A stretch of DNA of 40,626 nucleotides from a virus, in the IMG/VR virus record IMGVR_UViG_3300021139_000041, positions 1 through 40,626 of that record. One strand, written 5' to 3'. The position numbers were made by a program, and so were the translations under genes. The notes beneath the pieces were generated by a model that was given only the letters and a program-made list of their open reading frames with translations, had not been told where the DNA came from and did no database searches. Position 1 is the stretch's first letter. The number at the start of each line of letters is the position of its first letter. Positions 1-40,626 of this stretch are shown piece by piece.

Positions 1-612
1 CGCTTCCACATACGGATTAGTCTCACCGAATTTATAAAGTTGACTACTATTATGGGCATGGGTAAAATGATTCCTGCCGTCACTAACCAAGTTGGTGTAG
101 GCACCATGTTGCTTAATGTCTTTAACCCAAGTGCTACTAAAAGCAGGGTTACAATAACTGCAAGCAAACTGACAAGTTCTGTCGAAGGCGATTTCAAGCG
201 TTTGAAGATCGAAGTCTTCACTGGCTGGGGTTCTATGTGCATGTGCTAAATCCTCGTCTGAATAAATTACTGTTTTGTATACTCGGTCACTGATAGGTTC
301 GGCAACATCCCCAACTGCACCTTTGTGCATATCTTCAATCTTCCAGCAGTATTCACAACCCGCAGGACGTTCGCCCGCTTGCATTTGTGCACGTTGGTGT
401 TTCTTTTCTGGAGTATTGTGTAGGGCTTTGGGATTGGCTTCTACTGCCTCTACACTGACCTGATGTGGTAAGGGATGATGGCAACTTGTGGTTTGACCCG
501 AACCTAACCATATAGTGGCATTGTACCATTTTGCTCCGCAGAATGATTCTGATTTGATGTCAATTACTCTGCGTTTGTATTGTAAGTCTGTTTCGTTCTG
601 TTGTTTAGGCAT
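1..612 (-). CDS. Radical SAM protein, N-terminal part (runs off left edge)
   Basis: Reading the minus strand from an ATG at 612-610 gives an open frame of 204 codons to the window edge, so the gene is incomplete at its 3' end. The radical SAM iron-sulfur motif CxxxCxxC (C147, C151, C154; bases 151-174) is followed by AFSSTW, nearly identical to the SPQFSSTW after the same motif in the full radical SAM gene at 2909-4303. Both proteins also share an N-terminal segment with C-x-H-P (C44, H46), then NP-ALHNT, then a CEYCW-type pair (C86, C89), which may bind a second cluster. The gene overlaps the end of the SGNH gene by 49 nt, and its start has only a weak AAGAA ribosome site. The family cleaves S-adenosylmethionine to start radical chemistry; the substrate here is unknown. 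Confidence 0.85.
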   Translation of the reverse strand, partial: MPKQQNETDLQYKRRVIDIKSESFCGAKWYNATIWLGSGQTTSCHHPLPHQVSVEAVEANPKALHNTPEKKHQRAQMQAGERPAGCEYCWKIEDMHKGAVGDVAEPISDRVYKTVIYSDEDLAHAHRTPASEDFDLQTLEIAFDRTCQFACSYCNPAFSSTWVKDIKQHGAYTNLVSDGRNHFTHAHNSSQLYKFGETNPYVEA

Positions 613-1298
613 TTAATTAATTCTTCGGCAATTTTTTTATGTCCTGCTATATTAGGGTGGCAATAACAGGGTTTAATATATTTGTCCACGTATACCTTCT
701 GTTCGTTCCATTGCTCTGATGTTATTTCCGGGCAATCATCTACTATTAAACCTTGATTCTTAATATCTATAACTGGTAAAATATATTCTGCTATACATTT
801 ATTTTTTGGTATTAACCAATTTTCTAAAGGTATGTAATCAAATACACCCAAGTCGACAGTGGTAAAAATATTGTAAAAATAACATTGTATACCTAACTCT
901 TTGCATAGTAGGTACAATAAATTTGTATTACAGTCATAATTATACACTCTTTGCATTGAAGAGTCAAAGTATTTGTACCATTCTTTTGTGTGTGGGTGCA
1001 GGTTGTGTTTGTCATAACCAGACGGTAATATATTTTTTAAACCGATCTCATCAAAGATTGATATTCTGATATTTGATGTAAGCCCAAAAAATACAATATC
1101 TTTTTTAGGATCAATAGTGCTTGCTATCTTGATAAATTCATGTGTCAATGAATTAATACTACTCCCGCATATAGATAAATTGATGCATTCTGCTTGAAAA
1201 TGATCACTAATTATTTTAGCAAATACCTGTGTGTTGCGATCATTTATTGATAACTCGTCACCAAACACCCAACTGTCCCCAAACCAATAAAATTTCAT
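564..1298 (-). CDS. SGNH/GDSL-type hydrolase-like protein
   Basis: This 244-residue protein opens with FGDSWVFGDEL (S9 in the nucleophile block), has a glycine block at ICGSSINS, a third block at GLTSNIR (N76) and a C-terminal HPNIAGHKKIAEEL block (H214). These are the ordered blocks of SGNH hydrolases, which remove acyl groups from sugars, lipids or esters. The usual Asp three residues before the catalytic His is a Cys here (C211), so the triad may be altered or inactive. Its start overlaps the stop of the upstream gene as ATGA, implying translational coupling. The DNA is visibly more AT-rich than the GT genes at 5-8 kb. A role in deacylating a glycan fits the neighbours but is inferred. Confidence 0.75.
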   Translation of the reverse strand: MKFYWFGDSWVFGDELSINDRNTQVFAKIISDHFQAECINLSICGSSINSLTHEFIKIASTIDPKKDIVFFGLTSNIRISIFDEIGLKNILPSGYDKHNLHPHTKEWYKYFDSSMQRVYNYDCNTNLLYLLCKELGIQCYFYNIFTTVDLGVFDYIPLENWLIPKNKCIAEYILPVIDIKNQGLIVDDCPEITSEQWNEQKVYVDKYIKPCYCHPNIAGHKKIAEELIKCLNNRTKQTYNTNAE

Positions 1299-1945
1299 AT
1301 TTTATAAAACTCTTTATTAATTGTTTGATATTGTGATATAAATGTTTGAATTAGTGTATCGGGCGTTACACCTATTAGATGTGCGATGGCATCATTTAAA
1401 CTTTTATTATCTAATCCCAATATAGTTTTAAAAGGTATTGCGTAATCTACTAGATTATGATCAATTGCAGTAATCCAATTAGCAGTATCGTTAATTCTAA
1501 ACTTAATTAATTCCTTTTGAATAATATTCGAAGATAATATATTATCTTTACTATATAGCGGCCAATCTGCACCGGCAACTTTATTATATTCTTCTTGATT
1601 CCAAATCATATCTAATGCCTTTGTGGTTCGAAATTTTGATATAAGTTCTACGTCATCATTATCGTAATCTATTAGAACTATTTTAATATTTGGCATTAGC
1701 GATTTAACTTGAGAAAGATTTTGATAGTGGGAAAATAATATGGTTTTAGTGTACACTTTATCTTGCCAATAATCTCCTATTAATTCTATATAGTCTGTAT
1801 TCTTCCAGTTTCCGTTTCCTAAATTGTGGCAGTGCCCATTTGGTGATATAATGGTATCACAAGGAAATCCTAAATATTTTGCTATGACACCGGTTAAAAA
1901 CATTCCCGAAGAACCGGGTACATTTACAATATAGTATTGGTCCAT
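1295..1945 (-). CDS. Putative P-loop sulfotransferase-like protein
   Basis: The 216-residue protein begins with a beta strand followed by VPGSSGMFL (about residues 9-17), a glycine/serine-rich loop resembling the phosphosulfate-binding loop of sulfotransferase-like proteins. A second strand-like stretch NIKIVLIDYD (about residues 86-95) and downstream charged helices fit a P-loop alpha/beta fold. No complete second-half sulfotransferase signature could be confirmed by eye, so the assignment is tentative; another nucleotide-binding fold is possible. It overlaps the preceding glycosyltransferase-like gene by 22 nt and the following SGNH gene by 4 nt (ATGA), so it is part of the same operon. Sequence is strongly AT-rich (about 30 percent GC on one line I counted, 1321-1380). 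Confidence 0.5.
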   Translation of the reverse strand: MDQYYIVNVPGSSGMFLTGVIAKYLGFPCDTIISPNGHCHNLGNGNWKNTDYIELIGDYWQDKVYTKTILFSHYQNLSQVKSLMPNIKIVLIDYDNDDVELISKFRTTKALDMIWNQEEYNKVAGADWPLYSKDNILSSNIIQKELIKFRINDTANWITAIDHNLVDYAIPFKTILGLDNKSLNDAIAHLIGVTPDTLIQTFISQYQTINKEFYKI

Positions 1946-2922
1946 AAATTATCTATTTTTATTTTTTGCTCTTTGACGAACTCAAAGAAACGAGCTCGAT
2001 TGTGTCTTAGATCGGGCAACATATCTGAGTACATGCCAATTAAATTTTTATTGCTTAAAGACTTCAACGCATCTATTATTCTATCATGTACTTGAAATTC
2101 TTTGACATCCTCTAATTCAACATCAAAATAATGAGTAAACGTTTTGAAACCGTTGTCCCTAAGATATTTATAGATCTTTGTTTGGCCGTTAATTAGAAAT
2201 GGACGCAGTCCAATTATTGGCTTCCATGTTTTTTCTGTTATAAACATATTATCCCATGGATTAAATTCTGTTTCTCCGACGATAGTTAAGAAATGATGTT
2301 GCCATATATCCATTCTGCCCAAGCTGTGTATATCGTGTGGTATACCATAATCATTTGCCATACCCCAATTGCCTATAGCGTAATCTTTAATCTGCTCATC
2401 TAAAGTATACTGATTGCCTAATGTTATTACTCCGTTTTTGCCCAAACCAGTAGAAATCAATTTGTCTATAAATTCTATTCTATGACTTCGCGGCTTGCGA
2501 TTATATGTTATATAATTCCATTTAGGATCTTGTAGCAATAAATCATTTTCACTATAATTTTGAAAATATTTTGGTAGCAGTGTGGCAATGAACGTAAACT
2601 GTTGATCTGTATCAAAATTACCTATATAGTAAGTTTCGTCTACACCTAATTGTAATGAAATGGTATCAAGTTGTTCACGATTAAGCATAACAGGATCAAC
2701 GCTGGCTAGAAAAAATAACCTATCAACATTGCGGAATTTAGACAATTTGATATATTCACCATTGTCAAATTGTGGGCCAAACCAAGTGGTGTTGATTAGT
2801 AAATTGTTGCCTGTTGGAAACATTCTATTGATTTGCGATTCGATATTGGCAACTAGATTTATTTCATCTTGGTGCCATTGACTGTTTCTAGCAAAAGTTG
2901 TACCTATTTTAAATGTCGCCAT
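1924..2922 (-). CDS. TEKT-motif glycosyltransferase-like protein
   Basis: The ATG at 2922 gives 332 residues. An in-frame GTG at 2940 with GGAAAG just upstream would add six residues and cannot be excluded. The middle has YNRKPRSHRIEFIDKL, and the C-terminal half has TEKTWKPII followed by PFLING and GFKTF. This NR-R-HR plus TEKT-x-x-PII plus GF-TF pattern is typical of fucosyltransferase/GT10-like proteins of phages and bacteria. The C-terminal part is paralogous to the protein at 4290-5258 (TEKTLRPII, GFRTF). It overlaps the end of the radical SAM gene by 14 nt. Acceptor and sugar donor cannot be read from sequence. Confidence 0.65.
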   Translation of the reverse strand: MATFKIGTTFARNSQWHQDEINLVANIESQINRMFPTGNNLLINTTWFGPQFDNGEYIKLSKFRNVDRLFFLASVDPVMLNREQLDTISLQLGVDETYYIGNFDTDQQFTFIATLLPKYFQNYSENDLLLQDPKWNYITYNRKPRSHRIEFIDKLISTGLGKNGVITLGNQYTLDEQIKDYAIGNWGMANDYGIPHDIHSLGRMDIWQHHFLTIVGETEFNPWDNMFITEKTWKPIIGLRPFLINGQTKIYKYLRDNGFKTFTHYFDVELEDVKEFQVHDRIIDALKSLSNKNLIGMYSDMLPDLRHNRARFFEFVKEQKIKIDNLWTNTIL

Positions 2923-4303
2923 TTTGTGCTCGGTATTCACATTCTTTCCAAAACTCTCGCATTTGTGGAAATGTTTTTAAAAAGTTTGTTTGGCGTCTTT
3001 TATCGTGTTCGTTAAAAAATCTATAAAAGTTGGCACGTTGTAGTTTGACGTAGTCAGGATCTAGTTTAGCGCCTTCTTGCATCCATGCTATATCTCTACG
3101 CATACGTTGTACTTCGTAGTCTTTGAATCCTTGGAACGGAGCTTCTGCGGTTTCTAAATTTGTTTCCATCCAGTCTGCCACACGTTCCAACATTGCAACA
3201 TACACAGGAGGTAGTATTTGCAAACTTTGCCATTCGGGCTTGCGTAATAGTGGAGTATCAAACCAAACACGTTGGTATGTGGTACTGTAAGACTTGCGTA
3301 GTGCCAGTATCCATTCCAGTTGTTGTTGTAGTCCCAACACACTGAGATTGTTCATTGTGATAATAAACGTAAGACTGTTACGGTATGGGATTTCATGTAA
3401 GAATGAATTAACATTCCATTCCATTCTTCGAAAATTTAAACCATGTCTAATATATTCAGCATGTTCGGGATTTCCCGAATCTAAACTTACAAACTGCATG
3501 AAATGTTCTATTTGTGTGTTGCATAACTGCTTGACATATCCCAAATACTTGTCAAATAATGCAGGTTCTACACTAAAGTTGCTAGTGACATTTAAATGTA
3601 AATCGGGTTTGGGCATGACCAACACATAGTCAAATACTTTATAAGTATTCTTGTCCATGAGTGGTTCGCCACCAGTCATTCTAAAATGTTTTAGTTTGGG
3701 ATACAGTGTGGGCCACCATTCCCAAAATGCCTCTACATATGGGTTGTCATGGCTGGCAGGTATAGGGCGGTTTCTACCAACAAAGTGACTAGGGTCGTTA
3801 TGAATAGTGCTAGTAGGATATCCTCCCCATCGATCAACTTCTGCTTGCCAGGTACTACTGAATTGAGGACTGCAATAGCTACAAGCAAGATTGCAGGCAT
3901 GATTAAAATTAACTTCAACATAACTTGGTACGACATCGTCTTCCTCTCCAGTACTATTTACTATCGCATCGTAATCTTCTGCAGCCCAAGGCTCTCCTGA
4001 GCGATAATGACGATCGCTTAACTGCCCGTGCTTTTCAATATTCCAACAGTAACTACACTCTGAGGGTTTTTCCTGTCGCAACATCATGACACGTTGTTGC
4101 TTTTTGTAAGCAGTATTGTGTAATGCTCCGGGATTTGTTTTTAGAACCTCGGCCTCAATCTCATGTAATGGCGGATGATAACAACTGTTGTTGAGTCCTG
4201 TGGGCAAGTGTAAGCTCACCTGTTTCCATTTGGCCAAACACAATGCCTCGCCAAGATTGTCTCGCATCCATTCGGCATTGGCCATAAAATTACTTTTGTT
4301 CAT
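2909..4303 (-). CDS. Radical SAM protein with extra N-terminal cysteines
   Basis: This 464-residue protein has the CxxxCxxC motif that binds the SAM-cleaving 4Fe-4S cluster (C137, C141, C144) and the SAM-binding GGEP motif (residues 211-214). Upstream, C41-x-H43 and C83-x-x-C86-W are conserved with the partial paralog at 1-612, suggesting a second metal or cluster site. The layout resembles phage and bacterial radical SAM proteins annotated with a twitch domain. The ATG at 4303 has AGGT upstream and overlaps the preceding gene by 14 nt. The substrate is unknown; neighbours suggest a sugar or a phage surface protein. The enzyme class is confident, the reaction is not. Confidence 0.88.
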   Translation of the reverse strand: MNKSNFMANAEWMRDNLGEALCLAKWKQVSLHLPTGLNNSCYHPPLHEIEAEVLKTNPGALHNTAYKKQQRVMMLRQEKPSECSYCWNIEKHGQLSDRHYRSGEPWAAEDYDAIVNSTGEEDDVVPSYVEVNFNHACNLACSYCSPQFSSTWQAEVDRWGGYPTSTIHNDPSHFVGRNRPIPASHDNPYVEAFWEWWPTLYPKLKHFRMTGGEPLMDKNTYKVFDYVLVMPKPDLHLNVTSNFSVEPALFDKYLGYVKQLCNTQIEHFMQFVSLDSGNPEHAEYIRHGLNFRRMEWNVNSFLHEIPYRNSLTFIITMNNLSVLGLQQQLEWILALRKSYSTTYQRVWFDTPLLRKPEWQSLQILPPVYVAMLERVADWMETNLETAEAPFQGFKDYEVQRMRRDIAWMQEGAKLDPDYVKLQRANFYRFFNEHDKRRQTNFLKTFPQMREFWKECEYRAQNGDI

Positions 4304-5258
4304 TTAATTTTACCTGTGACGCATCTATTTTTTGTAGGTGCTTTCTATTGTATTCTAAAGTTTCTTGCATATCAATTAGCAATTGTTGTAAACTGGAGTT
4401 GTCTAGTTTAAATATATCTTCAAGTACTTGTTTAATTTGACACAATCTCTCATAGTTACTGTAATTGTCGTAATCCTCGTTCCACCAACGATTGAATGTT
4501 CGAAATCCCATGCGTTGTAAATTTCCCAAATATCCAGCTGGGCCCATTACAATGAATGGTGTTTGAGCTATAATAGGTCTTAGTGTTTTTTCTGTGGGGA
4601 AGAACGACATTCCAGAAACATAGGTTTCAGAAACAATATCAACAAATATTTTGTGATATTGATGTATAATATTATAGTGCGTGGGTGGACCAATTGTGTA
4701 ATTGATAAAACCTTCTTCTAGTACGATTGGGCAATGCTTTAAGAATGGTGCCACCAATTCTAACTCTTCTGGTGCCAATACATTAATGTCACTTATATTA
4801 CAATCTAATCTATGTCGTTCTGAACTGGGATCATAATGAATTGTTAGCAGTGTTTTGTCTACATAATTGGTGTGCAACCAGGCGCTTAATAGTAGTCTAT
4901 GCCAATTGGCTTTGCCTAAAAAACATCCTGCATGCGTTAATTGTGATAATTTTGCTTCTAATTTATAATTAAATATAGGTTTGCAATTGGCAATCCAATG
5001 ATTGTTATGCACTACTATTTTATAATCAGGATGAGTTTCTTCTACGTTGTGTGTTACTATTGTTACACAAGATTTATCAATATCAAACTTATTACAAATA
5101 TAGTCCAATGCCGAATAAAATTTGGCTGCGGTCAAACAAAGCCCTTCAGCGTTGGTTTGTATTACAACTCTTTTTGTGGTTTGATATTCTTTGATGATAT
5201 CTGCCACCCGCATTGGCAGTTCAAATATTTCGCGATCTTTATTGGTTAAATTAATCAC
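4290..5258 (-). CDS. TEKT-motif glycosyltransferase-like protein
   Basis: The longest open frame starts at 5363 but would overlap the oxygenase gene by 109 nt. I prefer the in-frame GTG at 5258, which overlaps the oxygenase stop as GTGA and gives 322 residues starting MINLTNKDRE. Its C-terminal half carries TEKTLRPII (about residues 222-230), PFIVMGPAGYLG, GFRTF and WWNEDYD, a block shared with the protein at 1924-2922 and seen in phage glycosyltransferase-like proteins. The N-terminal half is different from that paralog. The likely role is sugar transfer in the modification operon. The ribosome site before the GTG is weak, so translation may depend on coupling with the upstream gene. Confidence 0.62.
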   Translation of the reverse strand: MINLTNKDREIFELPMRVADIIKEYQTTKRVVIQTNAEGLCLTAAKFYSALDYICNKFDIDKSCVTIVTHNVEETHPDYKIVVHNNHWIANCKPIFNYKLEAKLSQLTHAGCFLGKANWHRLLLSAWLHTNYVDKTLLTIHYDPSSERHRLDCNISDINVLAPEELELVAPFLKHCPIVLEEGFINYTIGPPTHYNIIHQYHKIFVDIVSETYVSGMSFFPTEKTLRPIIAQTPFIVMGPAGYLGNLQRMGFRTFNRWWNEDYDNYSNYERLCQIKQVLEDIFKLDNSSLQQLLIDMQETLEYNRKHLQKIDASQVKLNEQK

Positions 5259-5776
5259 ATCATGAACCCAGATACTTGTAAAGTATATTTGTCTTCCATG
5301 CCTGCATTGGCACCTATGTGTAGAACATTGTTGTCCCACATAAATCCTGTGCCGGCTTGCCAATTTGATATTACAACATCGTCATACTGCAAAAAATGAC
5401 CCATCTTCCAATCTTCGAGATAAATGTTTGCACGTACTTTTAATTCTTTGCGATCAGGATAACGCTTATTGATTTGGAAAAATGTGTCTCGATGTATGGG
5501 TATCACGCATCCTGGAGGTTGTAATATACTACTCACAGTAATCACTTCCATGCCCAATTGTTTACCAATATCATTAAAATCACATTGTGTATTGTTCCAC
5601 CACAATTGATGTATAACCGTGTTGGCATAGGTATAAGTTTTTGGAAAGCCACCAAACTTTTCATGTATATCTGTCAACTCATGAACTTGATGTTGGATGC
5701 AACTGCCCTCATGTTGTGTATAGTCTGCATTTAAAAATACAGAAAAATCATAGTTTAATTTTATTTCTTTTATCAT
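5255..5776 (-). CDS. 2-oxoglutarate/Fe(II) oxygenase
   Basis: The 173-residue protein has a facial-triad pattern: IPIHRDTF gives H95-x-D97, and VLHIGAN gives distal H153. K163 lies ten residues after H153, where prolyl-4-hydroxylase-type enzymes place the residue that holds 2-oxoglutarate. The stretch MGHFLQYDD and WQAGTGFMWDNNVLH fit the double-stranded beta-helix core. Such enzymes hydroxylate protein side chains or small molecules. It overlaps the upstream glycosyltransferase-like gene as ATGA and the downstream one as GTGA, so it is embedded in a translationally coupled set. Whether it acts on a phage protein or on a sugar is unknown. Confidence 0.8.
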   Translation of the reverse strand: MIKEIKLNYDFSVFLNADYTQHEGSCIQHQVHELTDIHEKFGGFPKTYTYANTVIHQLWWNNTQCDFNDIGKQLGMEVITVSSILQPPGCVIPIHRDTFFQINKRYPDRKELKVRANIYLEDWKMGHFLQYDDVVISNWQAGTGFMWDNNVLHIGANAGMEDKYTLQVSGFMM

Positions 5777-6672
5777 TCTCGCACCATGGGTCCTGTATTC
5801 TTAAAATTGCTCTTGTAGTGATGCTTGAAGAATCGACTTTGCACGGGATCTAACGTCACCATGGGCAGGCCTAACCGTTGAGCCAATTCTTCTTCGTAAT
5901 TGTGAACAAAGTTCACAGGATTGAAATGTTGTACAGTCTCTTCCCAATAACTAGCCAACATCGCAAAGTCCTGTACTTCTCGATAATCCCAATCCGTCAG
6001 CATTGTGTTGTATGTGCCTTGTCTAGCACCAGCCATGGCCCAAATGCCCATCTCATTGTCAGCACCCACATTGTGCCATATGCTGAGATTGTCCATGTTG
6101 CGAGCAACTACACGAGTTTTAAACTCGGCAATTGTGGGTTTCGCTCCTCTATCCAAACACATCTTGACACCTTCACGAAACCCTGCTCTCCATGCTTGAA
6201 ACGGAGTGGCATCAGGGTATGTGGTGCTATAGCAATCATGCATAGCCCAATAGTCAGGGTGGAAACAAAACTCCACAGAAGTTGCATCTGAGCCATCCGA
6301 ATTCTCATGTGTTTTCATTGCATATACAAAGTCCCGGTGCCAAATGCTTAAGCCACCGTTGCCATACATCAAGCCATTGATGTTATTCCTAGCACGATAA
6401 CGAAATACCCCGCGAGCATTGATTCGTGAATCCAACTGTAAGTTGAAAAAGGCAGCGTCGGGAATGTTGTCGCCATCAATCAGCACAAAGCGATCAGTGG
6501 TGCTGGCATCAGCTGCGGCTTTGTGTGCTGCATCTGAACCTTTTACACCATCTACACGTTGTGCCCAAGGCACCATGTTTTGGATCTGTATCCAAAATTC
6601 TTCTCGCTTGGGTTCATCATAAGTCAAGTAAATTACATCTAAATCGGCTATGTCAATTAGTTCTGAGGTCAT
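5773..6672 (-). CDS. GT-A-like glycosyltransferase with DGD motif
   Basis: The open frame begins at 6726, but I place the start at the ATG at 6672 (GAGAATATT upstream, 20-nt overlap with the previous gene), giving 299 residues starting MTSELIDIADLDVIYLTYDEP. The opening beta strand, the conserved WAQRVDGVKG stretch and FVLIDGDNIPD (DGD at about residues 66-68) match a nucleotide-sugar-binding GT-A fold in which the acidic triad holds a metal. Then come GLMYGNGGLSIW and a C-terminal part rich in aromatic residues. The stop overlaps the oxygenase start as ATGA. Two upstream in-frame ATGs (6726 and 6699) are possible but lack good ribosome sites. Confidence 0.65.
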   Translation of the reverse strand: MTSELIDIADLDVIYLTYDEPKREEFWIQIQNMVPWAQRVDGVKGSDAAHKAAADASTTDRFVLIDGDNIPDAAFFNLQLDSRINARGVFRYRARNNINGLMYGNGGLSIWHRDFVYAMKTHENSDGSDATSVEFCFHPDYWAMHDCYSTTYPDATPFQAWRAGFREGVKMCLDRGAKPTIAEFKTRVVARNMDNLSIWHNVGADNEMGIWAMAGARQGTYNTMLTDWDYREVQDFAMLASYWEETVQHFNPVNFVHNYEEELAQRLGLPMVTLDPVQSRFFKHHYKSNFKNTGPMVRE

Positions 6673-6997
6673 AATATTCTCGTTCTGGGTATTCTTCATC
6701 TTCAATAATGAGACCTGCGTGTCCACGTACTACCAGAAATCCTTTTGTACTTTTTTTCAATTGCACGTAGTATTTTGTGCTTGTATCAATTTCTTTCAGG
6801 GTGCCGTTTACAACACGGTAATTGAAGTACTTAGCGTATTGTTCTTGGGTAACAACAATATAGTTGCCATCGGCGTGCTGTGCCATACTGCCGCTGATGA
6901 TATCGCCCTCTTCATTGTAATAAAGTCTGTACTCTAATACAATTGGTTCTACCGGCTGAATTAAACTTTCAACTTCCTGCCAAAACTCGTTGCTCAT
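6653..6997 (-). CDS. Conserved phage protein of unknown function
   Basis: This 114-residue protein contains EYRLYYNEEGDIISGS, then YIVVTQEQYAKY and a VVNGTLKEID stretch. This arrangement looks like small beta-rich proteins that recur in marine T4-like phages, but no function is known to me. No membrane segment or signal peptide is visible. It overlaps the previous glycosyltransferase gene by 29 nt and the next by 20 nt with the start I chose, so it is co-translated with sugar-modification genes and may act with them. Confidence 0.65.
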   Translation of the reverse strand: MSNEFWQEVESLIQPVEPIVLEYRLYYNEEGDIISGSMAQHADGNYIVVTQEQYAKYFNYRVVNGTLKEIDTSTKYYVQLKKSTKGFLVVRGHAGLIIEDEEYPEREYYDLRTN

Positions 6998-7820
6998 AAT
7001 ATTCTATTAGTTCCTGTGTGGCGTATGTCTTGTCATGATAGTGAACGGAATCGTATTGATTTAGATTGTTGATGCGTATGACGTCACCCTCACGCTCGTG
7101 CATTACAGTGTCTAACCAGCTCTGTGCATCACTCCACCCATTAAAGCCCGACTTCATGTGTACAAAGTTTATAAAGTCCATGCTAGGCATTGTGACTGTT
7201 TCCTCGTCCAACATTAATGCAGTCAGTGCATAAACAACATCGGTTGTGGGCACTAGGTCTAAGTCTATGTCTTTTAAATATATTTTTACCCCATCCCAAT
7301 CACGAAATATACTGCCAGCAAGATCAAAAAAATGTTTGGCAGTTTTGGTATATCTAAAATACATCAAACCAGTGTAAACGTCGGGCAAATGATTTGCATC
7401 AAACAGTTGTCTATATTTTCTAACTGCGCTTGGTAACCCTAAATAAGTTTTAGCACCAGTACTCAAACAAACATCACGAAGTCTAAATGCAGTCCACCAG
7501 TGATCAATACTGCGTGTAAACAACAAATCACTTTCTAGTTTGATGGTTTCTTTAAACGGAGTAAGAGAAAACGCATAAGGTTCTGCTGTAAAAGGTGCTT
7601 GTTCAAATCCCTCAGGTAGTCGAATAATGTAATCAAATGCGTCGAGTTGTCGGTTGTTGAATGAATTATAAGTTGCTTCATCCGCAATGACTGCGTATCG
7701 GTTTTCTCGTTGTGTGGCTTTGACATTCAAACATTGTAGATATGCCAGTCTGCCGTAGTCAACTTCGGGCGTGTTAATCGCAAAGGTCAAAAAACCCTGT
7801 TGTTCTTGATGTTGACTCAT
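6969..7820 (-). CDS. GT-A-like glycosyltransferase paralog with ESD motif
   Basis: The 283-residue protein parallels the neighbour at 7817-8635: an opening strand FLTFAINTPEVDYGRLAY, a middle YAFSLTPFKETI, and an acidic triad at the end of a strand. Here the triad is KLESDLLF (E96-S97-D98), where the neighbour has LLDTDYVV. Glycosyltransferases with a GT-A fold use this triad to bind metal and nucleotide sugar, so the change may alter donor use or signal a divergent role. The start overlaps the neighbour's stop as ATGA. A tandem duplication followed by divergence is the simplest reading. Confidence 0.62.
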   Translation of the reverse strand: MSQHQEQQGFLTFAINTPEVDYGRLAYLQCLNVKATQRENRYAVIADEATYNSFNNRQLDAFDYIIRLPEGFEQAPFTAEPYAFSLTPFKETIKLESDLLFTRSIDHWWTAFRLRDVCLSTGAKTYLGLPSAVRKYRQLFDANHLPDVYTGLMYFRYTKTAKHFFDLAGSIFRDWDGVKIYLKDIDLDLVPTTDVVYALTALMLDEETVTMPSMDFINFVHMKSGFNGWSDAQSWLDTVMHEREGDVIRINNLNQYDSVHYHDKTYATQELIEYYEQRVLAGS

Positions 7821-8635
7821 GCTAGTAGTCCGTTTATCAATTGTTCAAAGTCTGCACTTTGTAAGTATTGTTTATCCATGATGTGTGTGTTTTGTCGGGG
7901 CACTATTCGACCTTTGCCGTCGTTGTACACATATAAAAAATTATCATCATATAACACTTGATCAACCTGTCCTTCTATTGTGAACATGCGCCATGGTATT
8001 CCTTGATCTTCATTTAGATTATAACCACTTAGTATATTATTAGCAATAGCAAACGCATAGTCATTTCTGTAGTTGCCTTCACGAATATTGTATAACTTAC
8101 GATAGTATCCGTAATTGCGTTGTATCTTGGCCACTAAATCAAATAACAATTCTGCACGTTTACTCTTGCGAAATAGCACTATTGTGGCCCACACAAAAGG
8201 CAGACTGGTATTGCCCATTAGCTCATAAACTGCTCCTTCACAATTGCGATTATGATGCATCAATTTGTAATCAAAATCAGTTTCAAATAAGCGATTAAGG
8301 CTATTGTCCAATACAACATAATCTGTATCAAGCAAAATAGTATCTTGGTATGGCGTGAGAGCGTAGGCCCAGTGTCTTCCACGGTTTCTCCATTGTATGT
8401 TTCCATCTCTAAAATTATTTCCTTGTGGATCTATTGTGATTATGTTGTCGTATCTAAACTTGGGGTCTGCGTCATGATCAGTTATCAGTGTAACAGGCAA
8501 CCCCATGTAGTGACTTGCAAGTTGACTTGTGCGATCTGCAATCCGTACATAGTCAACAGTCTCAGTATTGAACGCAAATACAACTATACCCCTAGCGGTT
8601 AAAGTGGATTTTTCTAAGTTTTCGGAGTTCGTCAT
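7817..8635 (-). CDS. GT-A-like glycosyltransferase with DTD motif
   Basis: The 272-residue protein has a strand GIVVFAFNTETVDYVRIA, LPVTLITDHD, and YALTPYQDTILLDTDYVV with the DxD motif at residues 103-105, in the order expected for a GT8-like GT-A enzyme. A later stretch, SLPFVWATIVLFRKS, is consistent with the acceptor-side half. The ATG at 8635 lies inside the previous gene (44-nt overlap) and lacks a clear ribosome site; no better in-frame start is visible. It is the second gene after the promoter at 8928-8956. The transferred sugar is unknown. Confidence 0.7.
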   Translation of the reverse strand: MTNSENLEKSTLTARGIVVFAFNTETVDYVRIADRTSQLASHYMGLPVTLITDHDADPKFRYDNIITIDPQGNNFRDGNIQWRNRGRHWAYALTPYQDTILLDTDYVVLDNSLNRLFETDFDYKLMHHNRNCEGAVYELMGNTSLPFVWATIVLFRKSKRAELLFDLVAKIQRNYGYYRKLYNIREGNYRNDYAFAIANNILSGYNLNEDQGIPWRMFTIEGQVDQVLYDDNFLYVYNDGKGRIVPRQNTHIMDKQYLQSADFEQLINGLLA

Positions 8636-8921
8636 GTTGTTGGTGCCAGCGGTTCATTGCTTTAGAATAACATTCTTTGCATTGTTCGGCAAAGAATTCG
8701 GGATCGGGAATGTGTATGGGATTTTGATATGTGTCCTCCAAATACATAGATTCGGTTCTGGGCCAAGTTGAAGCAAACACGATCAATTCTGGTGTGGCCT
8801 TGAACAATCCGCCATTGTAGGCAAAATGCAAATCGGTTTGGATTTTCTCGCGAAGAATACGCTTGTTAACTTGGTAGTCTGTGGCCACTGTAATGTATGA
8901 TTTGAATGTGTCTAAGTCCAT
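8592..8921 (-). CDS. Small conserved phage protein, first gene of modification operon
   Basis: This 109-residue protein has YNGGLFKATPELIVFA, then YLEDTYQNPIHIPDPEFFAEQCKE in pieces, then a basic, aromatic C-terminus with NRWHQQHDELRKLRK. I recognise the style as a conserved hypothetical protein of T4-like marine phages but know no function. It is the first gene behind a strong sigma70-like promoter, whose expected transcription start is at or within a base or two of the ATG. Either the message is nearly leaderless or the true start is a later codon; V12 is GTG, but no ribosome site clearly supports it. Confidence 0.7.
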   Translation of the reverse strand: MDLDTFKSYITVATDYQVNKRILREKIQTDLHFAYNGGLFKATPELIVFASTWPRTESMYLEDTYQNPIHIPDPEFFAEQCKECYSKAMNRWHQQHDELRKLRKIHFNR

Positions 8922-8927
8922 CTACAC

Positions 8928-8956
8928 AGTATAACATACCGCTGAGTAGATGTCAA
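8928..8956 (-). promoter_or_regulatory. Strong sigma70-like promoter for the modification operon
   Basis: On the minus strand a perfect -35 hexamer TTGACA (8956-8951) is followed by 17 bases and the -10 hexamer TATACT (8933-8928). It sits in the 45-nt gap between the last tail gene and the first gene of the modification operon, and faces that operon. The predicted start point is around 8921, at the ATG itself. It is unlike the T4-type late boxes elsewhere in the window, so this operon is probably read by the unmodified host polymerase, earlier than the tail genes. Confidence 0.78.
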
Positions 8957-8966
8957 TTAATTTTGG

Positions 8967-9896
8967 TTAGGTTATTGTAACCGTGCCCCAGGTACTGGTT
9001 AGGCCGCTTGTGGTTTCGGGGTAAACTGTATCAATCCTGTGATTCCAAGTAACATTGATATCTTCATTGAACGATGAACTCACTGCACCCGAGTACACAG
9101 TAAAGTCCAAATACAACACAGATCCTGCATCATTGTAGATGCCTTGTGTGCCGTTTGAACGTATGGCCACTTGCACATAGTCACCCGAATATGTGGAGCT
9201 TGCTGAGAGTATTTTGCTGATTGGCAAGGTTGTAGTGGTAGAGTCCCAATAGCCCAAGTTAGTGCTATTAGTGACCACAGTTCCGCCAATTCCGGTTCTA
9301 CCACCATTGCTGTGTCCGGCAATGCCTGATAAATTTTGTAAATTGGTGCCAATCAATGTGGTCCATCCCGAACTGCGAATTGATCCACTGGTGCTACCGT
9401 TTACTACTGATGTAGTAACAAAATTAAAGTATCCGCCAGCATTGAAAAAGTAACGTGCTGCATCGCCACTGGCAAAAGTCATTGTTCTTGTGAATGTCCA
9501 AGTTTGTGCCAGCATTGTGTTGGCCACTGTGAAATTTGGAGAAAATGTGCTACCAGTAGTGGTAGTACCAGCCGAGTAGGCATTTTTTCTATTGGTGTAT
9601 AGCGTGTTGATGGCACTTGACATTAGGCTGATCCAGAATATTGTGCTGCCCGATGTCACAGGCGATATTCCAGTGCCAGTGTTTGACTGGTGCATTGACA
9701 TTATGTTCATGGTGTTAATCAAAGTGCTCCACTGGGCTGCACTCACTGTACCGCCCGAAGATACCGTGGGTAACACAGTCTGTCCGTAACCAGCATCGCC
9801 GCTACCTGTACTCCAGATTTTGTTAACTTGATTTGCACCGTTTAAAAATCCGTTATAGTCAGATGCTTGAATTAATCCACCTTGTGAATAAGCCAT
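8967..9896 (-). CDS. Phage structural protein, tandem paralog 1
   Basis: The 309-residue protein starts MAYSQGGLIQASDYNGF, continues with GYGQTVLPTVSSGGTVSAA, and ends with NHRIDTVYPETTSGL and WGTVTIT. The same framework occurs in the adjacent gene at 9907-10899, so the two are tandem duplicates. Proteins of this type occur near the tail genes of marine T4-like phages and are presumed virion components; the exact position is unknown. Low charge and high Ser, Thr, Gly and Asn content suggest an extracellular beta-rich structure. AAGAGA upstream of the ATG serves as a ribosome site. It is the last gene of the tail operon before the promoter at 8928-8956; no hairpin terminator is visible. Confidence 0.65.
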   Translation of the reverse strand: MAYSQGGLIQASDYNGFLNGANQVNKIWSTGSGDAGYGQTVLPTVSSGGTVSAAQWSTLINTMNIMSMHQSNTGTGISPVTSGSTIFWISLMSSAINTLYTNRKNAYSAGTTTTGSTFSPNFTVANTMLAQTWTFTRTMTFASGDAARYFFNAGGYFNFVTTSVVNGSTSGSIRSSGWTTLIGTNLQNLSGIAGHSNGGRTGIGGTVVTNSTNLGYWDSTTTTLPISKILSASSTYSGDYVQVAIRSNGTQGIYNDAGSVLYLDFTVYSGAVSSSFNEDINVTWNHRIDTVYPETTSGLTSTWGTVTIT

Positions 9897-9906
9897 ATTA
9901 TGTCTC

Positions 9907-10899
9907 TTATGCTATTGTTATTGTGCCCCAACTGTTGCTCAAATTGGTGGTTTCGGGATATACTATATCAATTCTGTGATTCACAGTTACGTTGATAGTG
10001 TCGTTTACCACTGTGTTGGTTGTGGTAGTACCAGTACCAGGCGGGTTAGCCGGGGGAGCCGGCAACGTTGGACGTGCTGCTGATGTCAAAGTAAGTGCAA
10101 ATGTAACAACTGAACCTACATCTGCATTTGATCCTTGTACTCCATTTGACTTTACTGTGAGTACTGCGGTATCACCGGTATAGCCCGATGTAGTGCTGGT
10201 AATTGATACCAGTGTCTGTGTGCTAGTAGTAAGGTTGTAATAACCAATATTGGTGGCATTGGTATTCAATGTGCCGCCCGAACCGGTTCTACCGCCACCA
10301 CTGGCAGCCCTAAATGCTGAAAATCCGCCAAAGTTGGTTGCTGCCAGTGTGACCATGTCGCCCGAGCGGCTGGTACCATCATTGTTGGTTGCGCTTGACA
10401 CCACAAAATTCAATTGTCCACCAGCATTGAAAAAATATCGAGCTTGATCGGCACTGGCAAATGTGGCAGTACGTGTAAAAGTTGTTGGGAAAGCGGCCTG
10501 TAGGTTTGAGTCCGCCATGGACCCAGCAAAATTACCGCCGGTTGTGGTTGAACCTTGTGTGGCAAAAGTCAATGCACTGCTGTATGCAGTGGCAATACTG
10601 GAACTGAATGTGCTTAGATATGCTGCCAAGCTACCGCTGGTAGGAGCACTGATACCAGTGCCAGATCCCGATTGATGTGTTCTAATACTGTTGAGAGTGT
10701 TAATGGCGCTGGCCCATTGCGTGGCTGTTACTACTGATGCGCCACTGGACACTTGGCTTAATGCTGTTTGTCCATATCCATATTGGCCATTTCCAATGGC
10801 CCATACTGTGTTTAGCGTATTTGCTGTACTGCTTGGGCTAGAGCCCACAAAACCATTATAATCTGTTGCTGCTATTAGTCCGCCTGAACTGTATGCCAT
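9907..10899 (-). CDS. Phage structural protein, tandem paralog 2
   Basis: This 330-residue protein shares its whole framework with the next gene: MAYSSGGLIAATDYNGF start, GYGQTALSQVSSGASV, ARYFFNAGGQLNFV, SNGVQGSNADVGSV and the ending NHRIDIVYPETTNL with WGTITIA. It differs by a proline- and threonine-rich insert near the C-terminus (APPANPPGTGTTTTN, around residues 282-296) that may be a flexible linker. It lies 13 nt after the third fibre gene, with AAGGA as ribosome site. It is probably a tail or fibre-associated virion protein; no enzymatic motif is visible. Confidence 0.65.
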   Translation of the reverse strand: MAYSSGGLIAATDYNGFVGSSPSSTANTLNTVWAIGNGQYGYGQTALSQVSSGASVVTATQWASAINTLNSIRTHQSGSGTGISAPTSGSLAAYLSTFSSSIATAYSSALTFATQGSTTTGGNFAGSMADSNLQAAFPTTFTRTATFASADQARYFFNAGGQLNFVVSSATNNDGTSRSGDMVTLAATNFGGFSAFRAASGGGRTGSGGTLNTNATNIGYYNLTTSTQTLVSITSTTSGYTGDTAVLTVKSNGVQGSNADVGSVVTFALTLTSAARPTLPAPPANPPGTGTTTTNTVVNDTINVTVNHRIDIVYPETTNLSNSWGTITIA

Positions 10900-10912
10900 T
10901 TTGTGTTAATCC

Positions 10913-12091
10913 TTAACTGTTCATTTTAACTGCGGCTTCAATGACACCTTTGCCCGACGTTGTTTTATCTTCTAACGCTCGTCCAATCACATTCCATGTG
11001 GTCAATTCAGACCGTTTTCCAGCTCTGGCATAACCTTTACCGGCACTAACCAAACGGTCACCTTTGCTTATTTTTCCAATTACCTTAACTGGAACTCTAC
11101 CTTGTACTGCTACCGGGGGATGTGTTTTGTTGTCGCCGGCTCGTGAATTCATTAAATAGCCTGCATTAGTACTTATGACTCCAAATACATCTTCGCTTAA
11201 ATCTTCACCTACTGCGGTGATTTCGGCAACGCCACCCATTTCCACTACTGTGCCGGGCTCGTACTCGGCATCGGCTTCAAATCTTTCAGCCAAATCAGCA
11301 TATTGAGCATGTAAACTTGTTCCGTATACATTGTTAAACCAAGCAGTTGTGCTACCCAAATTCACTGTGGCATTAGCAGTGGGCAATATACCAGCTGTGG
11401 CATATAATGTACTTGCTGTTAAGCCGCCGTATTGATCACGTTGTGCCAAACTCAAGCCATAGGCACTTTGCGATTGTGTGCTTATTCCCCAATTGGGGCT
11501 CACTGTGGTATTGAAGTTGAGTCCAGCTATAATTGTAGCAAATCCTGTAAGATTACTTGCAAAACTGTCTTTTGACATTATAGCATAAATTGTGTTTTGA
11601 ATCACAATTTCAACCACAACGTGTTGATTTCCACTAGTATCTTGTATGGTGTTGGGAATAGCTCCTGTGTTGCCTAAGGCGCTGGTGGCTACCGGTCCGA
11701 TTGTGACCCAAGCCGCACCAGAATATACTTTCAATTGCTGATTTGTGCTATCAAACCAAAGATCTCCACCCAGAGCACTGAGGTCTGTGGGCGGGCTGGT
11801 GTAAGGTGCGCTGGTGGCTCCTGTTGAAATTTTCCAACTTGATCCCGAATACACTTTTAACACATTGTTTGTAACATCCCACCAAAGTTGTCCTTTTAAA
11901 GGATTGGCTGGACTTGACGTATTTGCAAAGTTTTCTAATAAATGTACAAAGTTATCATTGAGGAATTGTCCGTATCCAGGATAATCTTTACCAATTAATG
12001 TAAGACTTGAGTGGGAAGAGTCGACTGTTCCGTCAGATAATCCCCCTGGAATCAGCGAGGTTCCGTTAGTAAGATTAATTGTATATGACAT
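10913..12091 (-). CDS. Tail fibre-like protein C with C-terminal ADLAERFEAD domain
   Basis: The 392-residue protein starts with the N-terminal domain shared by all three fibre-like genes here: a DGT(V/T)D turn, LTLIGKDYPGYGQFLNDNF, LLENFAN and a GQLWWD segment followed by repeats around a W. The C-terminal third begins YADLAERFEADAEYEPGTVV, has GVISTNAGYLMN and a GRVPVKVIGKISKGD stretch. This domain recurs at the ends of phage fibres; it might be a maturation or autoproteolytic domain (compare Peptidase_G2), but I cannot prove that. It has its own late box (12119-12126) and the ribosome site AAAGGAA six bases before ATG. Confidence 0.75.
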   Translation of the reverse strand: MSYTINLTNGTSLIPGGLSDGTVDSSHSSLTLIGKDYPGYGQFLNDNFVHLLENFANTSSPANPLKGQLWWDVTNNVLKVYSGSSWKISTGATSAPYTSPPTDLSALGGDLWFDSTNQQLKVYSGAAWVTIGPVATSALGNTGAIPNTIQDTSGNQHVVVEIVIQNTIYAIMSKDSFASNLTGFATIIAGLNFNTTVSPNWGISTQSQSAYGLSLAQRDQYGGLTASTLYATAGILPTANATVNLGSTTAWFNNVYGTSLHAQYADLAERFEADAEYEPGTVVEMGGVAEITAVGEDLSEDVFGVISTNAGYLMNSRAGDNKTHPPVAVQGRVPVKVIGKISKGDRLVSAGKGYARAGKRSELTTWNVIGRALEDKTTSGKGVIEAAVKMNS

Positions 12092-12118
12092 TTAAATTCC
12101 TTTTGATCTCTATTAGTG

Positions 12119-12126
12119 TATTTATA
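12119..12126 (-). promoter_or_regulatory. T4-type late promoter box TATAAATA
   Basis: The minus strand reads TATAAATA, identical to the core of T4 late promoters recognised by gp55. It lies 27 nt before the ATG of fibre C, leaving room for a short leader with AAAGGAA. It could raise expression of fibre C and the paralog pair relative to the genes upstream. Confidence 0.65.
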
Positions 12127-12137
12127 CTGATACCAAG

Positions 12138-13088
12138 TTAGTATCCCCACCATATGAATACCGCTCCTTGAGAACCTGGGGCGCCGTTTATTCCGGGTCC
12201 TTCCCCAGAGAATTCATTATTGGTGCCACCACCTGCTCCACCTGCGCCATATCCTGTACCGGTAGTGGCTGCAGTATATGTGGGCAAAGGAGTATATGCT
12301 CCTCCGGTATCGTTACCTATCCCGCCAACTCCAATATTTCCATACGAATATGGTGTAGACGTGCCAATTGTGGTGGCTATGATGCAACCATTTCCGCCAA
12401 ATCCTCCACCAGGGGTTATGTTGTACTGTGCAGTTTGTCCGTTGACACCGCCCAAAACATCGCTTCCTGTGCCACCTAGTCCTGCAGCTCCGCCCGCAGC
12501 AGGCGCCCCAATGGTTTGCGAGCCAATTCCGGCTGAGCCACCGCCGGCTAGTGCCACTGGAAATCCACCATTAACAACTGAAACTGAACTGCCTGTACCA
12601 TTACTTCCGCCAGCTGGATTGCTTCCCGGGGTATATCCGCCATCTCGAGCTCCTCCGCCTGCGCCTGCTGCGCCAACAGTTACATAAAGATACTGTCCGG
12701 GAGTGACAGAAATTGTGGTCAGCGTTACTTCCCCGCTGCCACCTCCGCCCCCAGGGCCACAAGGCGAATGACTGGTTCTAGATGAACCACCACCACCACC
12801 GCCACCACCGCCCACACATAAAACTTTTACCGATGGTCCACTAGTGACTGGTAACTTTATTGGGCCATTGGCAGTTATGATTCCGGTGTTGTTGGCAATA
12901 ACGTATGATTTGCCCTGTAGCTCATGAATTGAACTTGCGGTATTTGCGACATTGCTGCCAGTAGCAATGCCCGATTCTGATATTAAGAATCTCACCAGGG
13001 TATCATTTAGATTGATAGGTGTGTTTGCTGGACGATTTAGTTCAACATTGACTTGTGCAAGCGATATTGATCCTGTAGGTAATGTCAT
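12138..13088 (-). CDS. Glycine-rich tail tip or adhesin-like protein B
   Basis: The 316-residue protein opens with MTLPTGSISLAQVNVELNR and a short alpha/beta region, then VKVLCV followed by nine consecutive glycines and a long region dominated by Gly, Ala and Pro (about residues 92-305). It ends GAVFIWWGY. This long glycine-rich block followed by a hydrophobic end is common to phage adhesins and glycine-rich fibre domains such as T-even gp38, though this protein need not be homologous. It follows fibre B with one base between them, so the two genes may form one fibre-plus-tip unit. Receptor recognition is inferred. Confidence 0.65.
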   Translation of the reverse strand: MTLPTGSISLAQVNVELNRPANTPINLNDTLVRFLISESGIATGSNVANTASSIHELQGKSYVIANNTGIITANGPIKLPVTSGPSVKVLCVGGGGGGGGGSSRTSHSPCGPGGGGGSGEVTLTTISVTPGQYLYVTVGAAGAGGGARDGGYTPGSNPAGGSNGTGSSVSVVNGGFPVALAGGGSAGIGSQTIGAPAAGGAAGLGGTGSDVLGGVNGQTAQYNITPGGGFGGNGCIIATTIGTSTPYSYGNIGVGGIGNDTGGAYTPLPTYTAATTGTGYGAGGAGGGTNNEFSGEGPGINGAPGSQGAVFIWWGY

Positions 13089-13089
13089 A

Positions 13090-14784
13090 CTATGGCGATG
13101 TGTATCCAGAAATATTGTTTAGCACTGTGAAATTACCACTTGAGTCCAATGACATCAGCGGTGTTCCGTTGTAGGCAAAATACAATTTGCTTCCTGATTG
13201 ATACATAGTGAAGTTGGTTGTTGTAACAGTGTTGGCTGCAACTGCAACGTTGGCCAATGTGGCTGTTGTTGCCTGTGCGGCTACGTTTGCTGTTGCTACT
13301 TGTAGACTTGGGGCAATGCCTGTTATATTGGTTGCTTTAAATGTAGGACTTGTATTGGCCGCTACATTTTGATTAAACAAATAACTACCGCCCAGCGTGA
13401 TGGTGTATGCTCCGTTGTTTACGCCTGTGCCACCGTAAACAGGACCAACAATACTGGCGTTCCAAGTTCCGCTCGTGAGCGTGCCAACGCCAGTGATACT
13501 GGTTTGTGCGCCTGAACTTAAAGTTCCAACTAAATTTGCGCCGGTATTTCCAATTGTTACAGCATTTATCACATTAGCTACGATTACAGGCGTTGTCAAT
13601 GATGTAAACACACCTGTGCTACCAGATATAGGAGTTGTAGTAATTGCCCCACCTGTTATTTGTGCATTGGCAGTTTTGAGATTGGCCACGGTTTGATTGG
13701 CTACTGTGGATGTCAAAACAGTTGCGGTACTGGCATTAAGTGTTGCAATATTGCCTGTGCCGTTGACCGATAAATTTGTTGTACTTGCAGTAGTAGCGGT
13801 AACGTTGGTGGCAGTAATATTATTAAAGCTAGTTAAATTTCCATTTGTGGCATTGAGCGTTGTAGCAGTAAATGTGGTGAGTTGTCCTGATGAGCCAGTT
13901 ATGCTGGTCATTCCAATAACATTGCCGCCAGTGAGTTGTACATTGGCACTGCTAAAATTGGCGACAATTTGGTTTGTGACCGATGCATTAGTGAGTGAGG
14001 CATTGCCATTGAATGTGCCTGTGCTGGTGCCTGCAAATGTACCTGTACTAGCTCCTGCAAATGTACCACTTGCAGTGCCACTAAAAGTTCCTATCACTCC
14101 CCCGGTCAAATAACCAGTCACGTTGCCTGACAGATTTCCCACAACATTGCCTGTGAGATTGGAGTTTAAATTGGTGCTTGTTAGATTGGCATTCAAAGTT
14201 ATGCCTTGATTGATGTAACTGAATCCGCTAAGTTCAGGATTTAGAGCTACATTGGGCTGAAAAGCAGTGTCAGAACTTATTGTTGCGATTGTGACGTTGC
14301 CAAAGCGCAGTTCAACTATGTTATGTGTTGCACCAGGTACGTTTTTGTCAGGTACTACTAACGGTATTGCTCCGCTAGGGCCTTGTTGTGCGGTGTACAA
14401 GGGCGCTATCAATTGATACACACCATTGTTATTGACATAAATTTGGTTGGTATTGTTGTTGTACCAAATTGTACCAGTCTGCCCAATTACGGGTTGGCTG
14501 GGGTCAACGATAATTCCCGACACAGGCACATATCCTTGCGTGGTAAACACGTTCATGGTTTGATTGGATTTGTTAAACCACAGTTGACCTTGTATGTTGA
14601 CTCCGTTGGGTGCCGAATTGGCTGCAAAGTTTTCCAGTAGATACACTAGATTTTCGTTTAACTTTGCTCCGTAGCCCACATAATTTGGACCAGGTAGTGT
14701 TAGATTTGTACTAGATGTGTCAACGGTACCATCAGCAATAGTTGTTAATGTTGTTCCGTCGCTTTTTGTAATAGTGTATGCCAT
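13090..14784 (-). CDS. Tail fibre-like protein B
   Basis: The 564-residue protein has the shared N-terminal fibre domain (LTLPGPNYVGYGAKLNENL, LLENFA, GQLWFN). Around residues 210-280 come short glycine/threonine repeats, including four 8-residue copies of the GTFxG type (14000-14095 in DNA). The rest is rich in Asn, Thr, Ala and Val with spaced repeats, as expected for a trimeric fibrous shaft. Its C-terminal LYFAYNGTPLMSLDSSGNFTV looks like a common fibre ending. The upstream gap has an imperfect late box TATAAAGA overlapping the ribosome site. It is paired with glycine-rich protein B directly downstream. Confidence 0.72.
   Translation of the reverse strand: MAYTITKSDGTTLTTIADGTVDTSSTNLTLPGPNYVGYGAKLNENLVYLLENFAANSAPNGVNIQGQLWFNKSNQTMNVFTTQGYVPVSGIIVDPSQPVIGQTGTIWYNNNTNQIYVNNNGVYQLIAPLYTAQQGPSGAIPLVVPDKNVPGATHNIVELRFGNVTIATISSDTAFQPNVALNPELSGFSYINQGITLNANLTSTNLNSNLTGNVVGNLSGNVTGYLTGGVIGTFSGTASGTFAGASTGTFAGTSTGTFNGNASLTNASVTNQIVANFSSANVQLTGGNVIGMTSITGSSGQLTTFTATTLNATNGNLTSFNNITATNVTATTASTTNLSVNGTGNIATLNASTATVLTSTVANQTVANLKTANAQITGGAITTTPISGSTGVFTSLTTPVIVANVINAVTIGNTGANLVGTLSSGAQTSITGVGTLTSGTWNASIVGPVYGGTGVNNGAYTITLGGSYLFNQNVAANTSPTFKATNITGIAPSLQVATANVAAQATTATLANVAVAANTVTTTNFTMYQSGSKLYFAYNGTPLMSLDSSGNFTVLNNISGYTSP
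14000..14095 (-). repeat. Four tandem 24-bp coding repeats in fibre B
   Basis: Four imperfect 24-bp units follow one another (14000-14023, 14024-14047, 14048-14071, 14072-14095). On the minus strand each encodes a GTFxG-type octapeptide: GTFSGTAS, GTFAGAST, GTFAGTST, GTFNGNAS. The two inner units are most alike. Unit number could vary by slippage or recombination and change shaft length. Confidence 0.7.
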
Positions 14785-14822
14785 ATTCTTTTTCTCTTTA
14801 TACTTACTTATCTATTTGTTTA

Positions 14823-15944
14823 CTATCCCACTAACCCAATTGGGGTTAACGAATAAGTACCAGCAGCTTTAAAAGTATGCGTCACTGTAGTTCCATCACT
14901 AGTGGTATTGTTTCCGTGATTTCCATCATCAAATATAGGGTTAATTGCGGCGTAGGAAATAACAACCAATCCATCACCGCCTGCCCCACCGTTGTTGGTA
15001 TTGGTGTTTGATCCCGCTCCGCCCCCGCCAGTACCATTTGCTCCAGCGACTTGACTGCCGTTACCGTAACCCCCGGCACCAAAGAAGCCCGACGAGCCCC
15101 CATGAGCACCATATTTGTCTCCGCCACCACCTCCGCCACCTCCCACTTTGTAGTCAGTGTTGTTAATTGTTATTGTCACTCCCGGGCCGCCATCACTGTA
15201 ACTTGATCCAAATGATGCTCCGGGTACTACGCCAAGCAATGCTGCTTCGGCTGCTGATAATCCTGTTGGTGAAACTGCAGCTCCTGGCGGAGAACCACCA
15301 GCGCCACCTCCGCCACCGCCCGGTCCTTCATGTGGGCCTCCGGCTCCGGGATTTCCTTGCGTACCATGTACTGCATCTCCACCAGCGTAGTATTGTCCAG
15401 GACCGCTTCCACCTCCGCCACTGGCACCATCAGCGCCAAAGTTACCATTTCCTTTATTAGCCGAGCTCCAAGAATTTCCGCCCCCACCACCTCCACCGTA
15501 TGCAGTAAAAGTAGCCGCAGTTGGGGCTGCAATACTGGGACTGCCCACAATGGTGTCTTGTGGCAATAAAGATTGGTTTAATGTGCTAGATATTACAAAT
15601 CCGTTCCCTGATATTGTGGTGTTACCTCCATTACTGCCAACTGCGCCGCCGGCTCCGATAACAATGGTATAAATTTTTGATGCGCTGAGTTGCAGTCCAT
15701 TGAGTACTACTACTCCTCCACCGCCACCACCACCGCCACCCTCATCTTGCCCGGCAGCAGTGCCACCGCCACCTCCACCGCCAACCATCAAGACATTTGC
15801 TGTAACTGCTCCAGGATAAATCTGGACCCAGCCACTGGGTTGTTTGACCCATCCACCAACCACATTGGTCCAGTTTCCACCAAGATTTACTTGTGGATTT
15901 GACACTGTGTTCCAAGTGTTATTGTGCTTTACATATATTGTCAT
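14823..15944 (-). CDS. Glycine-rich tail tip or adhesin-like protein A
   Basis: The 373-residue protein begins MTIYVKHNNTWNTV and a tryptophan-rich segment with WVKQPSGWVQIYPG, then VLMVGGGGGGGTAAG and a long glycine-rich region with runs of up to nine glycines, ending with a beta-rich HTFKAAGTYSLTPIG. The glycine-rich body resembles protein B at 12138-13088, but the N-terminal domains are unrelated by eye, suggesting swapping of attachment parts. It lies three bases from the end of fibre A and precedes fibre B. Likely a receptor-contacting tail component; this is inferred from composition and position. Confidence 0.63.
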   Translation of the reverse strand: MTIYVKHNNTWNTVSNPQVNLGGNWTNVVGGWVKQPSGWVQIYPGAVTANVLMVGGGGGGGTAAGQDEGGGGGGGGGVVVLNGLQLSASKIYTIVIGAGGAVGSNGGNTTISGNGFVISSTLNQSLLPQDTIVGSPSIAAPTAATFTAYGGGGGGGNSWSSANKGNGNFGADGASGGGGSGPGQYYAGGDAVHGTQGNPGAGGPHEGPGGGGGGAGGSPPGAAVSPTGLSAAEAALLGVVPGASFGSSYSDGGPGVTITINNTDYKVGGGGGGGGDKYGAHGGSSGFFGAGGYGNGSQVAGANGTGGGGAGSNTNTNNGGAGGDGLVVISYAAINPIFDDGNHGNNTTSDGTTVTHTFKAAGTYSLTPIGLVG

Positions 15945-15947
15945 TGA

Positions 15948-17594
15948 TTAGTTCAAATTAAATTGTAAATAAATGTCTCCGTTACTGCCACTGCCTGGAT
16001 TGGGTGGAGCAGATCCAAAGGTAATTTTTGGCCCAGTTCCGCTTGTGCTACTGGTATATAATGTTGGTTCCACAGTTGCTAAAGTTCCTGCAACAAAAGC
16101 AGTAGTTGCTAACAGTTGGCTGTTATCTCCCAAGGCCGGAGTTGATGCTGCTGGCGATCCTGTAAATGTAGGACTATCTATGTTGGCCTTTAACGCTAAT
16201 CCGTTTGCAAGCCCTGACGAAGACGAATTTGCTAGATTGTTTATGGCACTAGACAATGCTCCTATTATGAGGTTGGCTACATTGCTGACAAACTGTGTAG
16301 TTGCAATATTGGTGCTTGCATCTAAATCAGGAGTGGTAACTGCCTTGGGACTTCCAGTCAAAACTGGTGAGTTTAATGGTGCCAACAAAGGAAGCACATT
16401 GGCCACTATGTTGTTGATGCTTGCTATAACTGTAGCGATGTTAGAGTTAATAGATGCAACATCTGCATGCTCGGCAGCAATTACTCCAGCAATATTTGAG
16501 TTTAGACTGGCCACTGTTGTGACTAAATTGGAATTTATAACATTTTGTACTGAAGCAATATTGGCAAAGTAGTCACTGCGTAAAGTAGCAACTGCTGTAT
16601 TGATTGTGCTTATTTGCGCTGCCACATTTGACTCAACAGGAGCTAACGAGTTATCAACATACTGCTTGGTGGCTACACCCAAAGGCAAAGCAGGATCATT
16701 TGCTACTGTGATCAATCCTGTAGTACCATTTATGGTCAATGATGGTACTCCAACTAATGCTGGAGTATTGGTATAAATTTGTACTCCACTATTTAAACTG
16801 TTATTTTTTATTATCAGCGGCCCTGCGCCAGCAGAAATTGTTGCGTTTGTGACATTGAGATTGGCGCCAACTGTGACTGTTGCCCCAAAACTAGTGGCAA
16901 TATCATTTCTAGCATAGTTGATGGCTGCAACATTACCCAGTGCAAGACTATTTGTAGCATTGCCAGTAAACACCATGGTGTTGGCAATATTCACACCAGG
17001 GTTAATGGTTAAAAATGCATTATAGGGAGCAGCAGTTGCTGGACTCAAGTTAAACGTTGCATCATAGCTGGTGACACTGACCAAGTTGTTGTTGCTATAT
17101 GTGCCAACAACTACGTGTGTGTTTCCCGAAGTGTCAGTTACAGTATCGGCGTATGCACCACTTTTTAATTGTCCAGGCACATAGTTTGGCCCTATTAGAT
17201 ACCATGTGGTGCCGTTCCATGCACGTAACTGCTGATTGGTTGTATCCCACCATTGGTCTCCTGTATGTACAGTTATATTTCCCAATGTCCTTGGATCTAT
17301 GCTAGATGCAAGGCGGCCGCTAACCGGATTCCAATTTATACTATCATATGATTTTATTGTTGCATTACCAGAATCGTACCACAGTGTTCCTGTTATTGGA
17401 TTGTATCCAATACTCTGTCCTGGTGGAATTGAATCTGCAAAATTTTCTAATAGGCGTACAAAATTGTCGTTCTGCAACAATCCATATCCAGTATAATTGC
17501 GACCAATCAAGGTCAGGCCGGTACTAGAATCTGTTGTTCCATCTAAAAGTGTTAGTAAAACGTTTCCGCTGGTGGTGTTAATTGTGTAACTCAT
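15948..17594 (-). CDS. Tail fibre-like protein A
   Basis: The 548-residue protein has the shared fibre N-terminus (LTLIGRNYTGYGLLQNDNF, LLENFAD, GTLWYD). After ATKQYVDNSLAP comes a heptad-like helical stretch (about residues 310-400), then two copies of a known fibre repeat: SPVLTGSPKAVTTPD with IATTQFV (about 406-436) and SPTFTGSPAASTPALG with LATTAFV (about 470-500). The coiled coil implies a trimer. It ends DIYLQFNLN, a common fibre ending. It starts four bases after the small structural gene at 17599-18303. Confidence 0.75.
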   Translation of the reverse strand: MSYTINTTSGNVLLTLLDGTTDSSTGLTLIGRNYTGYGLLQNDNFVRLLENFADSIPPGQSIGYNPITGTLWYDSGNATIKSYDSINWNPVSGRLASSIDPRTLGNITVHTGDQWWDTTNQQLRAWNGTTWYLIGPNYVPGQLKSGAYADTVTDTSGNTHVVVGTYSNNNLVSVTSYDATFNLSPATAAPYNAFLTINPGVNIANTMVFTGNATNSLALGNVAAINYARNDIATSFGATVTVGANLNVTNATISAGAGPLIIKNNSLNSGVQIYTNTPALVGVPSLTINGTTGLITVANDPALPLGVATKQYVDNSLAPVESNVAAQISTINTAVATLRSDYFANIASVQNVINSNLVTTVASLNSNIAGVIAAEHADVASINSNIATVIASINNIVANVLPLLAPLNSPVLTGSPKAVTTPDLDASTNIATTQFVSNVANLIIGALSSAINNLANSSSSGLANGLALKANIDSPTFTGSPAASTPALGDNSQLLATTAFVAGTLATVEPTLYTSSTSGTGPKITFGSAPPNPGSGSNGDIYLQFNLN

Positions 17595-17598
17595 TGCA

Positions 17599-18303
17599 TT
17601 ATCCTAGAGTGCTTAGATTGGTTAAAGTTTGAATACGCACTGTATAGTCAATTTGAATAAGTCGGTTCAAGGCTTTTTGCACCGGATGAAACACAACATG
17701 AGTCAATAACAATCCAGTTGATAACAATCCCACAGTGCCGTCAGTGCTGGCGCCTCGTAATCCTAGCTCATCAAACACATATTCTCCATTGAGATCGGTG
17801 CTGTTATCAAATGCCTGTTGTCCACTGGGCTCGCCGTAGTCAAGCAAACAACTTACCAATATATCAGTATACACTGTGCCTGGAATGTGTGTTGCACTCA
17901 TGTAATTGTTTACTGGATCAGGGTTGGCAATTGAGGTGTTGTCCACAATCTTGCTGTAAGTGGGATTATACAAATTTGCGTTTTGCCCTGTAGTATTGGT
18001 GGGCAAATATGTAATGATGCCTGTTGGATCAACGCTGGTGCCGCCGTTACCAAAATTCATTTCATATATGAAATTTTGACTTTTGTTTGCGATACTGTTT
18101 GCTAGAGCCACGCTCATGTTCTCGTAGTGAATTGCATTGAACTTGTCACGTAACACAATTGGATTTGCGCGATCTGTTACATCACTGATCTTGATGTGCC
18201 CTCTAACATAAATTCCTGTTGATTCATTGGGGCTTTTTTGGTTATTTTCCACTGGTTTTTCCTCTATTTTTTGCGGGGTTGGGTCATTATTGTTATTTAT
18301 CAT
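17599..18303 (-). CDS. Baseplate or tail-associated structural protein
   Basis: The 234-residue protein has a charged, disordered N-terminus (about 28 residues), then GIYVRGHIKISDVTDRANPIV, LRDKFNAIHYENMSVALAN and NFIYEMNFGNGG. A conserved GHI-I-D plus NAIHYENMS pattern is familiar from phage virion proteins but has no assigned activity that I know. Its position between the giant baseplate protein (ATGA overlap) and the first fibre suggests a connector between baseplate and fibres, in the slot where T4 has gp8 to gp11. Assignment to one of those is not supported by visible similarity. Confidence 0.6.
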   Translation of the reverse strand: MINNNNDPTPQKIEEKPVENNQKSPNESTGIYVRGHIKISDVTDRANPIVLRDKFNAIHYENMSVALANSIANKSQNFIYEMNFGNGGTSVDPTGIITYLPTNTTGQNANLYNPTYSKIVDNTSIANPDPVNNYMSATHIPGTVYTDILVSCLLDYGEPSGQQAFDNSTDLNGEYVFDELGLRGASTDGTVGLLSTGLLLTHVVFHPVQKALNRLIQIDYTVRIQTLTNLSTLG

Positions 18304-21300
18304 GGGGCGAATCCTCCTCTAGATGCTTTCAGGAATGTGGCCTGTACGCCTGTTTGGCTGTCTAGTGTATGTCCGTTTGACGGAGTTCCGTTTCCTCTAG
18401 AGTACCAAATATTGCCTTGTACCAGACTGGTACCTGCTGCAACTGTGGTTTGTCCGTCTATGTTTACTTTTCCAAGTATGTAAGCGGTGTTGACATAGGC
18501 CGATGTCACGTTGTTGTTGATGTATATTGGACTTGTGGTATTGTCAAATCCCACTCCGGTAGTGGTTAGATTTGCAGTCCATGAGCTACCGGTCCAGTAA
18601 TACAATTGATTGGTAGTGGTGTTATACCATTGATCATACGGTTGCAACACATTGGCCGTTGTGGTGTAATTGCTCAAATTACCGTTAAAATACACAGTTG
18701 AATTTGCTGATGTTGTGATATTTGATGAAATATTTGATTGGCTAGATATATTGGCAAAATATGCTGAATATACATTGCCCAACACAGTGTAAACATTACC
18801 ATTGTATTGCAACACACTGCCCACAGTGAACACAGTGTTTGAACTCCAACTTGGAATGGTCACGTTTGGACGTGTGGTAGGCGCCGAGCTGGCAGTGATG
18901 ACAAAGGGCTCGTCTCCGCCATCGGCATCAAATCCCAGATTGCTATCAAACACCTCAGGCAAGCCCTGCAGAGTGCCCGCAGTTATGATAACTGGTACTA
19001 CATTGGAATTGGTAACAGTTTGTAAAGCTCGCATCGTAACTGTGTTGGCTGTGTTTCCAGCGAACAAGTAGATCACATTGGCCGTCACATTGGCAAAATT
19101 TGCACCGTACACATTGCCAGTGGCTTGATAGCTGGCACCATTGTAGTAGAAGGTGCTGCCCGACATTATTGTGGTGTTGTTGGGAGTCCACACATTGGAT
19201 ATTGTTCTAATCTGTGTCAATACATCACCAATGTTGGCACTGATTGTTCCGTTGATGCGCAGGCCATATGACACATAGTCAGTCATGGTGTAGGTGTTTG
19301 CATAAGTCAGTTGCAGATTCTTGGTAGCAGTACCAGGAATTGATTGTAGTATACTGGAGTCAACCACATAAGAATTGGCCACGTGTCGTGTTGCTACATT
19401 GCCCACGAATGCAAATTGAATATTTGCGCTGATGCTGGCAAATCCCGAATCAGTTCCACTAGTGACATAAGTGAGATTGGAGCTGATGTTGGCAAACGTG
19501 CTACTATAAACATTTCCTGTAACCACGTAGGTGTTGTTATTGAAGTACACATACTCGCCCACAGAAATAGTGGCGTTTAACGGAGTCCATGGTATGTTGT
19601 AAGCCCAAGTATTACCGGTTGTAACATAAGTGTTTCCTTGGTAATAAATGTAAGCACCAACCGGATAGTTGGCAAACGTGTGCCAATTGTTTATGGTCAA
19701 TGTGGTTGGGGCAGTGCCGTCCACCGCACGTCTTATTTGTCCAAGACTGTTAATACTGATTTGAGTGGTATTTGCTGCTATTGATGCAAATGTGCTGGCA
19801 TAAACATTACCAGTGGTCAAATAAGTATTGCCACCATAACTGATGACACGATCTGTTGCCACCACTAGATTTGGTGTCCAAGCAGTACCTGGTTCAGTTA
19901 TGTAATTTCTATAATAAGTGATTTTTTCACCATTAATAAACACCACCCCAGGAATTCCCAGAGCCGGATTTGGCGTTGGCAACACTTCGGCATTGACCAC
20001 GTTGATAAATTTATCAGTGATCAATAAATCTTTGGCCAATTGTGTTTTTGCAGTACCAATTCGATAGTAACTTGAATTGCCGTTCATGTCATCAAATATT
20101 CTAAAGGCCAAGTTACTGCCGTCATTTGTAAACACTTCGAGATTGAGTGCGTCGTATACACGTCCAGGAACCAGCTCTTCAGGTGCATGACTGTTGTAGG
20201 TGTCGTAGTAGGCGCCCCCGTCAATCTGTATATCTCCAGGATTGACTCCAAATACATTGCTGTAAAAACTCTTGATGTTGGTGTCGTACTGTGTGCCTAT
20301 GTAGGTGTTGCCGTCAACTATCACGCCAGGATAATCAATACCAGACTGATACAGTGCCAAGTTAACGTTGCCGTTAAATGCAGTGATTCTATCATTGGCT
20401 GTATTAAAATTGCTTGCAGAGATTGAGGTAATATTTGCAGTCGGGAACACAATATTGCTGCCTACATTGTAGGTATTGCTCAATTGATACAACAAACCGT
20501 TATTGACTATAATGGAGTTGGCATTGATTGTGGTGTTTGCAGTAACATTGTCCCAGAATACAAAAGTATTGGAATTTGTGTAGTCCAAGCGATCAAATCG
20601 CATTGTGGTAGAGATACTACGTACCAAGTTGTGACCCATGTTGTTTCCAACAAATACATTTCGCAATACTGCATAGGCCACTGCGCCAGTTCCAACGCCG
20701 TTTATGATGACTTCGGGTTCTGAAGTAAATCCCGCTCCCGGAGTCAACACTGTGATACTAGCAATGCCGCCAGCAGCGTTCACTGTGGCTACTGCGGTTA
20801 CACCTTGGCCTCCGCCACCTTTGACCACAATTTGTGGTGCAAACAAATATCCAGTACCAGGAGATTTAACAACTATATCGGCCACTTGATATTTGTAATT
20901 GTTCAGCCATTGACGGTACACTCCGGTTTGATATATTGTAGAGTCATAGGATTGTGTGCCTGTTGGACTACGATAAATGCCTAGAGTGGCGTCCCAATAT
21001 GGTGGTAAATCAAAATCTGTAATATCTCCGTTGTAGTAGTCATTGCCAATGTAGTCAACAACAAACTCTCGAACCAAAGTTCTATAGGGCTTGACTTCGT
21101 TGATATAATCCAAATAGAAGGTTTGGTTGTCAGGGATATAACTTGGGAATTCTTGCAGTTTACGAATGCGTTGTGTTGCACTTATAAAACTGGTTTTGAA
21201 TACCCAATCCAAATTCTTTTGCTCAGTGAGAATGTAATTGATCATGGCAAAGAAGATGTTGTTGTATTCATTTACCAAGTCATCAATGAATATGTTATCT

Positions 21301-24300
21301 TGCATGGCCAGCAATATATGGCGCAGTTCAACTTGAGCATAGGACTCAAATAAATTGGTTGTGTTTATTTGTATTGTACCATTTTCAATTCCTACTAGGT
21401 TTCGATTCAAATTGTTGTCAATGTAGTAAATTACAAAATTATCATTACCGGCATTCAATACTTTGACATAGGTGTTTGCAGTCAATGTCAGTTTGCCTAG
21501 TTCCAACAAGTTGGCCACTGTTAGATCTGGCGTGCGGCTTGAATTGTAGTTGGCGTCATACCAATCAATATAGTTCCAATACAGATTGGTTTTATAACTT
21601 TGTGCCATAGTGGGCACTGTGCCAAATGTCAATTCTCCGGCAACTGTTTGTAAAGTATAAATTGTCCAACGTCCTTGGCTGTTTGCATCGTTGGTTACCA
21701 GAACTTGATAGCCAGGTGACAAGTTGGTTGTGTCTATATAAGCCAATTCATCAACAGAATTTACTGTCAAGTTGTACTGTTTTGATCCTGGTGTTGGGAT
21801 GGATTCACTGCTGTTTAGCAGTGTCAATGATTTTCTCTCTACCACAGGATACGCCGCCAGCAAAGGATTTACTATACTAAAGTAATTTTGTAGCGCCAAC
21901 ACACGATTCATGATCATTGTTTGTATTGGACGATTACCAATGCCGTAACGCTGGCTCGGGATCAGCGCAGGATTGGGCACAACATTTCCGTATGTGTCTA
22001 TGCCAGCCAAGCTATCAATCAGTTTGGTGAGAATGGACTTTGGAATTTGACTGCTGGAATTGCCCTGTTGTACCAATTGGTATTCGCTATGCACCAAGTT
22101 TGGTGTTGTGGTTTGACTGCCTAGTTGTAGTACAGTTTTTTGTCCGGTGAGTAAGCCATCAACATTGTATAACGCAACAGTGTCGTTGCGCAGTATTGTG
22201 GCGTAGGGAATTCCCTGTGATTGTGGGTTTTCTATTGCTTCCGCAATTGACAACACACTGTTAAATTTGCCCTGTTTAGTAGCAATGGTGTCTATGCCTT
22301 TGACCCAGAAGTAATAGTGCAATTTCACCATGCCATTGGCAGTGGCGTATCCATAAGAACTGTAGGCACTGTCATCAGTGGCTAAAGGTGTTCCTGAATA
22401 GCCATGTGCCACATACTGGCTTGGCGGCACTGTGCTTTCTACCCATTGATAAATGTCGATACTGCTGCCCGGGAACATCTGTCCCCAATGATTTAATCGG
22501 TAAATGAGATCATCTTGTTCGTAGTCAATAAATCTCACAGTGCTTAGATCCCACCATATCTGTCCCACCTGTTGTGGGCCCCAATATAGGTCAGCATATA
22601 TAGTGCCTGTGCCGTTGTTGTATTTTGCTGGATCAACTTCAAGTTTGTAATCTATATCAGTTTCCACCGAGCTCAATACTTTGCCCTTCTTGGGATCAAT
22701 ATAGTCCAATGCTGCCAAAATATTGTTGTTGGTTAGATTGTACAAAAATGTTCTGCTGATGCTGTTAATATCCACCTGCGCAGTTTGTTGTCTTGTCAAA
22801 TTCCAATATGTTGCTCTAGCAGGATTTACAAATATCACTACTTCGCCGGCGTTGTTCTTGTATCCAGGCGCACCCGCCACAGCCACTGCACGAGACACGT
22901 CAAGACTGCTTCCGTACATGTCTCCGGCCTCTAGTGGAGTTTCAAGTTCTCTTGTGTACAAGTAGGTGCCAACATCGTTTGCCACCAAGGTGTTGATGAA
23001 TGGCTCAAACATGTATACTGCGCCAGAGTTTTGTATGTAGTCAATGAAATTGGTTGTACTAGCATCAATGGTGAGTGCAGTATTGTCAAATGTGGTGTGT
23101 TCTTCTGCGGCTGATCCTTGACTGCCAATGCCAAGCACTGTGCCATCTGAGCTTACACTAACACTAACACCAAATTGTCCTATTTCGTTATTGGGGTGTG
23201 CAATAACAGCCGAACGCACATATTGTCCACCGGTGTTGCGTACCCAACGCTCAACTACACCGTTGAGGTATCCTGATGCCGTTGATCCTGGAGCTCCTAC
23301 AAACAAATTCCCGCCGGTACTGTCAATGGCAATTGATGTTCCAAAGTTTGCATTTTGATTGTTGTGTAAACTTGTTATAGTTTGCAGTAATGTGATTGAA
23401 CCAGTGTTTGTGTTGTTTTGATAGATGTAAACATTACCAGCACCAACGTTGCCGTTTGTGGCCTTGGGGTCTGCAACAAACAACAACGAACCATTGTTAT
23501 TGGTTTTTATAACATTGCCCCAACTTGCAGTTGCTCCACTGACGCTATTGATTACCGAATACGACTCGTAAACAGTTTCGGGTTGGGTGGCATTGAACGA
23601 CACCACAGTGTCTAGTCCACTAGCAAAAACCCATGTTTCATCAGCACTGATTGCAACACTCTTACCAAATCCCACATTTGCGTTGCTGTAAAATCCTTGC
23701 CCTGTTATCAATTGCCCAACGTTGTTTACAAAATCAACTTGGTACATTTGTACATAATTAGAGCCGGGTGCACCTATCACCACGGTGTTGCCCTGTGTGT
23801 CAATACTTGCACCAAATTTTACATCAGGAGTAAATTCTCCACTCAGTATACTGTCAAGTTGATATGCACCATTGTTGATGCCATAGATTTGCACAGTGTT
23901 GTTGCCTGGATTTCCAACATATACCATTCCGGTAGTACTGTTTACCTTCACTGCAGAGCCATAGTTGTTGTTGGCCACGTTGCCATAATACGAATATGTT
24001 TTGACTGCGGTGTTGCTCAACCAGGGATTGTTAAAGGTGTATGTTCCCCACCCATTAGCAGTGGCGTTGTTGACCCAAACATGATCATTGTTGAGCCAGC
24101 CATTTTTAGGTGGCGCGATTGATGCCAAATTAGCAGTTGTTTGATATCTTGCCGAGCGTAGCGCATACACAATGCCCGATCCGGTATAAGATCTAACTCG
24201 AATCAAGGGCACAAGTGCATCTTTGTTGGTGATAGCAATTGTGACATTTAGAGAATTTATCACACGCACAATTTGGTACACGTTGTCCATGTTGTGACCA

Positions 24301-27300
24301 AAATCTTTCAATATGAATACATCATCTGCCTCAAACGAATGTGCTGCATTGAATGTTATTGTGGCATAATTGTCTAGGGTGTAGGTGACTTGAGTAGCAG
24401 TCAAGTCAGTTTCGCAAACTCTCAGTATGTCCCATTGTCCAACATAATTATGAGCTATCCAAACTTTATTGCCAATTCCCACAGTGTTCACTGGTTGAGT
24501 CCATTGGGCAATATCGTAAATTGCATAATCTACATCGTTTAAATTCATGTAACCAGCATCGGGCATGTCGGTCGGATACACAGTAACGGCTCGATTATTG
24601 TAAATTGAAGTCACAGTACTGGCCAAATTGCTGGCGTTATAAACATTGCCAAGGGCTCCGGCAGCAGCGTTTCCATTTAGATTTACAATAATATTTGCAT
24701 TGCTGAATGTGCTGTTGCTAGTGAATGCCACAGGATTGGTTGTGAATATGTTTTGATCCAACACAAACTCTTTGAATGTATTAGAATTCAATCCACCGTA
24801 TTTTCCAACTTGAAACGCCCATTCTTCGTACACAGTGATGTTGCCCTGTACGTTATTGAAGGTGGCCGTAGTCAAAGCATTTACTGAATTGATAGTGCCT
24901 TTTTGTTTGATAAAGCCTTGATAGAATTTTGTCTGCGCGGGAATGGTCAAGCCAAGATCAGTTAGATAGTTGCGCTCTCTAAAGCCAATCAAGCCAGCAC
25001 TGTAGTTTTGGAATGTGTCTTCCAGTGGTGGTAAATCCACATCATAAAAATTAATAAACTTTTGAGCGTTGTGTGCAAAGTTTGGCAACATTCCGGTTTG
25101 AATACTGTTTTGCAAAATCTGTGTCCACACTGCAAGATTAAATGACTGGCTTGCAGGAACATCCGCAGTGGCAGTGTAATAGAAATTGTTGTACTTGACA
25201 ATATCGCCCAATTTGTAATCTGTGCCCGGGCTCCAGAGTGCAATAGTGGGATCGCTGTAGATGTAACCAGGTGCACTCAATGATCCGTTCCAAAAGCCGG
25301 TTTTGGATCCAAACAGTTTGAGTCTGTATTGACGAGACCCTTGGCTGGGAATATAGATTATGTCTCCAAAGTCATCCACGTTATCAAACACCAACACATG
25401 CTCGTACTGCACCAGATTTAGCTTGGCATAACAGATGATGGAATTGTCCAGTGTTGTAACTGTAAACACATTGGGCGTCAATTTACCAGCTGTTTCAGCT
25501 CCAGAATCTTTTCTTTGTACATTATAATTGTTGGGCTTGATGGGTATGAAGTCTTGGTTCAACAGTTTGTTGCCGTTATCGGTGTTGGTGATTTCGTCAA
25601 CAACCGATGCTATGCTTTGCAGTTTAAGACCAGTGGCCGCGGGATTTAGTACAATTACATTTCCCTCGCCCCAACCCTGTTGGCTCCAGTACATGAATTC
25701 TTGTACACTGAGATCCCAATTTTGCGGCAAGCCAAGATCGGTATTGAAATCTTCAAATACAAATCCTAAGTCTGACAAATATCGTCCATAGCCCACTATG
25801 AAATCCACAGTTTGTTGTACACTTCTAAACACAGTGCCATACGGGATAATGGTTCTTACTCCGGTATTTTCGTTGTAGGTTTTTACAGATTCGCCATTGA
25901 CTGTGACCGCAGTGGTGTTGTTGTTTATCAGGCTGGGGTAAATTACAAAGTAGGGACGTGAAGGGTTATATCCAGACACGCTATAGCCTGTTCCGGTATT
26001 TTCAATCACAATCGCACTGTATTCAGCAACACCAATTGGAGTTGATTTGTTCAAGTAAACACTGTAATTGTTATTGGGAATAATAACACTAGAACTAGTT
26101 GAACCTGGGCTTGTTTGCTCGGCCGACACTGTCAATAAATCTTTATCGGTGTAGCCGGAAATTTTATAGTTCAACTGTACAGATAAATTTGTAAAATAGT
26201 TGTTCAAGAACGACAACGGATCCATGCCTAGATTTTTGATATTGTCAGCAATCCAATTAACATATCCACTGGTGCGTTGTACAGTTGTACCTGTGTCAAA
26301 CCCGTTGATCTTTAGGATTGAGGGTTTGATTTTTTGATTGTCCAACTGACTGAAATAGCCAGTGATGGGGTTTTTGTAAAAAGAACTGGTGTCAAATTGT
26401 GTAGCAAAATACTGTGCAGGTTTTGTAATTGCCAATGTGGCTTGCACAGCATATGGATAATCGCTGCTGCGTCTCCATGCAGACTCGGCGGGACCTTGTT
26501 GTCCTGATGCAAAGTTGGCCGAAGCGTATGACGCATTCAACTGTGATATTAAAGGAATCTCTATTGGAGACAACAAATCGCCTGAGCTATCCACTGGAAT
26601 AAAACTCAACAAATTGGGTCTAACATAGCGCGAGTCTGTGTAAGGTTCATTGTTGTTCCAAATGTAGCCTTGACTCAAATCACTCCATAGCAGTGTGTTA
26701 CCGCTGGTGTAGGGCGCAGGTCCATAACGTGTTGTCCACCAACTTGGCATGCTACTAAAGCCCAACATTCTCCAAGGAGTCAAGTTGGGAGTGTCTGTGT
26801 CAAACCAATAGTTATAGATTGCACGCCAGCTGCCTTGCAAGTAGTCTCCGCTGACTGAATCGGGAAATTGTGCATAATTCCAAGTCCAGGGATTGTTTGC
26901 ATCATACGAGGTGTTCGACGAGTAATCCACATTGTTGGTGCCGGCCCAGCTCAAAAAGTTTTGTCCTAGAATTTGATTGTACTCTAGTAAACTGTAGTCG
27001 GTTTTTCTAAAGCGTCCCGGAATCACATCATCTAAATTAATAGCGTTATTGGCGTAGTTGGCCTTGATGTTGTTGTAGATTCTCAACTCTAGTTCAAGCA
27101 AGAACTGATCTCTAAAGTCGCCAAATGCCGGAGTGATACTGCCGTCATGTCCCTGTATCACCATGGTTGGAGTTTGATACGTGGTGTCTAAATAAAGTTC
27201 TGGGGCAAACTTGGGATACAGTCCCAATTTGCTAGGTGTTTCAGGAATATAATTTCCATCAGTATTGGCGTAATCACGTATGAGAATGGTGTCACCTACG

Positions 27301-30300
27301 TTGAGTGTTCGACTAAACACAATCACTGGAATTGACGAGCTAAAGGTATAGTCTATGCCCAATGTGCACTGTTCTCCATTGACCCACACCAGCACCGCAC
27401 GATTGCTCAATACTGAATTGTTAAAGATACTGTTGATTTCGTAGTTGGTTTGTCTAGCATTCAACACTGTGTAGGTAAGGGCAGTATACTCACTGCCTTG
27501 TGGCACCATGTCACTGTAATACCATGGGAAACTGTTGTTCTTGATGGCATTGATGTTTTGTAGAATAGTGTCTACACTGCTGACAGGATCTGCATAATCA
27601 AGTGTACTCAGTGAACTGCACAAACTCAAAAATTTGTTCTTGAATTTTTGGTATTCTTTTCTAGCTAGGTTAACGGCACTGACAAAATTTGCTGTTGGAT
27701 CATTCAAGAATGCCATTGCATAAATCAGCGGTGACTGATGTTGTATCAGTGTACCGCCTTGTGCTTTGAGATAATTGTCCTGTAGTGCTATGTTGTTGAC
27801 ACTGGTATTCTCTACCAATTTTGAATAATGAGATCTAATCTGTCCCAGCGTGATTGTGGGGAACTCTTCGTTCAAGGGATTTAGATCTAGGTTGTCAGAA
27901 ATTTGATAATAGCCCAGAGTGCTGATGGTGTTGCCAAAAACCAATACGTCTATTTTGTCGTTTAGTGCTGGAGTTGCAATCAAGGCCACAACATAGTAAA
28001 TTCCATACTGTGCCAAAAAGTAATCTTGAGTTGGTGCCAACAACTTGTTGTTTAAAAATACCTTTAGGTGCGGCACTGTGGCTTGCGCAGCAGGCACTAC
28101 ATCAATTTGTACGAACGCAAAATCATTACCACTCAATTTGAGTGTTGCTGGCGGTGGTGAATCATTGTTGGCCGGCAAGGTCAACGAATTGCCGCTTACA
28201 ACAAATTGATCATAAAATTTTGTAAACAGTTGATATTGTTCGGTGGATTCTCTATTTGCTACCCAATTGCTCAACAGTGTTTGCTTGGTTCCTGAATTTT
28301 TAACCATGTAACCGGTATTGCAATTGGTTTCTTTAAACTCTCCACTCACAGTTGTTCCAATCAACTGTGCTGTAAATTGAGTAAAAATATCAGTATCATA
28401 ATAGTTACTGAAAACAATGTCGCCAATGTTATTGAAGTTTTGATACGATAATGGGAATCCCAAAACAGCATCGGCGTTTGCAGTTACGGTTGCAGTTCCT
28501 GTTCCGCTGCCTGTTCCGGTGGCAATAAAACTTACGCCAAACTCATTTGCGCTGGCGCCAATTGCAGTAAAGTCAGTAGTGCCAACCGAGTATATGGTAT
28601 ACGATTGCCCTACCACAAAGTTGCCGGCAGTGGTCACTGGTACTGCATAGCCAAACAACTGACTGCCACTGAATCCAGTGCCAGGATACACTGTGGTGTT
28701 ACTAAAACTGTAGCCGTCGGCATCATACAAATCAAACAAGGGCGGCTGATTCATGTTGTATTTTATTTGACTGTTGTGCCATGCCGTGCCATCAAAGTGA
28801 AACGTTACGCCTTGATTGGTGCCCAATACCGGAGTCACTACCGCTCCGGGTAGAATTGTTATACCTGTGTCTACTAGAGTAATAAAGTTTCTACTCTGAA
28901 TGGTTTGCATCTGTACTTGATACACCTTGTTTGAAACATTGGTGTCATAGTCATTGGTGAAAATAACAGTTTGTCCCTCGGCCAAGACTTCACCATTTAC
29001 AGTTGTTGTTATTTGTCCTTCAACGTTGGCAAATGCATCGCTGGCAGTAAAATTGATGATGTCAATGTTGGGCAGGAAATAGCTTCCAAAATTAAACAGT
29101 TGTAAATTGGCTTCAAATTCAACAATGGGTCTGCGTCCAGCAATACCTGTGCCATAATTAGGAGTGTCGTTGTTGTACGTGGCAGTTGCGGTTATGACAT
29201 CTTTATGGAACCAACGATTGTATCGTGTCCAAGGGTTGAGGTCTTGACTGCCGCGATTGATTGTGATGTAGTCAGGGCTGGTGTCAATGTCGTCGCCGTA
29301 GCTTTCAGGTACCACTAAGGCATCAACTGCAGCTAGAGCAATAGATGTACCCACACCTTCTACATAATAACTGTTATTGGCATAACTGCTGGGAGTAACA
29401 TAGCTGTCAAATGTGATTTTGAGTCCGTTTGTAAAAATTACTCCGTTGGGACTGGTATAGCCAACTTGTCCCAATATGTCGTTTGTGACATCAATAGTGG
29501 AACCAATGTTGTCAACTATTTTAATCACGCCAACAAAGTCAGGGTTGCTACTGTCTTGATAATATAGTGTGTCTAGATTGGCAGTGATTGCTGGAGCCTT
29601 TTGATATTGGTAGTTGTTGTTCAACCAAAAATAGTTTCCAGCATAGGTGTTGCCACTATTGACAAAGACTTTTTGTTGTGTTCCCACCGCAGTTGATGGT
29701 GCCAGTTGTATCACACTGTCGCCGGTGTTGGTGGGCACAAGATTAATTTTCCAAACATTTGTTCGTGTTGCAGAATGTACCACTGATCCAGGTGCCAAGG
29801 TAATGGTGCTAGTGACAGCAGCGCCCAGGTTGGGAGTTGTCCAATACGTGTCGTCAACATCGTTATTGACAAATACCAATGTCTTGCCATTTAGTTGACT
29901 GGTTGTGCCATCAATTCCACCGGGGAATCGAGACAAGAACGTGCTCAACAATTGATTTTGAATGTCAGTGTAGTGCAAAGTCACTGCCGAGTTTACACTT
30001 GCCACCAAGGGCAAACTAGAATTATTTACGTAAAAATCTTGAGCGTTGGCCAAAGGAACTTGGAATGTGATGCTGCCAAGGTCAGTTCCGTTGTTTTTGA
30101 CTCCCAATATTTGTCTAGTGCTGAGAGTGTTGATGTTGGGATCTACCCCTGATGTGCCTTGATTGGTTTGAATCCAAAAACTTATACCGGGTTGGTTGAT
30201 GTTGAAGGTGTAGGTGCCTCCACGTGCAAGAGTCAGTTGTAGGTTGGGATGATTGCCCGCACCACTGAAAGTGTATCCACCAATGTTGGTGTTTCTAACA

Positions 30301-30791
30301 ACATCGTATGTGGCCTGATACGGGGTTTGATTTGCATACACCGCAACTGATGTGGGATTTCCGCTACTGTCCAAGGGACCATTGGGCAACCAATAGTAGT
30401 TGTAGTAATTTACAAATTTATCATAATCAAAATGCCCATCATAACTGTACGCTTGTGAGCTAAACAGTCTTTGATGATTGTTTGAAAATCCGCCATTGGT
30501 GGTGATGCTGTTTAATAGGTCAATGTAGCCCGAATTGAAAGTTATATCGCCATTCTTGTCTTTGACAACAACACTGCCCTCGAGTTGATAGTTCTGTCGT
30601 TGTGCAGAAAACTCATTGATGTAGTTGTCGCCTTGGCGATATGTTGGTGCAAACGTTCTGCCGATGTAGCCATTTAGTTTGACGTTTTCAGCGTCAACCA
30701 CTAACTGATCAAGAGTGGCTCCAAGAAACTTTTCGTTGGCGGTGGTTTGAAATACGCTGGGTAGAAAATTAAGAGTAGATTTTAAAGCCAT
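18300..30791 (-). CDS. Giant baseplate/tail structural protein (4163 residues)
   Basis: One uninterrupted frame of 12.5 kb starts immediately after gp6 (TAATG, one-base overlap), where T4 encodes gp7. The N-terminus has LPSVFQTTANEKFLGATLDQ, NGYIGRTFAPTY, and FDYDKFVNYYNYYWLPNGP, a signature of giant proteins in marine T4-like phages. Other recognisable parts: an SVGTTDFTAIGA repeat (about 720-770), a conserved YWFDTDTP...PWRMLGF region (about 1325-1380), a carbohydrate-binding-like W/Y module (about 1846-1890), seven FG-GAP-like repeats (about 2273-2654), a GTGY/GAGF beta repeat pair (about 3300-3365) and five GNVY-type repeats (about 3645-4020). It likely forms a baseplate wedge or collar-like outer structure. 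The exact T4 equivalent is uncertain; the size is about four times gp7. Confidence 0.8.
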   Translation of the reverse strand: MALKSTLNFLPSVFQTTANEKFLGATLDQLVVDAENVKLNGYIGRTFAPTYRQGDNYINEFSAQRQNYQLEGSVVVKDKNGDITFNSGYIDLLNSITTNGGFSNNHQRLFSSQAYSYDGHFDYDKFVNYYNYYWLPNGPLDSSGNPTSVAVYANQTPYQATYDVVRNTNIGGYTFSGAGNHPNLQLTLARGGTYTFNINQPGISFWIQTNQGTSGVDPNINTLSTRQILGVKNNGTDLGSITFQVPLANAQDFYVNNSSLPLVASVNSAVTLHYTDIQNQLLSTFLSRFPGGIDGTTSQLNGKTLVFVNNDVDDTYWTTPNLGAAVTSTITLAPGSVVHSATRTNVWKINLVPTNTGDSVIQLAPSTAVGTQQKVFVNSGNTYAGNYFWLNNNYQYQKAPAITANLDTLYYQDSSNPDFVGVIKIVDNIGSTIDVTNDILGQVGYTSPNGVIFTNGLKITFDSYVTPSSYANNSYYVEGVGTSIALAAVDALVVPESYGDDIDTSPDYITINRGSQDLNPWTRYNRWFHKDVITATATYNNDTPNYGTGIAGRRPIVEFEANLQLFNFGSYFLPNIDIINFTASDAFANVEGQITTTVNGEVLAEGQTVIFTNDYDTNVSNKVYQVQMQTIQSRNFITLVDTGITILPGAVVTPVLGTNQGVTFHFDGTAWHNSQIKYNMNQPPLFDLYDADGYSFSNTTVYPGTGFSGSQLFGYAVPVTTAGNFVVGQSYTIYSVGTTDFTAIGASANEFGVSFIATGTGSGTGTATVTANADAVLGFPLSYQNFNNIGDIVFSNYYDTDIFTQFTAQLIGTTVSGEFKETNCNTGYMVKNSGTKQTLLSNWVANRESTEQYQLFTKFYDQFVVSGNSLTLPANNDSPPPATLKLSGNDFAFVQIDVVPAAQATVPHLKVFLNNKLLAPTQDYFLAQYGIYYVVALIATPALNDKIDVLVFGNTISTLGYYQISDNLDLNPLNEEFPTITLGQIRSHYSKLVENTSVNNIALQDNYLKAQGGTLIQHQSPLIYAMAFLNDPTANFVSAVNLARKEYQKFKNKFLSLCSSLSTLDYADPVSSVDTILQNINAIKNNSFPWYYSDMVPQGSEYTALTYTVLNARQTNYEINSIFNNSVLSNRAVLVWVNGEQCTLGIDYTFSSSIPVIVFSRTLNVGDTILIRDYANTDGNYIPETPSKLGLYPKFAPELYLDTTYQTPTMVIQGHDGSITPAFGDFRDQFLLELELRIYNNIKANYANNAINLDDVIPGRFRKTDYSLLEYNQILGQNFLSWAGTNNVDYSSNTSYDANNPWTWNYAQFPDSVSGDYLQGSWRAIYNYWFDTDTPNLTPWRMLGFSSMPSWWTTRYGPAPYTSGNTLLWSDLSQGYIWNNNEPYTDSRYVRPNLLSFIPVDSSGDLLSPIEIPLISQLNASYASANFASGQQGPAESAWRRSSDYPYAVQATLAITKPAQYFATQFDTSSFYKNPITGYFSQLDNQKIKPSILKINGFDTGTTVQRTSGYVNWIADNIKNLGMDPLSFLNNYFTNLSVQLNYKISGYTDKDLLTVSAEQTSPGSTSSSVIIPNNNYSVYLNKSTPIGVAEYSAIVIENTGTGYSVSGYNPSRPYFVIYPSLINNNTTAVTVNGESVKTYNENTGVRTIIPYGTVFRSVQQTVDFIVGYGRYLSDLGFVFEDFNTDLGLPQNWDLSVQEFMYWSQQGWGEGNVIVLNPAATGLKLQSIASVVDEITNTDNGNKLLNQDFIPIKPNNYNVQRKDSGAETAGKLTPNVFTVTTLDNSIICYAKLNLVQYEHVLVFDNVDDFGDIIYIPSQGSRQYRLKLFGSKTGFWNGSLSAPGYIYSDPTIALWSPGTDYKLGDIVKYNNFYYTATADVPASQSFNLAVWTQILQNSIQTGMLPNFAHNAQKFINFYDVDLPPLEDTFQNYSAGLIGFRERNYLTDLGLTIPAQTKFYQGFIKQKGTINSVNALTTATFNNVQGNITVYEEWAFQVGKYGGLNSNTFKEFVLDQNIFTTNPVAFTSNSTFSNANIIVNLNGNAAAGALGNVYNASNLASTVTSIYNNRAVTVYPTDMPDAGYMNLNDVDYAIYDIAQWTQPVNTVGIGNKVWIAHNYVGQWDILRVCETDLTATQVTYTLDNYATITFNAAHSFEADDVFILKDFGHNMDNVYQIVRVINSLNVTIAITNKDALVPLIRVRSYTGSGIVYALRSARYQTTANLASIAPPKNGWLNNDHVWVNNATANGWGTYTFNNPWLSNTAVKTYSYYGNVANNNYGSAVKVNSTTGMVYVGNPGNNTVQIYGINNGAYQLDSILSGEFTPDVKFGASIDTQGNTVVIGAPGSNYVQMYQVDFVNNVGQLITGQGFYSNANVGFGKSVAISADETWVFASGLDTVVSFNATQPETVYESYSVINSVSGATASWGNVIKTNNNGSLLFVADPKATNGNVGAGNVYIYQNNTNTGSITLLQTITSLHNNQNANFGTSIAIDSTGGNLFVGAPGSTASGYLNGVVERWVRNTGGQYVRSAVIAHPNNEIGQFGVSVSVSSDGTVLGIGSQGSAAEEHTTFDNTALTIDASTTNFIDYIQNSGAVYMFEPFINTLVANDVGTYLYTRELETPLEAGDMYGSSLDVSRAVAVAGAPGYKNNAGEVVIFVNPARATYWNLTRQQTAQVDINSISRTFLYNLTNNNILAALDYIDPKKGKVLSSVETDIDYKLEVDPAKYNNGTGTIYADLYWGPQQVGQIWWDLSTVRFIDYEQDDLIYRLNHWGQMFPGSSIDIYQWVESTVPPSQYVAHGYSGTPLATDDSAYSSYGYATANGMVKLHYYFWVKGIDTIATKQGKFNSVLSIAEAIENPQSQGIPYATILRNDTVALYNVDGLLTGQKTVLQLGSQTTTPNLVHSEYQLVQQGNSSSQIPKSILTKLIDSLAGIDTYGNVVPNPALIPSQRYGIGNRPIQTMIMNRVLALQNYFSIVNPLLAAYPVVERKSLTLLNSSESIPTPGSKQYNLTVNSVDELAYIDTTNLSPGYQVLVTNDANSQGRWTIYTLQTVAGELTFGTVPTMAQSYKTNLYWNYIDWYDANYNSSRTPDLTVANLLELGKLTLTANTYVKVLNAGNDNFVIYYIDNNLNRNLVGIENGTIQINTTNLFESYAQVELRHILLAMQDNIFIDDLVNEYNNIFFAMINYILTEQKNLDWVFKTSFISATQRIRKLQEFPSYIPDNQTFYLDYINEVKPYRTLVREFVVDYIGNDYYNGDITDFDLPPYWDATLGIYRSPTGTQSYDSTIYQTGVYRQWLNNYKYQVADIVVKSPGTGYLFAPQIVVKGGGGQGVTAVATVNAAGGIASITVLTPGAGFTSEPEVIINGVGTGAVAYAVLRNVFVGNNMGHNLVRSISTTMRFDRLDYTNSNTFVFWDNVTANTTINANSIIVNNGLLYQLSNTYNVGSNIVFPTANITSISASNFNTANDRITAFNGNVNLALYQSGIDYPGVIVDGNTYIGTQYDTNIKSFYSNVFGVNPGDIQIDGGAYYDTYNSHAPEELVPGRVYDALNLEVFTNDGSNLAFRIFDDMNGNSSYYRIGTAKTQLAKDLLITDKFINVVNAEVLPTPNPALGIPGVVFINGEKITYYRNYITEPGTAWTPNLVVATDRVISYGGNTYLTTGNVYASTFASIAANTTQISINSLGQIRRAVDGTAPTTLTINNWHTFANYPVGAYIYYQGNTYVTTGNTWAYNIPWTPLNATISVGEYVYFNNNTYVVTGNVYSSTFANISSNLTYVTSGTDSGFASISANIQFAFVGNVATRHVANSYVVDSSILQSIPGTATKNLQLTYANTYTMTDYVSYGLRINGTISANIGDVLTQIRTISNVWTPNNTTIMSGSTFYYNGASYQATGNVYGANFANVTANVIYLFAGNTANTVTMRALQTVTNSNVVPVIITAGTLQGLPEVFDSNLGFDADGGDEPFVITASSAPTTRPNVTIPSWSSNTVFTVGSVLQYNGNVYTVLGNVYSAYFANISSQSNISSNITTSANSTVYFNGNLSNYTTTANVLQPYDQWYNTTTNQLYYWTGSSWTANLTTTGVGFDNTTSPIYINNNVTSAYVNTAYILGKVNIDGQTTVAAGTSLVQGNIWYSRGNGTPSNGHTLDSQTGVQATFLKASRGGFAP
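18735..19850 (-). repeat. Five degenerate GNVY coding repeats in the giant protein
   Basis: Near the C-terminus of the giant protein, a unit of the form Y-x-G/N-N-x-x-Y-x-x-x-G-N-V-Y, usually followed by x-x-x-FA-x-x-x-x-N, occurs five times (starting near DNA positions 19850, 19660, 19560, 19170 and 18815). Each is preceded by a W-containing segment such as WTPNLV or WTPNNT. The W, Y and G spacing resembles small carbohydrate-binding modules, so binding to cell-surface sugars is possible. Confidence 0.6.
22830..23975 (-). other. Predicted seven-bladed FG-GAP-like propeller in the giant protein
   Basis: Residues about 2273-2654 contain seven successive units with a G-x-(S/A)-V/I start, a central strand, a GAPG or related turn and a V-x-I/M-Y/F end. 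Examples are FGASIDTQGNTVVIGAPGSN, FGTSIAIDSTGGNLFVGAPG and YGSSLDVSRAVAVAGAPGY. This is the FG-GAP pattern of integrin-type beta-propellers, and seven units would close a ring. Such domains usually bind proteins or sugars. Confidence 0.65.
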
Positions 30792-33700
30792 TACTGTGTT
30801 GATCCGAAGTTAACGCCACTTATACCAAGTTGGGCAGCAGTCAATGATGATACAATTTGCACATCATTCACTGTTGCTGCATTGGTTAAAATTTCCCAAG
30901 GCTCGCTGTTGATTTGGAAGTAATTTCCAAATATCAAATCAGTACTGCTTGGTACTATAACGATGCTGGCAAGATTTGGGGCTAATACGCTATGCAAATA
31001 AGCTGCCAATTCTGAGAAGTAAAAGGTATCACCAAAATCCCAATTGCTAATATCAAAGTAGTTGTTGATGGCGTCAATCACTTGTGTTTTCATTTCGTTG
31101 GCTGTGATATTCACTGCGGGATTGATAACAACTTGGAATGTTGCCTGTAGACTTGGATCAGCCTTAGCGCCAAATAGGGGTTTGAACTGTGCAGGATTGT
31201 ACACTATACTGTCGCTGATGGTTTTACTGTTATCTAACGAATTATAGGCCACTTCCAAACTGCTGGCTGTTGGTGGTAAAGGTTCTTTGACAGTGCCGGT
31301 TAAATCCTGTAACCAAGCCATGTAGTTGCTGGTGTAGGCTGCTGTCAAAATGTACATGTCAATTATGTTTACTGGCGTAGGATCTATTCGATTACGTGCC
31401 GGTGTGTTGTGCTTGTATTGGAAGTACAGGTTGTTGGCACTGAGCGAGGTGCCGGCTGCAGGAACATTGCCCACAAGTCGAGTAAACAAGTCGGGATTGT
31501 CCGGTATTCCAATAATCTGTGTGCTCGGGAATGTTACTTTGACTTGTGTATCATCAGTGTAGCCGTCAGGAGCAGTTATTGTGTTGTAGATTGACCAAAC
31601 AATATCAGTACCAATTGGTGTTGCAGTGTTTGGCAATGTGTTAATTTTCAGTATCTTGATGGAATCAGTGATTGTGGATCCAGTCATGCTATCATATACA
31701 CGCACTGTGGGATCAAAATAGAAGTTGGTTTCCCCGGCACTGCCAAATGTGTAGTTCATTGTCTTGTATGACACATTGTAAGCGCCTTGGTTAAAAGTGA
31801 ATTTAATAAGCCAATTGGTGCTGGTGCCAATACTGCTAGGAGTAATCAAACTCCAAATTTGATTGACTTGATCATAATACAAACCAAAATTCACATTGTT
31901 GGTGATGTATGTGACCATTTGTGTGATCACGGTGTTTGTCAATTTGTTTTTGTATGGAGGTATGATCGAAGTCACAGTTGCTCCAGTGGGCACAACAGTT
32001 GCAAAACGCACCAGGCTTGGTGTGTTAAAATCACCATTGGACACTGTGCTGGCCACTGATGCGTAGCTATTGGCTCCACCATATGAAAATTCTACGCTGG
32101 CGCCAGCGGCCACATACTGCAAGTTTCCACTGATGCCAAGTCCCACTTGCTGAGTATTTCCCAACAATTGCAAGTATCCGGTGCTGCTTGTGGTGCTTGT
32201 GGTGTGCTGATTAAATTGTATATTGGCATTGGGCGGCAAGTAACGAGGATAAACTGCATAATAGTAGTTGCTCATCTCGGTAGAATTTATAATAGGAATA
32301 ATCTGATTATAAATTGCATTGTATATGTCTGTAGTAGTTAAAAAACTAAACGAAGTTGAACTTACTGTGTTGTTGGCAGTTAGCACACCATCATCGCAAA
32401 ATACATTGGTGCTGCTGAAACTGCCAGTGGGATCTAGTGCGTCTAAATATAGACTCACACCCGAACTGGTTCGATTCACTGCCTTGACTTTTTGTATGCT
32501 GGCGAACGAGGTCAAGGGGAATATCTGATAATCCTCGCCATTGATCATGCGATTCTGTGTGTAGTACTGTTGAGGGGCATTTGACTTGATACTGCTCAAA
32601 CTGGGTGCCGCATTGGCATTTGTAATGGTGTATTTTAAACTGGCAGTTACAGTCAGTGTTTGTGTAGCGCCGGTCTTGCTTATGTAACTGAACGGAATTG
32701 ACACATAGGCAAGATCATCGGGTGCTATGGAATAGGTGAGTCCATTGGAACTTCTAAAATAAAATGTAAAGTTGCCTTGTGGTATGTTGCTGAAACCACC
32801 ATCGCCAAACACCAGGCTCACTTGATCGTTGTTGAGTGTGTTGATTTGATATATGTTTTTGTCTGTGAGATTGTTGTAAATCACGTTGATGCCGGGAATG
32901 GCTGGAACTTTTTCCCATAGTGTTGTGGGTGCTCCGTTTACATTGGTAGCATACAACCATTGATCATCATCGGTGATGTTATGAGTGGTCACGTTTACAT
33001 AGTTATTGGGTATGGCATTTGTGATTGTAAATGTTGTTGCCGATAACTGTCCTTGTTTGAAATAAACAAAAAATCCTGTGTTGTTGCTGCCATTACCGTT
33101 ATTGTCGTTTTGATACAATATATTGAACTTGCTAGTCTGAGTGGGATCGTTCTGGTATAGATAAGATTTGCCTAGACTGGTAGCACTCACTGCTTCAAAG
33201 TTGGTGTTGGTGCCATTCACGCTGGCCCCAAAACTCACAACTGGCAAATTGTTGGGATTCAAGTTAATGGTGTATTCGTCAGTTTTGATATTGTTGATGG
33301 TTTGACTGTTGCCAGGCTTGCCTATACTTTCGCTACTGATCAAGGCAGCATTTAGCACCGCAGTAAACTGCTCGAGCCAATTGTCGTTAGTTAAATCGTT
33401 CCAGTGAATCGTGGTGTTTTCTAAATTGATTCCGTTGCTGTCATATACAGACTCTGAAGTCTTGATGCTGTCAAATTTCAGTAGGCCACTGGCAGGTGTA
33501 TTGCGAGGCGGGTTATAGCTCAACATACGTGCCAACTTGAGAATACTGTCACGACGTTGTGCAGTATCCAAGAAGTTTTCACGTGCATTCAGATCCGTAC
33601 GGAATGCCAGACTCTGTCCTAGAAAACTGATCATGTCAATGATAGCAATGAACTCACTGCTTTCAATGTAGTCATTGAAAGTTTCTGGGTAATAGTTTTT

Positions 33701-33832
33701 AATGTAATTTATCATGGTGTTACGAATTGTTTCAAAATCGTAACTGGTGAAGTCAGCGTTAGTGAACGTTTGATAAATTTTTGTCCAGTCTTGCTGAACA
33801 AGAAGACTGGTTTGACGAGTTGTTTGAGCCAT
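30791..33832 (-). CDS. gp6: Baseplate wedge protein gp6
   Basis: The 1013-residue protein has the gp6 signature near its N-terminus: DFTSYDFETIRNTMINYI, YYPETFNDYIESSEFIA, FLGQSLAFRTDLNARENFL and ILKLARMLSYNPPRN. gp6 dimers form the iris-like inner ring of the T4 baseplate and join the wedges. The C-terminal part has the long repeat-poor beta-rich tail expected of the baseplate J/gp6 superfamily. At 1013 residues it is much longer than T4 gp6 (about 660). A late box AATAAATA lies upstream at 33851-33858, and the giant gene follows with a one-base overlap. Confidence 0.93.
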   Translation of the reverse strand: MAQTTRQTSLLVQQDWTKIYQTFTNADFTSYDFETIRNTMINYIKNYYPETFNDYIESSEFIAIIDMISFLGQSLAFRTDLNARENFLDTAQRRDSILKLARMLSYNPPRNTPASGLLKFDSIKTSESVYDSNGINLENTTIHWNDLTNDNWLEQFTAVLNAALISSESIGKPGNSQTINNIKTDEYTINLNPNNLPVVSFGASVNGTNTNFEAVSATSLGKSYLYQNDPTQTSKFNILYQNDNNGNGSNNTGFFVYFKQGQLSATTFTITNAIPNNYVNVTTHNITDDDQWLYATNVNGAPTTLWEKVPAIPGINVIYNNLTDKNIYQINTLNNDQVSLVFGDGGFSNIPQGNFTFYFRSSNGLTYSIAPDDLAYVSIPFSYISKTGATQTLTVTASLKYTITNANAAPSLSSIKSNAPQQYYTQNRMINGEDYQIFPLTSFASIQKVKAVNRTSSGVSLYLDALDPTGSFSSTNVFCDDGVLTANNTVSSTSFSFLTTTDIYNAIYNQIIPIINSTEMSNYYYAVYPRYLPPNANIQFNQHTTSTTSSTGYLQLLGNTQQVGLGISGNLQYVAAGASVEFSYGGANSYASVASTVSNGDFNTPSLVRFATVVPTGATVTSIIPPYKNKLTNTVITQMVTYITNNVNFGLYYDQVNQIWSLITPSSIGTSTNWLIKFTFNQGAYNVSYKTMNYTFGSAGETNFYFDPTVRVYDSMTGSTITDSIKILKINTLPNTATPIGTDIVWSIYNTITAPDGYTDDTQVKVTFPSTQIIGIPDNPDLFTRLVGNVPAAGTSLSANNLYFQYKHNTPARNRIDPTPVNIIDMYILTAAYTSNYMAWLQDLTGTVKEPLPPTASSLEVAYNSLDNSKTISDSIVYNPAQFKPLFGAKADPSLQATFQVVINPAVNITANEMKTQVIDAINNYFDISNWDFGDTFYFSELAAYLHSVLAPNLASIVIVPSSTDLIFGNYFQINSEPWEILTNAATVNDVQIVSSLTAAQLGISGVNFGSTQ

Positions 33833-33850
33833 ATTTCTACCTATATCTAT

Positions 33851-33858
33851 TATTTATT
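33851..33858 (-). promoter_or_regulatory. T4-type late box AATAAATA before gp6
   Basis: In the 45-nt gap before gp6 the minus strand reads AATAAATA, one base from the T4 late core. It ends 18 nt before the ATG, with an AGGT ribosome site between. It would allow gp6 and the giant protein to be transcribed independently of upstream baseplate genes. Confidence 0.5.
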
Positions 33859-33877
33859 GCAAAAATAATATGGGTAG

Positions 33878-34252
33878 TTAATTGGTCGTTAGAGTTTGAT
33901 TGTTTTTGTCAAAATTCAACGCCAATGTGGCCACTTGATTAGTGGGCACATACGACAGTGTGATTTCGATCATAAAACCCGATTCTTGTTGAGTGATGTT
34001 GACGTGACTCACTGCGATTCTTGGATCATAGCCCACGATTTTTGTGATATCGTCCTGTATGGTTTGTTTTGTAGTAGTGTCCAATGGCTCAAACAACAAG
34101 TCCCAAATAATGGTACCAAAATTTGGTTGCATCAATTTGTCGCCGCGTTTGATGCTGAAGTGATTGATTAGATCCTGTTGAGCCAGCTGAAAATCGGTTA
34201 GAGTGAATTTTTTACTGTTGCCGTAGGTGCTAAATCCAATGTATGTAGTCAT
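33878..34252 (-). CDS. gp25: Baseplate wedge protein gp25
   Basis: The 124-residue protein has the GPW/gp25 fold features: a QQDLINHFSIKRGDKLMQPNFG segment in pieces, then IIWDLLFEPLD, the conserved core close to the EPR motif that contacts the baseplate, and a C-terminal beta hairpin (MIEITLSYVP). gp25 sits with gp6 and gp53 in the wedge and helps start the sheath. Length matches T4 gp25 (132 residues). It starts ten bases after the lytic enzyme gene. A box AATAAATA overlaps the lytic gene's stop but is probably too close to the ATG to serve it. Confidence 0.92.
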   Translation of the reverse strand: MTTYIGFSTYGNSKKFTLTDFQLAQQDLINHFSIKRGDKLMQPNFGTIIWDLLFEPLDTTTKQTIQDDITKIVGYDPRIAVSHVNITQQESGFMIEITLSYVPTNQVATLALNFDKNNQTLTTN

Positions 34253-34262
34253 AGTAGTGTAT

Positions 34263-34934
34263 TTATTGTGTTAAAACGGTAACAGCATAGCGTCCGCTAT
34301 TGAAGGCATTGGCAGTCAACGGGGTACTTACATTGTTGTATCTCCAGCCCCAGGCGCCAGTGCCCGAACTGTTCACATTGGTAGCAGGAGTTCCAACTCC
34401 CACGGTCCAGGCCACATAAATCATTCCTGCCACAACATCTGCTGCATCGGTTGACTGTATGGCATCAATATTAGTCAGCCCGTAATAGAGATCATGAATC
34501 ATTTGCAGTGCCAAATAGTCCTGTGTGACGGTGTTAGACAAAAAAGATGTTAGGCTAGTGGTGTTATTGAGATAGTTTGAATACGAGTTGTTGACGTTTC
34601 GCTTGGGAGTCGGGCGCCAGCAGGTTTGATGGTTTACACAGTTGTTGCCGTATGCGGCGTTTGATCCCGGCGCCAAAAATCCATAGTTTTCCAGGGTCTG
34701 AGTGCTCACTTGATATGCGCCAAGAGCATTTGAAGTGCCGATCAATTGATAGTTCCATTGCGATTGATCGTAAGCAATTTCGGCCAGTAGATTCTGAGTT
34801 TGCGTGGCAGTCAAGCCAGCAGTGAGTCCCCATCCCGGAGGATAGGCCGGCATTTTGGCAGTGCCTAACCAACTCAAGGGCAAGGCATGCAGTATTGGCA
34901 ATCCGGCTGCTGCTTGAATTCCGTAGTCTATCAC
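34263..34934 (-). CDS. Baseplate-associated cell-wall lytic enzyme (separate lysozyme module)
   Basis: The open frame begins with ATG at 34985, but the best start is GTG at 34934-34932: it overlaps the gp5 stop as GTGA and has a perfect GGAGG (34945-34941) six bases before it. That gives 223 residues. The protein has AEIAYDQSQWNY with a likely catalytic Glu (E52), then GAYQVSTQTLENYGFL (residues 72-75 = GAYQ), matching the E...GxYQ pattern of lytic transglycosylases and goose-type lysozyme folds. Later GVGTP and GAWGWRYNN are conserved in related phage tail lysins as I recall. In T4 the lysozyme is inside gp5; here it is its own gene, adjacent and coupled. It would cut peptidoglycan during tail penetration. 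Confidence 0.8.
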   Translation of the reverse strand: MIDYGIQAAAGLPILHALPLSWLGTAKMPAYPPGWGLTAGLTATQTQNLLAEIAYDQSQWNYQLIGTSNALGAYQVSTQTLENYGFLAPGSNAAYGNNCVNHQTCWRPTPKRNVNNSYSNYLNNTTSLTSFLSNTVTQDYLALQMIHDLYYGLTNIDAIQSTDAADVVAGMIYVAWTVGVGTPATNVNSSGTGAWGWRYNNVSTPLTANAFNSGRYAVTVLTQ

Positions 34935-36355
34935 TTGCTGCCTCCAGGACGTGTCCAGGGCTCGTGTCCAGGTACCACAGTGCATATACTGTCTACAAAC
35001 TTTTGATCAGCTACCCAATTCTTGCCATCATACGAGGCCACGTAGTTGGGTTTGGTTTTGGCAAATGCCGGTATGCCGGGCGAGCCAGTAAATCCGCCAT
35101 TGAGATTGATTAGTGAGCCTGAAATATTGCACAGGCCCTTAGCGCTGACGCCGATAATGCCGCCTGCGGCCAAGTTACATGCACCCAATGCAGTAACTGA
35201 TGCTATACCACCAGCTGACGCAGTAAATGCTCCGCCTGCTCCAATGCTGACTGCAGCAGCACTGGTTATTTTGATGCCTTGATCACCATTTATCTCCACC
35301 ACTGGCGCATTCATTAATATGCCTACGTCGCTGTGTAAATTCATTGGACCTTCACTACGAACATTGAACCCGGCGAACCCATACATGTTGATAGATCCGT
35401 CGGCGCTAAATTCTAACCATTGTCGTCCACTGTCGCTAGAAATGTACAAAATATGCTCGGTGTCGTTCATGAGAATCTGATGCCCACCACCGGTGCGTAA
35501 TCGTATCAATTGGTCAGTGCCTGCAGGGGTAACACTGTCACCGTTGGCACCATCGTCCATGACAAAACTGTGTCCACCAGTTCTAAAAACCACTCCCTCA
35601 CTGTCGCCGGACACTTGATCCGAGCTGGTGGCTTTACGTCCCGGTGTGCTTATGCCGTACACATTGCTAGGTGCTTCACGCATGCTGCTGGAACTGATGG
35701 CGCCGCGAATGGGGTCACGATCTAGTCCTTGAGCTGCTAGCACCATGGTTTGATACTCGTGTGGATAACGTTGTACTGACACCAATCCAGTGGAACCCCA
35801 TAGTGCGGGGTCAGCTAGATCCGCTTCTACCACGGGCAACACCGAGTTACTGCCTATATAACTTGAGATTTGATCGCCAGGTGCGCCTACACCGTTGGCA
35901 CCGCCCACGTGTCGTCCTATTCCTGGTACCATGTGATGGTTGGGGTTGTTGTAGGCGCAAGCAAACCAATAACATTTGCCAATGTCGCCTCCGGCAAAAA
36001 TCACCAACACTGTGGTGCCAATGTCGGGTGGCACAAACCAAAATCCATAACTTTGACCAGCCGACACCGGAGTGTTGGGATTGAGGCCAGTGGTAGAACC
36101 ATACGTAGTGCCAAAGAAGGGGCTGGCATAACTGGCCACTATTTGATCTGATTTTATTCCTTGGTCAGTGTTGGGAATCGGTGCACTAAAGTCCGGTATA
36201 GTGACTATCAATTGGCCCAGTCTACTGGATTGCACATATCCTTGCACAATCGCCTCGTATGGACCAGGTTCAATAGTGAACCCAGAATTTTTACCATCAG
36301 CTTTGCCAATTGGATTGGCTCCACTGGTTCTAATAGATTCTGAATTTTTTGCCAT
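34931..36355 (-). CDS. gp5: Baseplate hub spike protein gp5-like, without internal lysozyme
   Basis: The 474-residue protein has an N-terminal OB-like part (YEAIVQGYVQSSRLGQLIVTIPDF in pieces, then FWFVPPDIGTTVLVIFAGG), a middle with HHMVPGIGRHVGG and YPHEYQTMVL, and a C-terminal repetitive beta-helix rich in Gly and Ala (about 360-440), which is the spike shaft. It ends VVPGHEPWTRPGGSK, an ending that I recall from cyanophage gp5 proteins. T4 gp5 has a lysozyme between the OB fold and helix; no such insert is visible, and the enzyme is encoded next door. It starts six bases after the hub gene. Confidence 0.88.
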   Translation of the reverse strand: MAKNSESIRTSGANPIGKADGKNSGFTIEPGPYEAIVQGYVQSSRLGQLIVTIPDFSAPIPNTDQGIKSDQIVASYASPFFGTTYGSTTGLNPNTPVSAGQSYGFWFVPPDIGTTVLVIFAGGDIGKCYWFACAYNNPNHHMVPGIGRHVGGANGVGAPGDQISSYIGSNSVLPVVEADLADPALWGSTGLVSVQRYPHEYQTMVLAAQGLDRDPIRGAISSSSMREAPSNVYGISTPGRKATSSDQVSGDSEGVVFRTGGHSFVMDDGANGDSVTPAGTDQLIRLRTGGGHQILMNDTEHILYISSDSGRQWLEFSADGSINMYGFAGFNVRSEGPMNLHSDVGILMNAPVVEINGDQGIKITSAAAVSIGAGGAFTASAGGIASVTALGACNLAAGGIIGVSAKGLCNISGSLINLNGGFTGSPGIPAFAKTKPNYVASYDGKNWVADQKFVDSICTVVPGHEPWTRPGGSK

Positions 36356-36361
36356 GTGTTA

Positions 36362-38389
36362 TTACCTTGCGTTTGTTTGATTGTTTTGTAGTGTTGTTGT
36401 AGTAGTGCCCGGAGACGATACTGTGGAATTTGAAGGGATTGGTGCAGGATTTGTAGCCACTTGTGGGTTAGGCGATCGTGTGTCAGCGTTTGTGGACAAT
36501 AGTGCAGCTATCTCTTGATTTTGAATTCGATTCAAGGCCAATGACTGCTCGAACACGCCCTTTTTAAATTCACTCTTGATTTCAATAATAGAATACTGCC
36601 CGCTGAATAAACTTTGTGCTCCGCTCTTGACCGGCGGATAGTACAAGCCTTGATTGGTCAAATCAAGATCAAGATCATCAGGACTGTTAATGGTCAACGA
36701 CACTATAAGATCTCCAGTGTCCATCCGTGCATGGCCATATTTTTTTATATAGTCGGCATTGCTGAGACTGGTGAAATTTGTGTAGTCGTTGCTCTTGGTG
36801 GGATCCATGTTGTATAACCAATCATCCTGCTTCAACAATGTGGGATCTCCCACAATGGTCAAGTCCACAACAAGAAAATCTGAACTGCTGGTGTACAAAT
36901 TGTCCAAGGCCTGTGCTGCATTTACTGCATCGGGATTGTCTTTCTGTCCCAGGCCGCTGATGACCGGAACGTCTTGTGCAATGTATCTATATCTAATGGG
37001 TGTTACTAGTATGCCTTTACCCACTGCCGACACAGCCTTGCCAATTGAGGCCTGCCCAATAACAGTATTGGTTACCGATTGCGACAACAGATTGACTCCA
37101 ATGTTACGTGTGGGCACCGCAGTAGCAGGTGCACTGGGGTAAGCAGGCAGATTCTGTATTGACGACATATCAAAATTAATTTTCAATTTCAATATGTCAA
37201 TATTTTGGCCAGTATAGATATAATTGTATTCTTTAATGGTGTAATTGGTGGTGTCTACAGCATTGGGCACGTTTGGTCCCACTGTGTTTAGGGCCACTGC
37301 TTGTCCTATGTACACCACGTAATTTTTACTGTTTGTGTTTCTTATATTGTCAAACGCACCCACCATGGTGGTCACGGTGACTCTGAAAGTGTTCAAGGGT
37401 GTTTGTTGTCCAGCAGCACCACCTGTAGCCGCACCAGTGGTTTGTTGAATCATGTATTGACTCTGCGACATTATTTTTTGCACAATGTCTAAAGTGTTAC
37501 TTTCTTTGGGAATATTGAAAGTTTTTTTACTGGGATCGTATTCAACAGAATTGGGATCGGTGTTTACAAAAGATAAATTGGCCGGTGCCGAAATTTGCGA
37601 ACGTCCAATCGCAGGATCAATTATGAATTGTATAGTGTCAGGTACTGCCACACGATTTGGGCCCAGGTTGGCCCACCAGCCGTTGAGCTTGCTGGCCAAT
37701 CCGCTAGCGCCGTTAAAAAACTCTTCTACTGTGGCAGCTGTGATTTGTGCATTTTGATGTATAGTTTTGGGGTCGCCCATGTGTGCCTCATGACCCCAGG
37801 CACTGAACGATATTTTGTAAGTGGTGCCTTTTTCACTGATGTCTATTCCCATGTTGAGTAATTTTATCGGGAATCGTTTACGATAGAATGATGAAGTCTG
37901 TATTGACGGAATAGGTTTTCCAGCATCATCGTATCCAACAAAATTCAGCTCCAGCATGTAGGGCTGATCTAGATAGTTGTATTGTATGTCTTGATGCAAC
38001 TGTCTACTGTTTATCACCAACACATCAAGCAAGGTACATCCGATTGGTTCCACAATGGTCATTTCGCCGGCAATTAGGTTGCTGTGTTTGATTTCACGAC
38101 TGGGAATAATCTGTGTAATCATGTTTACTTCGTCAATGTTGTAGTTGTAGGGCACATTGGGAAAGCGCAATTGAGGATACAGGCCAGCATCTTCAGCAAC
38201 TACAAAACTGGCACCATATGTGGGTTTCCAAGCCAGTGCACTGGCCACATCGGGTTGTGACATCAAGGCGTTGAGATCTTCCTCGTTCAAATACCACAAG
38301 GTCCAGGTATAAGTCCAAGATGCAAATTGATGCAGTGGGTTCTGCACTGGATTTGCATTTGCCGCGGGTATTTTAACTCCAATAGTCAT
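36362..38389 (-). CDS. Large baseplate hub protein (gp27-like candidate)
   Basis: The 675-residue protein lies between gp53 and gp5, where a hub protein is expected. It has TYTWTLWYLNEEDLNAL, then KRFPIKLLNMGIDISEKGTTY and a KISFSAWGHEA segment, TVEEFFNG and a C-terminal IIEIKSEFKKGVFEQSLALNR block. Such late-control/hub-style beta domains occur in gp27 and gpD families, but no sequence motif proves gp27 and it is much longer than T4 gp27 (391 residues). The last 40 residues are low-complexity Pro, Ser, Thr and Asn. A dedicated baseplate structural role is nearly certain; the exact equivalent is not. Confidence 0.7.
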   Translation of the reverse strand: MTIGVKIPAANANPVQNPLHQFASWTYTWTLWYLNEEDLNALMSQPDVASALAWKPTYGASFVVAEDAGLYPQLRFPNVPYNYNIDEVNMITQIIPSREIKHSNLIAGEMTIVEPIGCTLLDVLVINSRQLHQDIQYNYLDQPYMLELNFVGYDDAGKPIPSIQTSSFYRKRFPIKLLNMGIDISEKGTTYKISFSAWGHEAHMGDPKTIHQNAQITAATVEEFFNGASGLASKLNGWWANLGPNRVAVPDTIQFIIDPAIGRSQISAPANLSFVNTDPNSVEYDPSKKTFNIPKESNTLDIVQKIMSQSQYMIQQTTGAATGGAAGQQTPLNTFRVTVTTMVGAFDNIRNTNSKNYVVYIGQAVALNTVGPNVPNAVDTTNYTIKEYNYIYTGQNIDILKLKINFDMSSIQNLPAYPSAPATAVPTRNIGVNLLSQSVTNTVIGQASIGKAVSAVGKGILVTPIRYRYIAQDVPVISGLGQKDNPDAVNAAQALDNLYTSSSDFLVVDLTIVGDPTLLKQDDWLYNMDPTKSNDYTNFTSLSNADYIKKYGHARMDTGDLIVSLTINSPDDLDLDLTNQGLYYPPVKSGAQSLFSGQYSIIEIKSEFKKGVFEQSLALNRIQNQEIAALLSTNADTRSPNPQVATNPAPIPSNSTVSSPGTTTTTLQNNQTNAR

Positions 38390-38392
38390 TTG

Positions 38393-38698
38393 TTATAGCC
38401 CCAAACTTTGTTTAAGGGTTTGAACAGTAGGCACATATATTATCACTCCAGCTTGAAAATCCATCAAGGGATCTAGTAGAACATCGGGGTTACGCACTGC
38501 AAATACCCACCACAAGTTGCTGTCTTTGTACATGTCGTACGCCAACAGATCTGGGCGTAGGTTATAGGGAGCGTCAATTTGATATATAGCATCAGTGACA
38601 TTGGCGTCAATTGTTTTTCCGGGCCACACATCTAAAAAATTACCCCAAGACTGTGTGCCATAATAGGGACTGGTTGTTGTGTATACTGCGTTGGCCAT
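38393..38698 (-). CDS. gp53: Baseplate wedge protein gp53
   Basis: The 101-residue protein has the gp53 pattern: RPDLLAYDMYKDSNLWWVFA, then NPDVLLDPLMDFQAG and IYVP. This is the LysM-like fold in which a WW pair and a D-P turn are conserved. In T4, gp53 is the last wedge protein and links wedges to each other. T4 gp53 is about 196 residues, so this form retains chiefly the LysM-like core. Its ATG shares one base with the stop of the upstream gene (TAATG). Confidence 0.85.
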   Translation of the reverse strand: MANAVYTTTSPYYGTQSWGNFLDVWPGKTIDANVTDAIYQIDAPYNLRPDLLAYDMYKDSNLWWVFAVRNPDVLLDPLMDFQAGVIIYVPTVQTLKQSLGL

Positions 38699-39612
38699 TA
38701 TAAGAATCCGCCGTTTAGGCCCAGTTTGCTGTTGGTTGCCTTGGCTTGTGCTCCAAATGCAGTTGCAGGATTTCCAGGATTGAGTGTGTTCAACATTGCA
38801 CCTTTGGCAAAGTCAGTCAAACTAAATCCTTGGCTTTGTGCAAGTCTACTGTACACAGGTTGTAGTGTGACCGATATAGTGCTGGTAGTGGGCAATCTGG
38901 TGGAAACTGTGGGATACGAAACATTCTTTGGATTAAATCTCAGTGCAGGATCCGCAATGTCCATGTAGTCAACATCGGATGGCAAAGTCTGTTGGAAATT
39001 GGTAATCACGCAAGGAACATTGGGCAGAATATATTGTCCAAATCCGTTTAGGTACACCATTGGTGGTGGATTTCCCGCCAGCTGATCTGTTCCAAAAAAC
39101 ATTTTGGTACAGGCTCTAAAGAAATAGGTTGTGGCCAACAAGTATCTACCTTCGGCTAAATTTTGCACTGTAAAGTCGCCACTGATAGTAATTGGCTCTA
39201 CCCCAGAATTTTCATAGTAGTATTGCGAATAGTTGTTGTGTGTGAGTTTTTGTTCTTGGTACGTGGCACGGTGTACTATCTGTATCTGTGGCGTGTACGG
39301 AAACACCACGCCCACTCGTCCACTGTTTGCGCTTTTGGATATTGTAGAGAAAGTTTTAGTACCACCCACTTCGGTTATCAAGGGTTGCAACAACGCATTG
39401 GTGGGATCAAAATAAAACAATCCGGCATTTTGTGCACCTGGTGCCAGGCTGATTTTTACTCGCCAGTCGTCGGCATCGGGCAAGGTCGAGCCAGTGGTGA
39501 ATTGAATACCGCCATTGGTACTGGTACTGTATTGAAACATGGCGGCAGGTGTTTGCCTTCCCTGAGACCCGGGCAAGTAAAAGTTTTCATTTGGGTTTGA
39601 CAGTATACCCAT
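38698..39612 (-). CDS. Baseplate tail-tube protein (gp48/gp54-like)
   Basis: The 304-residue protein is the first gene of the tail operon. It has VVFPYTPQIQIVHRATYQEQ, then GNPPPMVYLNGFGQYILPNVP and DVDYMD followed by ISVTLQPVYSR. This set is familiar from the tube-initiating protein of T4-like phages (gp48 or gp54), which form rings on the hub where the tail tube starts. I cannot tell which of the two from sequence alone. The ATG at 39612 has AGGAAAAAACAC before it (AGGA site) and a late box at 39634-39641. Confidence 0.7.
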   Translation of the reverse strand: MGILSNPNENFYLPGSQGRQTPAAMFQYSTSTNGGIQFTTGSTLPDADDWRVKISLAPGAQNAGLFYFDPTNALLQPLITEVGGTKTFSTISKSANSGRVGVVFPYTPQIQIVHRATYQEQKLTHNNYSQYYYENSGVEPITISGDFTVQNLAEGRYLLATTYFFRACTKMFFGTDQLAGNPPPMVYLNGFGQYILPNVPCVITNFQQTLPSDVDYMDIADPALRFNPKNVSYPTVSTRLPTTSTISVTLQPVYSRLAQSQGFSLTDFAKGAMLNTLNPGNPATAFGAQAKATNSKLGLNGGFL

Positions 39613-39633
39613 GTGTTTTTTCCTATTATATCT

Positions 39634-39641
39634 TATTTATT
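39634..39641 (-). promoter_or_regulatory. T4-type late box AATAAATA for the baseplate operon
   Basis: On the minus strand AATAAATA is followed by AGATATAATAGGAAAAAACAC and the ATG at 39612. It differs from the T4 late core by one base and lies in the divergent control region, 21 nt before the start codon. It would launch the whole baseplate operon. A sigma70 -10-like TATAAT also occurs downstream, but without a spaced -35. Confidence 0.6.
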
Positions 39642-39650
39642 GACATCAAA

Positions 39651-39712
39651 ATATGCTAAGTTAATTAAAAGGTTGACACAGGTTTGATAAATATGTTAGT
39701 ATACGCTAACTT
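39651..39712. repeat. Operator-like repeats in the gp55 control region
   Basis: Two direct copies of ATAYGCTAASTT (39651-39662 and 39701-39712) match at 10 of 12 bases and lie 50 bp apart. The second copy is half of an inverted repeat GTTAG-TATACG-CTAAC (39695-39710) that covers the likely -10 of the gp55 promoter. Palindrome plus distant half site is the usual arrangement of a repressor operator. No regulator can be named. Confidence 0.45.
39673..39702 (+). promoter_or_regulatory. Sigma70-like promoter for gp55
   Basis: A perfect TTGACA (39673-39678) is followed by 18 bases and TAGTAT (39697-39702), a moderate -10. The GTG start of gp55 is 24 bases further on, after AAAGGA (39714-39719). 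The promoter would be read by host polymerase before late transcription. Confidence 0.6.
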
Positions 39713-39726
39713 TAAAGGAATAGAGG

Positions 39727-40608
39727 GTGCGACACAATTACCTAAACAACAAAGACATACTAAAAGAGATTCACAAAAGCAAAACATCGTATTGCTATTT
39801 TGACAATCCCGCAGACGCTGATTATGACATGATCTTGGAAAGCGTCACAAAAATAAACAAAAAGAACATCAAAGAAGCACGTCAAAATCGTGCCGAACGC
39901 TTGGCCAAGTTGGCGCACGAGGCAGCAACTGCTGATGGTTCCAAGCGCAAATTGGACGAGTTTGAGGTCAAACTCAAGGATGTTGCCGACACAGATGTGG
40001 TGTTTCGTGTCATGACCTGGGATCATATTCCGGTGGACGATGCCAAAACCAAAAAAGCACGTATGGCAGCACTAGAAATTGACGACGACGAAGATCCCTT
40101 GTTAACCGACTACGATGAAGATGATTTGACGCATACCAAATATGTCAAAGTCAATTTCCCGCCCTTTGTACACTACAAAGTGGATGCTGACGGCAATCCC
40201 ATATTGGTAGGTAAGAGTCACTGGCGGGGCGGGCTCAATCCTGGAGAGTATAGCCCCACACACGGTAGAATGACCAACAAATTGGCTCATATGTTTATGA
40301 AATTGTGTGAGCGTTATGCCACTCGCAGCAACTGGCGTGGGTATACTTACAATGATGAAATGCGTAGTCAAGCACTGCTACAGTTGAGTTATATTGGGTT
40401 AAAGTTTGACGAAAGCAAAAGTCAAAATCCTTTTGCTTACTATACTGCCGCAGTCACCAACAGCTTTACTCGAATTCTAAATGTGGAAAAGCGCAATCAA
40501 AACATACGTGATGACATTTTGGAGATGTCGGGTCTTAATCCCTCTTACACTCGTCAGGGCATGAGTGGTGGATATAGTGGTGGAGGGGGGCACGAATCAG
40601 ACGAATAG
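39727..40608 (+). CDS. gp55: Late-transcription sigma factor, gp55-like
   Basis: The 293-residue protein starts at GTG (39727) seven bases after AAAGGA. The C-terminal half carries GRMTNKLAHMFMKLCERYA, then YTYNDEMRSQALLQL and FDESKSQNPFAYYTAAVTNSF, the sigma region 2-like helices of T4 gp55 that bind host RNA polymerase and the late TATAAATA box. T4 gp55 is about 185 residues; here a charged N-terminal extension of roughly 150 residues precedes the core, with an acidic EIDDDEDPLLTDYDEDDL stretch. The end is a Gly/Ser-rich tail, HESDE, without the hydrophobic clamp-binding motif that T4 gp55 has at its C-terminus. It is the only complete plus-strand gene in the window. Confidence 0.88.
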   Translation: MRHNYLNNKDILKEIHKSKTSYCYFDNPADADYDMILESVTKINKKNIKEARQNRAERLAKLAHEAATADGSKRKLDEFEVKLKDVADTDVVFRVMTWDHIPVDDAKTKKARMAALEIDDDEDPLLTDYDEDDLTHTKYVKVNFPPFVHYKVDADGNPILVGKSHWRGGLNPGEYSPTHGRMTNKLAHMFMKLCERYATRSNWRGYTYNDEMRSQALLQLSYIGLKFDESKSQNPFAYYTAAVTNSFTRILNVEKRNQNIRDDILEMSGLNPSYTRQGMSGGYSGGGGHESDE

Positions 40609-40616
40609 TATAAATA
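40609..40616 (+). promoter_or_regulatory. T4-type late promoter box TATAAATA after gp55
   Basis: An exact T4 late core, TATAAATA, begins directly after the gp55 stop codon (TAG at 40606-40608). It faces right, toward a gene beyond the window edge, which is therefore probably a late gene. Confidence 0.6.
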
Positions 40617-40626
40617 TAAGTGTAGT

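Follow-up and report, generated by a model that had tools for sequence, protein, structure and literature searches.

Among the closest described systems are the hypervariable host-recognition clusters (HRC) of pelagimyophages and cyanomyophages, islands beside the tail-fibre genes that carry several glycosyltransferases and in which radical SAM cassettes are gained and lost among close relatives; host O-chain modification has been proposed (PMC7029224). In the pelagimyophage type the island lies between VrlC and gp14, and radical SAM genes are reported absent from freshwater Fonsibacter myophages (PMC7029224). The T4-like marine phage TARA_ERS488813_N000010 carries 12 radical SAM genes that were read as Fe–S metabolism, and the passages on it describe no gene order, transferases or operon (PMC5332604). 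The locus described below shares with HRC its T4-like carriers, tail-fibre-adjacent position, putative glycosyltransferases and radical SAM genes. It differs in having an ordered, fixed core with five paralogous radical SAM enzymes and a conserved σ70-type promoter with a terminator, and its carriers are found on contigs of up to 354 kb. Moraphages were considered as the same lineage and set aside, their predicted hosts being Bacteroidota and radical SAM enzymes going unmentioned (PMC12619734).

tblastn searches for cultured-phage homologues with rSAM1, rSAM3, the 2OG oxygenase, TEKT1, GT1, GT3, U109 and divergent relatives gave few, partial matches at 22–36% identity, none of them to U109, and no close cultured relative of the operon carriers was found. 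The only matches in cultured or single-cell viruses were to Vibrio phages K566/K567, one single-cell marine virus (radical SAM enzymes) and one Synechococcus phage (2OG oxygenase). K566 (OZ196521), a cultured jumbo phage, has adjacent N_Twi radical SAM genes as the operon does, but its cluster lacks U109, GT1, GT2 and GT3 and has a PagP lipid A gene nearby. On bacterial chromosomes, N_Twi radical SAM genes lie, sometimes near GT3 homologues, amid genes for GT2/GT4-family enzymes, DegT, an ABC2 exporter and 2OG oxygenases; the Pfam scan of these neighbours pooled 13 stretches and therefore does not demonstrate that all the families share one island. A phylum sample centred on a Bacteriovoracales MAG resembles the phage operon in its N_Twi radical SAM enzymes, GT3 homologues (3 genomes), carbamoyltransferase homologue and 2OG oxygenases, whereas it differs in also having classical members of GT2 and GT4, together with membrane proteins and exporters of the ABC2 type. 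Chromosomal N_Twi radical SAM regions gave no matches to U109, GT1 or GT2.

Gene layout and enzyme families

The window is a complete viral contig of 40.6 kb (40,626 nucleotides). It encodes T4-type baseplate wedge proteins (gp6-type, 4e-288; gp25-type, 2e-16) and a gp55-type late σ factor (8e-80), in agreement with the T4-like phage named in the initial annotation. As that annotation had also proposed, twelve contiguous minus-strand ORFs run without gaps from 8921 to 1 (Table 1); there is an overlap at each of the 11 junctions, and at four it is of the 4-base ATGA/GTGA type that the annotation had described. The contig end severs rSAM2, so the 9 kb of operon seen here is a lower bound, and in relatives the operon extends at least 10 kb further.

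Table 1. Features of the operon and its boundary in the window
Feature	Position	Strand	Description
rSAM2	1..612	-	core, N_Twi_rSAM, incomplete at contig end
SGNH/GDSL-hydrolase-like protein	564..1298	-	cargo, motifs
SULT/SGNH overlap	1295-1298		4-base overlap
Sulfotransferase-like protein (SULT)	1295..1945	-	call of the initial annotation, no profile support
TEKT1 transferase	1924..2940	-	cargo, weak GT-B-like model
rSAM1	2909..4303	-	core, N_Twi_rSAM (NF033640), CNLACSYC cluster motif
TEKT2 transferase	4290..5258	-	cargo, GTG start at 5258 overlaps 2OG stop
2OG/TEKT2 overlap	5255-5258		4-base overlap, TEKT2 GTG start read in sequence
2OG-Fe(II) oxygenase	5255..5776	-	cargo, HxD...H
GT3/2OG overlap	5773-5776		4-base overlap
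GT3	5773..6726	-	317 aa, core, putative GT-A transferase
U114	6653..6997	-	114 aa, common, not universal
GT2	6969..7820	-	283 aa, core, putative transferase
GT1/GT2 overlap	7817-7820		4-base overlap
GT1	7817..8635	-	272 aa, core, putative GT-A transferase
U109	8592..8921	-	109 aa, first gene, core
Inverted repeat	8921..8950	-	5 bp, TCTAC 8950-8946 / GTAGA 8925-8921, flanks -10
σ70-type promoter	8928..8956	-	TTGACA-17-TATACT, kept at boundary in relatives
TF309/TF330	8967..10899	-	two paralogous tail-fibre-region proteins, directly upstream of U109
T4-late promoter motif TATAAATA	12119..12126	-	28 nt upstream of tail-fibre gene (12091)

The two radical SAM enzymes originally called are borne out by the N_Twi_rSAM profile (NF033640; curated cut-off 170 bits), which rSAM1 matches with 301 bits and the partial rSAM2 with 122 bits. 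Full-length paralogues from related loci score 232–409 bits, all above the cut-off, and the CX3CX2C motif is intact in every full-length copy of the six paralogue groups. The core radical SAM enzymes are paralogues of this one family, set here in a tandem phage array: 53 of 55 loci carry 5–8 radical SAM genes, and related contigs of 180–354 kb hold 1–12 family members above the cut-off, mostly at least seven. Against profiles of solved structures, rSAM1 matched nothing.

Peptides are the substrates of many SPASM/twitch radical SAM enzymes, and at profile level the paralogues weakly resemble the maturases of sactipeptides and WgkB. Both points would suit a RiPP-like scheme in which a phage polypeptide is crosslinked or epimerised by the twitch enzymes before the transferases add sugars to it, with the small conserved proteins U109 and U114 as possible partners. 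We think this scheme very unlikely, as we recognised no short ORF that looks like a precursor and repeats a core peptide, and the cargo indicates sugar chemistry.

The motifs behind the proposed GT-A-like character of three transferases are invariant in GT1 (DxD at D103 and D105, together with H251) and GT3 (D-G-D-N). Profile evidence for that fold did not follow: none of the core transferases matched a Pfam family, and GT1 gave only chance matches to profiles of solved structures. A model of GT3 (pLDDT 75) has its best structural matches mostly among GT-A enzymes and nucleotidyltransferases, but weakly (E 0.01–0.05). The GT folds predicted for the operon transferases are thus weakly supported. 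U109 gave only chance matches in Pfam.

Among the remaining enzymes, the 2OG oxygenase is confirmed by a facial triad (H95-x-D97...H153) invariant in six sequences, though it has no Pfam match. TEKT1 and TEKT2 can be aligned with each other, and both types recur in relatives; only TEKT1 was modelled (pLDDT 82), and its top structural matches, mostly GT-B enzymes, are weak (E 0.003–0.05, TM ~0.3). Neither the TEKT proteins nor the 2OG oxygenase matched profiles of solved structures. The SGNH protein has the GDS block and C-terminal catalytic His motifs of its proposed class, but its Pfam match (E 0.03) is below the cut-off. The sulfotransferase-like call is unsupported: profile searches returned no supporting family, including no PAPS-binding match, and the protein has one relative (33% identical, in locus L080).

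Fixed core and exchangeable cargo

Comparison of ~200 related loci shows two layers, a fixed core and exchangeable cargo. The core order is U109-GT1-GT2-(U114)-GT3-rSAM1-rSAM2-rSAM3-rSAM4-rSAM5, kept strictly in 70 of 79 loci. U109, GT1, GT2 and GT3 occur jointly in all 68 loci with enough flank, U114 in 53 of these 68, rSAM2 in 55/55 and rSAM5 in 54/55. A scan anchored on GT1 recovered GT2, GT3 and at least one radical SAM gene in 51 of 51 cases, several contigs being shared with the rSAM1-anchored set. Anchoring on g234, a gene of the tail-baseplate region, gave TF330 followed by U109, GT1 and GT2 in 23/23, and radical SAM genes were reached in five of the six cases where GT3 had room, the 10 kb flanks often being too short.

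The cargo behaves differently. Among 80 rSAM1 loci searched by tblastn, the 2OG gene is present in 8, TEKT1-type genes in 24, TEKT2-type in 32, SGNH in 3 and the sulfotransferase-like gene in 1, so the expected co-occurrence of 2OG oxygenase, radical SAM and both TEKT proteins fails. These 2OG, TEKT and SGNH genes are cargo, not obligate partners, and the outcome of the co-occurrence test divides accordingly: U109-GT1-GT2-GT3 and the N_Twi radical SAM enzymes are always together, the 2OG/TEKT/SGNH set is not. The cargo families belong to sugar-nucleotide and tailoring chemistry and include epimerase/RmlD, UDP-glucose/GDP-mannose dehydrogenase, DegT, hexapeptide transferase, carbamoyltransferase and 2OG proteins, as well as an MTA/SAH nucleosidase in six loci and a SAM synthetase in three.

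With the phage backbone controlled, partial correlations among U109, GT2, GT3, rSAM1 and rSAM2 are 0.39–0.62, whereas those of the same genes with tail-fibre genes range from -0.27 to 0.13. In comparisons with TF330 and TF392, the only clearly positive values are GT1–TF330 (0.25) and rSAM1–TF330 (0.13). Co-evolution within the core may partly reflect linkage. A loose AMG/moron island of unrelated genes in a hypervariable region, sharing no pathway, would explain the highly variable cargo and has a published parallel in the host-recognition clusters (PMC7029224), but it is quite unlikely given that the core genes keep a fixed order, strictly occur together and co-evolve.

Transcription boundary with the tail genes

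The promoter −10 element ends 6 nt ahead of the U109 ATG (8921), and the predicted operon transcript would therefore be leaderless. A lone 11/12 match is weak by itself, three such sites being present in 20 kb. However, a score of at least 11 is reached in 48 of 148 unique boundary sequences of relatives versus 5 of 1480 shuffles, and the full 12/12 in 18 of the 148 versus no shuffles. Because of this enrichment the conservation is not due to chance, and it supports a promoter of the operon's own, as first suggested. In relatives this promoter is often fused to a full terminator hairpin, of which the 5-bp inverted repeat in the window is possibly a weak remnant. Such fusion as a genome-wide habit was rejected: a scan of three relatives over 280 kb gave 40 promoter-like sites, of which three have a strong stem, in no case flanking the −10. 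A promoter in or beside a terminator hairpin at the boundary makes a clear transcription prediction.

The late motif TATAAATA is not above chance in frequency in the window alone. Near structural genes of relatives, ATAAATA is found for TF392 in 210/393 and g234 in 85/184, compared with 8/190 for U109, 0/188 for GT1 and 1/177 for rSAM1. Synteny, overlaps, the conserved promoter, the lack of late motifs at the operon genes and core co-evolution together support the proposal of one co-transcribed modification operon.

The TF309/TF330 pair is the constant neighbour of U109, yet a separate evolutionary unit. Its composition (30–31% Ser+Thr, 3% Lys+Arg) is one reason to ask whether the operon acts on tail fibres such as these, by glycosylation or another modification, to diversify receptor binding or shield the virion; the invariant position adjoining TF330, soluble enzymes with no exporter and a core universal within the sampled lineage also fit. 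Apart from the GT1 and rSAM1 values with TF330, however, the core does not co-evolve with TF330/TF392 beyond the backbone, a separate non-late promoter and a terminator stand between the operon and the fibre genes, and the bacterial relatives lie amid polysaccharide genes. We consider modification of the fibres possible but rather doubtful.

Proposed product and significance

The reading we favour, with somewhat better than even confidence, is that this operon of T4-like jumbo phages encodes a cytosolic system for assembling and tailoring a glycan, and that a surface sugar is probably built or edited by it in the course of infection. The core, comprising U109, three transferases and five N-terminal-twitch radical SAM enzymes, would make one constant modified unit, a sugar or an oligosaccharide, and the cargo (2OG, TEKT, SGNH, epimerases, carbamoyl- and other transferases) would vary its decoration, comparable to serotype-conversion genes. 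Host σ70 RNA polymerase would transcribe the operon, presumably early, from its own promoter and apart from the late tail genes. Where a copy includes a SAM synthetase and an MTA/SAH nucleosidase, these would supply SAM and clear SAM-derived by-products.

A cytosolic location is consistent with the 1063 of 1086 operon ORFs from related loci that have no predicted membrane segment. A Gtr-like O-antigen system, which needs a membrane flippase, an undecaprenyl-phosphate GT and a specific GT, does not match this content. The favoured reading is weakened because a complete surface polysaccharide needs an exporter, polymerase and flippase, none of which is in the operon, and because the enzyme activities are predictions from sequence, with weak structural matches and no Pfam family for the core transferases. 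As acceptor, a host surface polysaccharide has a chance just short of even, a phage virion protein is a lesser but real prospect, and something else is unlikely.

Of the substrate classes, a sugar or glycan product has the better support; DNA, one of the targets initially listed beside virion proteins and host surface glycans, found none. Phage glycosyltransferases often modify DNA, which is the precedent for genomic DNA hypermodification. We find that target most improbable here, since core and cargo hold no nucleotide-hypermodification enzyme, the operon adjoins tail genes, and the bacterial N_Twi family lies amid surface-polysaccharide genes. A bolder form of the glycan reading, which we regard as fairly unlikely, is a phage-specific, multi-step radical SAM pathway in which five twitch enzymes and three transferases, switched by an unusual fused terminator-promoter, would put a chemically new glycan on host or virion, some of the phages providing SAM and clearing its by-products themselves.

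Phage radical SAM genes have previously been reported as scattered AMGs or Fe–S genes; here they make up a fixed, co-evolving array with transferases in a broad uncultivated jumbo-phage lineage, so that a single compact operon gives access to the role of the large N_Twi_rSAM family. If host surface glycans are edited, the operon is a candidate superinfection-exclusion system; if fibres are edited, it would change how phage host range is understood.

Core and cargo of the operon

The window is one complete viral contig (40,626 bases) from a T4-like phage; it encodes a gp6-type wedge protein and gp25 as well as baseplate hub proteins and a late sigma factor of the gp55 type. The initial annotation described a nine-kilobase modification operon. 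Its ORFs overlap at every junction, with ATGA or GTGA at four, and the last gene, the second radical SAM gene, is interrupted by the contig end, so that the nine kilobases represent no more than its first part.

Searching IMG/VR with the radical SAM gene rSAM1 gave 142 relatives, 80 of which were retained; all window proteins were mapped onto these, and their ORFs were clustered. The order is constant: tail-fibre genes, U109, the putative transferase genes GT1 and GT2, the optional U114, a third transferase gene GT3, rSAM1 through rSAM5 and f12. U109, GT1, GT2 and GT3 were each found in 68/68 loci having sufficient sequence, rSAM2 in 55/55 and rSAM5 in 54/55. Radical SAM genes number five to eight in 53 of 55 loci and three in the remaining two. 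Since these loci had been picked by rSAM1, we rescanned with GT1, and GT2, GT3 and at least one radical SAM gene accompany it in each of the 51 loci whose downstream sequence extends 9 kb, several contigs being common to both sets. The f12 product, a conserved 360-residue protein encoded directly after rSAM5 in 47/55 loci, has no match in Pfam or NCBIfam.

Between zero and five cargo genes are inserted at the GT3/rSAM1 and rSAM1/rSAM2 intervals. By tblastn, the window's own cargo occurs in a subset of the 80 loci (2OG oxygenase, 8; the TEKT-type genes TEKT1 and TEKT2, 24 and 32; SGNH-like, 3; sulfotransferase-like, 1). The co-occurrence proposed in the initial annotation therefore fails for these genes but holds for the core. 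Cargo elsewhere includes epimerases/RmlD, UDP-glucose/GDP-mannose dehydrogenase, DegT aminotransferase and hexapeptide transferase, as well as carbamoyltransferase, halogenase and methyltransferase. Among the enzymes, both the DxD and the histidine of GT1 and the DGDN of GT3 are invariant, and the 2OG protein retains HxD...H. Models of GT3 (pLDDT 75) and TEKT1 (pLDDT 82) resemble GT-A and GT-B enzymes, with structural matches that are not significant. Apart from its motif, nothing backs the sulfotransferase-like call.

Features located in the window and in related loci
Sequence	Position (strand)	Feature
Window	8921-1 (-)	Twelve overlapping ORFs of the operon
Window	939-967 (-)	Promoter-like TTGACT-17-TATAAT (11/12) within the SGNH gene
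Window	18300-30791 (-)	4163-aa protein, baseplate/tail region
L006	17231-18313	f12
L009	U109 start at 6136	Fused terminator-promoter upstream of U109
L018	U109 start at 6897	Fused terminator-promoter upstream of U109
L007	U109 start at 5504	Fused terminator-promoter upstream of U109
L080	U109 start at 4691	Fused terminator-promoter upstream of U109
L083, Vibrio phage K566 (cultured jumbo phage)	161548-172010	Adjacent N_Twi radical SAM genes and, a few kilobases further on, a lipid A PagP gene

The radical SAM array and its bacterial relatives

Radical SAM proteins from all core groups exceed the cut-off of the N_Twi_rSAM profile NF033640, and CX3CX2C is intact in all full-length copies. On related contigs, 180-354 kb long, as many as twelve members pass the cut-off, mostly seven or more and in one case a single member; none do in 14 well-known control genomes. 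Downstream of the array lie a SAM synthetase gene in three loci (L056, L057, L046) and an MTA/SAH nucleosidase gene in six (L045, L046, L052, L054, L056, L057). Nucleosidases of this type can also cleave 5'-deoxyadenosine. The two enzymes would serve the radical SAM proteins by supplying SAM and clearing by-products.

Members above cut-off also occur in 30 of 114 sampled genomes from the phylum of a Bacteriovoracales MAG, with GT3 homologues near them in three (G049, G095, G109). Neighbours pooled from 13 stretches comprise GT2/GT4 transferases, DegT aminotransferase, a polysaccharide-biosynthesis protein, an ABC2 exporter, 2OG oxygenases and more radical SAM proteins. Radical SAM genes similar to the phage subfamilies lie on a 2.66 Mb bacterial contig (L278-L279; in L278, rSAM2-like at 655 bits and rSAM5-like at 562 bits), and others of that kind, with GT3 homologues nearby, in L271, L273 and L282. 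The sole close GT3 match among genome contigs is in a 335 kb contig of a Marinimicrobia MAG (L244, PBPT01000016.1), on which tail-fibre and operon genes are arranged as in the phages; it is most likely phage sequence, probably a jumbo-phage contig binned with a bacterium.

A promoter-terminator boundary and a co-evolving unit

The promoter claimed at the operon head, TTGACA-17-TATACT, is unremarkable taken singly and is borne out by its conservation. Boundary promoters of at least 11/12 occur in 48/148 unique relative sequences against 5/1480 shuffles, perfect ones in 18/148 against none, and a strong stem in 101/148 against 31/740 shuffles. Three layouts recur. In one, hairpin arms flank the -10, usually followed by T's; read-through RNA would fold the terminator, and promoter-initiated RNA would hold the 3' arm only. 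In the others, the hairpin occupies the whole 17-bp spacer, or the TTTACT tail of the terminator doubles as the -35. Across 280 kb elsewhere in three relatives, we found no promoter-like site with a hairpin around its -10. The window boundary has only a 5-bp inverted repeat. With 6 nt between the end of its -10 and the ATG, a leaderless mRNA is expected. The T4-late motif ATAAATA lies near the tail-region genes TF392 (210/393) and g234 (85/184) and almost never near operon genes. With the conserved boundary, this indicates a separate transcription unit, probably driven by host polymerase; its transcription would be early. The promoter-like site at 939-967 could act as an internal promoter, serving the radical SAM genes.

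We also correlated pairwise gene distances over 41 loci, controlling for the backbone gene g234. Mutual partial correlations among U109, GT2, GT3, rSAM1 and rSAM2 are 0.39-0.62, values without a p-value as pairwise distances are not independent, and those of the same genes with tail-fibre genes are -0.27 to 0.13; GT1 is intermediate. Linkage by itself would predict correlation between U109 and its immediate neighbour TF330, yet U109 distances are uncorrelated with tail-fibre genes, the opposite of that prediction. These results support a core that is a single functional unit beginning at the promoter.

Relation to known islands and candidate acceptors

For marine T4-like phages, glycosyltransferases and radical SAM cassettes have been described within the tail-fibre island (PMC7029224), and a second account reports 12 radical SAM genes in one T4-like genome (PMC5332604). 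The operon resembles such islands in kind, and its chemistry is putative. Judged by these accounts, what is new comprises a core of fixed order, paralogues arrayed in tandem, a promoter-terminator element marking the module boundary, the SAM synthetase/nucleosidase association and the tie to bacterial polysaccharide-type neighbourhoods. Modification of virion proteins would suit an operon that is almost wholly soluble (1063/1086 ORFs without a membrane segment in a simple hydropathy scan) and invariably placed next to Ser/Thr-rich fibre genes. The sugar-tailoring cargo, the separate promoter and the polysaccharide-type neighbourhoods of the bacterial relatives incline us slightly away from virion proteins and toward a host surface glycan. 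Whichever the acceptor, we favour a glycan product.

Follow-up and report, generated by a model that had tools for sequence, protein, structure and literature searches.

A giant gene follows gp6 in a T4-like baseplate cluster

The window, that is, the whole stretch of 40,626 nucleotides analyzed here, contains a single ATG-initiated ORF of 4163 codons on the minus strand, which has zero internal stops and occupies 12,492 bases (31%) of the virus record (Table 1). By comparison, the other five frames across 18300-30791 contain 132 to 266 stops each, and 50 base shuffles of this stretch gave open frames of at most 158 codons. Three relatives (L007, L015 and L032) align along residues 1-4163 with ~63% identity, so the ORF did not arise by fusion during assembly. 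Its ATG begins at position 30791, which is also where the stop codon of the upstream gene ends. The product of the latter matches the baseplate wedge families phrog_10646 (E 4e-288) and phrog_219 (E 5e-26), in addition to a TIGR02243 match in NCBIfam (3e-6, under the family cut-off), and is thus a gp6-type protein. The sequence-only reading had described a single 12.5-kb gene directly after gp6, in the gp7 position; both points were confirmed by the gp25-gp6-giant order, the one-base overlap and the two wedge families, and the strand, which it left unstated, is minus.

Upstream of the giant and gp6 genes lie those for gp25, a hub protein with an OB fold, a lysozyme-like protein and gp53-type proteins, so the stretch represents a T4-like baseplate cluster. 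The genes of the OB-fold hub protein (34931-36355) and of the separate small lysozyme-like protein (34263-34985) overlap, and the functions of gp5 look split between them. On the other side, the giant gene has a conserved neighbor of 234 residues, which was rejected as a counterpart of gp8-gp12, since it has no detectable match to these T4 proteins. Tail-fiber-type genes (15948-17594, phrog_4209 and others) come directly after the giant.

Table 1. Coordinates of the giant gene, its neighbors and the segments of its product
Feature	Position	Strand	Basis or remark
Giant ORF	18300..30791	-	4163 aa; phrog_10938 virion structural protein, 1037 bits
gp6-type baseplate wedge protein	30791..33832	-	1013 aa; directly upstream of giant gene
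gp25-type wedge protein	33878..34252	-	PF04965, 3.4e-10
234-aa conserved neighbor	17599..18303	-	phrog_11259
Conserved N-terminal segment, residues 1-150	30342..30791	-	Common to all relatives; without known homologue
Beta module, residues ~159-260	30012..30317	-	Profile match E 4e-12; also in P-TIM68 protein
Docking-type domain, residues ~1101-1176	27264..27491	-	VIA fold match on AlphaFold2 model
Candidate first half of gp7-type core, two helices, residues ~1654-1705	25677..25832	-	Weak colinear hhalign match
CBM5/12-like domain, residues 1853-1889	25125..25235	-	PF02839 and fold match
Candidate second half of gp7-type core, residues ~1905-1997	24801..25079	-	hhalign; KGT motif; 1952-1980 strongest
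Predicted FG-GAP beta-propeller, residues ~2262-2660	22812..24008	-	PF14312; most but not all relatives
Conserved C-terminal core, residues 2660-3300	20892..22814	-	Alignment occupancy
GGxGYxxxP beta module, residues ~3300-3380	20652..20894	-	hhalign and hmmsearch
Possible further CBM5/12-like fold, residues ~3408-3458	20418..20570	-	Weak VIA matches
Five CBM-like repeats, residues 3636-3675, 3702-3731, 3733-3772, 3868-3906, 3981-4018	18738..19886	-	

The giant belongs to a known family of jumbo phage virion proteins

Profile search using hmmscan revealed that the giant protein matches PHROG 10938 "virion structural protein" in three stretches (E 0, 1037 bits), and both this match and the place after gp6 establish it as a member of that family. 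A tblastn search placed homologues in 60 phage records, and every named phage among the matches listed is a jumbo phage. The homologues of isolated jumbo phages span 3340 to 4555 residues, including CBB (3340), Vibrio 2.275.O (3771), SCTP-2 (3807), MIJ3/PA5oct (3857), Atu_ph07 (4449) and Phosso (4555). In IMG/VR, 78 loci carry a giant homologue, some on contigs of at least 350 kb, and most of the closed giant ORFs encode 3400-4200 residues; IMG/VR scans with the PA5oct-type and Phosso proteins as queries gave no matches. One relative (L068:10001-28144) has a frame that stays open for over 6050 residues and is unfinished where the locus ends, and in another (L020:4674-13849) the frame is interrupted, leaving ORFs of 2067 and at least 1022 residues, through an error or a real split.

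Under a strict distance rule, gp6 lies directly upstream of the giant in 64 of the 73 testable loci. In the exceptions other than SCTP-2, an apparent 484-906 bases separate the giant from a gp6 gene upstream, and at least the annotated giant genes of MIJ3, Atu_ph07, CBB, Vibrio and Phosso are in fact adjacent to it. SCTP-2, with gp6 ~100 kb away, is the sole locus without gp6 at this place. The order gp25-gp6-giant is seen in the record studied here and in the isolates MIJ3/PA5oct, CBB and Vibrio 2.275.O, and gp6 is followed by the giant in Atu_ph07 and Phosso as well. The giant gene, no novelty of this contig, adds one more member to a known family, and its arrangement is familiar from many jumbo phages and has a counterpart in cyanophages.

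The PHROG 10938 giants, such as CBB_236, phAPEC6 gp245 and those of MIJ3/PA5oct and Atu_ph07, share the family and the slot after gp6 with the present protein. Nevertheless, the isolates have only 25-30% identity to it; they mostly lack segment 150-480 and the CBM position at 1851-1900, and its C-terminal CBM-like repeats are its own. Mass spectrometry of purified virions identified CBB_236 from 21 unique peptides that cover 7.72% of the protein (PMC5259590). Similarly, phAPEC6 gp245 (381.88 kDa), which is listed next to, and after, the baseplate wedge protein gp244 and which we took as a homologue by size and place without sequence comparison, gave 17 peptides and 7.6% coverage in virion mass spectrometry; the giant is not resolved in the tail map of phAPEC6 at about 25 Å (PMC7247149). 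As these counterparts are found in virions, the assignment of the giant as a virion structural protein is supported.

Conserved segments alternate with variable modules

Segment occupancy in an alignment of 41 giants distinguishes conserved segments (residues 1-150, 500-700, 900-2150 and 2660-3650) from segments that come and go (150-480, 700-760, 1851-1900, 2180-2660 and 3700-4100). Among the latter, the beta module at ~159-260, which we take to be YHYH/cupredoxin-like, is missing from most isolated jumbo phages (occupancy 0.03-0.17 in isolates). A module of the TDFTxIGA type, at residues ~717-770 (28480-28640), recurs in just one more of the 41 aligned proteins (L011).

Segment-wise structure prediction, the check proposed by the sequence-only reading, covered residues 900-2060 and 2660-3660. 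The AlphaFold2 models are of middling quality: residues 900-2060 have a pLDDT of 70 and a pTM of 0.66, and residues 2660-3660 were modeled more poorly (pTM 0.37). Two known folds were recognized in 900-2060, whereas a fold search of 2660-3660 gave no match at Z ≥5. A sequence search of the PDB with three profiles returned CBM-type matches and chance hits only, and the NCBIfam scan gave no match on the giant protein.

The first of the two folds, at residues 1101-1176, resembles TSP4 of phage CBA120 (PDB 7rfv), with a VIA Z score of 8.8 and an RMSD of 1.8 over 64 residues; further VIA matches are 9vzk_Y (Z 7.1) and 9xqd_G (Z 6.4). Common to fiber and spike adaptors, this fold is also present in a tail protein of cyanophage A4, baseplate proteins of P1 and phiKZ, and the N-terminus of the T7 fiber gp17. 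The best profile match of T4 gp10 to the giant, a weak one, falls on the same region (1139-1181 against gp10 347-393, hhalign probability 17%). Despite sharing the fold, the giant has one such domain inside its chain, whereas docking of the CBA120 TSP4/T4 gp10 type uses a trimeric spike hub.

The second fold is a CBM5/12 domain, assigned by both Pfam profile and structure, for which sugar binding is putative. PF02839 matches residues 1853-1889 scanned alone with 7e-6 and 26.4 bits, above the cut-off of 26.2, and stays under it (20.3 bits) in the scan of the full-length protein. Residues 1848-1895 superimpose onto the CBM5/12 domain of the Milano spike (8fqc_P1; VIA Z 7.8, RMSD 1.1, 31% identity), and onto that of the 7-7-1 tail spike/fiber (Z 7.7). 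Weaker VIA matches at ~3408-3458 (Z 4.3 to 9rkv_M and Z 4.2 to 8fqc_P1) hint at another such fold. For the C-terminal repeats, Pfam CBM_5_12 gave a single weak match (E 0.003); relatives have 0-8 CBM-like repeats per protein, in two or more positions. In addition, PF14312 FG-GAP repeats match ~2262-2660 in three stretches (1.5e-10, 41.5 bits against a cut-off of 23), and a pattern search found four blade-like motifs, which together predict a beta-propeller. The GGxGYxxxP module aligns with residues 213-273 of the Cr30 protein (hhalign 95.9%) and is common to Cr30, phiM12 and cyanophage gp7/gp8 proteins; taking this match as gp7 core homology was rejected, since it represents a shared accessory module.

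A weak, split gp7-type core signal in mid-protein

The sequence-only reading had seen a recognizable baseplate N-terminus, which was not borne out: the first 160 residues yield no match to any Pfam family or to profiles of gp7, gp8 or gp10. Profile-profile search of 14 giant segments against T4 gp6-gp12 yielded nothing significant, and T4 gp7 appears in none of the fold-match lists; the giant has no significant sequence or fold similarity to T4 gp7. The trifurcation fold is not among its fold matches either, with the candidate half at 1896-2060 modeled at low confidence.

Sliding windows compared with a combined gp7-core profile gave weak but colinear matches, in which residues 1660-1705 correspond to core positions 26-70 and residues 1952-1980 to positions 86-114. 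The pair recurs in every other relative tried as master, and AlphaFold2 helices fall at both places. No single window exceeds an hhalign probability of 9% to the core (T4 645-830), whereas a composite omitting the intervening CBM-bearing stretch reaches 22.6% with a score of 31.0; 60 random composites scored at most 25.5, the best of them touching the same region. In SCTP-2, the best single-sequence hmmsearch match to the core spans both halves, with a non-significant E of 0.17. As a positive control, the Caulobacter phage Cr30 gene after gp6 aligned with T4 gp7 645-830 at 97.4%. The positive controls, at 90-99%, link the cyanophage N-terminus, Cr30 and T4 gp7, and hhalign is therefore able to find the core at such a distance. 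Because the composite was chosen post hoc, after seeing the matches, we treat the weak, split mid-protein match as a lead rather than proof.

Cyanophages also encode giant proteins (3.9-4.3 kaa) after gp6, annotated as "baseplate wedge initiator" (phrog_2885), including those of S-SRM01 (3895 aa) and P-TIM68 (4307 aa). They resemble the present giant as single giant genes directly after gp6 with common GGxGY modules. However, the cyanophage giant carries a gp7 core at its N-terminus (hhalign 99.4% to Cr30 and 90% to T4 gp7), and the giant here has no such N-terminus. Full-length homology between the two was not found, and phrog_2885 is missing from the hmmscan matches of the giant protein, which places it outside that family. 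Cyano- and pelagimyophages are said to lack gp7, with VrlC replacing it (PMC7029224); contrary to the former, the cyanophage giant after gp6 carries a detectable gp7 core, linked to Cr30 as well as to T4 gp7 (loci L126:17949-29636 and L124:13752-16055). The giant was also considered as VrlC and rejected, as it has no similarity to VrlC.

A proposed enlarged wedge scaffold with swappable surface modules

In contractile tails, a gp6 dimer and gp7 form the wedge trimer. The T6SS counterpart of this wedge is TssF2-TssG (PMC6300606). We propose that the giant is probably an enlarged wedge scaffold in the gp7 slot of a jumbo T4-like contractile phage, with swappable surface modules. One copy would sit in each of the six baseplate wedges, where a mid-chain core of buried helices might bind the gp6 dimer. 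Everything else in the chain would extend outward as successive beta modules, beginning with the docking domain for fibers or spikes, and the carbohydrate-binding-like and propeller modules would lie at the surface, where they may touch the host and be swapped between phages. T4 gp7 occupies the same position after gp6 and might share the split core; by contrast, it has 1032 residues instead of 4163, and in T4 the genes that follow encode gp8-gp12 separately. Speaking against the proposal are the lack of a significant T4 gp7 match, with a core match about 23% probable by hhalign, the middling AlphaFold2 models and the distant gp6 of SCTP-2. A further elaboration, which we hold only tentatively and consider doubtful, is that the gp7 core was split by insertions and gained gp10-like docking and sugar-binding-like modules, so that one chain per wedge would cover the work of T4 gp7, gp10 and outer adhesins, with host-contact modules swappable without touching the wedge core.

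The lack of significant gp7 homology and the distance from gp6 in SCTP-2 also suit a peripheral docking and adhesin protein of the baseplate or fiber network that merely follows gp6 in the operon and has no gp7 core, another undetected protein being gp7. The clear modules are indeed of adhesin or docking type, but the conserved part of the giant is far larger than these modules, its place in the gene order holds in nearly every relative, and the core signal, weak as it is, is repeated and colinear; we regard this explanation as unlikely. That colinear signal also argues against convergent gigantism, in which an unrelated sequence would fill the gp7 wedge place and only the cyanophage giants would have kept the N-terminal core. 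Convergence would account for the matches of the cyanophage N-terminus to Cr30 and T4 gp7, neither of which the N-terminus of the present giant matches, and yet seems quite improbable to us. Very improbable indeed is a polyprotein-like precursor cut into several virion proteins: it fits the modular build and the low peptide coverage of the homologues (7.6-7.7%), whereas conserved and variable segments are interleaved rather than set apart by a constant linker, the published mass spectrometry tables give the giant as one product, and no cleavage site was recognized, albeit without a systematic search.

Compared to the sequence-only reading, the enlarged scaffold retains the gp7 slot, the giant size and the sugar- or protein-binder-like modules (CBM5/12, FG-GAP, docking-type domain and five CBM-like repeats), together with a virion location from homologue mass spectrometry, and loses the baseplate N-terminus. 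It is plausible that the giant merges the roles of wedge and adhesin; any adhesin role is at most shared, because separate fiber-type genes lie downstream, and outer adhesins are not wholly absorbed. Little is understood of the baseplates of jumbo phages, and most of their largest proteins carry the label hypothetical. Should the giant be an enlarged gp7 with plug-in modules, the present map of core, docking domain, CBM, propeller and C-terminal repeats could be placed in cryo-EM density, and one may ask whether the baseplate, beyond the fibers, binds the host surface.

Other genes in the window

The C-terminus encoded at 10913-12091 (phrog_6427) resembles the autoproteolytic intramolecular-chaperone domain of tail spikes (PF11962, E 0.006, under the cut-off). 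Two adjoining genes at 8967-10899 encode similar proteins that both begin with MAYSxGGLIxAxDYNGF, probably a duplication. Past the fiber genes, a minus-strand cluster (564-8635) encodes a radical-SAM-type protein (2909-4303; PF04055 7.6e-6, just under the cut-off) together with several proteins, either glycosyltransferase-looking or unknown, and the edge-cut gene at 1-612 has a radical-SAM-like cysteine motif too. The cluster is reminiscent of the radical SAM cassettes that pelagimyophages carry close to their tail fibers (PMC7029224).
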